Made by a program: the position numbers and the translations under genes
Shown here: positions 1 through 64,000 of the stretch, one piece after another
Position numbering within the stretch: position 1 is the stretch's first letter
Layout of the letters: every line of letters starts with the position of its first letter
NCBI RefSeq assembly: GCF_000186865.1
Contig: NW_008705565.1
Location: forward strand, 929,137 to 993,136
DNA from: Aureococcus anophagefferens
Lineage: Eukaryota; Sar; Pelagophyceae; Pelagomonadales; Pelagomonadaceae
Reading direction: 5' to 3'
Length of the DNA stretch: 64,000 nt
Notes under the pieces: model-generated
Database searches by the model: none
Told to the model about the DNA's origin: nothing
The model's input: only the letters and a program-made list of their open reading frames with translations

Positions 1-2
1 GC

Positions 3-848
3 GAGCTCGCGGCGACCTGCGATTTGGTCGTGGCCGAGCCCGCGGCGAAATTCGCGACGCCGGGCGTCAAGATCGGCCTGTTCTGCCACACGCCGGCCGT
101 CGCGGTCGCGGCCGCGCTCGGCCACCCGCGGCGCGCGGCGGAGCTGCTCTACACGGGCGACCCCATCTCCGCGGCCGACGCGCGGGACCTGGGCCTGGTC
201 CACCGCATCGTCGACGACGCCGACGACGCGGCGGCGGCGCTCGCGGCGAAGATCGCGACCGTCGGCTCCGCGGCGGCCGCGCGCCACGGCAAGCGCGTGC
301 TCGCCCGGGGCGTCGACGTCGAGGCGTCCTACGCGCGCGCGCGCACGGCCATGGTCGACGGCCTCGAGCACGCGGACGCCGTCGAGGGCATCGCCGCGTT
401 CTTCGAGAAGCGGCCGCCGGCGTTTGGCGCGCGGCGCCGCTTTTCCACGGCCGCGCGGGGCCCCGGGCGGCGGCGCCAGTTGTCGACGGGCTTCGAGCAC
501 CTGTCCGTCGTCGACGCGGCGGCGCGGCTCGAGGCGGACGCTGCAGCGACGTACCTCGACTGCCGATCCGCGGCGGAAGTCGCGACGGGCGTCGTGGAGG
601 GCTCGGTCAACATCCCCTACCCCCACGACGGCGACGCCGAGCTCATCGAACCCGCAGAGTTCGTCGCGGACGCGGACGCAGAGTTCGCCAGGGACGACAC
701 GATCCTCGTGGGCTGCCGTTCGGGCAGCAGGTCGATCCTCGCCGCCGAGATCCTCGTCGACGCGGGCTTCACGAACGTCCTCCACGTCGACGGCGGCATG
801 AAGGCCTGGTTCCAGGCTGGGCTGCCCGTCGCGCCCTTCACGGGCTAG
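3..848 (+). CDS. Enoyl-CoA hydratase/isomerase fused to a C-terminal rhodanese domain (5' partial)
   Basis: The reading frame is open from the left edge, so the N-terminus lies outside the window. The first residues (ELAATCDLVVA) match the crotonase-fold core strand and helix of the ECHDC-type enoyl-CoA hydratase family, and that domain runs to about residue 140. A short Arg/Gly-rich linker follows, then a complete rhodanese domain of about 110 residues whose active-site loop CRSGSR has its Cys at 714-716. Single-domain members of both families are common; the fusion is less usual. Crotonase proteins hydrate or isomerise acyl-CoA esters, while rhodaneses carry persulfide sulfur on the Cys. 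A joint role in CoA-thioester or sulfur metabolism is inference. The crotonase catalytic glutamates, if present, are upstream of the window, so activity cannot be judged. It ends 58 bases before the next start on the same strand. Confidence 0.82.
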   Translation, partial: ELAATCDLVVAEPAAKFATPGVKIGLFCHTPAVAVAAALGHPRRAAELLYTGDPISAADARDLGLVHRIVDDADDAAAALAAKIATVGSAAAARHGKRVLARGVDVEASYARARTAMVDGLEHADAVEGIAAFFEKRPPAFGARRRFSTAARGPGRRRQLSTGFEHLSVVDAAARLEADAAATYLDCRSAAEVATGVVEGSVNIPYPHDGDAELIEPAEFVADADAEFARDDTILVGCRSGSRSILAAEILVDAGFTNVLHVDGGMKAWFQAGLPVAPFTG

Positions 849-906
849 AACACTAAATCAATCTGACTTCAAGGTTTGACGAGCAGCCCGGCTCGAGACC
901 GAAGTC

Positions 907-1995
907 ATGATGTGCGACAAGGTAAGGAGGCTCGAGCGGGAGATCAAGGATGTGGTCGGAAAGGGTTGTTTGATTTGCGGAGACGAGAAAAAGGGGCTGC
1001 TCTGCGCGTGCAAGACCGTGCGTTACTGTTCTCGAAGCTGCCAGCGAATCGACTGGTCGCAGCGAGGCCACAAGTCCGTGTGCCGGAAGATTCGCGACCG
1101 CGAGGCGGCGGCGAAGCTCCAGGCGGTGCGCGACGAGGCGGCGGCGCAGCGCGAGGACGACGCGCCAGAGCAGCTTGTGTTCTACGGCCCGGCGCCGCGG
1201 TCGCGCGCGGACGAGGCGCGAGCGCGCATCGCCGCGGAGCACGAGGCCGCGCGGGTGCTGCGGGAGGCTGAGCCGGAGCGGGCGCCGCCGCTGTCGGCGC
1301 GCTTCGGATCACGCTGCCCGATCTGCCTCGAGAACTGGGACGTTAACGAGGAGAATGCGTTCGTTGTCTGCTGCTGTCGTCAGATCTGCAAAATCTGTTC
1401 GATCAAGCTTGACAGCCCCAAGAATTGCCCCCTCTGTCGAGCGGTGAAGCCCAAGGGACAGGAATGCCTGAACATATTGAACCGCTATGCCGCTGACCGC
1501 TTACCCGAAGCCGTTTATGAGGTGGCAAACGCCCACGAATTCGGGCACCTGGGGTTGAGACCGTCGGCGAAGCGAGCCAAAAAGCTGTATGAGGAAGCAG
1601 TCGAGCTTGGCAGTGTAGACGCGATGAAATGTCTTGGAGACATCTTTGGTCTGGGAAAGGGTGTAAAAATGAATCGAACGAAGGCAAAGAAATTCTATCG
1701 TATGGCTGCTATTCGAGGCCACCCGCAGGCGCAACATAACATCGGTGTTCTATTGACCCATCCTTCTGAGGTCAGCGAAGGCGATTCAGCTGAAGAAGGT
1801 CTCCTACACCTAATAAACAGCGCGGCGCAAGGTTACACACCGGCTGAATGCATGCTAGGTCGCTGCTACTGCGTCGGAATTGGCTGTGAAGTGGACTTGC
1901 AAAAATCCTATTTCTGGTATTCCCGCGCCGCCGCGAAGGGCGACGAGGAGGCAAAAGCTATCCTCGAGAAGGGCTGGGGTATTAACTCTAGTTAA
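907..1995 (+). CDS. MYND zinc finger - RING-like finger - Sel1 repeat protein
   Basis: The product has 362 residues. A MYND finger spans about residues 21-59 (CLIC, CACK, CSRSC and a final HKSVC). A charged Ala/Glu/Arg linker follows, then a RING-like finger at about 137-179 (CPIC ... CCCRQICKIC ... CPLC), and about four Sel1-like helical repeats from about 205 to 355 (for example AEECMLG-type and KAKKFYRMAAIRGHPQAQ). MYND and Sel1 modules bind proteins, and a RING suggests ubiquitin-ligase activity; substrates are unknown. The first two codons are both ATG, and 907 is the first. The 3' half (about 1480-1980) is visibly less GC-rich than its neighbours, with many A/T third positions. A second MYND protein with similar composition lies at 50293-51018, which suggests a multicopy family. 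Its stop codon overlaps the stop of the convergent gene. Confidence 0.85.
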   Translation: MMCDKVRRLEREIKDVVGKGCLICGDEKKGLLCACKTVRYCSRSCQRIDWSQRGHKSVCRKIRDREAAAKLQAVRDEAAAQREDDAPEQLVFYGPAPRSRADEARARIAAEHEAARVLREAEPERAPPLSARFGSRCPICLENWDVNEENAFVVCCCRQICKICSIKLDSPKNCPLCRAVKPKGQECLNILNRYAADRLPEAVYEVANAHEFGHLGLRPSAKRAKKLYEEAVELGSVDAMKCLGDIFGLGKGVKMNRTKAKKFYRMAAIRGHPQAQHNIGVLLTHPSEVSEGDSAEEGLLHLINSAAQGYTPAECMLGRCYCVGIGCEVDLQKSYFWYSRAAAKGDEEAKAILEKGWGINSS

Positions 1996-4475
1996 CTAGG
2001 ATCCTCCTCGCCTTCGAGCGCGCCCGTCATAGCATCCCCGCCTTCCAACCCCCCAATCACGGCCAGGGCCGTCGCGACCTGGGCCTCGCGGTTCACGTGC
2101 GTGTGCTCCTGGACGGCGCCCGGCCCCAGGTGCGCCGTGCGGTCGACCAAAACGACGCCCGGCGCGTCCGCGAACGCTTCTCGCAGCGCGTCGGCGACGT
2201 CCCGGAGGCGCGCCGACAGCCCCGCCCGCACGTCGACCGGGATCTTGTCGAGGACCGCGGCCCAGTGCGACGACGCGTACAGCGGATCCCAGGCGTCGGG
2301 CGTCGTCAGCAGCACGAGCGTCGTCTCGCGCGGCAGCGCCGCCCGGAGCCATCGCGCGTCGGCGACGACGTCCTTCGCCGATAGAAACTCCGCGAGGCCC
2401 TCGGCGCGCGCGTCGCGCGGGCACTCGTTGGCCCGGCGCCAGAGCAATGCCCAGTCCTCCGCGAGCCCCGGCGCGCAGGCCGCGTCGCGGTGCGCGAGGT
2501 CCAGGGGGAACGCGCGGCGGCCGCTGCCGCGGTAGCGCGCAACGGGCCAGATCGAATCGACCTCGAGGTCCTGGACGACGACGTCGTAGCCGCGCAGGCG
2601 CCGGAGCCCGGCCGTGTCGCCGCCGCCGCCGTCGCCGTCGTCGCCGTCGAGGCGCCGCGCGGCGGCCTCCTCGGCGAGCGCCGCGTCGGACAAAGCCGCG
2701 ACGGCGCCGTCGTCCGTCGCCGCGCGGAGCCAGCGCAGCGACGAGAAGCGCACGGCGGCGTAGGTCTTGGGCTCGCACGCCACCTCGTAGCCGCGGCGCT
2801 CGAGCCAGGGCGCGAGCTGGAGCGTCGCGCACCAGCCCCGGAGCAAGGCGCGCTTCGTCTTCGGGACGGGCTCCGGGAGAACGCCGGAACGAGCGCTCAA
2901 GTCCACGCAGGACGCGTCGACGGCGCGGATGTCGTCCAAGACGCCGCCGTCGTCCACGGTGCCGAGCGTTTCGAAGAGCCAGCACGCGACGGCGCTCTCG
3001 ACGCGCATACCCGCGGCGCGGCAGGAGAATGTAAAGTGTGCGAGGCGCCACGCCTTCCCGTCCTTGGGCCGGTCCGCGGCGACGACGCCGACGACCCCGT
3101 AGTCACCGAAGGCGTCGTCGCAGGACACCTTCCAGCAGCGCTTCTCCGTGGCGCTGGACTTGTGCGCGTCGTAGGCGCCGACGGCCTCGTCGGCGACGTA
3201 CCAGTTCGCCGCGACGCGCCGCTTCGTGAAATTGAGGCGGTTCGCGCGCTGGAGTAGCTCCGTGATGCGGTCGCCGTCGACGTCGTCGTGCGCGACGGCG
3301 ACGACGCGCGCGCGGATACGGCACGACGTCAGGAACGCCGCGTCGTCGTCGCCGCCGCGGTCCCTCCGCGCCTCGGCCTTGCGCTCCAGCACCTTGTACT
3401 GCGCGAGGCGCGCCCGCGCCGCGTCGGCCTTGCCCCAGCGCGCCGCCGTCGCCAGGACGGCCTCCGCGGCCGCCGGGCTCAGCGCGCCGATGCCCGGGTT
3501 TCTGCGCAGGACGTCCGCGCGGTTCGCGGGGCCGTCGTCGACGAAGAGCGCGTGGCGCGACGACAGGTGCATGGCCTCGAGCGTCGCGCGGACGCGGTCG
3601 CCCTTGAGGCCGTCGCCGAAGTCGCAAAAGACGACGAGGTCCCGGAGGCCCAGCGCGTTGAGCCGCGCGTCCGCGGCGCCGCGGTCCGCGCGCGAGCACA
3701 CCGTCGACACGACGCCGCGGTCGACGAGCGTCGCGATGGCGCGGACCAGCGCGTCGTTCGCCTCGACGGCGCGGCCCCCGCGGCCATCGTCGCCGCCGTC
3801 GTCGCCCAGCGTGCCCCGCCACAGCGTGTCGTCGAGGTCCCAGACGACGACCTTCACCGTCGCCGGCGGCGGCGCCGTCGACGGCGGCCGCGGCGCGACG
3901 AGCGGCTCACGCGCGGCGGACCCGTCCGTCGACCAGCAGACGAGCGTCCGCCGCTCGCCGCGCGTCACGCGGCGCACGCGGTGGAGCTGGCGCCGCGCGT
4001 CGAAGACGCAGAAGGAGCCGCGCGGCGGCCGGTCGGGCACGGACGCGTCGCCGACGTCGAACTCGCCGCCGCCGTAGTCGCGCGGGTCGCTCAGGAAGAT
4101 GACGAGCGCGTCGGCCTTGTAGAGCTCGTCGCCGACCTCGTCGCGGTGCCACGTGGAGAAATGGTCGTCGGTGCCGTAGACGCAGAGCTGCGCGCGCGTC
4201 GTCGTCGGCGTCGTGCCCCTCGCGGCGGCGAAGGCGCCGCGGATGGCGTCGTAGACGCCGTCGGCGTCGTCGCTCGTCTCGTCGAGCAACGCGATGGACG
4301 CGCTTCGCATGGGGCCGTCCTCGACGCGGCAGGCGCTGGCGCGCAGGCGCGTTAAGACTGGATCGAGCGCCGCGCTCGCGAAGGCGTCGCTGGCGCCGAA
4401 GAAGACGCCGGCGTCGTCGCGCGGCCGCTTCGCGCGGCGCGTGACGACGGCGTCGTCGTCCGCGTCGAGGATCAT
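1992..4475 (-). CDS. 2OG-Fe(II) oxygenase - FkbH-like HAD - GDSL-like fusion protein
   Basis: The product has 827 residues. Residues about 50-185 resemble a 2-oxoglutarate/Fe(II) dioxygenase: an HxD pair (H110, D112 in FSTWHRDEVGDE), a distal His at about 165 (LHRV) and downstream Arg residues. Residues about 207-500 match the FkbH family: the HAD motif VVVWDLDDTLW, the sequence LLQRANRLNFTKRRV, and an acetyltransferase-like section (DAFGDYGVVGVV ... FTFSCRAAGMRVESAV). The last 250 residues resemble an SGNH/GDSL-like region ending in a THVNREAQ block. Bacterial FkbH proteins load glyceryl units from 1,3-bisphosphoglycerate onto carrier proteins in polyketide pathways. Whether this algal protein does so is inference. 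No carrier protein or PKS gene is nearby. ATG at 4475 is the first in frame. Confidence 0.75.
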   Translation of the reverse strand: MILDADDDAVVTRRAKRPRDDAGVFFGASDAFASAALDPVLTRLRASACRVEDGPMRSASIALLDETSDDADGVYDAIRGAFAAARGTTPTTTRAQLCVYGTDDHFSTWHRDEVGDELYKADALVIFLSDPRDYGGGEFDVGDASVPDRPPRGSFCVFDARRQLHRVRRVTRGERRTLVCWSTDGSAAREPLVAPRPPSTAPPPATVKVVVWDLDDTLWRGTLGDDGGDDGRGGRAVEANDALVRAIATLVDRGVVSTVCSRADRGAADARLNALGLRDLVVFCDFGDGLKGDRVRATLEAMHLSSRHALFVDDGPANRADVLRRNPGIGALSPAAAEAVLATAARWGKADAARARLAQYKVLERKAEARRDRGGDDDAAFLTSCRIRARVVAVAHDDVDGDRITELLQRANRLNFTKRRVAANWYVADEAVGAYDAHKSSATEKRCWKVSCDDAFGDYGVVGVVAADRPKDGKAWRLAHFTFSCRAAGMRVESAVACWLFETLGTVDDGGVLDDIRAVDASCVDLSARSGVLPEPVPKTKRALLRGWCATLQLAPWLERRGYEVACEPKTYAAVRFSSLRWLRAATDDGAVAALSDAALAEEAAARRLDGDDGDGGGGDTAGLRRLRGYDVVVQDLEVDSIWPVARYRGSGRRAFPLDLAHRDAACAPGLAEDWALLWRRANECPRDARAEGLAEFLSAKDVVADARWLRAALPRETTLVLLTTPDAWDPLYASSHWAAVLDKIPVDVRAGLSARLRDVADALREAFADAPGVVLVDRTAHLGPGAVQEHTHVNREAQVATALAVIGGLEGGDAMTGALEGEEDPS

Positions 4476-4566
4476 AGCCTGAGAGCGCTTGCGGCAATTC
4501 CACCCTCAAAAGTCGAGTCGAGCTCCAACGTTGGAGAGCTCGGCAACATTTGTGGCTGAGTGGATA

Positions 4567-4945
4567 AAGCAGATCGGAGTTAATTTTGACCCCTCGAGCT
4601 ATGGGAGCTATTGGCACTTTTTTTTTGACTTTTTTTTTTCGATGCACCTACGCGCCCCGGCGGACCCCCGGGGCACCAGGGGGTGGGGAAGGGCGCTGCG
4701 ACGCGGCGGGTTGTCGAGGAACTCGCTTTAGCGCGCGTGCGACGGCCGCGTGTCGCGCCCGCGCGGGACCGCGCGGCGCATTACGACGGTCGGCGCGCGT
4801 TCGCCCCCCCCCCCGCGCTCGCGCACGCCCCGGGCGGGTCCCCGGGGACCCCCTGGACCCTCCGCGGCTCGCGGCGCAAAAAAAAAAAAAGTGAAAAAAA
4901 AAAGTGACCATAGCTCGGGGGGTCAAAATTAACCCCGGGTTGCTT
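4567..4945. mobile_element. MITE with 38-bp terminal inverted repeats and TA target duplication
   Basis: The left arm 4567-4604 and right arm 4908-4945 are inverted repeats of 38 bases with about five mismatches. Both begin AAGCA and contain GTTAATTTTGACCCC and CGAGCTATGG. Each end is flanked by TA (4565-4566 and 4946-4947). Long T and A runs lie just inside the arms, and the GC-rich middle has no transposase frame. TA duplication with long repeats fits a non-autonomous relative of the Tc1/mariner/IS630 group (family knowledge). An uninterrupted copy of the flanking sequence at 5653-5688 has a single TA at the same place, which supports insertion. Confidence 0.78.
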
Positions 4946-5089
4946 TACAAAACAGCACCTTTGGTCGTAGTGGACAAAATGGAGTGAAGGTGCGCGCAGC
5001 GTGCGCCTGGCTCGGGGCAATCAGGCGCCGCTTGAATTTTCTTCGCGGACCACGATCTCGCTGAGTTATGCGCTGTTAAGTGTGTGTAC

Positions 5090-5116
5090 AGGCGCTTCGG
5101 CGACGCCGAAGCGCCT
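5090..5116. repeat. Perfect 13-bp-arm palindrome with a one-base centre
   Basis: The arm AGGCGCTTCGGCG at 5090-5102 is mirrored exactly by its complement at 5104-5116 around a single A. The hairpin is GC-rich and would be very stable in single-stranded DNA or RNA. It lies inside the larger inverted repeat, about 650 bases upstream of the aspartyl protease. No function can be assigned. Confidence 0.8.
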
Positions 5117-5766
5117 CGCCGGCCGACGCTTCCAGTGCTTCGGCGCGCGACGCGGCCGCCGTGTCGACGCGCGCAGCGCTGTCAACCGCTGGCGCGGCCA
5201 CGCCCTACCTCTGGGCCCCTCTGGGAGTGATTTCCGCGGCCGCTGCGCGACGGATCTCGTCGGGGAAGACTTGTTCGACGGAGACGCTCTCGCATCGAAT
5301 CGGCGCGAGTTTCGCTCGACTGTGTGGTGCTGCGACGACGAGCCCGAGACGTTTGGAGAGGCCTACGACCTACTCTCGACCCACGGCCGACGCTACGACA
5401 CGGTCTACGTCCTGTTTGGACTGCATCTCGTCGCTCCGCAACCGACCGTGCTGGGCCCCGCCCCTGAAATGGGCCCTTTCCGGCATCACTGCGTCGCCGC
5501 GCGACGCGCGAAAGGGCGTCCAGCGCGCCCGCGCACCGTCCCCGACCCAGACGCGTCCAGGATGGCCAGGGGACGCCCGGGGGAGGTCCGTAATGACAGC
5601 TAGCATGAGCAAAACTTTGGCGTCCATTTGCTCGAAATCGCCCCCGGCTGCTAAGGTGCTGTTTTGTATCCGCTCAGCCACATTTGCCTCAAAAAGCACG
5701 TTCACCTAGGTAGCGAGCATATCCCCGTACGAAGCAGCCCCTTTCCGCGTCCATCACCCAAATAGC

Positions 5767-7527
5767 ATGGCGCCCGCTTTGAGCGTGCTCCTGTCGTCCG
5801 TCGCCGTGGCGGCGGCGGCCCCGAGCGGGGGCAAGAAGATGGTGACCAAGGCCATGCGCCCGCGGGGCCGGACGCTCAAGGCCGAGGCCATCGGCCGCGT
5901 GAAGAAGTTCAACGACCACGCGTCGCGGCTGACGGGCAAGACCTTCTCGTCCGTGGCGTCGACGAAGGCGGCGGAGGCGAGCAGCACGTCGCCGAACCGG
6001 GAGATGCAGTCCTACTGGGACTACCCCATGACGCTGGACTACGTCGTCGACATCGCCGTCGCCGCGAACTCGAGCGCGAAATACTCCGAGTACCAGGTCA
6101 TCGTCGACACGGGCTCGTCGAACCTGGCGATCTCCCTGGAGTCGTGCTCCTGCGGCGAGGGGTCGAGCGATTTGGACGTGTCCATCGACGAGGACGAGTG
6201 CATCGAGGTGACCTACGGGTCGGGCGCGTGGTCCGGGTACGAGACGGCGACGCTGTCGGTCGGCTTCGTCGAGGGCGCGGGGCCCGACGGCGTCATCGTC
6301 GACGACACGACCATCGCGGGCATCGCGTCCCAGACCGACTTCTTCGAGGGCGGCGGCTACAACGGCATCCTGGGCCTCGGCTACTCGGACCTTTCCGAGC
6401 CGTACTCGGCGTCCGAGTGCTCGTCGAGCTCCGGCATGTCAGGCGGCGGCGGCATGGGCGGCGGCGGCATGTCCGGCGGCGGCGGCGGCGGCGACATGGG
6501 CGGCGGCGGCCAGATGGGCGGCGGCGGCATGCAGGGCGGCCACAAGAAGTCGACGGGCCGGTCGTCGGGCCGGTCGTCGCAGCAGGGCGGCATGGGCGGC
6601 CAGCAGCAGCAGGGCGGCATGGGCGCGCCGGCGCCGGGCCCGGGCCGCAAGCTCGAGGAGACGGCGGCGACGCCCCTGCTCGACGTCTTCTACGAGGACG
6701 GCCTGCTCAACGAGAACGTGTTCACGCTCGCGTTCTGCTCGAACACGGCGTCCTTCGCCATCGGCGGCGTCGACGAGTCCGTGCTCGAGTCGAACATCAC
6801 CTACGTGGACGTCCAGGAGACCTACGGCTACTTCTACGGCTACTACCTCGTCTACCTCGAGGGCGTCGCCGTCGACGGCGTCGACGTCTCCGGCGTGTCC
6901 GCGTCGTCGCTCAACGAGCTCGGCGGCGTCCTCGTCGACTCGGGCACGACCCTCGTCTACCTGCCGTCGACGATGACGTCCAAGATCGAGGCCGACGTCC
7001 AGTCCGCGGCGGGCTCGTCCGTCGCGAGCAACCGCTTCTTCGAGATGGAGAGCTGCGTGTCCGCGGACGACCTCGACTCCTTCCCGACGATCACGCTCGA
7101 GCTCAGCGGCTACGACCTCAAGCTGGAGCCCACGGAGTACACGCTCAAGTACGACGACTGCTACTACTGGGGCATCATGTCGTCGGACGTCGGCATCATC
7201 GGCAACATCGCGCTGCAGAACAAGATGATCGTCTTCGACCGCGACAACAACAAGGTCGGCTTCGCGAAGACGGACTGCGGCCCGGGCCAGGCGACGACCA
7301 AGTCCTCCTCGACGTCCTCCGCGTCGAAGAAGGCGGAGCGCCAGGCCGCGCGGTCGCCCGCGAACGCGCCCGCGATGCTCAACGCGGTCCGCGGCGTCGA
7401 GAAGTCGAACATCTTCACGTCCTTCTCGGCGCTGAGCGGCCTCGTCGTCGTCGCGGCGCTCCTCGCCGTCGTCGCGGCGAAGCGCCAATCGGCCTACGAG
7501 CCCATCCCCGTCGAGGAGGAGGTCTAG
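5767..7527 (+). CDS. Membrane-anchored pepsin-like aspartyl protease
   Basis: The product has 586 residues. An N-terminal hydrophobic leader (ALSVLLSSVAVAAAA) is followed by a pro-like basic segment. The two catalytic motifs are VDTGSSN (Asp114) and VDSGTTL (Asp391), and a flap-type YGSGAW lies between them. An insertion of roughly 70 residues, rich in Gly, Met and Gln (encoded at about 6430-6640), separates the lobes; such an insert is unusual in the A1 family. A C-terminal hydrophobic helix (LSGLVVVAALLAVVAA) and short acidic tail (YEPIPVEEEV) indicate a type I membrane protease of the secretory or plastid-endomembrane route. Its substrate is unknown. The stop is 136 bases from the convergent esterase. 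Confidence 0.9.
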   Translation: MAPALSVLLSSVAVAAAAPSGGKKMVTKAMRPRGRTLKAEAIGRVKKFNDHASRLTGKTFSSVASTKAAEASSTSPNREMQSYWDYPMTLDYVVDIAVAANSSAKYSEYQVIVDTGSSNLAISLESCSCGEGSSDLDVSIDEDECIEVTYGSGAWSGYETATLSVGFVEGAGPDGVIVDDTTIAGIASQTDFFEGGGYNGILGLGYSDLSEPYSASECSSSSGMSGGGGMGGGGMSGGGGGGDMGGGGQMGGGGMQGGHKKSTGRSSGRSSQQGGMGGQQQQGGMGAPAPGPGRKLEETAATPLLDVFYEDGLLNENVFTLAFCSNTASFAIGGVDESVLESNITYVDVQETYGYFYGYYLVYLEGVAVDGVDVSGVSASSLNELGGVLVDSGTTLVYLPSTMTSKIEADVQSAAGSSVASNRFFEMESCVSADDLDSFPTITLELSGYDLKLEPTEYTLKYDDCYYWGIMSSDVGIIGNIALQNKMIVFDRDNNKVGFAKTDCGPGQATTKSSSTSSASKKAERQAARSPANAPAMLNAVRGVEKSNIFTSFSALSGLVVVAALLAVVAAKRQSAYEPIPVEEEV

Positions 7528-7663
7528 GCGCCCCCCCGACCCCCCGATCGCCTCGCCCTTTTTGCCCCATGTTCTACGCCTCACCCCGCAAGCAGTAACG
7601 ACGCGCAGAGCAGCCCGGCGGGGACCGCGCCGCGCCGCGCGCCGTCGAGCGCGGGCGCCGTAC

Positions 7664-7895
7664 CTACGCGCACGTGCCGGGCTCGTTGCTGAAGTAGCCG
7701 AAGAGGAGCTTCCGGGATCCCGCGGGAAAGACGCAGCCGAAGGGTGGTGGACAGTCGGCGTCCGACGTGCACGGGCTGACGCCGCACCAGCCCGTGCTGA
7801 GGTAGGCGTCGTCGCCGGCGACGAGGTCCGACGGGAGCGAAACATCCGCCGGCTTCGCGCGCTCCGTGAAATTCGCGAGGGCGTCGAGGTAGCGC
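7664..7895 (-). CDS. Esterase, exon 4 (Cys-rich C-terminus)
   Basis: The frame RYLDALANFTERAKPADV and then the Cys-rich tail (GWCGVSPCTSDADCPPP, GCVFPAG, EPGTCA) ends at the stop at 7664-7666. The spaced cysteines suit a secreted protein and look like a small disulfide-bonded tail. Joining the four proposed exons gives 448 residues without a stop. The tail was recognised by its Cys pattern and normal codon use, not by a database match. Confidence 0.55.
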
Positions 7896-7945
7896 CTACG
7901 ACACGACGGTGTCCCGCGCGCGCGCGAAGACGCGGGGGCGGCGAC

Positions 7946-7995
7946 AGGTTGTGGAAGACGTCGTGGCCCATGTCGCGCGCGCCGCCCCGGTCGAC
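7946..7995 (-). CDS. Esterase, exon 3 (active-site histidine region)
   Basis: After the introner the frame reads VDRGGARDMGHDVFHNL. The MGHDVFH segment sits where this hydrolase group keeps its catalytic His. The frame then loses sense. A 50-nt intron at 7945-7896 (GT ... TAG) would join CT to GCGC and give FHNLRYLDALANF, a smooth transition into exon 4. The boundary is inference; an indel in the C-run near 7935 is the alternative. Confidence 0.55.
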
Positions 7996-8206
7996 CTGTG
8001 CCGAATTCAAATATTCAACCCGACTTCAATGTGAGCGTATTTGAATGTTTTGACACAAGCTCTTTGACTGGGCTTCGAGAATTCGACGAGAGCGATCGAT
8101 CCGTCCAAAAATCAGCCGAAACGACTTCGATTTGACCGAGCTAGAGAATTCTCAAGTTTGGTCAGGACCACCCAAACCAGTGGTTGAATTCGGCACAGCG
8201 GTCGAC
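7996..8206 (-). mobile_element. Introner element, type B, acting as a 211-nt intron in the esterase gene
   Basis: The element is 203 bp (7996-8198), ending in inverted repeats CTGTGCCGAATTCAA / TTGAATTCGGCACAG. It is flanked by perfect 8-bp copies of GTCGACCG (minus-strand reading) at 8199-8206 and 7988-7995. On the transcribed strand the intron starts with the GT of the first target copy and ends with the CAG of the terminal repeat, so splicing restores the uninterrupted gene in phase 0. It has the same length as, and close sequence to, the copy at 28768-28970 in the dynein gene. Confidence 0.92.
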
Positions 8207-8344
8207 CATGGCGAGCGTCGCGGACCCGCCGGCGACGCAGCCCGTCGCCTCGACCAGGGTCGTGTCGGGCGCGTCCGCCGCGTCCGCGGCGAGCACGTCC
8301 TCGGCCTCGTCCTCGTTCTCGCCCTCGTCGTCGTAGTCCGCGTT
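8207..8344 (-). CDS. Esterase, exon 2 (acidic linker)
   Basis: This frame reads NADYDDEGENEDEAEDVL and then VEATGCVAGGSATLAM, an acidic linker followed by a Cys-containing strand. It continues the esterase in a different frame from exon 1. It ends in ATG (Met) at 8209-8207, immediately before the introner. The junction with exon 1 is inferred. The junction with the introner is well supported because removing 7996-8206 restores one copy of the target sequence and keeps the frame. Confidence 0.6.
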
Positions 8345-8394
8345 CTCGGGCACGTGTCGATCCAGTCGCGCTCCGCGCCGCTCCGCGCGTCGAC

Positions 8395-9321
8395 GTAGGC
8401 GTCCCAGGCGCCCGCGTCCATGGCGTCGCCGCCGGCCGGCAGCGACGCGTCGTCGCAGTTGTGGTTCGCCCAGGCGCTGAACGTCGCGAGCGCGCCGACC
8501 GCGTTCCCCTCGTAGTCGTCCGGCGCGTCGACGCCGCACCAGTCCGTCAGCGACTCGACGAGCGCGGAGACGCTGCCGCCGTCGTAGGGGATCGCCGAGT
8601 CGCCGACGGCGTGCTCGTTGACGACGTGGATCGGCGACGACGGGCTGCAGTACGCGTTGTCGGCGAGGTCGGTGTAGTCGCCCGCGCCCGCGACGAGCGC
8701 GCCGGCCTGGCTCCAGACGCCCGCGAAGAGGTCCGCGTGGTCGCAGGCGACGCGCTGCGCGAGCACGCCGCCGTTGCTGAAGCCGTAGACGAAGAGCCGC
8801 CGCGGGTCGAGCGTGTCGTAGGTCTGGTAGAGGCGGATCGCGAGGAATCGCGCGTAGTCCGAGTCGAGCTGCATGCGGTCGTCGTCCTGGTCGCAGACGC
8901 CCGCGTGGAAGCAGGAGCAGCACGTGCTCGTCGCGTACCAGAAGCGCCCCTCGCCGAAGATCCAGCACTCGCTCTCGTGGCCGTTGGCCACGGCGAGCAT
9001 GACGCCCCTCGCCTCGAGGAGCGCCTCGGCCTCCTCGCGCGCGTAGATGTCCTCGCGCTCGTCGTCGCTAAAGTCCTCCTCGTCGAGCAGGATGCCCGTC
9101 ATGAGGAGCTGCTCGAGGCCGTCGGCGTCGTCGCCGGAGCCGTGGAAGGCGACGATCAGCGACGTCGGGTTCGACGGGATGATCAAATTCACGTTCGCGA
9201 CGCAGGAGCCCAGGCTCAGCGTCTCGTAGGTCACGGCGCGCGCCGACGCCGCCAGCAGGACGGCGGCGGCGGCGGCGCGCGTGGCGACGGCGCGCATACT
9301 TCCAGCAAGCGGCGTGGGCAT
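8395..9321 (-). CDS. Secreted PHB-depolymerase/feruloyl-esterase-like hydrolase, exon 1
   Basis: This is the main exon of an alpha/beta-hydrolase. It has a signal peptide (AAAAAVLLAASARA), oxyanion-side HGSGDD, and the nucleophile elbow GFSNGG in LFVYGFSNGGVLAQRVACDHADLFAGVWS, broken here as FVYGFSNGG and VACDHADLF. These fit the poly(3-hydroxybutyrate) depolymerase/LpqC-like group, which cleaves esters outside the cell. Many Cys suggest disulfides. The starts at 9321 and 9297 are both possible, and the second gives a tighter signal peptide. Beyond 8395 the frame must shift to reach the conserved C-terminus. A 50-nt GT-AG intron at 8394-8345 would do this exactly. A one-base assembly error is the alternative. 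Confidence 0.75.
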
Positions 9322-9459
9322 TCCAATGCTCCCGCGTGGGCTGCTGAATTATTAAGTCTGCACTGTGTCTGCTCCATGCCCTCAAGCTCAGGAGTTGCCT
9401 CGCTTTGCGGGAAGCACGAGGGAAGGACGCTGCGTCACCCGCGTCGTCGCGTCGACGCG

Positions 9460-10455
9460 ATGCTGCTCGCGCGCGCGGCGCGTGCGCGGCTCCCGGCCGC
9501 CGCCGCGCTAGCGAGGCGCGCGCCGCCGCAGCGCGTCCTCGCGCGACCACCACTTCTCGCGACGCCGCAGCGCTTCGTCGCCTGCGGCGGCGTCCTCGAC
9601 GTCGAGCGCCTGCGACGACCGCCGCACGCGACCCACGCCGCGCTCCCGCTCCGGCTGTTCTCGAGCCGCGCGGCCGACGCCTACGCGACGCTGGGCGTCG
9701 CCCGGGGCCTCGCGGACAAGGACTACAAGGTCGCCTACCTCAAGCAGGCCAAGGTCTGGCACCCGGACCTGCGGCCCGGCGACCCCGAGGCGACGCGCAA
9801 GTTCCAGGAGCTCAGCGCGGCCTACGAGCAGATCAAGGACCAGCGCCTCCGCGCGGCGTACGACGCGCGACAGACCTGGGGCGGCGGCGGCGAGCGGGCG
9901 AGCGGCCCCTTCGACGCGAACCGGTCCGCCCAGGAGGCGGCGGCGACCTGGGCCGAGGCCTACGACGACGCCGGCGCGCTCTTCGAGGCGGGCCGCGCCT
10001 GGTGGAGCGACGAGTGCGCGGCGCTGGACGACGACGCGCACGACTTCGCCATGGCCGCGTCGGAGCGGCGCCTCGGCGACGCGTGGGTCATCGCCCAGCG
10101 GCGCAGCGGCCTCATCGTCGGCGTCGCCGTGCCCCTGGTCATCTTGCTGCGCTGGCCCGGCGCCGCGCTCGCCGTGATCCGCGGCGCGGCGCCGCTCGTG
10201 ACGGCCGCGCTCGGCGTCGCCGCGCGCCTCTTCGTGCAGAACCCGCGCCTCGTGCCCGTCTTCACGGGGCTCATCCGCCAGTTCGGCGGCCGCTACTGGA
10301 CCGCGGCCGTCAACCGCGCGCGCGCGAGGCTCCGCGAGCGCGACGCGCGCAAGGGCCGCGACGCCGCGTGGAAGGCGGACCAGGACCGGCGCCGCGACGA
10401 GGCCCGGCGGCGCGCCCACGCCCAGGACCAGCACAATAGGCGGCGCGGGCGGTAA
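9460..10455 (+). CDS. DnaJ (Hsp40) protein with mitochondrial-type leader and membrane segment
   Basis: The product has 331 residues. Its N-terminus is Arg/Ala-rich without acidic residues (LLARAARARLPAAAALARR ... LRLFSSRA), typical of a mitochondrial presequence. The J domain covers about 72-138 with the HPD motif at 101-103 (VWHPDLRPGD). A hydrophobic stretch at about 225-265 (IVGVAVPLVILLRWPGAAL) suggests membrane insertion, and a highly basic C-tail follows. It lacks the Gly/Phe and zinc-finger regions of type I DnaJ, so it is a class III J protein that would recruit an Hsp70 locally. The ATG at 9460 is chosen because upstream sequence in frame is antisense to the esterase gene. It is divergent from the esterase. 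Confidence 0.82.
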   Translation: MLLARAARARLPAAAALARRAPPQRVLARPPLLATPQRFVACGGVLDVERLRRPPHATHAALPLRLFSSRAADAYATLGVARGLADKDYKVAYLKQAKVWHPDLRPGDPEATRKFQELSAAYEQIKDQRLRAAYDARQTWGGGGERASGPFDANRSAQEAAATWAEAYDDAGALFEAGRAWWSDECAALDDDAHDFAMAASERRLGDAWVIAQRRSGLIVGVAVPLVILLRWPGAALAVIRGAAPLVTAALGVAARLFVQNPRLVPVFTGLIRQFGGRYWTAAVNRARARLRERDARKGRDAAWKADQDRRRDEARRRAHAQDQHNRRRGR

Positions 10456-10638
10456 ATGAGTTTTTTTCTGTCTCCAGGTGCGCTAGAATAGATCTAGTAT
10501 CGTCCCCGGTCCTTGCCCCATTCAAGGCGTGTAGGAGAGGTCGACGGTGCAGGCTTCGCCGGGATGAGCAAAAATTGCCACCACACAGCCAGCTTGTGGA
10601 TCTAAGCACCACTCTTGGAGGGCAGCCCGCCGTCGACC

Positions 10639-12885
10639 ATGCCCCAGTGGACGGACGCCGCCGGGAAGCCGAGTCCCTTCCCGACGGAGGCGCCGCCGTC
10701 GAGCTCCATCGCCAACTTCCGGAAGAAGGAGGACGCGCTCATCGGCGACCTCTCCGGGTCCATCGACGCGAAGAATGCGGCGGCGACGGAGGCCGTCTAC
10801 ACGACGAAGACGACGAGCGAGCTCTCCATCACGAACCAGATGGAGCTCATGAAGAGCCTCGAGGGCACGGGCCTGTCGAAGAGCATTTTGTCCCACCAGG
10901 TCGCCGCGAACACGGTGCACGCGCGCGAGCTCGCGGCGCTGCAGCTCAAGTACAGTACGAAGAACGCGGAGCTCGACGCGGCGCACTCGACGCACGAGGC
11001 CTTCGACGCGGCGAACAACATGGCCATCGCCGAGTCTTTGGCAGCCGTCGACGACGCGCGCGACCTCAGTGGCCTCCGCGCGCAGTACAACCTGCTCGTG
11101 CAGAAGGTCGTCGCGTCGCGGTCCCTGCACCAGCGCCGCGTCCAGGAGGTGCTCGAGGCCCAGGAGTTCGAGGCGTCCGGCATCCGCCGCGAGCGCGACG
11201 CGCTCCTCAAGTCCCTCGACGAGATCGAGGCCACGTACGACGCGTCCGTCCGCACGCTCGAGACGCAGCTTCTACTATTATTGCGCTCCAAGCTCGAGGT
11301 CCAGTACAAGGAGCAGCTCGAGTCCATGAAGGCGAAGATCGCGGCGCTGGAGCGCAAGCGCGACGACCAGACCGCGGCCCTCGCGCGGCTCCAGGAGGAG
11401 TACGCGGCGCTGCTCCGCCAGCTCGAGGACCAGCAGACGCAGCACGCGGCGCACGTCGCGGCCGCCGCGCGCGAGGCGCTGGCGAAGCAGCGCGCGGAGA
11501 TGGAGGCCGTCCTCGAGCAGCTGCGGGCGGAGCACGAGGCCGCGAAGCAGGACCTGCTGGACCAGCTCCACGCGCTCCGGCTCCAGCAGGAGGCGGACCA
11601 GCGCGCGCACGAGCGGCTCCTCGCGGACTTAAGGGCCCAGCACGAGGCGGAGCTCCAGATGCTCCGCGAGAAGCACGACCACTCCATCGGCATGGAGCGC
11701 GAGACGCGCGAGGCGAACGCGTCGAGCGAGCTCGACTCGATGCGGCGGAGCCACGACGACGAGGTCGACCGCGCGCGGCGCGACCTCGAGGCGCTCGAGG
11801 AGGCCATGCGCGCGCACCAGCTCGCCATCGACGCGCTGGGCCGCGAGCTCGACGACCTCAACCGCACGGCGCCCGCGAACCGGGGCTCGCTCGAGAACCG
11901 CCACGAGCAGGAGATGGCGCAGCTCAAGGCTGAGCGCGAGGCCGCGGATGAGGCGCGCGAGCAGAAGAAGAAGCTCGAGATGGAGGAGGCCGTGAACCGC
12001 GCCGCCGAGGAGGCGCGGGAGCGCGCGCGCCGCGAGCTCGAGCTCCAGTTCCCCAAGACCGACGGCGAGCTCGACGCGATGGATCTCGAGCTCGAGCGGC
12101 TCCGGAAGCAGATCCTGGCCGCGCGCGCGCGGACGAAGAACGCGAAGCACGAGGAGGAGGACACGATCCGCGCCCTCGGCGAGGCCCACGGCAGCGCCAT
12201 GGCGGGCATCATGCTCGACGACGAGCCCGACGAGAAGGCGTGCTCCGGCGTCGGCGACGACCTCGACGACGTCCGCCGCATGGTCCGCGAGCGCCGCGAG
12301 GAGCTCGTGCGCGCGGACAAGCAGGCGGCGTTGGACGAGCTCAAGGCCGACTGCGCGTCCTACGCGGACGCCTTGGCCGCGCTCCAGCGCGCGCTCGGCG
12401 CGGAGCGCAACGCGCACGGCTCCGAGGTCCGCCGCCAGCAGGCGGAGCTCGACGCCAAGGAGAGCGAGCTCGCGCTCCTGCGCGCCGAGGCCGCGTCCTT
12501 CGTCGTCGTCAGCAAGGTGACCGCGGCCAACGGGTCGACGACGACGACGACGAAGACGTCGGAGGTCCACGCGTCGCTCGGCGCGTCGCTCCTCACGTCG
12601 GCGACCGTCGACGGCGACGACCCCGTCATGGCCGAGTGGCGCAAGCTCGTCCAGACGGAGAAGTCCAAGTTCGGCGCGACGACGGTCCGCGCGGCGCCGT
12701 CCGTCGTCGACCTCGACGCGACGAACTCGCGCATCGCGAGCCTCACGGGCGACCTCAGCCTCGTGACGTCGAACCTCGCCAAGGCCAGCGACCCGGCCGA
12801 GAAGTCGTCCCTCCAGTCCAAGAAGTTCATCATCGAGGCCGAGATGAAGATGCTCAACTCCATGGCCAAGGTCGGCGCCATGTGA
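10639..12885 (+). CDS. Long coiled-coil protein, function unknown
   Basis: The product has 748 residues, start ATG 10639 (context ACCATGC). After a short Pro/Ser-rich head, almost the whole protein from about residue 30 to 650 is charged heptad-like sequence (RQLEDQQTQHAAHVAAAARE, ELQMLREKHDHSIGM), typical of a rod-like cytoskeletal, basal-body or axonemal protein. A Thr-rich patch (TTTTTKTS type) and a Lys-containing tail end it. No enzymatic motif was seen. It sits among several cytoskeletal genes, but a specific role cannot be named. Confidence 0.75.
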   Translation: MPQWTDAAGKPSPFPTEAPPSSSIANFRKKEDALIGDLSGSIDAKNAAATEAVYTTKTTSELSITNQMELMKSLEGTGLSKSILSHQVAANTVHARELAALQLKYSTKNAELDAAHSTHEAFDAANNMAIAESLAAVDDARDLSGLRAQYNLLVQKVVASRSLHQRRVQEVLEAQEFEASGIRRERDALLKSLDEIEATYDASVRTLETQLLLLLRSKLEVQYKEQLESMKAKIAALERKRDDQTAALARLQEEYAALLRQLEDQQTQHAAHVAAAAREALAKQRAEMEAVLEQLRAEHEAAKQDLLDQLHALRLQQEADQRAHERLLADLRAQHEAELQMLREKHDHSIGMERETREANASSELDSMRRSHDDEVDRARRDLEALEEAMRAHQLAIDALGRELDDLNRTAPANRGSLENRHEQEMAQLKAEREAADEAREQKKKLEMEEAVNRAAEEARERARRELELQFPKTDGELDAMDLELERLRKQILAARARTKNAKHEEEDTIRALGEAHGSAMAGIMLDDEPDEKACSGVGDDLDDVRRMVRERREELVRADKQAALDELKADCASYADALAALQRALGAERNAHGSEVRRQQAELDAKESELALLRAEAASFVVVSKVTAANGSTTTTTKTSEVHASLGASLLTSATVDGDDPVMAEWRKLVQTEKSKFGATTVRAAPSVVDLDATNSRIASLTGDLSLVTSNLAKASDPAEKSSLQSKKFIIEAEMKMLNSMAKVGAM

Positions 12886-13027
12886 CGCGCCGACACAAGG
12901 TCCCCCCCTCTTCGCCGCGCGCCCCCCGCACCACGCCCCTGTATCGACGCGCCCCCGCACCCCTAAACTCTCCACCCCTACGTACGGTCCTTCGCTTCTT
13001 CACGGCGTCTTCGCGCGCTTCGTCGCT

Positions 13028-13870
13028 TCACGGCGTCTTCGCGCGCTTCGCCGCGGGCTCCGCGTCGCCGTCGAGCGCGTCGATCGTGGCCCGCGTCTTG
13101 TCCGCCTTGGCGCGGAGCTCCGCCTCCGTCTTTCGCAGCTCCGCGACGATCTTGGCCGTCTCGTCGGCGGCGAGCTCCGGGTGCTGCTTCTTGAGCGCCT
13201 CGAGGCAGAGGTAGGCCGCGAGGTTGTTCGCGCCCTTCTTGCCGTGCTTGCGCACCGCCGCGTCCGCGAGATCCGCGAGCGCGTAGGAGCTCTTGGACCG
13301 GCCCTTGGCGCCCCGATCCGCGAGGTATTTGACGTCGTTGTCCGTGAGCGCGAAGGGCGCCTTCGCCTGCGCCTTGGGCAGCGGGTCCTCGAGGCTCGCC
13401 GCGCCGTCCGGCGCGCGCCCGCCGCAGCGCTCCGCGACGTCGAGGAGCGCCTCGCGCAGCATCCCGCGATTGGCATTCTCGGCCATGGCGCGGTGCTTCT
13501 CCTTGAGCTCCGCCTCGCGCGCCGCGGCGGCCTTGGCGAGCTCCGCCTCGCGCGCCGCGGCCTCCTCGGCGCGGATGCGCTTCAGGCCCTCGACGCCGTG
13601 CTCGTCGATGAGCGCCTGCTCCTTGGCCTGCTCCTTGGCCTGCGCCTCCGCTTGGACGCGCGCGCGCTTCTCCGTCCGCGCCTTGGTCAACTCGCCGTTG
13701 TTCCAGACCGCGTACGAGTTGCCATGGCAGCTGCGGTACGTGCACGGCACCCGTACGAGCTCCTCATACGTGAGGCCGTAGGTCGCCATGGCGCGGTCCT
13801 TCGCCATGACCTGCTTCTCGAAGGACGTCGTCACCGCTGGCCGGCTCTTGCCGAAGCCGCGGCGATACAT
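13028..13870 (-). CDS. Hypothetical basic coiled-coil protein
   Basis: The product has 280 residues. After a short head with Cys and aromatic residues (RVPCTYRSCHGNSYAVWNNG), a Lys/Glu/Ala-rich helical region runs from about residue 60 to 130, and a second helical segment ends in a nuclear-localisation-like PAAKRAKTP. The frame continues open upstream as antisense to the next gene, so the ATG at 13870 is taken as the start. The family was not recognised. A nucleic-acid-associated role is only suggested by the basic tail. Confidence 0.6.
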   Translation of the reverse strand: MYRRGFGKSRPAVTTSFEKQVMAKDRAMATYGLTYEELVRVPCTYRSCHGNSYAVWNNGELTKARTEKRARVQAEAQAKEQAKEQALIDEHGVEGLKRIRAEEAAAREAELAKAAAAREAELKEKHRAMAENANRGMLREALLDVAERCGGRAPDGAASLEDPLPKAQAKAPFALTDNDVKYLADRGAKGRSKSSYALADLADAAVRKHGKKGANNLAAYLCLEALKKQHPELAADETAKIVAELRKTEAELRAKADKTRATIDALDGDAEPAAKRAKTP

Positions 13871-13872
13871 GG

Positions 13873-13924
13873 TCGCGTAGATGGGTGCGCGCGAGAAGGT
13901 TGCGTAGATGGGTGCGTGCGAGAG
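13873..13924. repeat. Two-copy 25-bp tandem repeat in a divergent promoter region
   Basis: GCGTAGATGGGTGCG is present in both copies (13873-13897 and 13900-13924), each followed by C/T then GCGAGA. The copies are offset by 27 bases, immediately upstream of the minus-strand start at 13870 and about 140 bases before the plus-strand start at 14060. It could be a duplicated regulatory site or a chance slippage product. Confidence 0.7.
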
Positions 13925-14059
13925 GCCAACGACGAGAAGGTTCGCGCCGCTTCGAAATTCCAACTGAGGCTGCAGCTGTAAGAAAAGATCCTCGAGGAGT
14001 GCTCCATGAACCTCACGGATCCTCGAGGCCGGCGCTGACTTGGGAGAACGTAGCGCAAC

Positions 14060-15895
14060 ATGGCGGCGCCCGGGCGCCCGCGCCTGCACCGCGAGCACAG
14101 CGGCATGCTGCCGCACCACCAGTTCAAGGCGGCCCTGGCCGAGTCGGCGTCGGCGTCGCCGCGGCGGAAGAAGCCGGCGAAGAAGCAGCACCCGCCCATG
14201 CTCGGGCAGCTCAAGCGGCAGCCGAGCCTCTTCAGCAGCTCGTCGCAGCTCCTCGCGTCGGCGGTCCACGAGGTCCAGCCCCTGACGTCCATCAAGAACC
14301 AGCTCGCCGACGAGCGCGCGCGGCGGCGGCGCCACTTCGCCGCGAGCCAGCAGCCCGTCATCTTCGACCGCTTCGCCGCCCGGGCCGGGTCGCCCGGCAA
14401 GGAGTCCATGGCGAGCGAGCAGATCCCCGGCGTCTCCGCGTCGCGGGCCTGGCTCGAGGACGACGCCGGCTCCGCCGGGTCCGGGGACCCCGAGGCCGCC
14501 GAGGCCGCGGCCGTGGCGAAGATCAAGAAGGCGGCGATCTTCTTCGACCGGTCGTACGCTTCCTCGCGCGAGTCCTTCCGCGCGTTCGAGGCGCCGAACC
14601 TGGACAGCGCCCAGCTCGCGGAGATGGTGCGCCACGCGTCGAACGTGCGGCTCACGCGCGCGGAGACGGCCGCGCTCGCCGCGCGCTACCCCGGCGAGGG
14701 CGCCGGCGAGATCGACGGCCCCGCGTTCGTGCGCTTCTTCTTCCGCTGCGGCTTCGAGGCGCGCACGGAGGAGCGCACGCGGCGCTGGGAGGCCGCGGCG
14801 GAGAACGACCGGGAGCGGGAGCGGAGCCACCAGCGCGTGCTCGACCGCGACGAGGCGGAGCGGCGGCGGACCGTGACCGCGCCGTACACCGCGCGCGACG
14901 AGGAGAACGCGTGGACGAAGCTCGCCAAGGTCGCGAAGAACAAGGGGCTCCAGGGCGACCTCGTGTCGCGCGCCGCCTTTGAAAGTTTGATGACGCCCGC
15001 GGAGATCAAGCTGCAACTCAAAAAATCGTACAACATCGACATGACGCACGCGGAGATGGGCGCGATCTGCGGCCGCTTCGACAAGAACGCGTCGGGCCAG
15101 ATCAACGGCGCCGAGTTCCAGTACGAGTGGTCCCACGTCCTGGACGGCAACCGGTCCAAGAACTTCTTCGGCCAGCTCAAGGAGGGCGAGCGGCGGTCGA
15201 GCCTTTTGGCGCCGCCGAAGCTCGACGCGCTCGAGGCGGAGGCCGGCCCCGAGGAGGGCGGCGGCTTCATCGACGACGGCACGGCGCGCCGCGGCTCCGT
15301 GACGCGCCTGTCCTTCGGCATGGCCAAGATCGGCGCGAAGACGTCGGACCCGGGCAAGGTGCTGCGGCGGCGGACGTCCGTGTCGCGCGAGCAGAACGCG
15401 CTCCTCCTCGCGCAGCTCCGGGCGCCGCCGGCGACGGCGCCGGCGGCGCCGGCGCCGGAGCGGAAGCGCCACACGAGCCGCCCCGCGACGTCCGACGCCG
15501 TGCCCTTCGCGCAGCGGCGGCCGAGCTCCTTGGTGATCCCGACGGCCGTCGCGCCGCGGCCGCTGACGCGCGAGCGGTCCTACAGCGGCCGCGCGGCGAC
15601 CGCGCCCCAGGCCGCCAAGGCGCCCCTCCACAAGTTCGCCGCCAAGCCCGAGCTGCCGGGCCAGATCGCGCGCGCGGCGCCCAAGCCGCGCGCCGCGCCG
15701 CTCGACGTCGTCCGCTTCGCGCCCGAGCCGGAGCCGCGGCGCGCCGAGGACTACGGCGGCGACTTCCGCGCCATGCTGCTCGACGCCGGCCGGGAAAAGC
15801 GCGGGGCCGACGCGCTGGGGGCGCGGCCCGCGACGACGGGGAGTCCGACGAGGCCGGCCACGTCGGGCCGCGCGGACCCCGGGGGCGGCCTCTAA
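14060..15895 (+). CDS. EF-hand calcium-binding protein with disordered termini
   Basis: The product has 611 residues, start ATG 14060. The N-terminal 100 residues are basic and Ser-rich. Two helical EF-hand-like pairs follow (about 190-245 and 275-355). The clearest loop, DKNASGQINGAE, has acceptable residues at positions 1, 3, 5, 7, 9 and 12; an earlier one (about residue 215) is degenerate. The C-terminal 230 residues are Pro/Ala/Arg-rich and probably disordered (for example RKRHTSRPATSDAVPF). Such proteins occur in axonemes and as calcium sensors; no specific orthologue is claimed. It is convergent with the next gene, the stops being 34 bases apart. Confidence 0.75.
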   Translation: MAAPGRPRLHREHSGMLPHHQFKAALAESASASPRRKKPAKKQHPPMLGQLKRQPSLFSSSSQLLASAVHEVQPLTSIKNQLADERARRRRHFAASQQPVIFDRFAARAGSPGKESMASEQIPGVSASRAWLEDDAGSAGSGDPEAAEAAAVAKIKKAAIFFDRSYASSRESFRAFEAPNLDSAQLAEMVRHASNVRLTRAETAALAARYPGEGAGEIDGPAFVRFFFRCGFEARTEERTRRWEAAAENDRERERSHQRVLDRDEAERRRTVTAPYTARDEENAWTKLAKVAKNKGLQGDLVSRAAFESLMTPAEIKLQLKKSYNIDMTHAEMGAICGRFDKNASGQINGAEFQYEWSHVLDGNRSKNFFGQLKEGERRSSLLAPPKLDALEAEAGPEEGGGFIDDGTARRGSVTRLSFGMAKIGAKTSDPGKVLRRRTSVSREQNALLLAQLRAPPATAPAAPAPERKRHTSRPATSDAVPFAQRRPSSLVIPTAVAPRPLTRERSYSGRAATAPQAAKAPLHKFAAKPELPGQIARAAPKPRAAPLDVVRFAPEPEPRRAEDYGGDFRAMLLDAGREKRGADALGARPATTGSPTRPATSGRADPGGGL

Positions 15896-15929
15896 CAACT
15901 ATGGACACATTATTAAGGAGGGGGTCGGC

Positions 15930-16481
15930 CTACATGAACCGGTTGGCGCACTCGAGGCACAGGACGACGGGCACGAGGCCGAGGGACGCCTTCTTCGCGC
16001 CCGCGCCGAGGAGCGTGACCTTCTCGATGGCCTCGTTGGCCTCCTCGAGGCGCTTCTTCCCCTTGGTCACCATGGACGAGCCCGTGTTCGTCGCGCGCAC
16101 GTACCACGTGTCCCACTTGTCCAGCGCGTTCTTCCCGCCCGCGACCTGGCCCTCGAGCTTCTCGACGAAGAGCCGGCACCGGTGGCAGACCATCGGCGCC
16201 GCGACGAGCAGCAGGGCGAAGAAGAGGCGCGCGCCGTCGAAGGTCGACGACGGCGGACCGAGGTTCAGCCGCCGCGCCGCGGCGACGTAGCACGCGACGC
16301 CCACGGCGAAGATGGCGAGGGCCTGCTTCCAGAGCGCGAACTTCTCCTTGGCGGTCTCCCAGTGCTCGACCAGCTCGTCCCAGGTCGGCAGCGTCCGCTC
16401 GGCCTCGCGCTTCGCCGCCTCCTCCTCCTCCTGCCGCCGCTTCTCCTCGTCCTCCTTCGTCGTCGTGGGAGTCCCGGGCAT
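15930..16481 (-). CDS. Small two-helix membrane protein, unknown
   Basis: The product has 183 residues. An acidic coiled N-terminus (KEDEEKRRQEEEEAAKREAE) precedes a hydrophobic helix at about 53-70 (ALAIFAVGVACYVAAA) and a second at about 83-100 (ARLFFALLLVAAPMVC). A Cys-containing loop (CHRCRLF) and an amphipathic helix follow, and the end is LVPVVLCLECANRFM. Two CxxC pairs (CHRC and CLEC) could bind a metal. The family was not recognised. ATG 16481. Confidence 0.65.
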   Translation of the reverse strand: MPGTPTTTKEDEEKRRQEEEEAAKREAERTLPTWDELVEHWETAKEKFALWKQALAIFAVGVACYVAAARRLNLGPPSSTFDGARLFFALLLVAAPMVCHRCRLFVEKLEGQVAGGKNALDKWDTWYVRATNTGSSMVTKGKKRLEEANEAIEKVTLLGAGAKKASLGLVPVVLCLECANRFM

Positions 16482-16601
16482 CTCGCAAGGTAGGGCGTTT
16501 TCTTCTAGAGGCTGCCCCTCGTGTGCCCATAGGATCCTATTTGCCCTGCCCTGCCCTGCAAATACGCAAGGAGACCTTTGGCCTAGGATTCCTACAGCTT
16601 T

Positions 16602-17147
16602 ATGAACATCTTGAAACTCACGTTTTTAAGGAACTCGCGGGGTGCAGAGGCTGCAGAGCGCGGCGGTGGCGGGGCTGCCTCCGTTCTGATGGCGCGGTCG
16701 ACGAACTCGATCATCCGCACCATCGCGTGCCGCGTGGACAACCTCCTCGACCCGATCGACGCCTACGAGGACTGCGACCGCCCGGAGCGCATGCGCGACA
16801 TCCCGCGCGACGCGACGTCGCCGTCGTCGCGCGAGCCGCCCGAGGTCGTCCTCTACAAGGTCGACGAGCGGCACGGGCAGGGCGCGGCGGCGAGCGCGAC
16901 CTACGAGGACGCCGTCGGCCCGAGCCCCTACCCGGCGTCGCCGCCGACGCGCGACCGGAGGGACGGCGACGAGACCTCGCTCGAGGTCTTCCTGAGGATC
17001 CGGAACCTCGAGAGATACGCGCCGGCGCTCTGCCAGATCGGCGCGAAGACCATCTCGGACCTCGCCTTCCTCACGCCCCAGGACCTCGAGACCATCGGCA
17101 TCCAGCCCGAGGACATCAACAACCTCACGATCAAGTTCGTGCGATGA
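16602..17147 (+). CDS. SAM-domain protein
   Basis: The product has 181 residues. The C-terminal third is a SAM domain (SLEVFLRIRNLERYAPALC ... LTPQDLETIGIQPEDINNL). SAM domains mediate protein-protein or RNA binding. The N-terminal part is polar. A second in-frame ATG at 16689 (MARSTNSIIRTIACRVDNLL) starts a more regular sequence, and may be the true start. The protein ends right after the domain. Three other SAM domains occur in this window (22951-25086, 58191-59681). Confidence 0.7.
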   Translation: MNILKLTFLRNSRGAEAAERGGGGAASVLMARSTNSIIRTIACRVDNLLDPIDAYEDCDRPERMRDIPRDATSPSSREPPEVVLYKVDERHGQGAAASATYEDAVGPSPYPASPPTRDRRDGDETSLEVFLRIRNLERYAPALCQIGAKTISDLAFLTPQDLETIGIQPEDINNLTIKFVR

Positions 17148-17397
17148 CCGCCGCGCGCCGTCCGCGAAGACGACCGGCGGGCTTCGAGGCCCGCCGAGGA
17201 CGCGTAAGTCGCCCCCAATGCACGCTGGCGGAAGAGATCCCATGGCTTCGCACCGAGGCGCGGCGGATGGAGGCCAACAGGTACAGCCAATCAGAAGAAT
17301 TGGCGGACATGGTTGACGTATCAAAGCAGCCCATTTTCGACGAGGTGGTGTGTGTCGTCGCGGGCGGGCAGCCCGCCGCCGCGCCGCCGCGACGAGC

Positions 17398-19353
17398 ATG
17401 CCGTCGGCCCGCAACGTCGGCGGCCTCGAGGGCCGCTACGCCCAGTTGGGCAACAACGACTACGAGGAGATGTCCGTGTCGCTGTCCCACGAGTCGCCCT
17501 ACCGCGACGATCAGGACATCTACTACGAGGAGAGCAAGGAGGCGGGGTCGCTCCTGGGCAAGGGCCCGAGCTTCTACGAGCGGGACGCCGTCTTCGCGGC
17601 GCAGCAGCAGCGGAAGCGCCTGTCGCTCGTCATGGTGCTCTGCTTCGCGGTGATCCTGGGCGTCGTCGGCGGCGTCGTCCTGCCCGACGCGGAGCGGAGC
17701 GGCTGGTACGAGGGCGGCGGCGACGACGACGGCGCGTCGACGACGACCGTCACGACGGCCGTCGACGGCTGCGGCGCGGAGGACGTCGACGGCTTCGTGA
17801 CGTGCTCGTACCTCAGCGAGTCGCTCCTCGCCTTTGGCAGCGTGCGGTCCTGGCTGTTCAACGCGACGGGCAACGCGTCGGACAGCGCCACGGACTACCT
17901 GCCGCGGCGGTTGGAGGTCAAGTACAACGCGGGCCGCATGGCGCCGGGCTCCGTCGGACCCGCGGCGGCCGGGGGCTACGTCGCGTTCGGCCTCTACCTC
18001 CCGAGCTACATGGCCGGCGACGGCGACGTGCCCGTGAACGCGTCGTTCCTCGTCGTGGCGAAGACGAACGGGAGCCTCGTGGCCGTGACGCCGACGTCGG
18101 GCCTCGACGGTTTAGGGTCGCCGCGGTCGACGCGCGTCGACGCCGTCAAGGTCTACAGCCCGAGCCACCTGCTCTCCTCGTCCAACCAGTGGGGCAAGGA
18201 GGTCGGCTACCCCTACCTCTGGAACTGGCGGCGAAGCGCCTACGACGCGTCGGGCGAGACGCACCTGCGGCGCCTCGACGGCGACGCGCGCTACTCGAGC
18301 CTCGACATCCAGTGGGCCGAGGACAACGCGTCGTGGTGGCAGCCCACGGGCGCCGCGGACGAGCCCGGCGCCTTCGCCCAGTTCGACGCGAAGACGGGCG
18401 CCATGCTGCGGAGCTACGCCGTGCCCGTCTGCGACGGGCTGAACCACGCGCAGCTCTACGACAACGACACGCGCGCGCTGCTGTCCTGCGGCGGCTCGAA
18501 CGGCGTCGTCGCCTACGACCTCGCAAACGCGGCCGTGCTCTGGGTCGCCGGCGGCGCCAACGGCACGCTGCCCGTCTACACGCTCGGCGGCGAGCGGCGC
18601 GCGCCGGGCGAGGTCGTCTGGGCGGGCCAGTACAACGCGGAGTACTGGGGCGCGGACACGATCACGATGTTCGACAACCGGTGCGACGCCGCGGACGGCT
18701 ACGCCAACGCCTCGAGCCGCCTGCTGGTGTTGCGGGAGCGCGACGGCGTCGTGACCACGGAGTTCGAGTACGAGTTCCGCTCTGAGTTCCCTTACGGCTA
18801 CAGCCCCGCGTTCGGCGACGCGGACCTGCTGCCGTCGACGAATTTGGTCGCGTCCTGGTGGCCCAACGTCCTGTCGCCGTCGCGGGACCTCTTATTCGAC
18901 GCGCAGCTCCTCGAGGTCGACCGGAGCCGGGAGGTGGCCTGGCAGCTCAGCGTCTACGGCGCGGCGTCCGACGCGTGCGCCGTCGACGGCGCCGCCGCGT
19001 GCCGCCAGGACATCGACCGGGGCTGGAAGATCTACTCCGTCGAGCGCTTCTACGACGCGCCCCTCGTCTACAACGTCTCCTTCCTCCGCGACCCGGGCGC
19101 GTCGAGCGGCATCCTCGCGTTCTTCGCGCACTCGGCGTTCAAGCGCGGCTACAAGACGCACGGCCGCTGGGCGCTGACGGGGCCCCAGGGCGCGGCGCAC
19201 GGCGACTTCAAGTTCGAGGCCCACTGGCGGGCGACGCACGTCACGGTCAACGTGACGAACGCCACGCGCTTGATCCGCGACACGGCGACGCTCGCCTTCA
19301 CCGTGCTCGACGAGTACGGCCAGGCGGCGGCCGTCGACGTGCCCTACGCCTAA
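17398..19353 (+). CDS. Type II membrane protein with arylsulfotransferase-like beta-propeller
   Basis: The product has 651 residues, start ATG 17398. A cytoplasmic tail of about 75 residues precedes one transmembrane helix (LSLVMVLCFAVILGVVGGVV). The rest is a lumenal or extracellular domain with many N-glycosylation sequons (NATGNAS, NASFLVV, NVTNAT). Several features recall the ASST/arylsulfotransferase family: QYNAEYWGADTITMFDN, followed by SRLLVLRERDGVVTTEFEYEF, and LNHAQLYDNDTRALLSC. That family transfers sulfate between phenolic groups and has a six-bladed propeller. The catalytic His cannot be assigned with certainty. A generic PQQ/YncE-like propeller is the alternative. The stop is 11 bases from the convergent lectin stop. 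Confidence 0.6.
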   Translation: MPSARNVGGLEGRYAQLGNNDYEEMSVSLSHESPYRDDQDIYYEESKEAGSLLGKGPSFYERDAVFAAQQQRKRLSLVMVLCFAVILGVVGGVVLPDAERSGWYEGGGDDDGASTTTVTTAVDGCGAEDVDGFVTCSYLSESLLAFGSVRSWLFNATGNASDSATDYLPRRLEVKYNAGRMAPGSVGPAAAGGYVAFGLYLPSYMAGDGDVPVNASFLVVAKTNGSLVAVTPTSGLDGLGSPRSTRVDAVKVYSPSHLLSSSNQWGKEVGYPYLWNWRRSAYDASGETHLRRLDGDARYSSLDIQWAEDNASWWQPTGAADEPGAFAQFDAKTGAMLRSYAVPVCDGLNHAQLYDNDTRALLSCGGSNGVVAYDLANAAVLWVAGGANGTLPVYTLGGERRAPGEVVWAGQYNAEYWGADTITMFDNRCDAADGYANASSRLLVLRERDGVVTTEFEYEFRSEFPYGYSPAFGDADLLPSTNLVASWWPNVLSPSRDLLFDAQLLEVDRSREVAWQLSVYGAASDACAVDGAAACRQDIDRGWKIYSVERFYDAPLVYNVSFLRDPGASSGILAFFAHSAFKRGYKTHGRWALTGPQGAAHGDFKFEAHWRATHVTVNVTNATRLIRDTATLAFTVLDEYGQAAAVDVPYA

Positions 19354-19364
19354 ACTTCCCTGTG

Positions 19365-20663
19365 TTAGATGAACGTCTTGACGTTGTAGAACGCGACGAG
19401 GGCGAAGGCGGCGAAGGCGACGTGGGCCACGAGCAGGACCTGGAAGGGCGTCCGCCACGCGCCGTCGAAGGGCGACACCTCCGCGTGGAGGTTCCGCTCG
19501 AGGCTCGCGGCGAGGCCCGTGTGCGCGTGGTTGAGCTTCTCCTCGAAGAGCGCGTCGAACTCGCCCTGGAGCTTCTCGAAGCGGTCCTCGATCTTCTCCT
19601 TGAGCCGCTCGTCGACGACCCGCTCGAGCGCCGCGAGGCGATCCGCCTCGTCGGCGACGAGCAAGCCGAACTCGTCGCCGCCGCGGTCCACGGCGTTCGC
19701 GAAGGCCGCCGTCGAGTGCTCGAAGACGTGGTTCAGGTGCTCCAGCTTGAAGGTCATCCAGTTGACCATGTCCTCGATCTTCGCCAGCCGCGCGTCGTCG
19801 ACGGGCGCGGCGTCGCCGCCCGGGAGGAACTTGCGCCAGCCGCTGTTGAGGTGGCGGTCGTGCGCGCGCGAGTCCGCGAAGGTCTCCAAGCTCAGCACGT
19901 CGTGGACGTCGGCGGACGCGCCCGTCGCGCCGGAGACGCCGATGCGTAAACTGGAAAGCCACGTCGCGGACTCCGCGACGCGATCCGGCAAATCGACGTC
20001 CGCGCAGACGCGCCACCGGTTCCGGTTCCGCTCGTCGATCAACACGCGCACGCGCTTGCTCGTCGCCACGACGCGCGCCCGCGACGCGTTCGCGTGCCCG
20101 AAGTCGTCGCGGTTCGCGTCGTAGCGCAGCGACCCCGCCTCGCAGTCCGCGGCGACGAGGTTCGGCTCGCGCCGCGGGTCGTCGCCCGGGAAGCGGTCGC
20201 TCGCGACGACGCGCACCTTCCGGAGGCGCGTGTCGAAGAGGATGCCGACGCCGTGGAAGACCTCCGTGCTCCCGAAGCTCGGGCCCCGGGTGAAGCCGTT
20301 CGCCGCGAGCCAGAGCGCGACGCCCTCGCCGCGCTGCTCCGCGGGCGCGCGCCCGGAGATCCGAAATTTCAACACCACGGACAGCCGGTCGCTCGCCGCG
20401 GCGTCGCCCACGGGGAAGTTGCTCCAGAGCGCGCCGACGGACTTGCCCTTCTCCGGGGTCAGCCGCGCGAAGCTCTGGAGCACCTCCGTGTCGCCGTAGG
20501 CCGTCCACTCGTCGGACACCGTGCGCCGCATCGTGTTCGGCGCCATGGCCACGAACGGCGCCACGAAGGAGTGGAACGGCAGCATGCGCGCGTTCGCGTC
20601 CTCGTCCTGCGCCACGACGCGGGCGAGCACGACGAGGGCGAGCATGCGCGTCACATTACCCAT
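19365..20663 (-). CDS. L-type lectin (ERGIC-53/VIP36-like) cargo receptor
   Basis: The product has about 432 residues. A signal peptide (MLALVVLARVVAQ) is followed by a legume-type lectin domain (about 45-265) with the family signature GVALWLAANG ... PSFGSTEVFHGVGILFDT. A helical stalk with a coiled-coil stretch (about 300-390) and one C-terminal transmembrane helix (FQVLLVAHVAFAAFALVAFY) follow. The cytoplasmic tail is very short (NVKTFI) and lacks the KKxx ER-retrieval signal of animal ERGIC-53, though it ends in bulky residues. Family members carry high-mannose glycoproteins between ER and Golgi. ATGs at 20663 and 20645 are both possible. Confidence 0.85.
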   Translation of the reverse strand: MGNVTRMLALVVLARVVAQDEDANARMLPFHSFVAPFVAMAPNTMRRTVSDEWTAYGDTEVLQSFARLTPEKGKSVGALWSNFPVGDAAASDRLSVVLKFRISGRAPAEQRGEGVALWLAANGFTRGPSFGSTEVFHGVGILFDTRLRKVRVVASDRFPGDDPRREPNLVAADCEAGSLRYDANRDDFGHANASRARVVATSKRVRVLIDERNRNRWRVCADVDLPDRVAESATWLSSLRIGVSGATGASADVHDVLSLETFADSRAHDRHLNSGWRKFLPGGDAAPVDDARLAKIEDMVNWMTFKLEHLNHVFEHSTAAFANAVDRGGDEFGLLVADEADRLAALERVVDERLKEKIEDRFEKLQGEFDALFEEKLNHAHTGLAASLERNLHAEVSPFDGAWRTPFQVLLVAHVAFAAFALVAFYNVKTFI

Positions 20664-20783
20664 TTTTATGGGCTGCCCAAGGGGATCTTCAACAGCTTCG
20701 TTGACGTCGACGTTGGCGTCGCGATCCGAGCTGGTTGCGCACCACGATCGCAGGCTGGCCTCGACCTCTGCAGCACTGCTACC

Positions 20784-21200
20784 ATGATGCTCCTCCGCCA
20801 GACGCGCAGTCTCATGTCGCGCCGGACCTTCGCGTCCGTGCCCGAGACGATGAAGGCGGCCGTCGTGCGCGTCGTCGGCGACGCCGACGCCCTGGAGGTC
20901 GGCGACTACCCGACGCCGAGCGTCGGCGAGGGCCAGGTGCTCGTGAAGAACGAGTTCGCGGGCATCAACTTCATCGACACGTACCACCGCAGCGGCCTCT
21001 ACGCGCGGGACCTGCCCTTCGTCGGGGGCCAGGAGGGCGGCGGCGAGGTCGCGGCGGTCGGCGCGGGCGTGGCCGACGTCGCCGTCGGCGACCGCGTCGC
21101 GTACTCCGTCTTCGGGTCCTACGCCGAGTACACGGCCGTGCCCGCGGCCAAGGTGCTGCCCGTGCCCGACGAGGTCAGCATGGACGTCGCCGTGTCCTGC
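20784..21200 (+). CDS. Zeta-crystallin-type NADPH:quinone oxidoreductase, exon 1
   Basis: Exon 1 gives 139 residues: a basic, Ser/Arg-rich leader (MLLRQTRSLMSRRTFASV, suggestive of mitochondria) and the N-terminal GroES-like domain of the MDR superfamily (NEFAGINFIDTYHRSGLY, GGGEVAAVGAGVADVAVGD, GSYAEYTAVPA). It stops after TGC (Cys) at 21200, just before the introner. Exon 2 begins VVQGMTAHYL, which is the expected continuation in this family (VSC|VVQGMTAHYL). The two exons give 354 residues, a normal length. Confidence 0.9.
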
Positions 21201-21400
21201 GTCGTCATCAGGGCAGCAAAAGAGAGCGAAATTCCCAACTTCAAAGGCTCATATCTCGGCCGTTTTCCACTCGTTTTGGCTGATTTTTGGACGAGCGATC
21301 ATCTCTCGGAACGGTCTCGAAGCATGGATGCTTTTTCCGGCACGCGCGCGCGCGGAACACTCACGTTGAAGCGACGTTGAATCACCCTTTTGCTGCCCAG
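21201..21400 (+). mobile_element. Introner element, type A, 200-nt intron in the quinone oxidoreductase gene
   Basis: The element is 192 bp (21209-21400), with ends CAGGGCAGCAAAAG and CTTTTGCTGCCCAG. The flanking 8-bp target copies are GTCGTCAT (21201-21208) and GTCGTCCA (21401-21408), agreeing at six of eight positions. The two differences lie in the copy that is now intron sequence and so are free to drift. Splicing from GT at 21201 to AG at 21400 restores the family's conserved protein sequence in phase 0. Confidence 0.93.
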
Positions 21401-22048
21401 GTCGTCCAGGGCATGACCGCGCACTACCTGACGTCCGACGCGCACGCGCACCTCATCCAGCCGGGGGAGTGGATGCTCGTCCACGGCGTCGGCGGCGGCA
21501 CGTGCCAGTGGGCGGCCCAGATGGCCAAGATCCAGGGCTACAAGGTCATCGGCACGGCCGCCAAGGGCAAGCGGGCCGTCGCCGAGGCGACGGGCTGCGA
21601 CGCTTTGATCTTCTACGACGAGGCGCCGGGCACGGCCTACGAGGACTACGAGTCCGTCGACGGGCTGGCCGAGGTCATGAAGATCACGGACGGCGTCGGC
21701 TGCAAGGCCGTCATCGACGGCATCGGCAAGGCGACCTTGGACATGTCCATCGGCTCGCTCGCGCAGCGCGGCATCTTCGTGTCCTTCGGGAACGCGTCGG
21801 GCGCCGTGCCGGCCTACCCGCCCCTGCGCCACATCGCCAAGTCGTCCTTCATGTGCCGGCCGAAGCTCCTCGACTACACGCGGAACCGGGAGGAGCTCCT
21901 CTACCGCTCCAACGAGATCATGGGCTGGCTCAAGTCCGGCCAGCTCAAGGTCACGGTGGACACGGCCTTCCCCCTCGACGACGCCGCCGACGGCCACAAG
22001 TACCTCGAGTCCGGCGCGTCCACGGGCAAGGTCCTCTACAAGATCTGA
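21401..22048 (+). CDS. Zeta-crystallin-type NADPH:quinone oxidoreductase, exon 2
   Basis: Exon 2 gives 215 residues of the Rossmann domain: the cofactor loop VHGVGGGTCQWAAQMAK in place of the usual AAAGGVG, then ATGCDALIFYDEAP, the strand CKAVIDGIGKATLD and the C-terminus SGASTGKVLYKI. The enzyme reduces quinones or enals with NADPH; no zinc ligands are present, as expected for this subgroup. The GGGTCQW loop departs from the common AAAGGVG form. The stop is 48 bases from the convergent flavodoxin stop. Confidence 0.9.
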   Translation, partial: VVQGMTAHYLTSDAHAHLIQPGEWMLVHGVGGGTCQWAAQMAKIQGYKVIGTAAKGKRAVAEATGCDALIFYDEAPGTAYEDYESVDGLAEVMKITDGVGCKAVIDGIGKATLDMSIGSLAQRGIFVSFGNASGAVPAYPPLRHIAKSSFMCRPKLLDYTRNREELLYRSNEIMGWLKSGQLKVTVDTAFPLDDAADGHKYLESGASTGKVLYKI

Positions 22049-22096
22049 GCGCGCGCGTAGGAAAAAGGCCCGGTCGCGCGTACCGTTAGGGGCGCC

Positions 22097-22792
22097 CTAC
22101 GCGAAGCAGTAGTAGCCGACGCCGAGCACGGCGCCGAGGGCCGCGACGACGACGACGGGGCTCGGCCCCGCGGCCTCGGGCGGCGGCGGCGGCGGCAGGT
22201 ACTCGAGGGACTTGTCGAACGTCTGGCCGTTGCCCGGCACGGTCCACTCGCAGACCTTGGGCACGCTGTACTTGGTCTTCGCTTGCAGCGCGCCGTGGAC
22301 GTCCTCGGCCCAGTCCGCCATCATCGTCGCCTTGTCCTCCTTCGAGAGCTTGACGTCGATCTCGCGGCGCTGCGCCATGCGCCGCGTGCCGCACTTCTCC
22401 AGGAGCATGTCCGTCAGGCGCGGGCAGTTCATGTAGGTGTCGAAGCGCGAGTCGCCGAAGCCGAGCACCGCGGACTGCATGCCCGCGAGCGGCACCTGGC
22501 GCACGCCGCTCGGGTCCATGGCGACGCTCCCCTTGTACAGCGCCTCGAGGAAGTCGTCGTAGTTCGCCGGCGCGTCGCCCTGGCGGAAGGACGACGTCGC
22601 GACGACGATGGCGTCGTAGGTCGACGCGATGTGCACGAGGCCCAGCGCCGCGGCGTCGTTGCCCTCCATGACGTCGCAGACCTTCCAGTTCACGCCGTCG
22701 CGCGCCATCCACTCCTTGGCGATGCGCTCGATGTTCGTCTTCGCCGTGTTCGACTCGCTGCCGTAGACCACGAGCACTTCGTCCATGGGCAT
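22097..22792 (-). CDS. Stand-alone flavodoxin-like protein with C-terminal tail anchor
   Basis: The product has 231 residues. The flavodoxin fold begins at once (VLVVYGSESNTAKTN for the phosphate loop) and continues through VATSSFRQGDAPANYDDF and AVLGFGDSRFDTYMN, all matching FMN-binding segments of the diflavin reductase or flavodoxin group. After a linker and a Pro run, a single hydrophobic helix (PVVVVAALGAVLGVGYYCFA) ends the protein, so it is probably tail-anchored with the flavin domain in the cytosol. It has no FAD/NADPH reductase domain and so must receive electrons from a partner; that is inference. ATG 22792. Confidence 0.8.
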   Translation of the reverse strand: MPMDEVLVVYGSESNTAKTNIERIAKEWMARDGVNWKVCDVMEGNDAAALGLVHIASTYDAIVVATSSFRQGDAPANYDDFLEALYKGSVAMDPSGVRQVPLAGMQSAVLGFGDSRFDTYMNCPRLTDMLLEKCGTRRMAQRREIDVKLSKEDKATMMADWAEDVHGALQAKTKYSVPKVCEWTVPGNGQTFDKSLEYLPPPPPPEAAGPSPVVVVAALGAVLGVGYYCFA

Positions 22793-22950
22793 CTTTGTCG
22801 TCGGCGGCCGCGGCGGCGCACGAGGTGGATGGGCAGCTCGTGGGCTCGGGCTCGATGACGCCGGCACCGCTGGCCGCGGGTCCGGCGCCGGGGTCCGTCG
22901 GCGACGTCGTCGCCGCGCCCGTCGACCGCTCACCTTCCAGATGCCCCATT

Positions 22951-25086
22951 TTATTTGTTGCCGTCCGGTTTGGGCCGGAGCATGGCGGCGCCCTTGGCGC
23001 GGAACTCGTCGGCGACGTCCTTGTGGACCCACTCCGTGCAGAGCGTCGCGCCCGAGCCGCCGACGACCTTGACGAGCCCCGTGAGGTCGAGGCCCGGGTC
23101 CTCCTTCTTGAGCTCGCCCTTGAGCATCTGGAAGGACGCCTCGGAGAGCGCCTTGCACTCCGGCGCGCCCTTCTCGAGCGCGTCGCGCGTCGCCGGGTCG
23201 AGGCCCTTGTTGACCTCCTCGTAGAGCTCGTCGGCGGTCTTGAGGCGCGCGCGGTCGATGGTCATGTCGGGCACGTGGGCGTGGTAGCAGCCCATGGACG
23301 CCGCGCCGAGCTGCATGGCCACCCTCAGCACGGTCAGCGACAGGTTCACGGCGACGCCCCACTTCTTGATCCAGTCCTTGGGCAGCACGACGCGGTAGCC
23401 ACCGCCGTCCTTGCCGCTCTTGGCGACCTGCATGGTCACGGGGCAGACGAACTGGACGCGCACGGGCTTGCCGTACCAGGATGAAGGCGTGAGCCAGCGC
23501 GTCACGGCCGCCTCCTTCTCCCTCGCCATCCAGACAAGCTTCGGGCACTCCGTCGCGTCCGAACATAAATCCATGAGCAGCCGCGTCTGGCCCCGCGTCG
23601 CGTCGACGACCTTGGCGAGCTCCGCCCGAATCGCCGCGACCTCGGCGGCCGTCTTCGTCGTCGTGTCGTCGATGTGGTGGAGGCCCTCCATGACCGCGGC
23701 GGCGTTCGCGGTCTGCGCGTCGTCGATCTTGTGCATGCCCTGCTCCAGCGTGTTCAGCTTCGCCATGAGCGCCGACGCGACGCCGGCGTCGACGGCGGCC
23801 GCCGGCGTCGGGTCGCGGACCGCGCGGCACGCGTCGATGAACTTGATCTTGTGCCCGTACTTCATGCCGACCTCCGCGGCCAAACCGTGGAGCTGGGACT
23901 CCTCCATGCAGGCCAGCGTGCGCACGTCGTCGACGCCGGCGATGTGGCGCAGGTCGGCCTCGTACTGCTCCAAATCGAGATCGTCGAGCCACTGCGTGAG
24001 GCTGCCGAGGTCTGGGTTCGGGTTCGCGCAACCGCCCTGCGTGGGCACGGGCTGCCCCGCGACGACGACGGGCTGCCCCGCCGCGAGCTGCTGGTCCAGC
24101 GCCCGCGCCTCGGCGAGCTGGCGGCCCGGGATGCTCTGCTGCTGGAGCGACGCGAGGTACTGCGCGACGGGAGAACCCGGGGGAGCGAGCGCCGCGGCGT
24201 TGCCCGGGGCCGCGCGCGTCACCTCCACGAACCAGCGCACGACGTCCAGGTGGCCGCGCTGCACGGCGTGCTCGAGGCCGCGCTTGCCCTCGCCGTCGGG
24301 CGTGTCCCGCAGCGCGGCCTTGAGCGCGCCGGTCGGGTCTACGCGCTGGTCGAGCGCGGCCGCGACGGCCTGGAGCGTGCCGAGGCGCCCGAAGGCGCAG
24401 ATCTTGTGGACGAGCGTGCGCCGGAGCTGCGGGTCCATGTAGCGCGTCACGAGGCCCTCCGGCCCGGCCTCGTTGAGCGCGCCCGCGACCATGTCCGTCG
24501 GGTCGCGCGCCTCGACGGCGGCCCAGAGTCCCGCAAGGAAGGACGGCTGCGACGGTCGCGGCGGCGACGCCATCATGGGCGGCGGCGCCTGCTGCATCAT
24601 CATCGTCGGGGGCGGCCCGTACTGGGGCTGCGCCGGGGGCTGGCCGACCGCCGCGACCTGCATGGACGGCCGCGACGGCGCCGGCGCGCCGGGCGGCACG
24701 GCGACGGTGATGACCGCCCCGGGCGCGACGCCCGGCGGGATCTGGACGTTGATCGTCCTCCCGTCGGGGAGCGAGGTCTGGATCGTCGAGCCGGGAGCGG
24801 CGTTCGGGGGCACGCGGATCTGGACCTGGTTCCCGGCCTGGTTCGTGCGCCGCACGACGCGCGTGTTCTCGTTGTTGACGTTGACCTGGACGATGCCCGT
24901 CTCCGGCGGGCTCGGCATCTTCGCGCTCCGCGCCGCGCTGCCGAAGCGGATCTCGAAGGGCAGGTTCGGCAGGCGCACGACGGCGTTCGGGTTCGCCAGC
25001 CTCGACTGCTCCAGCATGGCCGCCGTCCCGGCGTCGTAGGGCGTCCAGCGGCCGTCGGGCCCTAAATGCTCGAAGACCGCGGCCAT
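22951..25086 (-). CDS. WWE - beta-repeat - SAM multidomain protein
   Basis: The product has 711 residues. The first 50 residues look like a WWE domain (GRWTPYDAGTAAMLEQSR ... LPFEIRFGS), a module that binds poly/iso-ADP-ribose or ubiquitin ligases. Two Pro/Gly beta-motifs of the type VPPGVAPGA follow (about 95-135), then a Gln/Pro/Met-rich linker, possible ankyrin-like helices (LEHAVQRGHLDVVRWFVE), and a SAM domain (SLTQWLDDLDLEQYEADL ... GHKIKFIDACR). The C-terminal 200 residues (ECPKLVWMAREKEAAVTRWL ... LPKDWIKKWGVAVNLSLTVL) form a domain I cannot name. It is probably a signalling scaffold. ATG 25086. Confidence 0.7.
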   Translation of the reverse strand: MAAVFEHLGPDGRWTPYDAGTAAMLEQSRLANPNAVVRLPNLPFEIRFGSAARSAKMPSPPETGIVQVNVNNENTRVVRRTNQAGNQVQIRVPPNAAPGSTIQTSLPDGRTINVQIPPGVAPGAVITVAVPPGAPAPSRPSMQVAAVGQPPAQPQYGPPPTMMMQQAPPPMMASPPRPSQPSFLAGLWAAVEARDPTDMVAGALNEAGPEGLVTRYMDPQLRRTLVHKICAFGRLGTLQAVAAALDQRVDPTGALKAALRDTPDGEGKRGLEHAVQRGHLDVVRWFVEVTRAAPGNAAALAPPGSPVAQYLASLQQQSIPGRQLAEARALDQQLAAGQPVVVAGQPVPTQGGCANPNPDLGSLTQWLDDLDLEQYEADLRHIAGVDDVRTLACMEESQLHGLAAEVGMKYGHKIKFIDACRAVRDPTPAAAVDAGVASALMAKLNTLEQGMHKIDDAQTANAAAVMEGLHHIDDTTTKTAAEVAAIRAELAKVVDATRGQTRLLMDLCSDATECPKLVWMAREKEAAVTRWLTPSSWYGKPVRVQFVCPVTMQVAKSGKDGGGYRVVLPKDWIKKWGVAVNLSLTVLRVAMQLGAASMGCYHAHVPDMTIDRARLKTADELYEEVNKGLDPATRDALEKGAPECKALSEASFQMLKGELKKEDPGLDLTGLVKVVGGSGATLCTEWVHKDVADEFRAKGAAMLRPKPDGNK

Positions 25087-25190
25087 AATGCTGGGTTGCC
25101 CGCCGCGCTAGAGGCTGCCAACGCTGAAACGGTCGGACGTGATCTACAACCTAGAAACGTTGAACTCGCCCGAAAAGCCGAGTTAAAGCC

Positions 25191-27110
25191 TTACGCCTGG
25201 CCGATGGCGACGAGCGCGCGCTGGCGCTCGCGCGGGTCCTGGGCCCAGGGGCAGCGGGGCCGGCCGCCGCCGCCGAGGTCGTCGGCCATCTTGTCGAGCT
25301 GGCCGCTCTTCGTGTTGAGGTTCGACGAGTCGAGCGTGTCGTGCTCGATCTTGAACTGCTTCGGCAGCGATATGCGCTCGTCGAGGTCCTCGAAGAGCTC
25401 GACGTTGGCCTTGTCGCGGCGCTGGATGCGCCGGTGGCGCCGGTTGTGGTCCTCGAACCACGCGTCGTTCTGGAGCTGGTCCGCGATGATCGAGTTGACC
25501 TTCTCCAAATGCAACGCCTTGATGGCCGACGACTTGGACAACACCGAGGACCGCCGCCGGTCCACGACCGTCTCCGCCGTGTTCATCATGGGCGCGCCGT
25601 AGGTCTCGTGGGAGAACGTCTCCGCCATCATGTTCTTCATCATCTCCGAGATCTCGTGGTGGATCAGCCCGAACTCGGCCGGGTTCGCCGTGAGCCAGCC
25701 GTTGGCGACGCGCACGCAGGTCGGGCAGAACTCCGTGTTGTTGCGGCAGTACTTGCAGCGGCTCAGCGCGACGTTGAGCTCCGCGCGCGCCGCGTCGCGC
25801 TCCTCGGCGGTCTGCGCGGCCTCGCGCAATTCGGCGACGGTCTTGTTCTTCAGCAGNNNNNNNNNNNNNNNNNNNNNNNNNNNNNNNNNNNNNNNNNNNN
25901 NNNNNNCCATCATCACGGACGAGTTCACCGCCGTCACGGAGCCGCGCTGCCGCCGGTCGGCGTGGTGCGAGTCGCGGCGCCGCGGCGCGGTCGCCGCGCG
26001 GCGCGCGTCCAAAAAGCCCTCGACGATCTTGTGCGCCTTGCTCCCGGCGACCGTGGCGTGGACCGCGCCCTTGAAGTGGGCCCGGGCGCCCGCGTTGCGC
26101 TTGCCCTTCTTGCCCTTCCGGCCGTTCGGCGTCGCCTCCTCCGCGGAGCGGTCGTCGTCGTCGTCGTCGCACCACTGCGTGACGAGCACGCCGCCGGCGA
26201 CCTCGCCGAGCCCCCCCTCCGTGCCCTCGGCCTGGGAGTTGCGCCGCCCCGACGCGTTGCCGCCCTTGGGGTCCCACTTGGGGCCCCGGCGCTTCACGGG
26301 CACGAGGAGCTGGGGCGCGACGCCCGCGCGGTGCGTCGCCGCGGGGACGACGACGCACGAGTTGTTCGCGATGGTCTGCGCCTGGGCCTCGTGCTGCGCG
26401 CGCTCGAAGCGGGCGCCCAGCCGGTCCTCGGGCTCGAAGCCCAGGGCCGACGCGGGCCCGTGGGCGCCCTTGCTCGCGTGGGACCCCGCGGCGCCGGACG
26501 CGTCGTCGCCGTCGTGGCGGCCCTCGCGCTTCTCGCGCGCGCGCACCTCCTTGAGCCGCTTCGCCGTGCGGTGCACGTCCACGATGGTCCCCCGCGCCGC
26601 CGTGCCCCGGCGCACGTGGCGCTGGCGCGGCGCGTGCGTCTTGCCGTAGGTCATGTTGAACGAGCTCAAGCGCCGCTTCTGCTTCTCCCAGGGGAACGGG
26701 TTCCGCGCGGGCCGCACGACGTCCAGACCCGCGGAGACGATGCGCTTCTGGAGGAGCGTCAGGTGGTCGTACTCGCCCATGGTCAGCGGCGGCTCGCTGG
26801 CCGACGGCTGCGACCGGTGCCGCGCGAGGAGCTGGAGGTAGACGTTGAAATCGCCCTCGGCGAGGTCCGCGGTCTTCCGGAAGGGCCCCGCGGCCCAGTA
26901 GCGCTCCCAGGCCTCCTTCTGGTCCTTGGACCGGTTCTTGAGGTTCGCGTGGCGCGTCGTCACGGACATGCGCCGGCTCGGCATCTTCCTCGTGCCGCCG
27001 GGCGTCATGGAGCTGCCGCCGCCGGACGACACGATGCCGCTCAGCGACGCATCCTCCTTGGCCGCCGGCGTCTCGGGGCGCGCGGCCTTCTGCGGCGTCT
27101 CCGTCCCCAT
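25191..27110 (-). CDS. Hypothetical protein interrupted by an assembly gap
   Basis: The frame is open on both sides of a 50-N gap (25857-25906); the true number of missing residues is unknown. Before the gap the protein is basic and low-complexity (RRMSVTTRHANLKNRSKDQ), with a short Asp run. After it comes a Cys pattern CKYCRNNTEFCPTC that could bind zinc, and then a helical charged C-terminus. I do not recognise the family. Start ATG 27110; it is divergent from the dynein gene, the two starts being about 255 bases apart. Confidence 0.6.
   Translation of the reverse strand: MGTETPQKAARPETPAAKEDASLSGIVSSGGGSSMTPGGTRKMPSRRMSVTTRHANLKNRSKDQKEAWERYWAAGPFRKTADLAEGDFNVYLQLLARHRSQPSASEPPLTMGEYDHLTLLQKRIVSAGLDVVRPARNPFPWEKQKRRLSSFNMTYGKTHAPRQRHVRRGTAARGTIVDVHRTAKRLKEVRAREKREGRHDGDDASGAAGSHASKGAHGPASALGFEPEDRLGARFERAQHEAQAQTIANNSCVVVPAATHRAGVAPQLLVPVKRRGPKWDPKGGNASGRRNSQAEGTEGGLGEVAGGVLVTQWCDDDDDDRSAEEATPNGRKGKKGKRNAGARAHFKGAVHATVAGSKAHKIVEGFLDARRAATAPRRRDSHHADRRQRGSVTAVNSSVMMXXXXXXXXXXXXXXXXXLLKNKTVAELREAAQTAEERDAARAELNVALSRCKYCRNNTEFCPTCVRVANGWLTANPAEFGLIHHEISEMMKNMMAETFSHETYGAPMMNTAETVVDRRRSSVLSKSSAIKALHLEKVNSIIADQLQNDAWFEDHNRRHRRIQRRDKANVELFEDLDERISLPKQFKIEHDTLDSSNLNTKSGQLDKMADDLGGGGRPRCPWAQDPRERQRALVAIGQA
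25857..25906. other. Assembly gap of 50 N
   Basis: Fifty unknown bases inside the coding frame of the 25191-27110 gene. A round number of N usually marks a gap of unknown size. Confidence 0.99.
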
Positions 27111-27364
27111 GGTCGGCGCGACCGAGGGCCCTAAACGGCGCGGCTTCCGGCCGGCTCTCGCATCGTCTTCGAGCGCGCTGATCGATACAACTTCACGACA
27201 TCTTCACCATGCAGATCATGTTACCCATGTTAACATTTGAACGCTGCCCGGAGGCAGCGCCGTCGGCTCTGCCCGACGCGGCTGCGCCAGCGCCGTCGGT
27301 GCGGCCGGCCGTCGGCGCGGACCCGCAGCGATCGCCGCGCGCGGCGGCCGCGCGCGCGCGCACC

Positions 27365-28759
27365 ATGGCCGACGGCGAGCGCCGGCCGTCCAACTCGTCG
27401 AAGACCATGCCGGCCAAGAAGGCCGGCGTGCCGCGCCAGGCCAAGCCCAAACCCAAAAAGTACGAGGGCCGGCCGAACACGGCAGCGGCGCAGGGCCGCG
27501 CCATCGCCTTCACGACCGAGGACGAGTTCATCGACCGCTTCAACGACCCGGCGGAGGACGACGGCACGCGCGGCATGCTCCGCCACTACACCGACGGCTT
27601 CCGCTACACCGTGTCCAAGCCGACGCCCAAGTTCCCCAAGAAGCCGAAGAACACGGGCATGTTCGGCTCCGCGAGCGCGCCGGCCCTCGACGCGCCGGAG
27701 CGCGTCTCCCTCGTGTCGGCGCCCGCGCCGCCGCCGAAGGTCGTCGTCGAGCGCGCCGAGCCGGCCCCTAAAGCTCCCGACGACGCCGACTCCGAGGAGT
27801 CGAGCGTCGCGAACAAGGCCATGACCCAGGTCGTCGCGCGCGTGAAGCTGTCCAAGGAGCGCCAGGCCGAGATCGACAAGGAGCGCAAAGACGCGCGGCG
27901 CGCGGAGCTGAGCAAGATGTCGCTCGGCGACGCGCTCCGCGAGCTCATGGCCGACTGGGCGTCGACGACGGAGGGCGGCGCCATCCTGCGGCACGTGCCG
28001 GCCCTCCCGCTGGGCATCTTCGACGACGCGGACCACGTCGAGGTCGCGGGCCGCGCGTGGAAGCGGCGGCCCAAGGGCAGCGCGAACGAGCGGTGGGCCG
28101 TGGCGCTGCGCAGCGACGACATCGGCGAGGAGGACGACTACAAGACGCACCACCACCACGCCGTCGACTCCTGGACGCGGCGTCTGGGCACCTGGTGCCC
28201 CTGCGTCGTGCTCACGCACGGCGACGAGTCGCGGCCCGAGTCGGCGCTCGCGCGGCTCCGCGCGACGGGCGAGGACCACCTCGTGGAGTGGGCGGACAAG
28301 TACAACGTCGAGGCGCGCGCGTCCTGGGCGGCCCAGGCCTGGGTGCCCGCCGTGGCCGTCGTCGGCGTCTGGCAGGACCGCTTCACGGCGGCCGCGCGGC
28401 TCCAGGGCGCGCTCGCGCGACGGGCCGCGTGCGAGGAGCGGCTGCGGTTGCGCCACTTCTTCGAGTCGGCGCCGGAGAGTGCCTTGGTCGTCGCGCCCTT
28501 GTTCGCCGACCTCTTCCCGAAGTTGCCGGACGCCATGCGGGCCATGATCGTCGACATGCCGCGCGCGCGGCTCTCCCGGGCCGAACTCTTGCCCGAGGTC
28601 GCCGCGCAGTTGCGGGAGATCGAGCGCGACTACGGCGTCGCCATGCGCGGCCACGTCTTCGGCGAGGTCGCCAAAGCGGGCCGCGACGGGGGCGGCCCCG
28701 CCGTGGACCGCTGGCTGCTCAGCTCCGACAAGACGCTGGACCTCGACGCGTTGGACGCC
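27365..28759 (+). CDS. Dynein heavy chain, exon 1 (N-terminal tail)
   Basis: Exon 1 encodes the first 465 residues if the ATG at 27365 (context CACCATGGCC) is used; an in-frame ATG at 27209 would add 52. It begins with a basic, Pro/Lys-rich disordered segment (GVPRQAKPKPKKYEGR), a short acidic stretch, and then helical sequence without a motif, as is usual for the variable dynein tail. It ends in GCC before a type B introner. Joining to exon 2 gives LDALDAVAVELAPGTTT in frame. No intron-like breaks occur inside the exon. Confidence 0.8.
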
Positions 28760-28970
28760 GTCGCCGTCTGTGTGGAATTCAACCACTGGTTCGGGTGGTC
28801 CTGACCAAACTCGAGAATTCTCTAGCTCGGTCAAATCGAAGTCGATTCGGCTGATTTTTGGACGAATCGATTGCTCTCGTCGAGTTCTCGAAGCACGGCC
28901 GAAGAGCTTGCGTCGAAACTGTCGCATATGCGCACATTGAAGTCGGGTTGAAGATTTGAATTCCACACAG
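28760..28970 (+). mobile_element. Introner element, type B, 211-nt intron between dynein exons 1 and 2
   Basis: The element is 203 bp (28768-28970) with perfect 15-bp inverted ends CTGTGTGGAATTCAA / TTGAATTCCACACAG, and perfect 8-bp target copies GTCGCCGT at 28760-28767 and 28971-28978. Splicing uses GT of the first target copy and AG of the terminal repeat. Without removal the frame hits a TGA at the end of FNHWFGWS. The sequence closely matches the esterase introner at 7996-8198. Confidence 0.95.
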
Positions 28971-31900
28971 GTCGCCGTCGAGCTCGCGCCGGGCACGACG
29001 ACCGCGGCGCTCGACGACTTCGTCAACGACGCGACGTTCCGCGACCGCGCGGCGACGCGGGCGCGCTACGACGAGGCGCGGTTCCGCCTCTGCGTGGCGT
29101 CGGGCGAGGCGTCGCTGCCCGCGTCGGCGCGCGCCGCGTCGGCGTACGTCGTCGTCGGCGACGCGAACCCGGCGGCGTCGCGCGTCGGCGAGGCCGCGAC
29201 GCCCCAGGCGCTCGACGCGTCGGGCAACGTCGTCCAGCTCCAGTACGGCGTGTCCGTGGGCGGCTACACGAAGCTGAGCGGCGCGCTCGCGGCCGGCGAC
29301 TTCGGCGACATGCCCGCGCCGTCGATCCTGGGCAGCGCGCCGGCGATGAAGGCCGTCCAGGTCGCCCAGGGCGTCAACGCGGATTTGGAATGCGAGTTCC
29401 TCAAGGTGACGCGCGACGCCGTGGTCTGCGTGTCGCCGTCGGCCTACAAGCGGCTCCACTTCGACGCGCTCGCGCGGTCGCTCGACGCGATCGAGCGCAA
29501 GTGGCCCAAGGCCGTCGCCGACGCCGTGCGCCACGCGCTGCTCGACGGGCCGCCGGAGTTCGACCCGACGGGCGTCGTCGCCGGCGACGGCTTCTTCGGC
29601 GACGAGCACCCGTCCGGCGGCGGCGCGAAGCCGTCGGCCGCGGCGGTCCGCGCGTCGCACCGCCAGGAGCCCCTGCGGCGGTTGCTCTTGCGCGTGCGCG
29701 CCATGATGTCGACGGAGCTGGACGTGATCCTACGGGCGGCCGTGGGCGACTACGTCGCGCTCGCGGAGAAGGCGTCCGACGACTCGGAGATCTTACGGCG
29801 GAAGACGTTCCTCAACAAGCCCTGGTTCCGCTTGGAATTAAAGATCGTGCCCCCGGAGGCGCCCGAGGAGGCGACGGAGACGCCCGCGCAGCGCGCGGCG
29901 AAGCGGCGCAAGTCCGTGCGCGCCTGGACCTTCGAGAAGATGGCGACGTTGAAGGAGGACGTCGGCGACGTCGAAGCGGCGCTCGCGGGCCCGCTCCACC
30001 GCATGTTCCAGGGCTGCAACAACATCCAGGACCCCTGCGGCTTGGTGCTCACGCAGCTCAAGTACGTGCCGCCGAACCCGATCCACAGCCCCTGGGACGG
30101 CAACATGCACCGCACGTCGGGCGTCATGGCGCCCGGCTGGGTGTCGTCCGCGCTGAGCCGCCTCGCGGCGTGCGCGACGACCGCGCGCAAGCCCGTGGAG
30201 CAGTACCTGAACCACGTCGGGACCGTGGTGCAGAAAGAGATCCGCGCGCGCGACTCCGCCGAGGCGTCGCAGATCCGCAACTACCGCGCGGTCCGCGAGC
30301 ACGACCTCACGGTCGAGGACGTCGAGGCGCTGAGCGCCGCGGGCGGCCCGCCGGAGGAGGAGGACGACGACGACGACCACGAGGGCGGCGACCAGTTTCG
30401 AGTGAAGGACGATTCGCTGGATAAGGAGGACGAGACGCCCGCGCTCCGCGCGGTCCGCGGCGCGATCACGCCCGGCGGCCTCGGGCCCGCGCCGCCGAGG
30501 CAGATCGTCGACGTCGGCGCCATCGCCAAGGAGCTGGAGTTGATGCGCCTGTCGGGCCAGCGCTGCGCCGACGGTCTGGACACGTCGCCGAACCGGGTGT
30601 GCGCGTTGGTGGAGGTCTCGGTGACCGCGGTGCGGGCCGAGCTCCTGAGGCAGCACGAGGAGCTCATGAACCAGATTCTGGACGCCCACGGCGAGCGCGC
30701 CTGCCAGATCGGCGAGTGGTGCGAGGAGCGCTGGAAGAAGATCCAGGCCGTGCTCGTCATCAACGCGAACGACGCGAGCACGACGGTGGCGCTCGAGACG
30801 TTCCTCGCGTGCCTGCCGAATTTCCTGGAGCCGTTGCTCAAGACGGCGACGGACGCCAACGAGCTCGCGCAGCTCTGCGCCCAGTACGGCCGCCCCCTGG
30901 AGCTTCTGGCGGGGTTGCAGGTGTCGCGCGCGGCGCTGAGCTGGGCGCCCAGAGTCAGATCCGCCGCGGACCGCGCGGCGACGGAGGCCGCGCGCGCGCG
31001 CAAGGAGCACGCGGAGCGGCTCAACGCGCTGCGCGACGCCTACGAGCACCGGCTGGCGGCCTGCGCCGCGCTCGTGCGCACGACGGCGCGCTACACGCCC
31101 CAGTTCCGCGGCGAGCGCGAGTTCCTCGGCGCCGCGGAAGAGATCGCGAGCCGCTACCACGACATGCACAAGTGCGACCACCGGCTGCGTTTACTGGTAG
31201 ACCAGTTGGTGAGATTGCGCAAAGCCGAAAAAGTCCTGCGCAAGTTCCCCCAGACGCCCAAGGCGCCGCTGCGGGCGCTGCGCATCGCCTTCGAGCCCCA
31301 CCTCCACGTCGCGCGCGCGTGCGAGCGCCACTTCCAGTTCGCGAACGCGCTGGACGCGCGGAAGCTCGGCGAGCCCGACGACGAGAAGGACTCGGGCGCG
31401 AAGCTCATGGCGTCCCTGCCGACGACGGTCAAGTGCGCGCGGCGCGCGCTCGAGCTCTTCGAGCGCCGCGTGGCCAAGCTCGAGGCGCGGAAGAAAGCGA
31501 AGAAGAAGGGCGGCTTCGCGAGCGCCATCGGCGGCGGCTCGTCGCCCGACGACGACGTCGACGCCTCCGAGGACGCGTCCCTCGTGGAGGCGGCGCTCAA
31601 GTGCGGCGCGCAGACCGTCGCGGAGCTGAGCGACGACGACGACGACCGCGGTAAGAAGAAGAAGCCGAAGAAGAAGGGCGACGAGGAAAAAAAGGCCGCG
31701 GACGACAGTTACGACCGGGAGAAGGAGTTCCCCGTCTGGGACAAGCTCGAGATCGCGCGCATGGTCGCGCGCATGGGCACGCGGCACCTCCAGCTCTGGG
31801 AGGGCATCGGCGACCTCGAGGTCGGCTGCGCGGACCCGCGGAAGAACGCGGACCGCCCCGCGGCGCTGCCGGAGCTGACCATCGTCCAGTTTTATGATCA

Positions 31901-34900
31901 CGGCGGCATGACAGCGCCCGACCTGCTCGGCGGGTCCGACGAGGTCTGGCTCACGCGCCAGGACAAGCTCTCGATGATCGAGATCTGGGGCGCGCGGCTC
32001 GAGGCGCGGCTCCAGACGGGCGGCATCGTCCAGAGCCGCAGGATCGGCGAGATCAACCGCTTCGAGGCCATCGTGAAGAACCGCTTCGAGATCGCGTCGC
32101 TCGCCGACGGCGTGCGGCGCGCGCGGCGCGCGCTGGCAGGCGCGCGGCGGCTCTGCGCGTTCTGGACGCGGCAGGCGCTGGAGATCCTACCCCACAAGGT
32201 GCCCAAGCCCCAGGACGACCCGAAGAAGCCGCGGCGCGTCGTCATCGCCGGGCCCAAGGTCGACAACGTCGAGCAGCTCCGGAGCTGCTTCGACGCGACG
32301 ATGCTCGATCTGGAGAGCTTGCGGTGCGAGCCCATGCCCATGGAGGACCCGCGGCGGTCCGCGAGCGCCAAGGCGCTGCGGGAGTTGGACGATCTGCGGA
32401 AGAATCTGAAGTTGGCGGAGACGACGCTCGACACGTGGATGTGCGTCCAGGAGCGGTGGATGAGCCTCTCGGGCGTCTTCGCCGCGGGCGGCGAGGAGCT
32501 CGCGCGGCAGCTGCCCGCGGAGAGTCGGCGCTACGCGCACGTCACGAAGCTGCTCGCCAAGGCCTGCAGCGCGGCGCGGGGCAAGGACGGCCTGGGCGAG
32601 CCCTACGTGATGTCGCTCCACGAGCGCGTGGGGCCCCTCGAGGACGCGCTGCGCGACGCGCTCGTCGACGTCGACGCGGTGACGCACGGCATGCGCGACT
32701 TCGTCGCCGCGCGGCGGTTGAGCTTCGCGCGCCTCTTCTTCATCCCCGAGCGCGAGCTCCTGGATCTGGTGCTCTCGGACAACAGCAGCCAGCCCGCGCT
32801 GGCCATCAAGCAGGCGAACGACTTCGCGGCGCGGTGCTTCCCGGGCGTGGACCGGCTGCGCTTCGACCCGACGAACGACTTCCGCGTCATCGCCATGGTC
32901 GGCGCCCTGCCGGCGCGCAAGGCCGTGCCGGCGGCGCAGCCCATGGACTACAAGGACGACGCGGAGATGCGCCTCGACGCGGCGCCGTCCGGGCGGCGCC
33001 TCGCCGACGACGACGGCGACTCGCTCGACGGCCACCTGGAGCAGGTCGGGTCGACGCAGTACGGCCGGGGGCGCCGCGGCGACGGGGCGCCCTTCGTCGA
33101 CGAATTGGTGCTCCGCGACGAGTCGGACGTGACCATCGCGGGCCGGCCGGAGATCTGGCTCGCGGAGCTCGAGAAGCACATGCGCTTCGCCATGCGCGAC
33201 GCGACGAAGCACGCGGCGCGGAGTCTGGACGCCATGCCCCGGGGCCAGTGGGCGCTGACCCACGCGCTCGCGCCGGGGTTGCTCGCCGCGCGCTGCGCGT
33301 TCAGCGCGGAGGCGGAGGCGCTGTTCCGCGACAAGGGCATCGTCGGGCCCCGGGAGCTGAAGCGGCGCCAGCTTTTACGCGTCGCGTCGCTGACGTTGGT
33401 ATTGCGCGACGCCGAGCTGCCGTTGGACCGCCTCGCGGCCGTCGCGTCGTTCGTGTCGCTCGAGCTCCACGGCCGCGACGTCGCGGAGGATCTCGTGGCC
33501 TCCGTGGCCGTCATGGCGTCGGACTTCACCTGGGCGCGCCACCTGCGCTTCTACTACGAGTCGCCGGAGGGCATTGTGCACGACGGCGGCCTGAACGGCG
33601 GCAAGGTCACCGCGGAGGCCGCGGTCGCGCGGCGCGTCTGCGGCGACGAGTACCGCGGCGGCGCGCCGCTCGCGCACGCGCACCTCGTCATCACGCCGAC
33701 GGCGGAGCGCTGCCTCCTGGGCTTGATGGCGGCGCTGCGGGGCGCCGGGGGCTGCGGCCTGCTCTACGGGCCGCCGGGCGGCGGCAAGTCGACGCTCGCC
33801 GCGGAGCTGGCGGTGGCGCTCGCCGCGCCGAGCTACCGCCTGGACGTCGCGGCCCGCGGCGCCGCGTCGCGGTCGTTGGAGCCCAAGAGCATGGGCCACA
33901 TCTTTAGAGGCGCGTTGGAGAGCGGCGCGTGGCTCCTGCTCGACGGTCTGGGCGCGGCGAGCCAGGACACGCTCAGCGCGTTGGGCCACCACCTCGGCGA
34001 GCTCCAGGCCGCGGTCCGCGTCCACGAGGGCGTCGACGCCGCCGCGACGGAGGACGGCGCGACGATGATGACGAACACGGGCCGCATGACCGTCGTCGCG
34101 CCGCGCGGCCGGGGAGCCCCGACGGGCGACGAGATCGACAAGGAGACGCAGCGCCAAAGCCTCGTGCCCCTCGAGCGGCGGCCGCCGCCGGGCTACGGCG
34201 ACGAGGGGGCCTGCGTCATCGGCGTCCTCGACAGCGACCCGTCCGGGCGCCAGGTCCCGCTGCCGGCGTCGCTCGGCGACCGGTTCCGGAGCGTGCACGC
34301 GCCGAAACCGCCGCTGGCCCTCGTCTGCGAACTGCTATTAGCGGCCAACGGCTTCACGCCCGGCGGCGCCAAGGAGGGCGGCCGCCGCTGCGCGACGGCC
34401 ATCGAGCTCCTCGGCGACTTGGACGACTTCGACACGACGTGGGCGTGCGCGGCCATCGGGAGCGACGCGGACCACTTCAAGACGCTCCAGGAGTCGGCGC
34501 CGGACGCCCACGCGCGGGGGCGCGCCAAGTGGGTCGCGGGCGCGTCCGCGGCGCGCGACAAGCCCCTGCGCATCGCGACGGCCTGCGCGCGCGTCGCCGC
34601 GAAGAGGCGCCACCGCATGGACGACGACGGCCTCGCGCTCGCGGGCGACGGGCCCCTGCTGCTCGACGCCTTCTACAAGGTCGCGCTGCCCTTGGTCGCC
34701 ACGGTGCCCCAGCGGCCGAACCGCAAGGGCCGGCGGCCCCAGGGGCCCGCGGCCGCGGACTACGACGAGCGCCGCGCGGCGATCGCGCTCTTGGAGGGCA
34801 TCGTCCGCGACGCCTTCGGGGAGGAGTGGATGTTCAAGACGTCGCTGACGACGGAGGGCGCCGTCATCGCCGCGGCGCCGCCGCGGCTCGAGCGGCCCTA

Positions 34901-37900
34901 CGTCGTCGAGCGCGCGCGGCGCGGCTTCGCGCTCGCGGGCTTCGACCCGAGGCCCGACGCGGTGGACCTGTTCGTCGAGGCGGACGCGGCGCTGGCGTCG
35001 CGCAACGCCTGCGCGATTCTAGGCCCGCCGGGCGTCGGCAAGTCGGCCACCGTCGAGGCCTTGTTTCGCGAGCACGAGGCGTCCTTCTCCGGCCGGCGGA
35101 CGCGGGCCGCGCGGCTCTACCGCGTCTATCCGCGGGCGCTGGACACGTCGGAGCTCTTCGGCGCGTTGGACCACCACGAGGTCTGGCAGCCCGGCGCCTT
35201 CGCGCGCGTCTTCGAGCTCCCCAAGGACGCGACGGACCGCCCGCGGCGCGCCCCGGCGGGGCAGGGCAACGAGGAGCGCGAGCCCGAGGCGCCGCCGGCG
35301 CTGGTCGTCCTCGACGGCCCGCTCCACTCGTCCTGGGCCGACGGCCTCTGCGCCGCCATCGACGCCCGCGTCGCCGAGGGCGGGCCCCACGCGACGGGCC
35401 GGTCCCTGTCGGCGTCGCAGCTGCCGGAGGTGCGGCCCCGGAGCTGCCCGCGCGTCGTCCTCGAGAGCGACGGCCTCGCGTCCGCGTCGCCCGCGCTCTG
35501 CGCGCGGCTCCACGTCGCACTCGCGCGGCGCCAGGACACGGGCTGCCAGATGCTGACGACCTTCGAGCGATTTTTGGGCGCCAAGACCATCGACTACGCG
35601 CCGAAGCTCGCGCCGAAGCTGGCCGCGGCGCTCGCGTTCCACGTGCCGTACGCGCGGAAGCTCCGGCGCGCGGTGACGGGAAGGCCCGCGCCGGGCGGCC
35701 GCGAGCGCCTCGACGGCGCCGCGGAGTGGTGCTGCGTGTCGACGGCCTTCGCCATCCTCGACGGACTGCTCGTCGCGCCGCTGCGGCCGCGCCACGGCAC
35801 GCCGATCCCGCCGGAGGACGCGTGCGAGCTCGCGCCGCAGGTCGCCGAGGCCGCGACGTGCTGGGCCGTGCTCTGGGCGTTCACGTCGTCGCTGGACGCG
35901 AAGCAGCGGCGCACCTTCGCCGCGTCCTACCACGCCACCATCACGGGCCGCGGGGAGCTCGTGGACCCCGCGCCGCCCGCGGGCGCGAGCCTCCTCGACT
36001 ACTGCCTCGACGTGGGCCGCAAGCGCTGGGTGCCCTGGCTCGACTGCCTGCCGGAGCGCGCGCGCAAGCCCGCGCGGCGGCCCAACGACCCCCTGGAGCT
36101 GCCCGCGGCGCCGCCGGGCCTCGCGGACCTCGTGCTGCCGACGCCCGCGGCCGTCGCGGCCGCGCGCCTCGGGCGATTGTGCGCGGTCGCGGCGCGGCGG
36201 CCGACGCTGCTCGTCGGCTCCTGCCACGACGGCGACGCCGTCGCCGGCGCCGGGGCGGCCCTCGCGGGCGCGCTGGGCTGCATCGAGGGCCCGGCGACGC
36301 TCTTCGACAAGGCCGAGCTCAAGCTGGAGGAGGAAGACGCCGAGGGCGACAAGGAGGGCGGGAGCCGCCCGGGGTCGACGCGCGCGTCGAGCCGGCCCGG
36401 GTCCACGGAGGCCAAGGCGCGGCCCATCGAGAAGAAGCAGAAGCCCAAGGAGGTGCCAACCCAACAAAAGGGCGACATGTGCCCGCCCGCGCTGCGGGAC
36501 CTGCACGTCGCCGTCGTCGACGCGAGCCCGGCGACGGCCGCGGGCGACGCGCGCTGCGCGGTCGAGAGCCGCCTGGAGCGGAAGCAGCGCAACTGCTTCG
36601 GCGCCGCGCCGGAGACGCGATTGCTCATCCGCATGGACGACATGAGTTTGCTGCCGAGCGACGACGCCGTCGCCGCGCGGTCGACGTGGGTCCCGGGCCT
36701 CGCGTCGGAGCTGCTGCGCCAGCTCGTCGACGACGGCACGTGGACCGCGGGCGAGCTGAGCCCCATGGCGCTCGACGACTCGGAGACGCGGCCGGGCGAC
36801 GTCGTCGAGGTCGAGGACGTGGGGATCTTGGCCACGGCCACCGACGGCAAGGCGCTCGACCGCGTCTGGGCGAACGCGGCGGACCGCGACGGCTGCTGCC
36901 TGGACCGCGTGGCGCCGCGGCTGCTGCGCCACTTCGCCGTCGTGCGCGTGGAGGACGCCGACGCGAACGCGCTGTCGACGGCCTTCGCGTCCATACTCAG
37001 AGACCACGTCGGCGGCGCGGGTTTAGGCGGGCGGTCCGTGCCCATCATCGGCAAGGCGACGACGCGCCTCGTCAACGCCTGCGCGGCGGCGGCGCGCAAC
37101 GACCTCATGGCGCGCGCGTCGGCGACGACGCCCGTGACGGCCGCGGCGCCGCGCGCGCTGCTCCTCGCGGGCGCGCTCGCGTACGGCCGCGCGGACGTCG
37201 TCCGGGTGCTGCAGGGCTTTCTAGGCGCCCAGCCGGAGGACCTGGGCAACGACGCCGCGGCCATGACGCGGCTCTGGGCCCACGAGGCGCGGCGCACGCT
37301 CGGCGACCGGCTGCCGGACCACGACGAGGGCCTGGACCGCCTGAAGTTCGAGGACCTCCTGAAGGACGCGGCCGCGGGCGCGTCCGGCTCGAACCCGTTG
37401 GGCGGCGACATGTGGGAGAACGTCGTCCCCCCGGACGAGGAGCTCGATTATGCCGACCTGCCGAGCGTGCGCCTCCTGGGCGACCGCAAGGACGACGACG
37501 GGAACACGGTCGCGACGGACGGCGCGCAGACGTTCGCGCCGGGCGGCCACCGCGACAGCGGCGTCTTCGACGGCGAGCTCGGCGCCGCGCCGGACAGGAT
37601 CGAGGACGGCGTCGACGACATCGGCAAGGACGAACACGCGGAGGAGCTCCCGGAGGAGGGCGAGGTCAGGAGCCGGCGCACGCAGGTCATGGACGACGCG
37701 ACGCACGAGCACAGCCACAGCGTCGACGTCGCGGACCACCACGACGACGAGGCCATGCGGAGCCACAAGACGCGGTCGACCGTGGGCGCCATCGTGACGC
37801 CGTCGCCCGAGCGCGTCGCCTACGCGCGCCTCGAGGGCGGCGACCGCGCGCGGCGCCAGCTCGTGCGCGAGGCGCGGTCCGTCGAGGCCGCGTTCGCGAT

Positions 37901-38525
37901 CACGCAGTCCATGGTGCCCCCGGCGCTCTTCGAGACGGGCGTCGTCGACGTGTTGCGGATTGCGAGGGCTTTACGGCGGGCCGCGGGCCACGTGGTCCTC
38001 CTGGGCCCCGGCGCGTCGGGGCGGCGCACGCTCGCGCGGCTCGCGGCGCGCGTCGTCGGCGGCGAGATCTCGCAGACGTCCGAGCTCATCTGCGGCCAGA
38101 CGTTGAGCCGGGCGCGGGGCGGCGCGGGCATGGGGCCCAAGGACATGAACGGGTCCTTCTGCATCGCCCTGGCGCGGTTCCTCGGGCGGCTCGGCGAGGT
38201 CTGGCGGCCGCCCGCGCGCAAGGTCGACAACGCGGCCGAGGACCGCAAGGCCGTCGAGGCGCACAAGAAGTACGTCGAGGCCATGGCCGCCAAGGGCCAG
38301 TGGCTCGCGGACAAGTCCGGCGCGCCGGCGCCGGCGCCCATGATGCCCGAGAGCCCGCCGCCGCGGCCCGAGGCGCCCGCGGCGGACCTCTTCGCGCCGG
38401 ACCCCGAGCCGCCGCTCGCGCTTCTGTTAGTGTGCGACGACGAGCTCGGCGACGACGAGGCCGCCTGGCGCGCGCTGGGGTCGGCCATGAACAGCGGCGA
38501 GGCGCCCCTCTTCTTCGACACCAAG
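28971..38525 (+). CDS. Dynein heavy chain, exon 2 (tail, linker, AAA1-AAA4)
   Basis: Exon 2 is 9,555 bases with no stop, giving residues 466-3650. The linker is recognisable (LDTWMCVQERWMSLSGVF, QLPAESRRYAHV, FARLFFIPERELLDLVL). AAA1 has Walker A GPPGGGKST at about residue 2065 and the family block PKSMGHIFRGALESGAW, but Walker B reads LLLDGLG, so the catalytic Glu is Gly (codon 33945-33947). AAA2 has GPPGVGKSA at about 2483 and VVLDGPLHSSWADGL, a good match. AAA3 reads LLVGSCHDGDAV where a P-loop GxTGxGKS is expected (about 2877), so it probably does not bind nucleotide, although ELLRQLVDDGTW follows as in other dyneins. AAA4 has GPGASGRRTL at about 3477. Acidic and Lys-rich linkers between modules make the protein larger than usual. 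Confidence 0.93.
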
Positions 38526-38725
38526 GTCGGCGACGGGGCAGCACAAGAGAGCGAAATTCCCAACTTCAAAGGCTCCTATCTCGGCCGTTTTCCACTCATT
38601 TTGGCTGATTTTTGGACGAGCGATCATCTCTCGGAACGGTCTCGCAGCGTGGGCGCTTTTTCCGGAATGCGCGCGCGCGGAACACTCACGTTGAAGCGAC
38701 GTTGAATCACCCTTGTGCTGCCCAG
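38526..38725 (+). mobile_element. Introner element, type A, 200-nt intron between dynein exons 2 and 3
   Basis: The element is 192 bp (38534-38725) with ends CGGGGCAGCACAAG and CTTGTGCTGCCCAG. Perfect target copies GTCGGCGA lie at 38526-38533 and 38726-38733. Splicing GT-AG gives FFDTKVGDSKMHEF across the junction in phase 0. It is the same length as, and closely similar to, the copies at 21201 and 40937. Confidence 0.95.
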
Positions 38726-40936
38726 GTCGGCGATTCGAAGATGCACGAGTTCGCCGCGGAGGACCGCGCCGCGCGCCTCGGCGGCGGCGGCGACGAGCTC
38801 TTCGACGAGGTCGCCGGCGAGATCACCGACGCCGCCGCCGAGGCGGAGAAGACGGCGCTGGAGGCGTCGCGGACGCGCCGCGGCGACGACGCGAGCGTCG
38901 GCAGCCAGTCGGGCACGTCCGTCGCGTCGTTCAACGAGGCCAAGGCCAAGCGGCTGCTCCAGGAGGCGGTCCAGGGCACGGGCGGGCCCAAGGCGCCCGT
39001 CCGCGCCCTGACGCTGCTGGCGCGGTCCGAGCGCGTGCGCAAGCGCCTGCGCGTCATTTTATGCGCGACGGTCGCGGACCCGGCCGCGTCCGCGGGCTCA
39101 GGCGCGGACGCGCACCACCGCCTCGCGCGCGTCGTGTTGCGGGAGCCGCGCTGCTTCGGGTCCGCGACCTGCGTCATCCGCATCTCGCCCTGGACGCGCG
39201 ACGCCTACCTGGCCATCGCGCGCGCGGCCTTTGCGGGCTGGCTCTCCGCGGAGGACGAGGTCGACGTCAAGCAGGACGAGGACAACGAGCACGCGGAGTC
39301 GGACCGCGAGGAGGTCGAGCTGCGGAAAGTGCTGTGCTTCGCCTCCGCCGACGCCGCCGTCGACTTCCACCAGGCCGCCGCGCGCGAGTACGCGGCGCTC
39401 GCGCGCGCGACGGGCGGCGCGGCGTTCGTGGCCACGCCCGCGACGTTCGTCGCGTTCGTCCGCGACGCGGCCAAGGCGCGGCGGCGCCAGCTGTCCGAGA
39501 CGACGCAGCGCCTGGACCGGCTGAAGCGGTCGCTGACGACCTGGCGCGCCGCGCGCGTCGCCGCCGCGGAGCTCAAGAAGCTCACGGGCGGCGCCGCGGA
39601 CACCGCGGAGCGGGAGAAGGCCAACTTCGCGAAAGCGAAAGCGGAGCGCGAGTCCATGGAGGACCGCGCCGACGAGCTCCAGGGCCAGCTCCAGCAGGCG
39701 CTCAAAGACGGCGACACCGACGGCATCGACCGCATCAAGGCCGAGCTCGGCGCGCAGTCGAAGCGCATGGACGACCTCGACGCGGCCGCGAAGCAGGCCA
39801 AGGAGACCGCGCGGCAGCAGCAGGAGGGCGGCGGCGTCGCCCAGGCGCGCTGCGCCGCCGCGGAGGCGTTGGCGAACGCCTGCGCCGCCGACGCCATCCG
39901 CTGGAGCGACGAGGAGGCGAAGCTCAAGGCGCAGCGCGCGTCGTCCGCGCGGCACGCGCTCCTCGCGGCCGCGGCGGCCAACTACTGCGCGCAGCTGCCG
40001 CGGCCGCGGCGCGCGACGCTCTGGAAGCATTGGTTGGATGCCTTGGACGAGGCCCTCGTGGAATACCCGGAAGCTTTGGAGCTGAGCCAGCACGCCGCGG
40101 AGGACGACGGCGGCGAGGGCGCGGCGGATTTAGTGGAAGAATTCGCGATGCGCGAGCCGCCGACGCTCAACGAGTCGGAGCTCGCGGAGCAGGACGAGAA
40201 GGCGCTCTTCGTGTTGTCGCGGTCCCACCTGTCCGTGCTCGAGTGGCGCCTCGCGGGGCTCCGCGCGGACGCGCCGGGCTCCGGCGTCAACGCGGCCGCG
40301 ATGATGCTCGGCCGCCGCTGGCCGCTTTTAGTGGACCCGGAGCGCGTCGCGCGGCGCTTTATACTCAGGGCGGGCCGCGTCACGGCGTCGCGGCGCGGCA
40401 AGCGGCCCCAGGACGACGCGCGGCGGCCGGACGCGGGCGTCGTCGCCGCGCGGCTCCGCCACCGCCGCTTCACGGCGGCCTTCGAGGAGTCGGTGCGCAC
40501 GGGCACGTGGCTCATCATCGAGGGCCTGGGCGAGCCGACGGAGAGCGACCCGCGGCTCACGGAGAGCGACCGCCTCGAGCTCCACGGCGCGGCGCTGCCG
40601 AGCCGCGACGACGGCTGGGCTTTGCCGCCCGAGGTCGCGTACGCGGTCGCCGCGGGCCGGTCCTTGGTGGAGCGCGGGGCCCACGCGGCGCTCGCCACGG
40701 TCCCGCTCCTCGGCGAGCCCGTGCCCGTGCCCGTGGACGGCAACTTCCGCGTGTTTTTATCGACGGACGTCACGGACTGCTCGAAGATCCCCACGCGGCT
40801 GCACGGCGTCTGCGCGGTCGTCGACGCGCGGTGCTCCGCGTCCGCCGCGGGCGCCGAGGACGCCGCGGCCCACCTCCTGTGGGACGTGCTCGTGCCGTCG
40901 GAGCTCCCGCAGGTCGCGCGGTCCATCGCGCGGCTC
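38726..40936 (+). CDS. Dynein heavy chain, exon 3 (AAA4 end, short stalk, AAA5)
   Basis: Exon 3 encodes residues 3651-4387. The end of AAA4 is clear (CVIRISPWTRDAYLAIAR). The first stalk helix begins as in other dyneins (AKARRRQLSETTQRLDRLKR), and the second returns at AADAIRWSDEEAKLKAQ, the equivalent of the conserved RW motif. Only about 128 residues separate these landmarks (39512-39898), all Lys/Glu/Ala/Gln-rich helix with one apparent turn (KDGDTDGID). Typical dyneins have about 290, including a globular microtubule-binding domain of about 125 residues, which I cannot find here. AAA5 follows (RRWPLLVDPERVARRFI; GTWLIIEGLGEPTESDPRL; NFRVFLSTDVTDC). Confidence 0.92.
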
Positions 40937-41136
40937 GCGGGGAACGGGGCAGCACAAGAGAGCGAACTTCCCAACTTCAAAGGCTCCGATCTCGGCCGTT
41001 TTCCACTCGTTTCGGCTGATTTTTGGACGAGCGATCATCTCTCGGAACGATCTCGAAGCACGAATGCTATTTCGGGAACGCGCGCGCGCGGCACACTCAC
41101 GTTGAAGCGACGTTGAATCACTCTTTTGCCGCCCAG
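40937..41136 (+). mobile_element. Introner element, type A, 200-nt GC-AG intron between dynein exons 3 and 4
   Basis: The element is 192 bp (40945-41136) with ends CGGGGCAGCACAAG and CTTTTGCCGCCCAG. Perfect target copies GCGGGGAA lie at 40937-40944 and 41137-41144. Because this target starts with GC, the intron is GC-AG. Splicing gives IARLAGKRAAHTRQC in phase 0, continuous with the dynein sequence. Confidence 0.93.
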
Positions 41137-44100
41137 GCGGGGAAGCGCGCGGCGCACACGCGGCAGTGCATCACGAAGGAGAACACGCTCTTCTGCGTGC
41201 TCATCGCCTACGCGCCGCAGAAGGACGAGGAGCGCTTCGGCGGCGATTTGAGCGACGCGGCGACCTTCGCCATCAAGGACGAGCTGCGGAAGACCATGGG
41301 CGCGCCGCGGACGCCCGTGACGCTCGTCGCGAATCGCAAGGAGGCGCACCTCCTCGGCATCGCCGCGCGGGGCACGCGGGGGCTGGGCGTGTCCGCGGCG
41401 CTGCTCGACAACCGGGACCTCATCGCCATGGCGGAGCAGGCGAGCGCCGACGCGGCGACGAAGCGCCAGGAGCTGCGGGAACTGAACGCGAAGGACTTCG
41501 AGGGCCGCCGCGCGTGCGAGCCGCTCCGCGACGTCGCGAGCCACGCGACGACGCTCTTCGGCGCGCTCGCGGCCCTGGAGCAGGCGCGGGCCCAGGGCTG
41601 CTACCACGTGGGCCTCGGCGCCTTCGCGCGGCGCCTCCGGCGCGTGTCCAAGGAGATGCGCGAGCCGAAGCGGCTGCCTCCGCAGCCGCGGCCGCGCGAC
41701 GTCGAGGCCGAGGGGCCGGACCCGGACACGCAGGCGCGCGTCAAGGCGCTCAAGGCGGCCATGTCCCTCGGCGCCTACGACCAGTCGAAGCGCTCCATCT
41801 TCTCCCAGGACCACCTCGTGCTCGGCGTGCACCTCGTCGTCGCGTTGCGGCGCGACAAGCAGGGCAAGGCCGTGCGCAACACGCTCGACGACGGCGACAC
41901 GGCGACCGTCGGCGACGCGTTAACGGTCGAGGGCGACGCGACGCTGTCGCCGCGGTCCCAGGACAGCGGCGCGCGCGAGAGCGGCGACGACGACGACGAG
42001 GGCTCCGTCGGCACGAAGTCGACGTGGCGCAAGCGGCTCCCCTGGAAGTGGGACGAGGACGAGTGGCGCTACGTCGTCACGGGCGAGACGCCGTCGACGG
42101 CGGACCCCATGGAGAGCGCCTGGGTCGGCTTCGCGGACAAGCGCGGCGACAAGGGCGCGGCGAAGTCGCGCAAGGACGAGGCGCGGCGGCGGACGCGCAT
42201 GTCCGTCGCGAACCGGGGCCAGGACGCCGGCGCCGGGTCGTCGGCGAACCTGGGCGCGACGGGCGCCGCGGAGGTGGGCTGGTGGGTCTTCTCCGGGGAT
42301 TTAAGGGAGCGCGCGAACGACGCGTCCACGCTGCCGGCGCTGGAGGAGCTGCCCGACTCCCTCGAGAGCGCGTCGAGCTTGCTCGAGTGGAACCGGGTCA
42401 TCGAGTCCAAGTTCCCCCACAAGGAGGACTTCCCGCCGGCGTTCCGCGAGCTGACGCCGCTCCAGCGGCTCTGCGTGATCCGCGCGCTCCGCTTCGACGC
42501 GCTCACGGTGGCCCTGCGGGACTTCGTGAACGAGGAGCTGCGGGGCCACGACGCGGCGGTGACGCAGATCGCGGGCGACCGGGGGAGGTTGGCCCTCGAG
42601 GACGCGCACGAGGACGCGGCGCCGAACGACGGCGACCGCGACTTCGACAAGCTCGCGGGCAGCGGCGACGTGCCGCCGCCGATCCTGCTCAACCTCGCGG
42701 CGGACGCGTCGGACCCGGCGGAGACGCTCCAGGCCATGGCGAAGAGCGCGGGCGTGGCGCTCATCTCCGCGGGCGCGAACGGCGTCGACGCGGCCGCGGC
42801 GCTGCGGCTGATCTCGAACTGCGCCGCGGACGGCAGCTGGGTCCTGCTCCAGCAGTGCGAGCTCGCGGGCGCCGACTTTCTGCGCCAGCTCGCCTGGCAC
42901 GTCTGCGACCAGCCGTCCGTGGGGCGGGGCATCGGCGGGCGCTGCGAGGACACGGCGCCGACGTTCCGGCTCTGGCTCACGGCGCGCCTGCCGGGCGGCG
43001 GCGCCGCGAAGCGCGACTCGCTCGCGGCGCTGTGCCTGCGGGCGCCCTTCGCCGACGGGACGCTGCGGCTGCCCGGGGCGCTGGCGAGAGAAGCGATCAC
43101 GGTCGTCGTCGAGCCGCCGCGCGGCTGCCGCGGCGCGATCGCCGTCGCGTCGGAATCGGGTTTTCTGGACCGCGAGGCGCTGGGCGGGAGCGACGGCAAC
43201 CGGGCGCGCCTGTTCCTGAAATGCGTTTTGGCCTTTGGGATCATCCAGGAGCGGCGCGCGCGGCTCGGCGCGCTCGGCTGGGTCGGCGGCGGCGGCCCGC
43301 GGCCCGCGCCCGGGTCCGTCGACGAGCTGCGGGCCGCCGCGTTCCACTTCGCGGCGGTCTGGCCCTTCACGGGCTTCGCGCCCAAGGCCGTCGTCGTCGT
43401 GCCCAAGGGCGGCAAGAAGCAAAGGGGGAGCCTGCTCAAGGCCGCGGGCCGCGTCGCGCGCGAGACGCGCGGGGGGCCCGGCGGCGGCGGCGCGCTCGCG
43501 GCCGTCGGTCTCGGCGGGCCCGCGGCGAACCCGCATCTGGCCGCGCTCGCGGACTGCGTCGCCGGCCCGGCCGTCGCCGGAAGCTCCGTGGCGGGCAACG
43601 AGGGCGACGCGCGCGTCTTCGCGGCCGTCGTCCGCGCGCAGCTTTTGGGCGACGGCGGCTACGAGCCTAGGAAGCCCTTGTTCGCCCTGCCGCCGGGCAC
43701 GACGGACGTGCGCTGCCGCGAGTGGAAGACGCCCGAGGACCGCACGGGGCCCGGGCGGCCGCCGGACCGGTGCGCGGCGCGCGTCTTCGCGGCGGCCGCC
43801 GCGGTCGTGCCCGACGCGCTCGAGGGCGACGCCGTCGGCGGCAACGCGGCGATGAAGGTCGTGTCCAACGCTCTGGTGGCCGAGGACGTCTGCACGGCCA
43901 TCGCGCGCCTCGAGGAGATCCTGGGCAACGCGGGCGCGGACGCGCTCCTGCTCAACGACACGCGGCTCGCGGCGATCTTGGACGAGCTCGAGGAGACGGT
44001 CGGCCGCGACTTCGGGTCCTGGTTGGACGCGGGGCACCACCGCGTGCGCGAGGACATGAAGGCGCTGACGGACGCGCGGCGGCGGCGGGACTACGACGCC

Positions 44101-44705
44101 GCGCTGGCCTACGCGCGGCGCACCAAAACCAAGAAGCCGCCGCCGCCGGAGTACGGCACGCCGCTCGACGACTGCTCGCCCTGGGACGTCATTTTGTTAA
44201 ACGAGCGCCAGCTGCTCCGGCGGACGCTCGTGCGGGCGACGCGCGACGTCGCCGACGTGCGCGCGGCGCTGGCCGGCGTCGTCGTCCCCGGCGCGGACCG
44301 CGGCCGCCTGGGGGCCGTCGTCGGCGACCTGCGCGCGCTGAGCATCCCCGAGGCCTGGCGCGCCATGTCGGCGACGGTCTTGGTCGCCGACATCCAGGGC
44401 TGGCTCCGGGAGATGCAGCAGCGCTGCGCGACCTTCGACGCGTGGCTCGAGAACTGCGACCCGCCGGCGCCCTTGCACCTGCCGCACGTCGCGCGGCCGC
44501 GGCAGCTGTTCCTCGCGACGCGGAAGCGCGCGGCGGCGCTCTGGACGCTGCCCCTCGACGACGTCTGGCTCGACTCTTACGTGCCCCGGGACGGCGAGGA
44601 CGCTGACTCCTTCGCCATCGACGAGGAGGAGCTCAACGCGCAGTTCGTGTCCTTCGAGGACGGCGACGGCGAGGTGCAGACCGCCGAGGCCGACGACGGC
44701 GACGG

Positions 44706-44744
<39 letters not shown>

Positions 44745-45309
44745 GGGCGAATCGGGGCCGTCGCGGCCGCAGACCGCGGGCAGCGGCGCGGAGAAGAACA
44801 AGAGCGACAAGGGGTCGCGGCCGTCGACGGCGGCGGACACGACGCGGCCGTCGACGGCGGCGGAGCCCATGCCCCTCGAGAAGGCCAATTTGACGCTGCA
44901 CGTCGCGGGCGTCGTCCTCGAGGGCGCGCGCTGGGACGCGGACGCGCGGGGCCTCGCGGACGTCGACCGGCCGGACCAGCCCTTCTCGAAGCTGCCGCCC
45001 TTGGCCTTTGAGCCTCTCGCGGACGCGAGCTTCTCCGACGTCGACGACGCGCCGTTGCGCCAGTTCCGGCCGGGCGTCTACCGCTGCCCCATCTACGCGA
45101 CGACGCTCCGGTCGCGGCAGCCCCTCTTCTGGGTCTACCTCGACTCGAAGCGGCCGTCGACGCCGCGCGCGCTCCTCCCGAGCGAGGCCGTCACGCGCCA
45201 GGAGCGCGCCGCGACGCACATCCTCGACCAGGAATTCTGGACCCTGCGCGGCGTCGCCGCCGTGCTCGCCGTGCCCGAGGGCGCGAGCGCGCCCGCGGAC
45301 TACGACTAA
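41137..45309 (+). CDS. Dynein heavy chain, exon 4 (AAA6 and C-terminal domain)
   Basis: Exon 4 gives residues 4388-5777. It holds the AAA5-AAA6 linker (TLFCVLIAYAPQKDEERF region), AAA6 (VFSGDLRERANDASTLP, LTPLQRLCVIRALRFDALTV, GSWVLLQQCEL, FRLWLTARLPGG), and the C-terminal domain (RATRDVADVRAALAGVV, IPEAWRAMSA, then GVVLEGARWDADARGL and YRCPIYATTLRSRQPLFWVY). The C-terminal match to the GARWD and CPxYxT blocks is typical of axonemal rather than cytoplasmic dynein heavy chains. A long acidic run near 44690-44760 is an insertion. The stop is 85 bases from the convergent gene. Confidence 0.92.
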
Positions 45310-45394
45310 TCCGACCGTTACCGATCCCTGGGGGCTTTTGTCCGAGTCGTCGGAGTCGCCAGCCATGGGGTGTCGTCGGCGCGGCCCCGCGCGC

Positions 45395-46732
45395 TCAGAA
45401 GGGGCGGCCGAGGAGCCGGTCGAGCTCGCCCCAGTCGATGCCGACGAGGCAGGGCCCCGCGCCGGGGTTCGGGTTCGCGTCGAGCGGGTGGTCGATGAAG
45501 ACGTTCTGCGACGGCGGGAGCACGCGGCCCGGGGGCTTGGGCGCCTTCGGGCCGCGGCTCGCCGGCCGGGGCGCCGCCGCCGCCGGCGCGGCGGTCGCGG
45601 CCGCGTCGATGCGCGGCGCGTAGGAGCCCTTGGCGCGCGCGAGGCGGTCCTTCCAGTCCTGGGCGACGGTGAAGCGGGCCTCGCCGAAGCCCTTGCCCGT
45701 GCGCGCGCCGCTCGCCTTCTTCGACGCCTCGCGCGCGTCGACGTGGGGCCGCGGCGCCGCGCGGCGCGGCGGCTGCGACCCGCCGTACTGGCCGAAGTCG
45801 CCGCCGAAGCCGCCGTAGTCCGGCGCGTCGAGGCCGTACTGGGGCCGGCCCTGGGGCTGGCGCGGGGCCTGGCGGCCGTAGTTGGGCTCGTAGAAGCCGC
45901 GCTGCGGCGGCTGCTGGGGCTGCTGGGGCTGCTCGCCGTACTTGGCCTGGACGGCCTCGGCCGCCATGACGTCGAACTCGTCCGCCTTGAACCGGAGGAC
46001 CTCGTGCGACGCCGCGAGGAAGTCGTAGAAGGCGTCCTCGCGCAGCGCCATGCCCAGGCCCGTGCGGAGCTGCTTCGCCGAGGACCGCACGGTGCCCGGC
46101 GCCATCGTCGCCGCCGCGGCCTCCAGCAGACGCGGCGTCTGCTCGTCGACCCACTTCTTGCCGCGGCCCCGGCGCGCGCCGACCTTGTCGAAGAGCTTGA
46201 TGATGAGCGCCGTCGCGATGGTGCCCGCCGTCGAGCAGCAGTTCCAGAGCGTCGCCGCCGTCTCCTGGAGCGCCATGAACGAGCTCGCGAACTCCGCGTC
46301 CTCGGCCTCGGCCTTGAGCCGCGCCTCGCGCTGCGCGTCCGTCTCCGCGGGCTCCTCGGGCTCGCCCTTGCTCTCCTCGAAGCCGTAGTCGTCGTCGTAG
46401 TCGTCGCCGCCCTTGGACTCCTCGACGCCGCCCTTGGGCCGCGGGGGCGGCCGCTCGGGTTCCGGGAAGTACTCGTCGTCGCTGCCGTCGTCGTACGCGT
46501 AGCCGTCGTCGCTGCCGTCGTCGCTGCCGCCGCCGCCGTCGTCGCTGCCCCGGCAGTCGAGCATGGCCCGGGCGAGGGCCAGGCCCTCGGCGTCGCAGGT
46601 CGACAGGTCGCTGAGCTGCTGCAGGAACTCGTCGGCCGTGCCCTGGGCGCTGATGGTCGTGAGCATCTCGATGCGCGCGTCCGTGTCCCGGCACACGGCG
46701 AAGTCGACGGGCGCGTTCTGGACCATGGTCAT
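45395..46732 (-). CDS. Hypothetical acidic/Gly-Gln-rich protein
   Basis: The product has 445 residues with the ATG at 46732 (a second at 46726). The N-terminal region is followed by an Asp/Gly run (about 65-85), a Lys/Glu segment, a possible helical domain (FASSFMALQETAATLWNCC ... LIIKLFDKV, about 145-240) and a Gln/Pro/Tyr/Gly-rich disordered section (about 265-320). A short conserved-looking C-terminus (VFIDHPLDANPNPG, GIDWGELDRLLG) ends it. I recognise no domain. The start is divergent from the dynamin-like gene. Confidence 0.65.
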   Translation of the reverse strand: MTMVQNAPVDFAVCRDTDARIEMLTTISAQGTADEFLQQLSDLSTCDAEGLALARAMLDCRGSDDGGGGSDDGSDDGYAYDDGSDDEYFPEPERPPPRPKGGVEESKGGDDYDDDYGFEESKGEPEEPAETDAQREARLKAEAEDAEFASSFMALQETAATLWNCCSTAGTIATALIIKLFDKVGARRGRGKKWVDEQTPRLLEAAAATMAPGTVRSSAKQLRTGLGMALREDAFYDFLAASHEVLRFKADEFDVMAAEAVQAKYGEQPQQPQQPPQRGFYEPNYGRQAPRQPQGRPQYGLDAPDYGGFGGDFGQYGGSQPPRRAAPRPHVDAREASKKASGARTGKGFGEARFTVAQDWKDRLARAKGSYAPRIDAAATAAPAAAAPRPASRGPKAPKPPGRVLPPSQNVFIDHPLDANPNPGAGPCLVGIDWGELDRLLGRPF

Positions 46733-46750
46733 GGTAGGCAACAGTTACTT

Positions 46751-46896
46751 CTCGTCGCTGGCACGGCACGGCCCGGGCTGCTTGGCCCACAAACTCCGGG
46801 CGAGGGTCGGGGGTCGACGGCCGGCGACGTCGGCCTTTTCGGCGTCGGCGGTAGAGAGAAGTTGTCTATCGTCGTCGCTGGCACGGGCTGCTTGGC
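46751..46896. repeat. Imperfect direct repeat in the divergent leader region
   Basis: The sequence GTCGCTGGCACGG followed by GGGCTGCTTGGC occurs at about 46754-46786 and again, with an internal 8-base deletion, at about 46872-46896. It lies in the 320-base space between the starts at 46732 (minus) and 47055 (plus). It may be a duplicated promoter segment. Nothing else was seen in this space. Confidence 0.6.
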
Positions 46897-47054
46897 AAGC
46901 CGAGGGCAAAGGTGAAGAGGGGTCGGAGGAGCCGTCAACGCGGTGGTCGAGCAAAAAGCTCACGGTTGCAAACCTGTGCCCGCGCCGGCCTGTGCCCGCG
47001 CCGACGTCGCACCGACGCCCGCTCCGACGCGCCAACGCCCGCGCCGAGCTTACG

Positions 47055-49337
47055 ATGGGTGTCATCGATGCGTCGGTCGTCGACACGCTGGGCCAGCTCC
47101 AGGCCCTCGCGCTCACGCTCGGGAGCGCCGCCCTCGAGCTCCCGCAGATCGTCGTGCTCGGCTCGCAGTCGTCGGGCAAGTCGAGCGCCATCGAGGCGCT
47201 CGTGGGCCTGAGCTTCCTGCCGCGCGGGTCCGGCATCGTGACGCGGTGCCCCCTGCTGCTCCACCTGCGGCCGCGCGAGGCCGGCGACGGCCGGGGCGAC
47301 TACGCCGTCTTCGGCCACCGGACGGACGTGTTCCACGACTTCGACGCGGTCCGGCGCGAGATCGAGGACCGCACGGCGGCCGTCGCGGGGCCCGGCAAGG
47401 GCATCTGCGGCACGCCCATCGTGCTCCGCGTCCACGCGTCCGGCGCGCCGGCGCTGACGCTCGTGGACCTGCCCGGCGTCACGAAGGTGCCCGTGCGCGG
47501 CCAGCCCGACGACATCGGCGACACGATCCGCGCGCTCTGCCAGGCCTTCGCGGCGAACCCGCGGTCCATCCTGCTCTGCGTGTCCGCGGCGACGCAGGAC
47601 CTCGCGAACTCCGACGCGCTCCTGCTCGCGCGCGAGGCGGACCCCTCGGGCGCGCGGACCATCGGCGTCCTCACCAAGGTCGACGCGATGGAGGACGGCA
47701 CGGACTGCGCGCCGACGCTCCGCAACGAGCTGCTGCCGCTCAAACTGGGCTACGTCGCCATCGTCTGCCGCGGCCAGCGGGACCTGGACCGGGGCCTGTC
47801 GTTAAGCGAGAGCCGCGCGAAGGAGCGCGCGTTCTTCGCGGCGAAACCGGCCTACGCCGACGTGCCCGCGGCGTGCGGCGTGCCGCGCCTCGCGGCGAAG
47901 CTGTCCGCGCTCCTCGTCGCGGCGACGGTCGACGCCGTGCCCGCGCTGCGCCGAGAGTGCGGCCGCCACCTCGCCATCGCCGAGGCCGAGGTGGCGCGGC
48001 TCGGGGGCGACGAGCCGGACGGCGGCGGCGACGCGGGCCGCGACTGCCTGGAGGCGGTGCTGGGCTACGCGCAGGCCTACGTGGCCCTCGTGCGCGACGG
48101 CGCCGCCGACGACGCCCTGGGCGCGCCGGGGAGCGCCGGGTCCGGCGCCGCGCGCGTCGCGTTCGTCTTCGAGCGCGTCTTCTCGGCGTCGCTCGAGAAG
48201 GTCGACGCGTTGGACGGCGTGAGCGACGACGACGTCCGCGACGCGCTCGCGGCGACGCGGGGCGCCGCGCCGGCGCTCTTCGCCCCGGAGAAGGCCTTCT
48301 ACTACGTCGTCCGCCAGCAGATCGGGCGCCTGCGGGAGCCGGGGCTCGCGTGCGTGGCGCTCGTCTGCGACGAGCTCGCGGCGTGCGCGCGGCGCGTCGG
48401 CGACGCGGCGCCGCGGTGCGGCCCGCGGCGCGTCGCGGCGCGGCGCCTCGCGCGCGCGCCGAAGCTCAAGGCCGCGATCCTCGACGCCGTCGCGGGCGTC
48501 GTCGGCGCCGCGCGCGCGCCCGCGCTGGCGAAAGTCGAGGATCTCGTCGACATGGAGCTCGCGCACGTGAACACGCGCCACCCGGACTTCCGCTCGGCCC
48601 TCGGCGACTTCACGGTGTCCATCGGCGCCCTCGTCGGCGGCGGCGGCGGCTTCTCCGACGACGAGGACGAGGAAGCGGTGGAGGCGCCGCCGCCCGCCGC
48701 GGAGAAGACGCCCGACGCGCCGCGCGGCTGGTTCGGCGCGCTCACGGACGCGACGCCGCCCAAGCCGGCGCCGCGCCGCGACCGCCGCGAGTCCTTCGTG
48801 CTCCGCGACGCGCCGCGGCGCGGCGGCGCGCCGAAGCCGCGGCGGCCGAAGAAGCTCGACGCGTCCTCCGAAGTCGACGCCGTCAAGGCGCTCGTCCGCG
48901 CGTACTTCTCCGTCGTCCGCAAGACCTTCTGCGACCTCGTGCCCAAGATCGTCATGACCCACGTCGTCGGTAAGGTCGAGGCGACGCTCCAGACGACGCT
49001 CATGGCCGACGTCTACGCGGGAGGGGACCACGCCGCGCTCCTCGCGGAGGACGGCGACGCGGCGGCCGCGCGCGCGCGGGCGCTCCAGGAGCGCGCGACG
49101 CTGCGCGGCGCCCTCGCGCTCCTCGACGCCGTCGAGCGCGCGCCGAAGACGCCGAAGCGCACGGAGGACAGCCTCGACGGCCTCGACGACGCGCCGAGCC
49201 CCGCGCTCCGCGAGGACCGGCGCAACACCATCACGGAGCGCCGCCGCAACCGGTCCCCGATGAAGGCCGCGAGCCCGGCGCCCCGCTTCGCGACGAGCCC
49301 GACGCCCCGCTTCAAGGAGAACGCCCGCAAGTACTAG
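47055..49337 (+). CDS. Dynamin-like GTPase (DRP)
   Basis: The product has 760 residues. The GTPase domain is complete: G1 GSQSSGKSS (about 36), the following PRGSGIVTRCPL with the switch threonine, G3 DLPGVTKV (about 137) and G4 TKVD (about 207). The middle and stalk helices run to about 530, a disordered insert with acidic and basic stretches follows (about 530-600), and a GTPase effector-domain helix ends the fold (SSEVDAVKALVRAYFSVVRK ... PKIVMTHVVGKV). There is no PH domain. Family members constrict membranes in mitochondrial, peroxisomal or vesicle fission; which one is not shown. ATG 47055 is chosen because the upstream frame has no family sequence. Confidence 0.92.
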   Translation: MGVIDASVVDTLGQLQALALTLGSAALELPQIVVLGSQSSGKSSAIEALVGLSFLPRGSGIVTRCPLLLHLRPREAGDGRGDYAVFGHRTDVFHDFDAVRREIEDRTAAVAGPGKGICGTPIVLRVHASGAPALTLVDLPGVTKVPVRGQPDDIGDTIRALCQAFAANPRSILLCVSAATQDLANSDALLLAREADPSGARTIGVLTKVDAMEDGTDCAPTLRNELLPLKLGYVAIVCRGQRDLDRGLSLSESRAKERAFFAAKPAYADVPAACGVPRLAAKLSALLVAATVDAVPALRRECGRHLAIAEAEVARLGGDEPDGGGDAGRDCLEAVLGYAQAYVALVRDGAADDALGAPGSAGSGAARVAFVFERVFSASLEKVDALDGVSDDDVRDALAATRGAAPALFAPEKAFYYVVRQQIGRLREPGLACVALVCDELAACARRVGDAAPRCGPRRVAARRLARAPKLKAAILDAVAGVVGAARAPALAKVEDLVDMELAHVNTRHPDFRSALGDFTVSIGALVGGGGGFSDDEDEEAVEAPPPAAEKTPDAPRGWFGALTDATPPKPAPRRDRRESFVLRDAPRRGGAPKPRRPKKLDASSEVDAVKALVRAYFSVVRKTFCDLVPKIVMTHVVGKVEATLQTTLMADVYAGGDHAALLAEDGDAAAARARALQERATLRGALALLDAVERAPKTPKRTEDSLDGLDDAPSPALREDRRNTITERRRNRSPMKAASPAPRFATSPTPRFKENARKY

Positions 49338-49351
49338 GCGTCTTACATAAC

Positions 49352-50119
49352 TCACGCCTCGCCGGGCTCCGGGTCCGCGTCCGCGCCGTCCAAAAAGTCC
49401 GTGAAGCACTTCATCTCCTCGGACGCGAGGCACGTGGCGAGCATGTAGAGGAAGGCGCCGCGGAAGACGAGCACCCAGAGCACGAACAGGCCCGGCAGCG
49501 ACAGGAACCACCACAGATTCGCGCGCCGCCAGAGCGCGGGCGCGACGGTCCGCTCGAGCTGGTCCTCGAGCTCGCCGACGGTGCCCAGGTTCATGACGGG
49601 CACGTGCGCCCGCTGGAGCTTCGCGGCGAGGGGCATCTGCGCGTTGATCTTCGCCTTCGCGGCGGCCTCGTCGCAGCCGTCGCGCTCGACCAGACGCGCG
49701 AGCTGCTGGTCGCTGGAAGTACCGACGACGACGTAGCTCGCGCAGATGCTCGAGAGGCCCGCGGTCTCGAAGAGCAGCGGCGCGTCGAGGACGACGAGCC
49801 GCGTGCCCGCGAGGAAGTGGCCGAGGAGCTCGAGGCCCATCGCGCGCAAGATGTGGCCGCGCATCAGGACGTTCAGCTTCCTGCGCTGCGCGGCGTCGTT
49901 GAAGATGAGCGAGCCGAGCTTGCCGCGGTCGAGGCAGCCGTCGGCGTCGACGACGCCGGGGAAGCTGCGCCCGAGCTCGTAGACGACGCGCGTCCGGGGC
50001 TTTTGCAGGCGCCGCACGATCTCGTCGAGGTCCACGACGGCGATCTCCTGCCTGCGCAGCCAGGCGCTCACCGTCGACTTGCCGCAGGCGATGCCGCCGG
50101 TCAAGCCGACTATCTTCAT
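49352..50119 (-). CDS. coaE: Dephospho-CoA kinase with C-terminal membrane helix
   Basis: The product has 255 residues. It catalyses the last step of coenzyme A synthesis, phosphorylation of the 3'-hydroxyl of dephospho-CoA. The P-loop GLTGGIACGKST is at residues 5-16, followed by family blocks (VVDLDEIVRRL, GCLDRGKLGSLIF, VVLDAPLLFETAGL, INAQMPLAAK). After the usual domain, a hydrophobic helix (WWFLSLPGLFVLWVLVF) and a second short one suggest membrane attachment, seen also in some eukaryotic DCAKD-type proteins. The stop is 14 bases from the dynamin-like stop (convergent). Confidence 0.93.
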   Translation of the reverse strand: MKIVGLTGGIACGKSTVSAWLRRQEIAVVDLDEIVRRLQKPRTRVVYELGRSFPGVVDADGCLDRGKLGSLIFNDAAQRRKLNVLMRGHILRAMGLELLGHFLAGTRLVVLDAPLLFETAGLSSICASYVVVGTSSDQQLARLVERDGCDEAAAKAKINAQMPLAAKLQRAHVPVMNLGTVGELEDQLERTVAPALWRRANLWWFLSLPGLFVLWVLVFRGAFLYMLATCLASEEMKCFTDFLDGADADPEPGEA

Positions 50120-50292
50120 TGCGGTGTTGTGCGCGGCGGCGACGGCACAGTGTGTCGAGCTTGCGATGCTGTGGCAAAAATTGGCAAAATGTTTCGAGGT
50201 GAACCATAAATAAGCAGCCCAAGTTTACCTGGGTCGGCCTCGTCCTGGACGCTGTACACTGCGCCGAGGGTCCGCTACCGGGGCTCGAATCG

Positions 50293-51018
50293 ATGGCGAT
50301 TCCCCTGGGCGACATTACCAAGGCCATGGAGAAGTCCCTCGAGCGGCGCGCGTGCGATTTGTGCGCGCAGCAATCGCCGCTCACGGTCAAACCGCTCCAA
50401 CTCTGCGGTCGCTGCGGCGGTCGTCGATATTGCTCTGTCGAGTGTCAACGCATGGATTGGCCGCGGCACAAAGCCCGGTGCGCCAAGCGCCCCTCGGCTG
50501 GCCCGAACAAGGAGCCCCTGCGCACGAAGGCCGACCGTGACCACGACGCGAAGGTGCGCGCCGACGAACAGGCGATGGCGATGGAAAGTCTGCGCTCTAA
50601 GCGGCCCAGTGACGTCAACCATCTAGGATGCCTAGCGACCAACAATATGGCAGCATATATCAGCGACGAGAATCCGACGCCCATGGGGATTAAGGCCCTG
50701 GCCGGGACTGGCCTCCGCGAACGAGTCGCGTCAGGCGAGCTGAGCAGCGCTGGGCTTGGCGCCCATCTTTACTGTGCTCGATCGAGGTTTGTCCATGAGA
50801 CTTTCATCGGTGTCGTGCAGTTGATGGATCAGCATCGCGCAGGCGCGCACGTGACCTTTTACCTCATGATGTTTGCCCGCAACGAACCCAGTTGGACCCG
50901 GGAGTACGCCGCTTTGACGGCTCTCTTCAATCGCGCGATGGCGGGGGAGGTACCGGGGTGCCGCGAGTTGGTTTTGCAACTCTTGCGCTCTCGCGTACGC
51001 ACGCCTCCCGCCCCCTAA
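50293..51018 (+). CDS. MYND zinc-finger protein
   Basis: The product has 241 residues. A MYND finger occupies about residues 21-61 (CDLCAQQ, CGRCGGRRYCSVECQ, HKARC). The rest has no recognised domain. Codon use is noticeably less GC-biased than in neighbours, as in the 3' half of the MYND-RING-Sel1 gene at 907. MYND fingers mediate protein binding. A role in transcription or ubiquitin pathways cannot be chosen. ATG 50293. Confidence 0.8.
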   Translation: MAIPLGDITKAMEKSLERRACDLCAQQSPLTVKPLQLCGRCGGRRYCSVECQRMDWPRHKARCAKRPSAGPNKEPLRTKADRDHDAKVRADEQAMAMESLRSKRPSDVNHLGCLATNNMAAYISDENPTPMGIKALAGTGLRERVASGELSSAGLGAHLYCARSRFVHETFIGVVQLMDQHRAGAHVTFYLMMFARNEPSWTREYAALTALFNRAMAGEVPGCRELVLQLLRSRVRTPPAP

Positions 51019-51118
51019 CACCCGAGGTCTCCTGTACAGTTAAGCTGGGGGAGCGCGCGGCGGCCCGGGGCGTCCGGCGCGCGGTCCCGCGGTCGATGGT
51101 CGATCGGAGGGCGCGGAA

Positions 51119-52705
51119 TCACCGGGCCTTGACCTGCTCCGCCGCGGCCTTGTCGATGTTGCACTTGTCCATGAAGAAGCAGTCGTGGATGAGCTTCAGC
51201 GCGCGGTCGGCGTCCGCGTCGAGGAGCACGAGCGAGATGTTGACCTTCGACGCGCCCTGGCTGAGCATCTCCACGGCGATGCCGTTGGAGAAGAGGACCA
51301 TGAAGACCTTGGCCAGCAGCTCCGTGGACCGCGTGACGTCGGCGATGAAGGAGACGATGGCGCGGTCGCGCTTGACGTCGACGTAGGCGATCTCCTCGAG
51401 CTGCGCGCGGCCGTCGCGCGACAGGTCGCCGCCCTTGCGCTCGAGCGTCAGGGACACGGAGACCTCGGACGTCGCGACGACGTCGACGGAGACGCCGTCG
51501 GCCTCGAAGACGTCGAAGATGCGCTTGAGGAAGCCCGCCTGGCCGAGCATGCGCGTGGAGGAGACGTCGACGAGCGTCACGGACCGCTTCGACGTGAGCG
51601 CGGTGAGGAGCGGCGCCTCGGCGCCGGCCTTGCGCCGCGCGGCGGCGATGGTCGCCTCGTCGCCGATGAGCGTGCCCTCGTGGGCCGGGTTGTAGGAGTT
51701 CTTGACGCGCACGGGCACGCAGGCCTTGGACGCCGGCAGCATCGAGATCGGGTGGAGCACCTGCGCGCCAAAGTAGGCGAGCTCCGCCGCCTCCTCGTAG
51801 GTCACGTAGGGCACGGGCACGGCCTCGGGGATGACGCGCGGGTCCGCGGACATCATGCCGTCGACGTCCTTCCAGACCTGGACCTCGGCGTAGAAGTCGC
51901 GCTCGGGCTCGTGCCGGAAGCACGCGCCGAGCACCGTCGCCGTCAGGTCCGAGCCGCCGCGGCCCAGGGTCGTCACGCGGCCCTCGGCGTCCTTGCCGAT
52001 GTAGCCCGTGACCACGGGCACCTCGTCGCGGTCCCGGACCATGGACCGCAGGCATTTCGCCATGTCGGGGTAGCAGCCCTCGTCGACGGTCGCCTCGCCG
52101 AAGGCGCCCGTGGTCCGCAGCCCGAGCTTCCAGGACTCGCAGGGCACGGCCTTGATGCCGTGGGCCTCGACGAGCTGCGCCGCCAAAATCCGCGAGCTCA
52201 TGCGCTCGCCGTACGACACGAGCAAATCCTTCGTCCGCGGCGTGAGCTCGCGGACCATGGACACGCCGTCGAGCAGGGACTCGAGCTCGCGGAGCAGGGC
52301 GCGCACCTCGTAGCCGCAGGACGCCGGCAGCGCCAACGCGTCGAGCGTCTCGAGGTGGAGCGCGCGCAGGTGGTCGATGCGCACGCGGCCCTCCGCGAGC
52401 GCCTGCCGCCCGGCGGCCTCGATCTCGTTCGTCGTCTTCCCCATGGCGCTGAGCACGATCGTCGGCACGATGCCCTCGTCCATGCGATCTGCGATGAGCT
52501 TCGCCACGTGCTCGATGCGCTCCGCGTTGGGGACGCTGGACCCGCCAAATTTCATAACGACCCGATTCTTGCTCGCCGCGGCGGCGGCGGCGCGGGCTTC
52601 GGCCCAGTCCCCGGCGGCATTTAAAACACGGTTCGTCCGGATGGACGTCACGGGACCGCGCAGCGCGCTGGCGACCCCGACGAGGAGGATTTTAAGTCGC
52701 CACAT
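51119..52705 (-). CDS. Aspartate kinase (plastid-targeted form)
   Basis: The product has 528 residues. It starts the aspartate pathway by phosphorylating aspartate, leading to lysine, threonine and methionine. A hydrophobic leader (LKILLVGVASALRGP) suggests signal-peptide-led plastid import. The kinase domain opens with VMKFGGSSVPNAERI and contains GRGGSDLTATVLGA and VWKDVDGMMSADPRV. Two C-terminal ACT-type regulatory repeats follow (RSVTLVDVSSTRMLGQAGFL; AIVSFIADVTRSTELLAKVF), implying feedback control by amino acids. LL-diaminopimelate aminotransferase, a later lysine enzyme, is about 2.4 kb away. Confidence 0.95.
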   Translation of the reverse strand: MWRLKILLVGVASALRGPVTSIRTNRVLNAAGDWAEARAAAAAASKNRVVMKFGGSSVPNAERIEHVAKLIADRMDEGIVPTIVLSAMGKTTNEIEAAGRQALAEGRVRIDHLRALHLETLDALALPASCGYEVRALLRELESLLDGVSMVRELTPRTKDLLVSYGERMSSRILAAQLVEAHGIKAVPCESWKLGLRTTGAFGEATVDEGCYPDMAKCLRSMVRDRDEVPVVTGYIGKDAEGRVTTLGRGGSDLTATVLGACFRHEPERDFYAEVQVWKDVDGMMSADPRVIPEAVPVPYVTYEEAAELAYFGAQVLHPISMLPASKACVPVRVKNSYNPAHEGTLIGDEATIAAARRKAGAEAPLLTALTSKRSVTLVDVSSTRMLGQAGFLKRIFDVFEADGVSVDVVATSEVSVSLTLERKGGDLSRDGRAQLEEIAYVDVKRDRAIVSFIADVTRSTELLAKVFMVLFSNGIAVEMLSQGASKVNISLVLLDADADRALKLIHDCFFMDKCNIDKAAAEQVKAR

Positions 52706-52883
52706 CTCCTGCCACAGAGGAAGTCGTCGTTGAACCGTCTAGCCTCCCTCTTCGCTATTCGAGTTATTCGCATCATCGTGTCCGCCGTACGCGTCCGCGG
52801 CGCCCCTAAGCCTGGTTCCTCCCTAGCGCCCTCGCATCGCAGTCCTATCCGAATCAGCGCCCAAAAAACAGGAGCACCAGACC

Positions 52884-53576
52884 TTAGCCCGGCGGCGGCG
52901 GCGGCGCGTTCGCGCGGAGCGCCTTCGCGAGGCGCTCGAGGTCCGCCATGAGGTCCGTCGTCGCCTTGAGCACCGCCGGCGGCGGCGCCTGGCCCTTGGT
53001 CTCGAGGACCTTGAGGTAGGCGACGAACGCGTCGGCCGCGTCGGCCGTGAGCACGAACTTGGGCCAGTCGTCCGCCGCGGCCTCGGCCGCGCTCCGCGAC
53101 GCGACGGCGCGCGGCAGGAGCGGGTAGTCCGCGCGCGCCATGGCCACGAGCGCCCGGCGCCGCATGTTTCCGTCGCAGGCGTCGTCGTCGACGGACGGCC
53201 GCGCGAGCGTCGCGCGGACGTCGCGCATGCGGTCGACGTAGTAGGCCATGGCCTGCACGGTGCGCCGCCGCGCGTCGCCCGGCGGCACGGCCTCGCCCTC
53301 GAGGGCCTCGGCGAAGCCGAAGACCGCGCGCTCGTAGTACTTGAGCACCGCGCGCCTCCCCGCGCCGTCCGTCTCGAGCGTCTGCGCGTCGAGCTTCGAC
53401 GCGATCTGCGCGTGGCGGTTCGCCTCCATGGCCTTGCCGCGCGCCTCGGACCGCGCCGCGAGCGCCGACCGCCGCGCCGCCTCCTCGTCCGCCGCCTTGG
53501 ACTCGTCGGCGGCGCCCGCGAGCACCTCGGCCAGCGCCGCCTCGGCGGCGGCGTCGTCGACCTCCATGTTGCTCAT
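52884..53576 (-). CDS. Hypothetical protein with a possible MIT-like helical domain
   Basis: The product has 230 residues. A helical region (about 60-115; GAGRRAVLKYYERAVFGFAE ... MAYYVDRMRDVRATL) resembles an MIT domain, which binds ESCRT-III tails, but the match is weak. The N-terminus is acidic, and the C-terminal helix (LKVLETKGQAPPPAVL ... LERLAKALRAN) ends in a Pro run. ATG 53576 is the first real ATG; the preceding GTG is not used. Confidence 0.5.
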   Translation of the reverse strand: MSNMEVDDAAAEAALAEVLAGAADESKAADEEAARRSALAARSEARGKAMEANRHAQIASKLDAQTLETDGAGRRAVLKYYERAVFGFAEALEGEAVPPGDARRRTVQAMAYYVDRMRDVRATLARPSVDDDACDGNMRRRALVAMARADYPLLPRAVASRSAAEAAADDWPKFVLTADAADAFVAYLKVLETKGQAPPPAVLKATTDLMADLERLAKALRANAPPPPPG

Positions 53577-53818
53577 GGCCACGCCGCTGGCCGATGGGGG
53601 CCAGGAGCTCGTCCATCGCGTCCTTGTCCATTCTGACGGCCACGAACGCAGGCTCGGACGGCCGCGAACGACGGGCCCAGACGCGCCTCAGGCTCTCCTT
53701 CTCATTGATCGCATCGATCATGCAGTGCAAGGTCCGGGATATTGAAGGCAAAGTCGATTCCGCCAACACACCTCGAGGCTGTTATCGCGCCCCGCGGCGC
53801 CGCGCGGTGCGTGCGCGG

Positions 53819-54811
53819 TCACTGGACGCAGGACTCGTAGGCGGGGACCATGTACTTGATGTTGACGAACGCGTTGGGCCCGCCCGTCTTCTCGAGGAGC
53901 TCGAGCGTCTCGAGGACGGCCGTGCCCAGGTCCGTGCCCTTGCGCTGGCCGTAGAAGATGGCGTCGCCTAAATTCTGGCGCTTCGTGAAGAACAGATTCA
54001 TGACGGAGAGGAGCTGGCGGTAGAAGGGCACGAGCGCCTCGCCGACGCCGTAGTTCGAGAGCACGATCTTCTGGAGCGCGCGGAGCGCGGCGTGGACGAT
54101 GTCCGGGTCCTTCGTGTTCAGCGCGAGGCGGATGGGCTTGATGAGGTCCGGCAGGCAGGGCAGCACGCAGTCCGGGAAGCCCTTGGCCTCCTCGATGAGC
54201 TCGTCGAAGCCCTGGCGCGCGACGAACTGGTACGGCGACTCCGTGCACCGGATGCCGTCCAAGAAGATGGGCAGGTAGTGCTCGTAGTCGAGCTGGAGGA
54301 GCGGGCAGATCCAGGACAGGTTGTTCCCGGAGCCCCGGTGCTCGATGGAGCAGGGCAGCTCGCCGCGGCGGTAGCGGATCGGGAACATGGTGGCTTCGAC
54401 CTTCGTTTTTCGGAAGACGCCCGCGACGGGGCCCTTGAAGGGCCGCCGCTCGCGCACGGCCTCCTCGAATTCCTGGGACTTGACCGTCTTCCTCAGGAGC
54501 TGGCGCATGCGCAGGCTCTCGGCCTCGCCGCCGCGCTTGAGCCGCGGGTTCACGATGGAGCTCGGGAGCTCCGCGCGGTGGAACGTCGTCGGCCGCTCGC
54601 GGCGCCGCCGCGGCGCCGCGTAGGTCTCGCCCGCGGCGGCGGGTTGCGGCTCGGGCGCCGCGAGGGACCGCGACTTGGACGCGCGCATCTTCTTCGCGAG
54701 GAGCGACGACGTGCTCGAGCAGCGCTCATCCAGCAGGGCCATCTGCTGGAGCAGGAGCTGCTTCCGCTGCGCGAGCTCCTGCGCGTCCCCGTGCGCGGGC
54801 AGGGACCGCAT
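53819..54811 (-). CDS. PACRG: PACRG-like axonemal protein
   Basis: The product has 330 residues. The C-terminal 200 residues match the parkin co-regulated gene product: FPIRYRRGELPCSIEHRGSG, LQLDYEHYLPIFLDGIRC, PYQFVARQGFDELIEEAKG, GVGEALVPFYRQLLSVMN, and the end GGPNAFVNIKYMVPAYESC. PACRG sits in the inner junction between the A and B tubules of axonemal doublets and supports ciliary motility. The N-terminal 115 residues are basic and disordered, longer than in animal PACRG. ATG 54811 is chosen; the frame stays open further upstream without family sequence. Confidence 0.93.
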   Translation of the reverse strand: MRSLPAHGDAQELAQRKQLLLQQMALLDERCSSTSSLLAKKMRASKSRSLAAPEPQPAAAGETYAAPRRRRERPTTFHRAELPSSIVNPRLKRGGEAESLRMRQLLRKTVKSQEFEEAVRERRPFKGPVAGVFRKTKVEATMFPIRYRRGELPCSIEHRGSGNNLSWICPLLQLDYEHYLPIFLDGIRCTESPYQFVARQGFDELIEEAKGFPDCVLPCLPDLIKPIRLALNTKDPDIVHAALRALQKIVLSNYGVGEALVPFYRQLLSVMNLFFTKRQNLGDAIFYGQRKGTDLGTAVLETLELLEKTGGPNAFVNIKYMVPAYESCVQ

Positions 54812-55153
54812 GGTTCCCAGGGACGGCGCCGCGAAGGCGCTTTCAACGAGGCGAACTTCGAGAAGGCGACGGCGCGGCTTGCGGTCCGCGACGATCCGTC
54901 GGCGCCGAAGTCCGCGCAGTCCGGCCCGGCGAAGAAGAGGGGCGGCAACAGCAAGCAGCAGGACGGCGGCCGCGGGCGCCGCAGGGCAGCCCGGAGGAGC
55001 ACGGACCGCCGGGAGCCCCAGCGCAGCGCGTATCGGTACGAGGAGAAGATGGATACCACACCTCAAGATGCAGTCTCAGTCGCGGCATCGCCGCCTCTGC
55101 GTCGACAAGAGCGTGCTGCTTCCTGCTTCGCCTGCAAGCCCTGTAGCAGTGCC

Positions 55154-56443
55154 ATGGCGCCCCGGTCCCTGCTCGCCCTGCTGGCCCTCGCGGCCAGCGC
55201 CGGCGCGCTCAACGTCGTGCGCAACAAGAACTTCGGCAAGCTCCAGGGCGGCTACCTCTTCCCCGAGATCGGCCGGCGCCGCACGGCCTTCGCCGAGAAG
55301 AACCCGGAGCTCGCGGAGAAGATCATCAGCCTGGGCATCGGCGACACGACGAAGCCCATCCCCGAGCACATCCTGTCGGGCCTCGTCAACGGCGCGAAGA
55401 AGCTCGGCACCGTCGAGGGCTACAGCGGCTACGGCGCGGAGCAGGGCAAGGGCGACCTCCGCGAGAAGATCGCCGCGTCGTGCTACGGCGACCGCGTCAA
55501 GGCGTCCGAGGTCTTCGTGTCCGACGGCGCCAAGTGCGACATCAGCCGCCTCCAGCTCATGTTCGGCTCCGATGTCGTCTCCGCCGTGCAGGACCCCTCG
55601 TATCCCGTCTACGTCGACACGTCCGTCATGATGGGCCAGACGGGCGAGGTCAACAAGGAGACGGGCCAGTTCGACAAGCTCGTCTACATGCCCTGCGCCG
55701 CCGCCGACGACTTCTTCCCGGACCTCGCCAAGGTGCCGCGCGCGGACGTCTACTACTTCTGCAGCCCCAACAACCCGACGGGCGCGGTCGCGACGCGCGC
55801 GCAGCTCGAGGCCCTCGTGGCCCGCGCGCTGAAGGACGGGTCCATCCTCGTCTTCGACGCCGCCTACGCGCCCTTCATCCGCTCCGAGGGCACGCCGACG
55901 TCCATCTTCGAGATCGAGGGCAGCCGCCAGTGCGCGATCGAGGTCAACTCGTTCTCCAAGTACGCGGGCTTCACGGGCGCGCGCCTCGGCTGGACCGTCG
56001 TGCCCGACGAGCTCACCTACTCCGACGGGTCCTCGGTCCGCGACGACTTCAACCGCGTCATGACGACGGGCTTCAACGGCGCGTCGAACATCGTCCAGGA
56101 GGGCGGCATGGCGTGCCTCGACCCCGAGGGCAAGAAGGAGATCGACACGCTCATCGACTACTACCTCGGCAACGCGGAGATCCTCCGCGGCCTCGCCGAC
56201 GACCTCGGCCTCGACCACTACGGCGGCGTCGACTCGCCCTACGTCTTCGTCGACCTCAAGGGCCACAGCTCCTGGGACACGTTCTCGACGATCCTCGAGG
56301 AGGCGCAGGTCGTCACGATCCCCGGCGCGGGCTTCGGCCCGGGCGGCGAGGGCTACCTCCGCTTCTCCGCCTTCGCGCCCCGCGAGGCCTGCCTGGAGGC
56401 CCGCGAGCGCATCTCCAAGATCGACATCTTCAAGGGCCAATAG
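55154..56443 (+). CDS. dapL: LL-diaminopimelate aminotransferase
   Basis: The product has 429 residues. It converts tetrahydrodipicolinate directly to LL-2,6-diaminopimelate in lysine synthesis, using PLP and glutamate. A hydrophobic leader (LLALLALAASAGA) suggests plastid import. Family blocks are complete: FPEIGRRRTAF, LGIGDTTKPIPEHI, GYSGYGAEQGKGDLREKIA, DPSYPVYVDTSV, CSPNNPTGAV, and the PLP-lysine segment NSFSKYAGFTGARLGW. The length is normal. Start ATG 55154 (GCCATGG context). Confidence 0.96.
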   Translation: MAPRSLLALLALAASAGALNVVRNKNFGKLQGGYLFPEIGRRRTAFAEKNPELAEKIISLGIGDTTKPIPEHILSGLVNGAKKLGTVEGYSGYGAEQGKGDLREKIAASCYGDRVKASEVFVSDGAKCDISRLQLMFGSDVVSAVQDPSYPVYVDTSVMMGQTGEVNKETGQFDKLVYMPCAAADDFFPDLAKVPRADVYYFCSPNNPTGAVATRAQLEALVARALKDGSILVFDAAYAPFIRSEGTPTSIFEIEGSRQCAIEVNSFSKYAGFTGARLGWTVVPDELTYSDGSSVRDDFNRVMTTGFNGASNIVQEGGMACLDPEGKKEIDTLIDYYLGNAEILRGLADDLGLDHYGGVDSPYVFVDLKGHSSWDTFSTILEEAQVVTIPGAGFGPGGEGYLRFSAFAPREACLEARERISKIDIFKGQ

Positions 56444-56508
56444 GCGCGCGGCCTCGCCGGCGCGCCGCCCCAAGCAGCCCGAGCAGCGCCGCGGCCCCGC
56501 GTAAGACC

Positions 56509-57957
56509 TTAGACGAAGCGCGCCGCGACGTCGTCGGGCGCGTCCTTCGTCTCCTCGTCGTCCGCGGCGACGGCCGCGCGCGACGGCGGCGCCGCCGCCC
56601 GCCGGTTCACCTCCGCGACGGCGAGCGACGCCGCGACGGCCGTCGCGACGACGATGCCCGCGAGGGCCTCCATGGTCGCGGCCCAGGCGCCGTAGGCGTC
56701 GTCGCCGTGGTCGTGGGCGATCTTCCCCGCGCCCAGGGCCCAGAGGGACGACGCGACGAGGCCGAACGTGTCGAGGATGGACGACGCCGTCGCGCAGTCG
56801 TCGCGGCCGCCGACGTCGAGCGCGAAGACGTTCGGCGTGATGTAGAAGGTCACGGCGACGCCGACGGCGAGGCAGAAGAGGCAGGGCAGCACGAGCGCCG
56901 GCGGCGCCCCCGCGCCGTGCCGCGCGAGCGCGGCGAGGACGAGCGCGGCGGCGAGCGAGACCGACAGCAGGGCCAGCTCCGCGAGGAGGCGCCGCCGCCG
57001 CTTCGCCGCCGGGTCCGCGGCCGAGGCCTCGAGCCTCGCGAGGAGGGGCGGGGCCGAGAGCACGCAGGAGAAGAGGCCCAGCGGGAAGATCGTCGCGGCC
57101 ATCGTTACCTCCGCCGGGCTCAGGTCCGTGAGGTCCGTCAGCAGCAGCGGCACGAGCGAGTCGAAGGCCGACACGCAGGTCGCGCCGGCCATGACGACGC
57201 AGTAGAGCAGCAGCGCGCGGTCGCAGGCGAGGCGCGCGACGCGCGACCGCGCGCTCTCGCGCGCCGCGGGCTTCTCGGGGCCCGGCGGCTCGAGGAGCGC
57301 GCCGCCGTCGTCGCCCGGCGCCGCGCGCCGCTTGCCGTCGAGCGGGAGCAGGAGCCCCACGGCGCCGCAGAGGCCCAACCCCACGCCCGCGGCCGCAAAG
57401 GCCACGGCCTGCCAGTCGAGCGCCGCGAGGAGCGCGCCCAAACCCAACTTCGACGCGATGGAGCCGACGCGCGACGCCGCGGAGAGGATGGCGAAGCAGG
57501 ACGTCCAGGCCCGCTTCCCGAAGGCGTCGTGGATCACGCGGCACCCCACGAGCCAGCCGGCGCTCGCCGCGTACTGCAAAACGACGAACGCCGCGAACAT
57601 GACCGCCGGCCGCGTCGTCGCCGCGAACGCCGCGCACGCCGCGACGCCGACGGCCAGGAAGACGCGCGCGCACCGCCGCGCGCCGTGGGCGTCCACGAGC
57701 AGGCCGTTGCCCAGCTTCCCGAGGGCGTTCGCCGCCGTGCCCGCGGAGAAGGCGACGTTGAGCGACGCGTTGCCGAGGCCGCGCACGCGGCCGTCGGCGA
57801 GGAGCGCGGGCACGACGGCCGTCGGCACGGCGAGCAGGAACTGGAGGCTCCCGTGGGGCACGAAGTAGGCCCCGTGCGCCAGCACGCGCCGCAGCTTCAG
57901 GCGCAGGAGCCGCCCGCCCCGGCCGCCGCCCGACGGCTCCGCCTCCCGGCCCCCCAT
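56509..57957 (-). CDS. Major facilitator superfamily transporter
   Basis: The product has 482 residues with about 12 hydrophobic helices in two sets of six around a charged central loop (about residues 200-240). The motif between helices 2 and 3 (GKLGNGLLVDAHGARRCAR) fits the MFS signature GxxxD/GxxGRR. Substrate is not predictable; glycerol-phosphate/organophosphate-like carriers are one possibility. The ATG at 57957 is the first true ATG in frame. Confidence 0.82.
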   Translation of the reverse strand: MGGREAEPSGGGRGGRLLRLKLRRVLAHGAYFVPHGSLQFLLAVPTAVVPALLADGRVRGLGNASLNVAFSAGTAANALGKLGNGLLVDAHGARRCARVFLAVGVAACAAFAATTRPAVMFAAFVVLQYAASAGWLVGCRVIHDAFGKRAWTSCFAILSAASRVGSIASKLGLGALLAALDWQAVAFAAAGVGLGLCGAVGLLLPLDGKRRAAPGDDGGALLEPPGPEKPAARESARSRVARLACDRALLLYCVVMAGATCVSAFDSLVPLLLTDLTDLSPAEVTMAATIFPLGLFSCVLSAPPLLARLEASAADPAAKRRRRLLAELALLSVSLAAALVLAALARHGAGAPPALVLPCLFCLAVGVAVTFYITPNVFALDVGGRDDCATASSILDTFGLVASSLWALGAGKIAHDHGDDAYGAWAATMEALAGIVVATAVAASLAVAEVNRRAAAPPSRAAVAADDEETKDAPDDVAARFV

Positions 57958-58190
57958 GGCCTCCTCCGGCCCGTCCAGGGTCCGCTTCTTCCACAGGCCT
58001 CGCGGGCTCAGGCGCGCGTCGCGGTGCACTGGGCTCCCGGCCGGGCTCCCCCGCGCCGGCGACGGCGCCAGCGTACGACACGCGCGGGCAGCCCCGAAGG
58101 AGTGGCGCTCTCAAGCCTTCAAATTGGCTGCAATAGCCCATCAACATCGGCCAGACCGGTGGATTATGAGCGCTTGAAACCCCGAAGCCA

Positions 58191-59681
58191 ATGAGCCCGC
58201 TCAAGGGCCTGAAAGCGCGTTTGCAGGAGCGCGATTCGCCGTCGAAGCCGCCCGCGCCGGCGCCAGCGCTCGATGCGGACTTGCCGGCGGCGCCGACCAA
58301 GGCGCCGGAAGCGCCCGCGCCGCCCGCGCCCAGCGCGGCGGCCTCCGTGACCGTCGCCGCCCACGTGCGGCCCTGGGTCGAGGCCGTCGACGGGCCCGAC
58401 GGCGGCGACCGCGGCTGCAGAGTCGTGAGCGCCACGGGCGTGCGCGTCTTCGCCGGCGGCGGCGGGCCCGGCCGCGGCTTCCGGCTGCACGCGGCCGTCG
58501 ACGCCGCGGCGGCCGACGACTTCTACGACCGCGTCTGCCGCGGCGTCGCCGCCGTCGCGGCGTCGGGCGGCCGGGGCGCGCTGGTCCTCTACGGGGCCAC
58601 GGGCTCCGGGAAGACGCACTGCGCGAGGGCCGCGCAGACGCGCGCCGCGCGGCAGCTGATCGCCGAGACCGGCGGCGCCGTGGGCGTGTCCTTCCTGGAG
58701 ACCTGCGGCGAGCGCTGCGGCGACCTGCTGCGGCACCGCGCCGCGGTGCCCCTGCGCGCGGACGAGGCCGGCGACATCCAAGCCGCGGGTCTGAAGGTCG
58801 CCGAGTGCGCCGACGGCGACGCCTTCGACGCCGCGCTGGCCGAGGCGAACGCGCTCCGCGCGACGGCGGCGACGGAGCGCCACGCGGAGAGCTCGCGGTC
58901 CCACGCGGTCTGCGACCTGATCTGCGCGAACGGCGGCCGCCTCCGCGTCGTCGACCTCGCCGGGAGCGAGCGGCTGCGGGCCGGCGCCGCGGGCACGGAC
59001 GACGCGCGCCTCCGCGAGGCGCGGGACATCAACGCGTCCCTCGCGTGCCTCACGGAGTGCCTGCGCGCGCGCCTGCTGCGGGCGTCGGGCGGAAAGGCGA
59101 CGCACGTGCCCTACCGCCGGTCCAAGCTCACGATGCTGCTGAAGGACTGCTTCGACGGCGACGGCGCGACGGCGTTCGTGGCCGTCGCGTCGCCGGCGCC
59201 GGCCCGCGCGGCCGAGTCGAAGCGCACGCTCGACTACGCCGCGGCGACGCTCGAGGCGTCGCAGCTCGACAAGGAGCGCGAGACCTTCAAAGGCCCGGAG
59301 AGGTGGTCGCCCGCCGCCTGCGAGAAGTGGTGCGCGGCGCTGGACGGCGGGAAATACGCGCACCTCGCGCCGGCCTTCGCGAAGAGCGGCAAGACGCTCG
59401 CGACGATCTACCGCGGCGACCTGCTGCGCCAGGTCGAGGCTCTCGGCGGCTCCGAGCGCGACTGCGAGCACCTCTACGACACCTTCAAGGCCCTCGTCAA
59501 GGACGCCAAGCGCAAGAAGCCCGCGCGGTCCGCGCTCGGCAAGGCCGCGGACCGCGACGCCGCTCTCCTGGAGAAGAACAAGGACCGGGCGACGGCGTCC
59601 GACATCTACGGCGCGGCGACGGGCGAGCTCGACTTCCTCGCCGCCAAGCACGCGGCCCTCGACCTGAAGGAGGGCGCGTAA
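58191..59681 (+). CDS. Kinesin-like motor with C-terminal SAM domain
   Basis: The product has 496 residues. The motor domain (about 53-365) has a P-loop GATGSGKTHC, switch I SSRSHAV, switch II DLAGSE and HVPYRRSKLTMLLKDCF. The common kinesin P-loop is GQTGSGKT; here Gln is Ala, seen also in some kinesin-13 members. The neck and core loops are shortened. A SAM-type helical domain follows (WSPAACEKWCAALDGGKYAH ... DCEHLYDTFKALV), and there is no long coiled coil, so it may act as a monomer. A kinesin-13-like microtubule regulator is the likeliest class; cargo transport is less likely. ATG 58191. Confidence 0.85.
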   Translation: MSPLKGLKARLQERDSPSKPPAPAPALDADLPAAPTKAPEAPAPPAPSAAASVTVAAHVRPWVEAVDGPDGGDRGCRVVSATGVRVFAGGGGPGRGFRLHAAVDAAAADDFYDRVCRGVAAVAASGGRGALVLYGATGSGKTHCARAAQTRAARQLIAETGGAVGVSFLETCGERCGDLLRHRAAVPLRADEAGDIQAAGLKVAECADGDAFDAALAEANALRATAATERHAESSRSHAVCDLICANGGRLRVVDLAGSERLRAGAAGTDDARLREARDINASLACLTECLRARLLRASGGKATHVPYRRSKLTMLLKDCFDGDGATAFVAVASPAPARAAESKRTLDYAAATLEASQLDKERETFKGPERWSPAACEKWCAALDGGKYAHLAPAFAKSGKTLATIYRGDLLRQVEALGGSERDCEHLYDTFKALVKDAKRKKPARSALGKAADRDAALLEKNKDRATASDIYGAATGELDFLAAKHAALDLKEGA

Positions 59682-59846
59682 ATTTCTTCGTTTTGATGAA
59701 CATGCCCCGCCGGTGATGAGCACTTTTTGACCCCGATTGGTTAGCAGCAGGGTGCTGGGGCGCGTTCCGCTGGTGCTGTTTTCCTTGTTGCTTGCCTTCC
59801 GGGCGCTGCTTTCCTTGTTGACGTACAAGGCCAGAGGAAAATGTCA

Positions 59847-61166
59847 TTACGGCGACCCCGGCTCGCGTTGCGCGGGCGGCGGCGGCGCGACGTCGAGCAC
59901 GTCCACGAGGTCCGCTTCCACGGCCCGGGGCCGGTCGGCCCGGGGCCGCAGGCACAGGCGGCAGGCGCTCTCGAGCACGGGCGACGCGTGGACCACGGCC
60001 GCCGCCGGCCGGTCGCCCGCGCGCGCGCGCGCGGCGATCGCGTCCGCGCCGAGGCCGCGCCAGGGCGCCTCGCCCGTGCGCAGCTCGAAGAGGCAGACCC
60101 CGAAGGAGTAGACGTCGCAGCGCGTCCAGTCGTCCAGGGCCATGCGGCTCGGCGACCGCGGCGACCCCGGCGGCGGCGGCGGCAGCCGCGGGTCCTCCTC
60201 GGGCGGCGCCGCGTCGCCGCGCGGCGGCGGCCTCCGCCCGTGGAGCTCCGGCGCCATCCAGGCGAGCGTGCCCACGGGCCGCTGGTAGCGGTCCCCGGCC
60301 TTGTCCCCACAAAAGGACGCCGCGAGGCCGAAGTCGCAGAGCTTGGCCGCGCCGCCGGGCGCGAGGAGCACGTTGTCCGACTTGACGTCCCGATGCGCGA
60401 CGCGCCGCGCGTGCAAAAAGGCAACAGCCGACGCGACGTCGCGGGCGATGCCGAGCACGTCCGACGGGTCCCGGGCCGCCCAGGCCTCCCGCGGCCGGCC
60501 CGCGTCGTCGTGAATAGCCTCGAAGAGGCTGCCGAGCCCCAGCTCCAAGACGATGCCCGGGTGCTCCGGGCCGTCGCGCCAGCCGAAGACCTCGGCGACG
60601 CGCGGGTGCCGCAGGCCCGCCATGAGCTCCGCCTCGCGCCGCAGGTCCCGCAGCTCGCGCTCGCCCGCGGTCCGCGGCGACTTGATCGCGACGTCCGCGC
60701 CGTGGAACGCGCCGCGGTAGACGACGTTCGCGCCGCCCTCGCCCAGCAGCGACGACGTCGCGTGGACGGCCGTCGCGCCCGCCGCCAGGGTCTCGATCTC
60801 CTCAAACCCCAGGAGCGCCGACGCGCTGCCGGCCGACGACCAGACCGACCGCGACGCCCCGGTCCCCCAGGGCTGCACGGACGCCGTCGCGCCGTCCGAC
60901 CGGTCGTCCGGCGGCGCGTCGACCTCGTCGGCGACCTGCTCCGGCTCGCGGAAGACGTGGACGTAGCAGGCCGCGGCGACGAGCGCCGCCCAGGTCACGT
61001 AGAAGAGGCTGCGCTGGCGCTTCTCCCACTTCCAGTCGTTTTCCGACGCTCGCAGGATTGCGGGTGTCGCGAGCGGCGTCGAGATGCCCGTCTGGAGCTG
61101 CCGGTGCCGCGGCCATAACGCGGAAGCGGGCGCAAAAATGCAGACGACGACGCAGAGGCGCGCCAT
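59847..61166 (-). CDS. Membrane-anchored TKL-type Ser/Thr protein kinase
   Basis: The product has 439 residues (450 if the ATG at 61199 is used). An N-terminal hydrophobic segment (CVVVCIFAPASA) and a second helix (SLFYVTWAALVAAACYV, about 58-75) suggest membrane insertion. The kinase domain (about 140-430) has a glycine loop LGEGGANVVYRG, VAIK, HRDVKSDN, DFGLA and GTLAWMAPE, all intact and of the TKL type. A Pro/Glu/Arg-rich insertion follows the APE motif. It is likely active at a membrane surface; its pathway is unknown. Confidence 0.88.
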   Translation of the reverse strand: MARLCVVVCIFAPASALWPRHRQLQTGISTPLATPAILRASENDWKWEKRQRSLFYVTWAALVAAACYVHVFREPEQVADEVDAPPDDRSDGATASVQPWGTGASRSVWSSAGSASALLGFEEIETLAAGATAVHATSSLLGEGGANVVYRGAFHGADVAIKSPRTAGERELRDLRREAELMAGLRHPRVAEVFGWRDGPEHPGIVLELGLGSLFEAIHDDAGRPREAWAARDPSDVLGIARDVASAVAFLHARRVAHRDVKSDNVLLAPGGAAKLCDFGLAASFCGDKAGDRYQRPVGTLAWMAPELHGRRPPPRGDAAPPEEDPRLPPPPPGSPRSPSRMALDDWTRCDVYSFGVCLFELRTGEAPWRGLGADAIAARARAGDRPAAAVVHASPVLESACRLCLRPRADRPRAVEADLVDVLDVAPPPPAQREPGSP

Positions 61167-61306
61167 CAATCCGAGTTTCGGCTGCACACCTCGCCACATC
61201 GGCTCGTGACCGAGAGATGACCGAGCCAAATTTAATCGAGCCGTGCTGCCGGGGGTCTTTTCCCCCGGCCAAGAAGTCTGCCCTCTCCGTCCAACAAAAC
61301 ACGCCA

Positions 61307-61978
61307 TTACCTCCGGCTGCTCGGCACGCTCCCGACGAAGTCGAGGATGGCGGCCTCGCGCTTGGACAGCTTCGCCGCGGCGATGAGCGGCGCGCGCGGC
61401 GCCTCGGGCCGCGGCCGCCGCGGCTCCGCGGGCCAGGGGTGGTCCGGGCCGAGCTTCCGCTTCTTTTTTTGCTTCTCCTCCGGCTTGGCCTCCTCCGCCG
61501 CGGGCTTCTTCGCCTTCTTCCGCTTGCTCGGCTTGAGGTCGTCGGGGAGGTCCGCGCCCGGCGCGAGACCCCGCAACCGCCAGAGCCGCGCGGCGCGCTC
61601 CTTGAGGCTGCCGCCGGCCTTGGCGCCGCGGCGCGCCAGCGCGCGCTTGAGCGCGTCCAAGCCCAGGTCCTCGAGCGCCTCGGCCGACGCGAACGCCGCG
61701 AGGTCGATCGCGCGCGGCGGCGGCGCCGCGGCCTCGGCCTCGGGCGCGGCGCGCCACCGCGCGCCGATGGTGAAGCTGCCGCCGCCCTCGTCGCGCGCCG
61801 CGACGTGGCCGCCGCGCAAGCCGGCGATGGAGTGGAGCTCCGCCTCGTCGGCCTCGGCGTCGCCGCGGATCGCCGCCTCGATGTCGGCCGGCGTCAGCGG
61901 ATCGACGGGCTCCGGCGCATAGTTGTCGAGTCCGTGCGCTATTGCTTGTTCCCGCAGCAGGCGCTCCGTCGCGTCCAT
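61307..61978 (-). CDS. SAP-like domain protein (basic, possibly nuclear)
   Basis: The product has 223 residues. The block LDALKRALARRGAKAGGSLK ... ERAARLWRLRGL resembles the SAP-like domain shared by SF3A3 and SDE2. A Lys-rich nuclear-localisation segment follows (KPSKRKKAKKP; KQKKKRKLGPD), and a short conserved-looking tail (KLSKREAAILDFVGSVP) ends it. DNA or RNA binding is likely; a specific spliceosome role is not shown, since the zinc finger of SF3A3 is absent. ATG 61978. Confidence 0.6.
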   Translation of the reverse strand: MDATERLLREQAIAHGLDNYAPEPVDPLTPADIEAAIRGDAEADEAELHSIAGLRGGHVAARDEGGGSFTIGARWRAAPEAEAAAPPPRAIDLAAFASAEALEDLGLDALKRALARRGAKAGGSLKERAARLWRLRGLAPGADLPDDLKPSKRKKAKKPAAEEAKPEEKQKKKRKLGPDHPWPAEPRRPRPEAPRAPLIAAAKLSKREAAILDFVGSVPSSRR

Positions 61979-62210
61979 GACACACAGGCCCGCGGAGCGG
62001 CGTCTCCTCGAGGAGCACGAGGAGGCGCCCTGCGGCCAAGGCCTCGAGGTCGGGAGTGCGGCAAGCCAGCCCCTTGGTCCGTTGAGGCCGTCTCGAAGAT
62101 CAGCCCGGCTCGACCCCCGGGGGGCTGGCGGCAAGCCCTCTGGTTGCCGCAAAGATGCCGTGCGCAGCGCGTACTACACGGGCCGCCTACCAGAAGACCA
62201 AAGAGCGTCG

Positions 62211-63911
62211 TTAGCGCGCCGCCGAGGGCTGGGCGAACCCCCGGAAGTTGCCCCGCGCGCGGGCCTTCGCGTAGTCCGCGCCGCGGTCGCCGCGCGTGCG
62301 CTGCTCGAAGGCGACGTACTCGCGCCAGATCTTCGGGTCGCCCCCGCAGGTGCGGATGCCGTCCTCGAGCAGGGCCCGCGCGCGGTCCGCCTCGCCGAGG
62401 TTCGCCTCGAAGCGGGCCCAGGCCGCGAAGGTCGCCGCGTTCGCGGACGCGTCCAACGCTTTGCGGAACGACGCGCGCGCGCCGTCCGCGGCGGCGTCCC
62501 AGGGCGCCGCGGGCAGCAGGTCGTCGTCGGTCAGCGCGGCCGCGCCGTCGGGGTGCACCCAGGCGTCCTGCTTGAGCGCCAGCGTCGCGTTCGCCTCGAG
62601 CTCGCCCTTGGCGCGGTGGAGCTTGGCCACGTCGTCGGGACGCGCGACGCCGGAGCAGCCCCAGATGCCCTGCTGCAACAAGTCCGACGCGAGTTCGACG
62701 TCGCCGCGCCGCGCCTCCATGGTCGCCCACTTGTAGTAGGCCGGCGCGTGCGCGCGGTCCACGGCGACGGCGCGCCGGAACGCGTCCGCGGCCCGGTCGC
62801 AGTCCAGGAGGTCCCGCTGGAGCACGTCGCCGAGCGTCGCGTAGACGTTGCCGTCGCGGCAGCCCCCGGGGCTCAGCCCGCCGGCGCGCGTCGCCATTGC
62901 CAAGAGCTTCGTCGCGCCCGTCGCGTTGCCCGCGCGCGCCTCCGCCGCGGCCCACGCGGTGAAGACGCGCGTGTTCGACCGGTGCGCCCTGCGGGCGACC
63001 TCGTAGAGCTCGCGGGCCCGCGGGAGACCGAGGCCCCGGCGCTCCTCGAGCTGGGCCCAGGCGACCCAGGAGCCCGCGTTCCGCGGGTTCGCCGCGCACG
63101 ACGCGTTCAGGAGGGCGCGCGCCTCTTCGACGTTGCCGAGCCGCGCCTCCAGATCCCCAAAGGCCGACAGCGCGAAGTAGGACCGCGGCTGGGCCTCCAG
63201 CGCCTTCGCGTAGCACCGGCGCGCCTCCTCGACGCGCGCGAGGTCGCCGCGCCGCGGGCCCTCGGCGAGCGAGTTCCAGTTGGCGCCCGCGAGCCAGTCC
63301 TCGTCGTCGCGGCCCCGGCGCCGCCGGTCCCGGCCGTCGAGCGGCAGGGGCGCGTCGCGCACGTCCCGCGTGAGGAGGCGCGCCATGGCGACCCAGGACG
63401 CGCCGTGGCCCGGGTCGTAGTCCACCGCGAGCTTGAGCTCCGCGAGTGCGTCGTCGCGCCGGCCGCGCCGCTCCAAAAGCACCGCGTAGGCCTGGCGCAC
63501 GTAGGCGTTGGACGGGTCGAGCTTCAGCGCTTCCGAGAGCAACGCCCCGGCGCCCGCGGCGTCGCGCTTGCGGAACTCGAGGTCGCGGCTTAAAGCGATG
63601 TACGCGCGTCCGTCGTAGCGGTCGACGTCGACGCACCGGCGCCAGAGCGCGCGCGCCTCGCGGAGCTGGCCCCGCCGCAGGGCCCGCTTCGCGCGCCAGT
63701 TCAGCAGGTCGGCGTTGATGGGCAGGGCCCGGGGCCGCCGCTTGCCGCCCTCGAAGAACGCGCCCTCCCTTTTGGCGCCGGGCCCGGGCACCTGGATCTC
63801 GAGCGAGTTCGCGAGGAGCGACTGCTGGACCTTCTTCGTGAGCGTCTCGAGGTAGCCGCCGTCGGCGCCCTCGGCGGCGGACCCGCGCGGCGCCGTCCAC
63901 TGGGTCAGCAT
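62211..63911 (-). CDS. HAT/TPR-repeat protein, probable RNA-stability factor
   Basis: From the ATG at 63911 the product has 566 residues of helical repeats: ARALWRRCVDVDRYDGRAYI, ALLSEALKLDPSNAYVRQAY, ARRCYAKALEAQPRSYFALS, ALLNASCAANPRNAGSWVAW, then similar units to about residue 540. The W/A/Y spacing is that of HAT (half-a-TPR) repeats, used in RNA-processing proteins such as the plastid factors Mbb1 and HCF107. The target RNA is unknown. The frame remains open to the right edge of the window (RRLLGVRGVEAPN upstream), so a targeting leader and the real start may lie outside. Confidence 0.75.
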   Translation of the reverse strand: MLTQWTAPRGSAAEGADGGYLETLTKKVQQSLLANSLEIQVPGPGAKREGAFFEGGKRRPRALPINADLLNWRAKRALRRGQLREARALWRRCVDVDRYDGRAYIALSRDLEFRKRDAAGAGALLSEALKLDPSNAYVRQAYAVLLERRGRRDDALAELKLAVDYDPGHGASWVAMARLLTRDVRDAPLPLDGRDRRRRGRDDEDWLAGANWNSLAEGPRRGDLARVEEARRCYAKALEAQPRSYFALSAFGDLEARLGNVEEARALLNASCAANPRNAGSWVAWAQLEERRGLGLPRARELYEVARRAHRSNTRVFTAWAAAEARAGNATGATKLLAMATRAGGLSPGGCRDGNVYATLGDVLQRDLLDCDRAADAFRRAVAVDRAHAPAYYKWATMEARRGDVELASDLLQQGIWGCSGVARPDDVAKLHRAKGELEANATLALKQDAWVHPDGAAALTDDDLLPAAPWDAAADGARASFRKALDASANAATFAAWARFEANLGEADRARALLEDGIRTCGGDPKIWREYVAFEQRTRGDRGADYAKARARGNFRGFAQPSAAR

Positions 63912-64000
63912 GGGCGGCCGGGCCCGCGTCCGCCGCGCCTTTGAGGTTGGCGGGTTGGGCGCCTCGACGCCCCGCACGCCGAGCAGGCGCCGCGGATGCT

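Follow-up and report, generated by a model that had tools for sequence, protein, structure and literature searches.

A conserved dynein heavy chain with a headless stalk and, probably, a dead motor in pelagophyte-type algae

Microtubule binding through the head of the stalk is what makes dynein a motor, and stepping is driven by the nucleotide cycle of AAA1, as is established in dynein biochemistry. A heavy chain without this head was described in the case of DNAH12, which is stated in PMC11949491 to be the only human DNAH without a microtubule-binding domain (MTBD). As published there, DNAH12 is an axonemal dynein described without MTBD and is in this respect like the gene reported here, but the deletion is absent from the deposited chains 9fqr_PW and 8j07_g1, in both of which an ordinary stalk was matched over 343 query residues by 340 chain residues in one stretch. 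As both deposited chains checked carry a full-length stalk, DNAH12 was not borne out as a headless precedent and is not taken as a true one. A term search of the main text of PMC6629372 (eLife 2019), which is cited by PMC11949491, did not find DNAH12. Apart from the DNAH12 claim, no natural headless, stalkless or inactive dynein was found among the matches listed in the open-licence literature, and the same literature returned no paper for "dynein heavy chain" together with "pelagophyte" or "Pelagophyceae".

Two further systems are of relevance. The vertebrate DNHD1 is regarded as an orphan or ghost dynein and a possible future pseudogene in a dynein nomenclature review (PMC8754002), while DNHD1 mutations were reported to cause sperm-flagellum defects (PMC9916431). 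An engineered counterpart is found in PDB entry 3vkg, a cytoplasmic dynein motor with truncated MTBD, which like the present gene product has a ring and a stalk without head and was recovered at Foldseek rank 30 (see below); it differs in being artificial and derived from a working motor. We take this motor to be from Dictyostelium, and it presumably keeps its catalytic residues.

The stretch analysed, referred to as the window, comprises 64,000 nucleotides (C5:929137-993136) of a 49.05-Mb eukaryotic assembly. Three long overlapping frames on the plus strand (28941-38705, 38609-41116 and 41020-45309), together with an upstream first exon, make up a dynein heavy chain gene of four exons (Table 1), the spliced coding sequence of which runs from the ATG at 27365 to the stop at 45309 with 5,777 codons and no internal stop. 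The start was chosen by its likeness to the start of P0004, the close homologue described below, and an alternative in-frame ATG is found at 27209. Exon 1 gave no match in a Pfam scan and was recognised by tblastn, in which residues 102-411 of P0004 matched 27764-28765 of the window (E 5e-27). In the exon-2 frame, for which 25 of 28 Pfam families were listed, DHC_N2 (2.1e-23), AAA_6 (1.7e-14), AAA_7 (8.4e-9), Dynein_AAA_lid (2.1e-8) and AAA_8 (2.8e-6) were observed, and exon 4 contains Dynein_heavy (D6; 1.1e-8) and Dynein_C (1.5e-21). The PF12781 match of exon 3 is located at C5:969377-969673, that is 40241-40537 of the window, with 32.3 bits. In all, DHC_N2, AAA_6, the lid, AAA_7, AAA_8, AAA_9, Dynein_heavy and Dynein_C score above their Pfam cut-offs, and the features expected of the dynein heavy chain superfamily, a tail and linker ahead of the AAA ring and a Dynein_C domain, are present. 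The best solved-structure match of the exon-2 frame is 8glv_Me, a chain of an axonemal repeat (E 8e-44). Judged from its domains and its structural and protein matches, the gene is a dynein heavy chain by descent. Its neighbours in the window are a dynamin gene (Dynamin_N, Dynamin_M and GED; 46503-49337) downstream on the same strand and, upstream, a minus-strand frame with a flavodoxin domain (1.4e-12; 22097-25150).

The introns are of two kinds. One introner family of about 200 bp has three copies in the window, one at 21210 and the other two forming introns 2 and 3, in which the 8-bp target-site duplications (TSDs) provide the 5' splice site; introners of Aureococcus were described in PMC9860276. 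Intron 1 is bounded by the terminal inverted repeat CTGTGTGGAATTCAA and a duplicated flank, GTCGCCGTC.

Table 1. Features of the dynein heavy chain gene, in window coordinates.
Feature	Position	Strand	Description	Basis
Exon 1	27365..28759	+	N-terminal tail (465 codons)	tblastn; frame and splice checked
Intron 1	28760..28970	+	211 bp; mobile-intron type other than the introners of introns 2 and 3	
Exon 2	28971..38525	+	3,185 codons; tail, linker (DHC_N2), AAA1-AAA3, first part of AAA4	Pfam
AAA1 Walker A	33768..33794	+	GPPGGGKST, intact	alignment, P-loop scan
AAA1 Walker B	33933..33953	+	LLLDGLG, with Gly in place of the catalytic Glu (canonical motif CFDEFNR)	alignment
AAA2 P-loop	35022..35045	+	GPPGVGKS, intact	alignment, P-loop scan
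AAA3 Walker A position	36210..36236	+	LVGSCHDGD, P-loop lost	alignment, P-loop scan
AAA4 Walker A position	38004..38030	+	GPGASGRRT, Lys replaced by Arg	alignment
Intron 2	38526..38725	+	200-bp introner copy, GT-AG, TSD GTCGGCGA	
Exon 3	38726..40936	+	737 codons; remaining AAA4, stalk hairpin, AAA5	AAA_9 2.5e-7
Headless stalk	39506..39904	+	QRLDRLKRSL to IRW, 133 residues, predicted helical hairpin	
Hairpin turn	39707..39724	+	DGDTDG; P0004 has DADYDE at the aligned place	
AAA5	40229..40900	+	LSVLEWRLAG ... RRWPLLVDP ...; approximate outer limits	PF12781
Intron 3	40937..41136	+	200-bp introner copy, GC-AG, TSD GCGGGGAA	
Exon 4	41137..45309	+	1,390 codons and stop; remaining ring and C-terminal domain	Pfam, P0004 homology

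A first-pass annotation of this DNA had claimed a stalk of about 128 residues between two landmarks, QRLDRLKRSL and a motif of the second helix, against about 290 in ordinary dyneins, and had suggested that the globular MTBD is missing. Both landmarks were located as it had given them in a single open exon, QRLDRLKRSL lying at nt 39506-39535 and IRW at nt 39896-39904 of the continuous open exon 38726-40936. With the base Arg and the Trp behind coil 2 as end points, the stalk is 131 residues long in the window gene and 135 in P0004, whereas the same measure gave 289-317 residues in 11 other heavy chains of the genome, one of which (L015) is itself a divergent heavy chain. For this comparison 13 of at least 24 loci with a match to PF12777 (the MT domain) were extracted and 11 measured, L017 and L020 being left out as no base motif had been specified for them; the 11 loci outside the extracted set are mostly partial matches. 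The estimate was thus close to the measured value, and the observation is confirmed, with support for the missing domain from the length, the Pfam results and models without a globular tip.

In the exon-3 frame, Pfam returned no MT domain, only AAA_9 and an insignificant match to HAUS1 (E 0.81), and the window gene is not among the PF12777 matches (at least 24 scored) of a profile search of the genome. Divergence by itself could leave a domain without a Pfam match; the loss is shown chiefly by the length. P0004 illustrates this point, as its precomputed Pfam list is also without AAA_8 and Dynein_heavy; a missing match can therefore reflect divergence, while the measured length is unaffected. 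The stalk of about 290-320 residues with PF12777 match that characterises an active motor is accordingly lacking in the window gene. When an ordinary stalk of the genome (355 aa) was compared with solved structures, it matched 80 distinct PDB sequences at E <= 1e-5, and in the best 60 of these 80 the matched stretch of the chain fell short of that of the query by at most 19 residues and exceeded it by at most 7, so that no headless chain is among these 60.

Structure prediction, the check that had been proposed beforehand, gave the short helical hairpin without globular tip that was anticipated. In the AlphaFold2 model obtained from the single sequence (202 residues; mean pLDDT 71.5, pTM 0.47), a helix over residues 5-95 is followed by a two-residue break (96-97) and by helices 98-134 and 137-158, with block pLDDT of 83-95 at residues 61-130 and of 52-71 at 31-60 and 131-160, towards the base. 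The alignment-based model of AAA4-stalk-AAA5 (532 residues) has a helix at 33-123, a break at 124-125 and a helix at 126-180; with mean pLDDT 53 and pTM 0.34, and block pLDDT of 73-85 over residues 51-180, only the stalk part of this predicted structure is usable. In the alignment behind it the first 30 query residues are scattered, for which the single-sequence model serves as control, and alignments with a short query scattered over long rows were left out of modelling. The two models agree on a hairpin without globular tip and place the break within DGDTDG, in line with the earlier description of the region as charged helix with one turn. A Foldseek search with the 532-residue model gave 37 matches at E <= 0.001, all of them entries titled dyneins or axonemal doublets, with low TM-scores (0.16-0.28, query-normalised). 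The stalk is accordingly predicted to be a short helical hairpin without head.

The same headless stalk had been suggested to be worth seeking in related pelagophytes, and it was found in P0004, a protein of Pelagophyceae sp. CCMP2097 with the generic name "dynein heavy chain and region D6 of dynein motor-domain-containing protein". When the exon-2 frame (3,254 residues) was searched against about 5.8 billion proteins, 7,977 candidates were scored and 46 proteins were returned. P0004 stood first with 861 bits (E 4.7e-253, 30% identity) and the next protein had 137 bits. Because this nearest protein comes from a pelagophyte, the genome analysed is taken to be that of a pelagophyte or a close relative. 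By the precomputed Pfam column, which is also the source for the domain content of P0004, PF12777 is present in 43 of the 46; it is missing from P0004 and from two shorter proteins (2,222 and 2,645 aa), in which AAA_9 is lacking too. A search with residues 1400-5460 of P0004 gave four matches including P0004 itself, the best other at 156 bits, and hence no further close relative, and a search with exon 3 among proteins of about 405-1,290 aa found none at E <= 0.001 among 7,993 scored. The family is thus known from two sequences, P0004 being the one close homologue in the protein searches.

BLASTP of the window protein without exon 1 aligned P0004 in five segments of 30-39% identity covering 86% of this query, with 34% in the segment that begins in the stalk region and ends close to the C-terminus. 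The two stalks are alignable end to end with 42 of 137 columns identical (31%), and their global score of 144 compares with a mean of 1.25, a standard deviation of 13 and a maximum of 44 in 1,000 shuffles. As to the buttress, the AAA5 coiled coil by which an active motor touches its stalk, a helix-like segment after AAA5 was seen by eye in P0004. Both frames are of full length (5,777 residues in the window gene and 5,460 in P0004). These observations bear on the claim that the gene is intact, without a stop, and therefore maintained. The 5,777 codons are indeed free of internal stops, yet this carries less weight than it seems to: because the third codon positions of the spliced coding sequence are 97% G+C and one other frame has only 8 stops, the open frame is a weaker proof of maintenance. 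Conservation in P0004, with the same losses and a homologous short stalk, is the stronger argument for a maintained gene.

P0004 is like the window gene in the motor domain too. Motor motifs were compared in an alignment of 19 heavy chains, 14 of them canonical rows, with counts made by hand. All 14 canonical rows have the Asp-Glu of AAA1 Walker B; in its place stand DG in the window protein and TG in P0004 (LLLTGVS), which, unlike the window gene, has lost the Asp as well; three DNHD1-type rows read EN, DC and DS. The AAA3 P-loop lysine, likewise found in all 14 canonical rows, is lost in the window protein and in P0004 (LLFGCGRGGDAA), the alignment being gapped in this region so that the placement rests on the preceding LLVG/LLFG. 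The exchange of Lys for Arg in AAA4 is shared by 8 of the 14 canonical rows. A P-loop pattern scan found exactly two P-loops in either protein, at AAA1 and AAA2. Among the features of an active motor, the window gene therefore has the Walker A of AAA1 and has neither the Walker-B Glu of AAA1 nor the P-loop of AAA3. Binding of nucleotide to AAA1 and AAA2 of the window protein is probable, while the AAA1 cycle behind stepping should not run in it, as judged from dynein biochemistry; loss of the Walker-B Glu alone is no proof of absent ATP turnover.

The position of the two algal proteins was examined in a tree of the motor (2,057 columns, stalk excluded) under LG+G4 and a C20 mixture. They grouped together (100) on a very long branch beside the DNHD1 rows and not inside an axonemal class, and the grouping of the algal pair with DNHD1 received 99-100% in quick searches with SH-aLRT as the only support measure, on the longest branches of the tree. 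Of the DNHD1 rows, P0047 is so assigned by name and the fish proteins P0048 and P0049 by grouping only. Constraining the pair with 11 axonemal rows cost 15.4 log units with p-AU 0.058; an axonemal origin is therefore not rejected, and long-branch attraction is a real possibility. DNHD1 is like the window gene in having lost the AAA1 Walker-B Glu in 3 of 3 aligned rows; its position adjoining the algal pair may result from such attraction. It is unlike the window gene in that it has a PF12777 match and aligns through the MTBD region.

In the genome, an AAA_9 profile gave at least 28 matches at at least 21 places (counted by hand), and a PF12777 match lies near 18 of 21 of these; the exceptions are the window gene and two dynein-like genes, C24 (L052 and L054) and C69 (L051 and L055). 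Like the window gene, C24 and C69 have no MT-domain match and have degraded AAA motifs, the AAA1 and AAA4 P-loops being gone by eye while that of AAA2 is seen in both and that of AAA3 in C69. They are unlike it in being apparently stalkless, and they are not especially close to it. From the base motif to the Trp only 49 (C24) and 57 (C69) residues are counted between hand-placed landmarks that are less secure than those of the window gene, which suggests that the stalk is apparently absent altogether. The two are identical at 409 of 1,232 columns (33%), and the only significant stretch between C69 and the window gene is the AAA5 core (16 of 43 residues). The AAA_9 whole-protein score is 22.8 bits for C24, under the Pfam cut-off of 27.4 bits, and 28.5, just over it, for C69. 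Besides these, L015/L037 (C23), L017/L042 (C26) and L020/L049 (C46) are weakly scoring divergent heavy chains with stalk and head, the stalk segments of C26 and C46 being near-identical by eye. AAA_6 or MT-domain matches that stand alone, away from the 21 AAA_9 places (C2:348778-349212, C6:1313711-1314070 and C35:367552-367746), may be fragments or remote relatives.

Taken together, we consider it probable that the gene encodes a genuine, conserved, motor-dead pseudo-dynein of pelagophyte-type algae, most likely serving as a static arm or scaffold. We hold with high confidence that this dynein heavy chain is real and conserved, without a head and dead as a motor, and with moderate confidence that it is a structural subunit, a role that we infer. 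The gene keeps a long tail, the linker, the AAA modules, the P-loops of AAA1 and AAA2 and the C-terminal domain, while the MTBD, the catalytic Glu of AAA1 and the AAA3 P-loop are lost in it and in P0004. Such a protein would neither step on microtubules nor run a normal ATPase cycle, and the nucleotide bound by AAA1 and AAA2 would serve no end but to stabilise the ring. The tail would dock the protein, and the ring and hairpin tip would contact a protein partner and not the neighbouring microtubule, so that the whole, probably located with the axonemal dyneins, would act as a static arm or a scaffold for assembly. The flagellum is the most plausible site because the same genome has 18 heavy-chain places with an MTBD match. 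Of the structural, force-transmitting or regulatory roles initially envisaged, a structural or regulatory one is now favoured more strongly because the AAA1 Glu and the AAA3 P-loop are lost in both proteins, and a force-transmitting one survives only in a passive sense.

The gene could instead be a relic in gradual decay after its motor function was given up, a fate already proposed for the vertebrate DNHD1, which PMC8754002 calls a possible ghost gene or future pseudogene. Such decay would agree with its rapid evolution and with the several motor motifs that are gone, and 30% identity between the window protein and P0004 would also fit weak constraint. We nevertheless regard this as unlikely, because at that identity a drifting gene is not expected to keep a full-length frame in each of two genomes, stalks that are homologous and almost equally long, and the AAA1 and AAA2 P-loops in both.

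Quite unlikely, in our estimation, is a second proposition, in which the hairpin tip has become a new binding head (a Ca2+- or protein-binding turn of the type DxDxD) and the protein senses or regulates instead of serving as a passive scaffold. An acidic turn, DGDTDG or DADYDE, lies at the predicted tip, is alignable between both proteins and may resemble Ca2+-binding loops; it could be a contact or ion-binding site, a speculation from two sequences, and short turns of acidic residues occur widely. Heterodimers are the working form of some dyneins, and an active motor reaching the microtubule through a partner chain would accord with the intact AAA1 P-loop; this is highly improbable given that neither protein retains the catalytic Glu of AAA1 or a P-loop in AAA3. 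An artefact, with the code for the head dropped during assembly or sitting in an exon that was overlooked, can hardly be maintained: no stop interrupts the exon, the prediction folds the hairpin back on itself with no head at its end, and a collapse of the stalk region, very unlikely because two genomes share one short homologous stalk, was rejected on the independent CCMP2097 genome, whose equally short stalk is alignable over its whole length.

Returning to the motor-dead pseudo-dynein, we note tentatively a wider picture that we stop just short of calling probable: pelagophyte-type algae could possess a set of motor-dead heavy chains in which the grip on the microtubule was lost in at least two independent ways, by reduction of the stalk to a closed hairpin and by loss of the stalk, and in which the AAA ring would be a purely structural or regulatory platform in the flagellum. 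In the window gene, a heavy chain without the head, the AAA1 Glu and the AAA3 P-loop is kept as an 18-kb gene and at full length in a pelagophyte. This would show that evolution can preserve a dynein ring for a use other than as a motor, and it would provide an independent case bearing on whether DNHD1 and other motor-dead dyneins are vestigial or still do a job.
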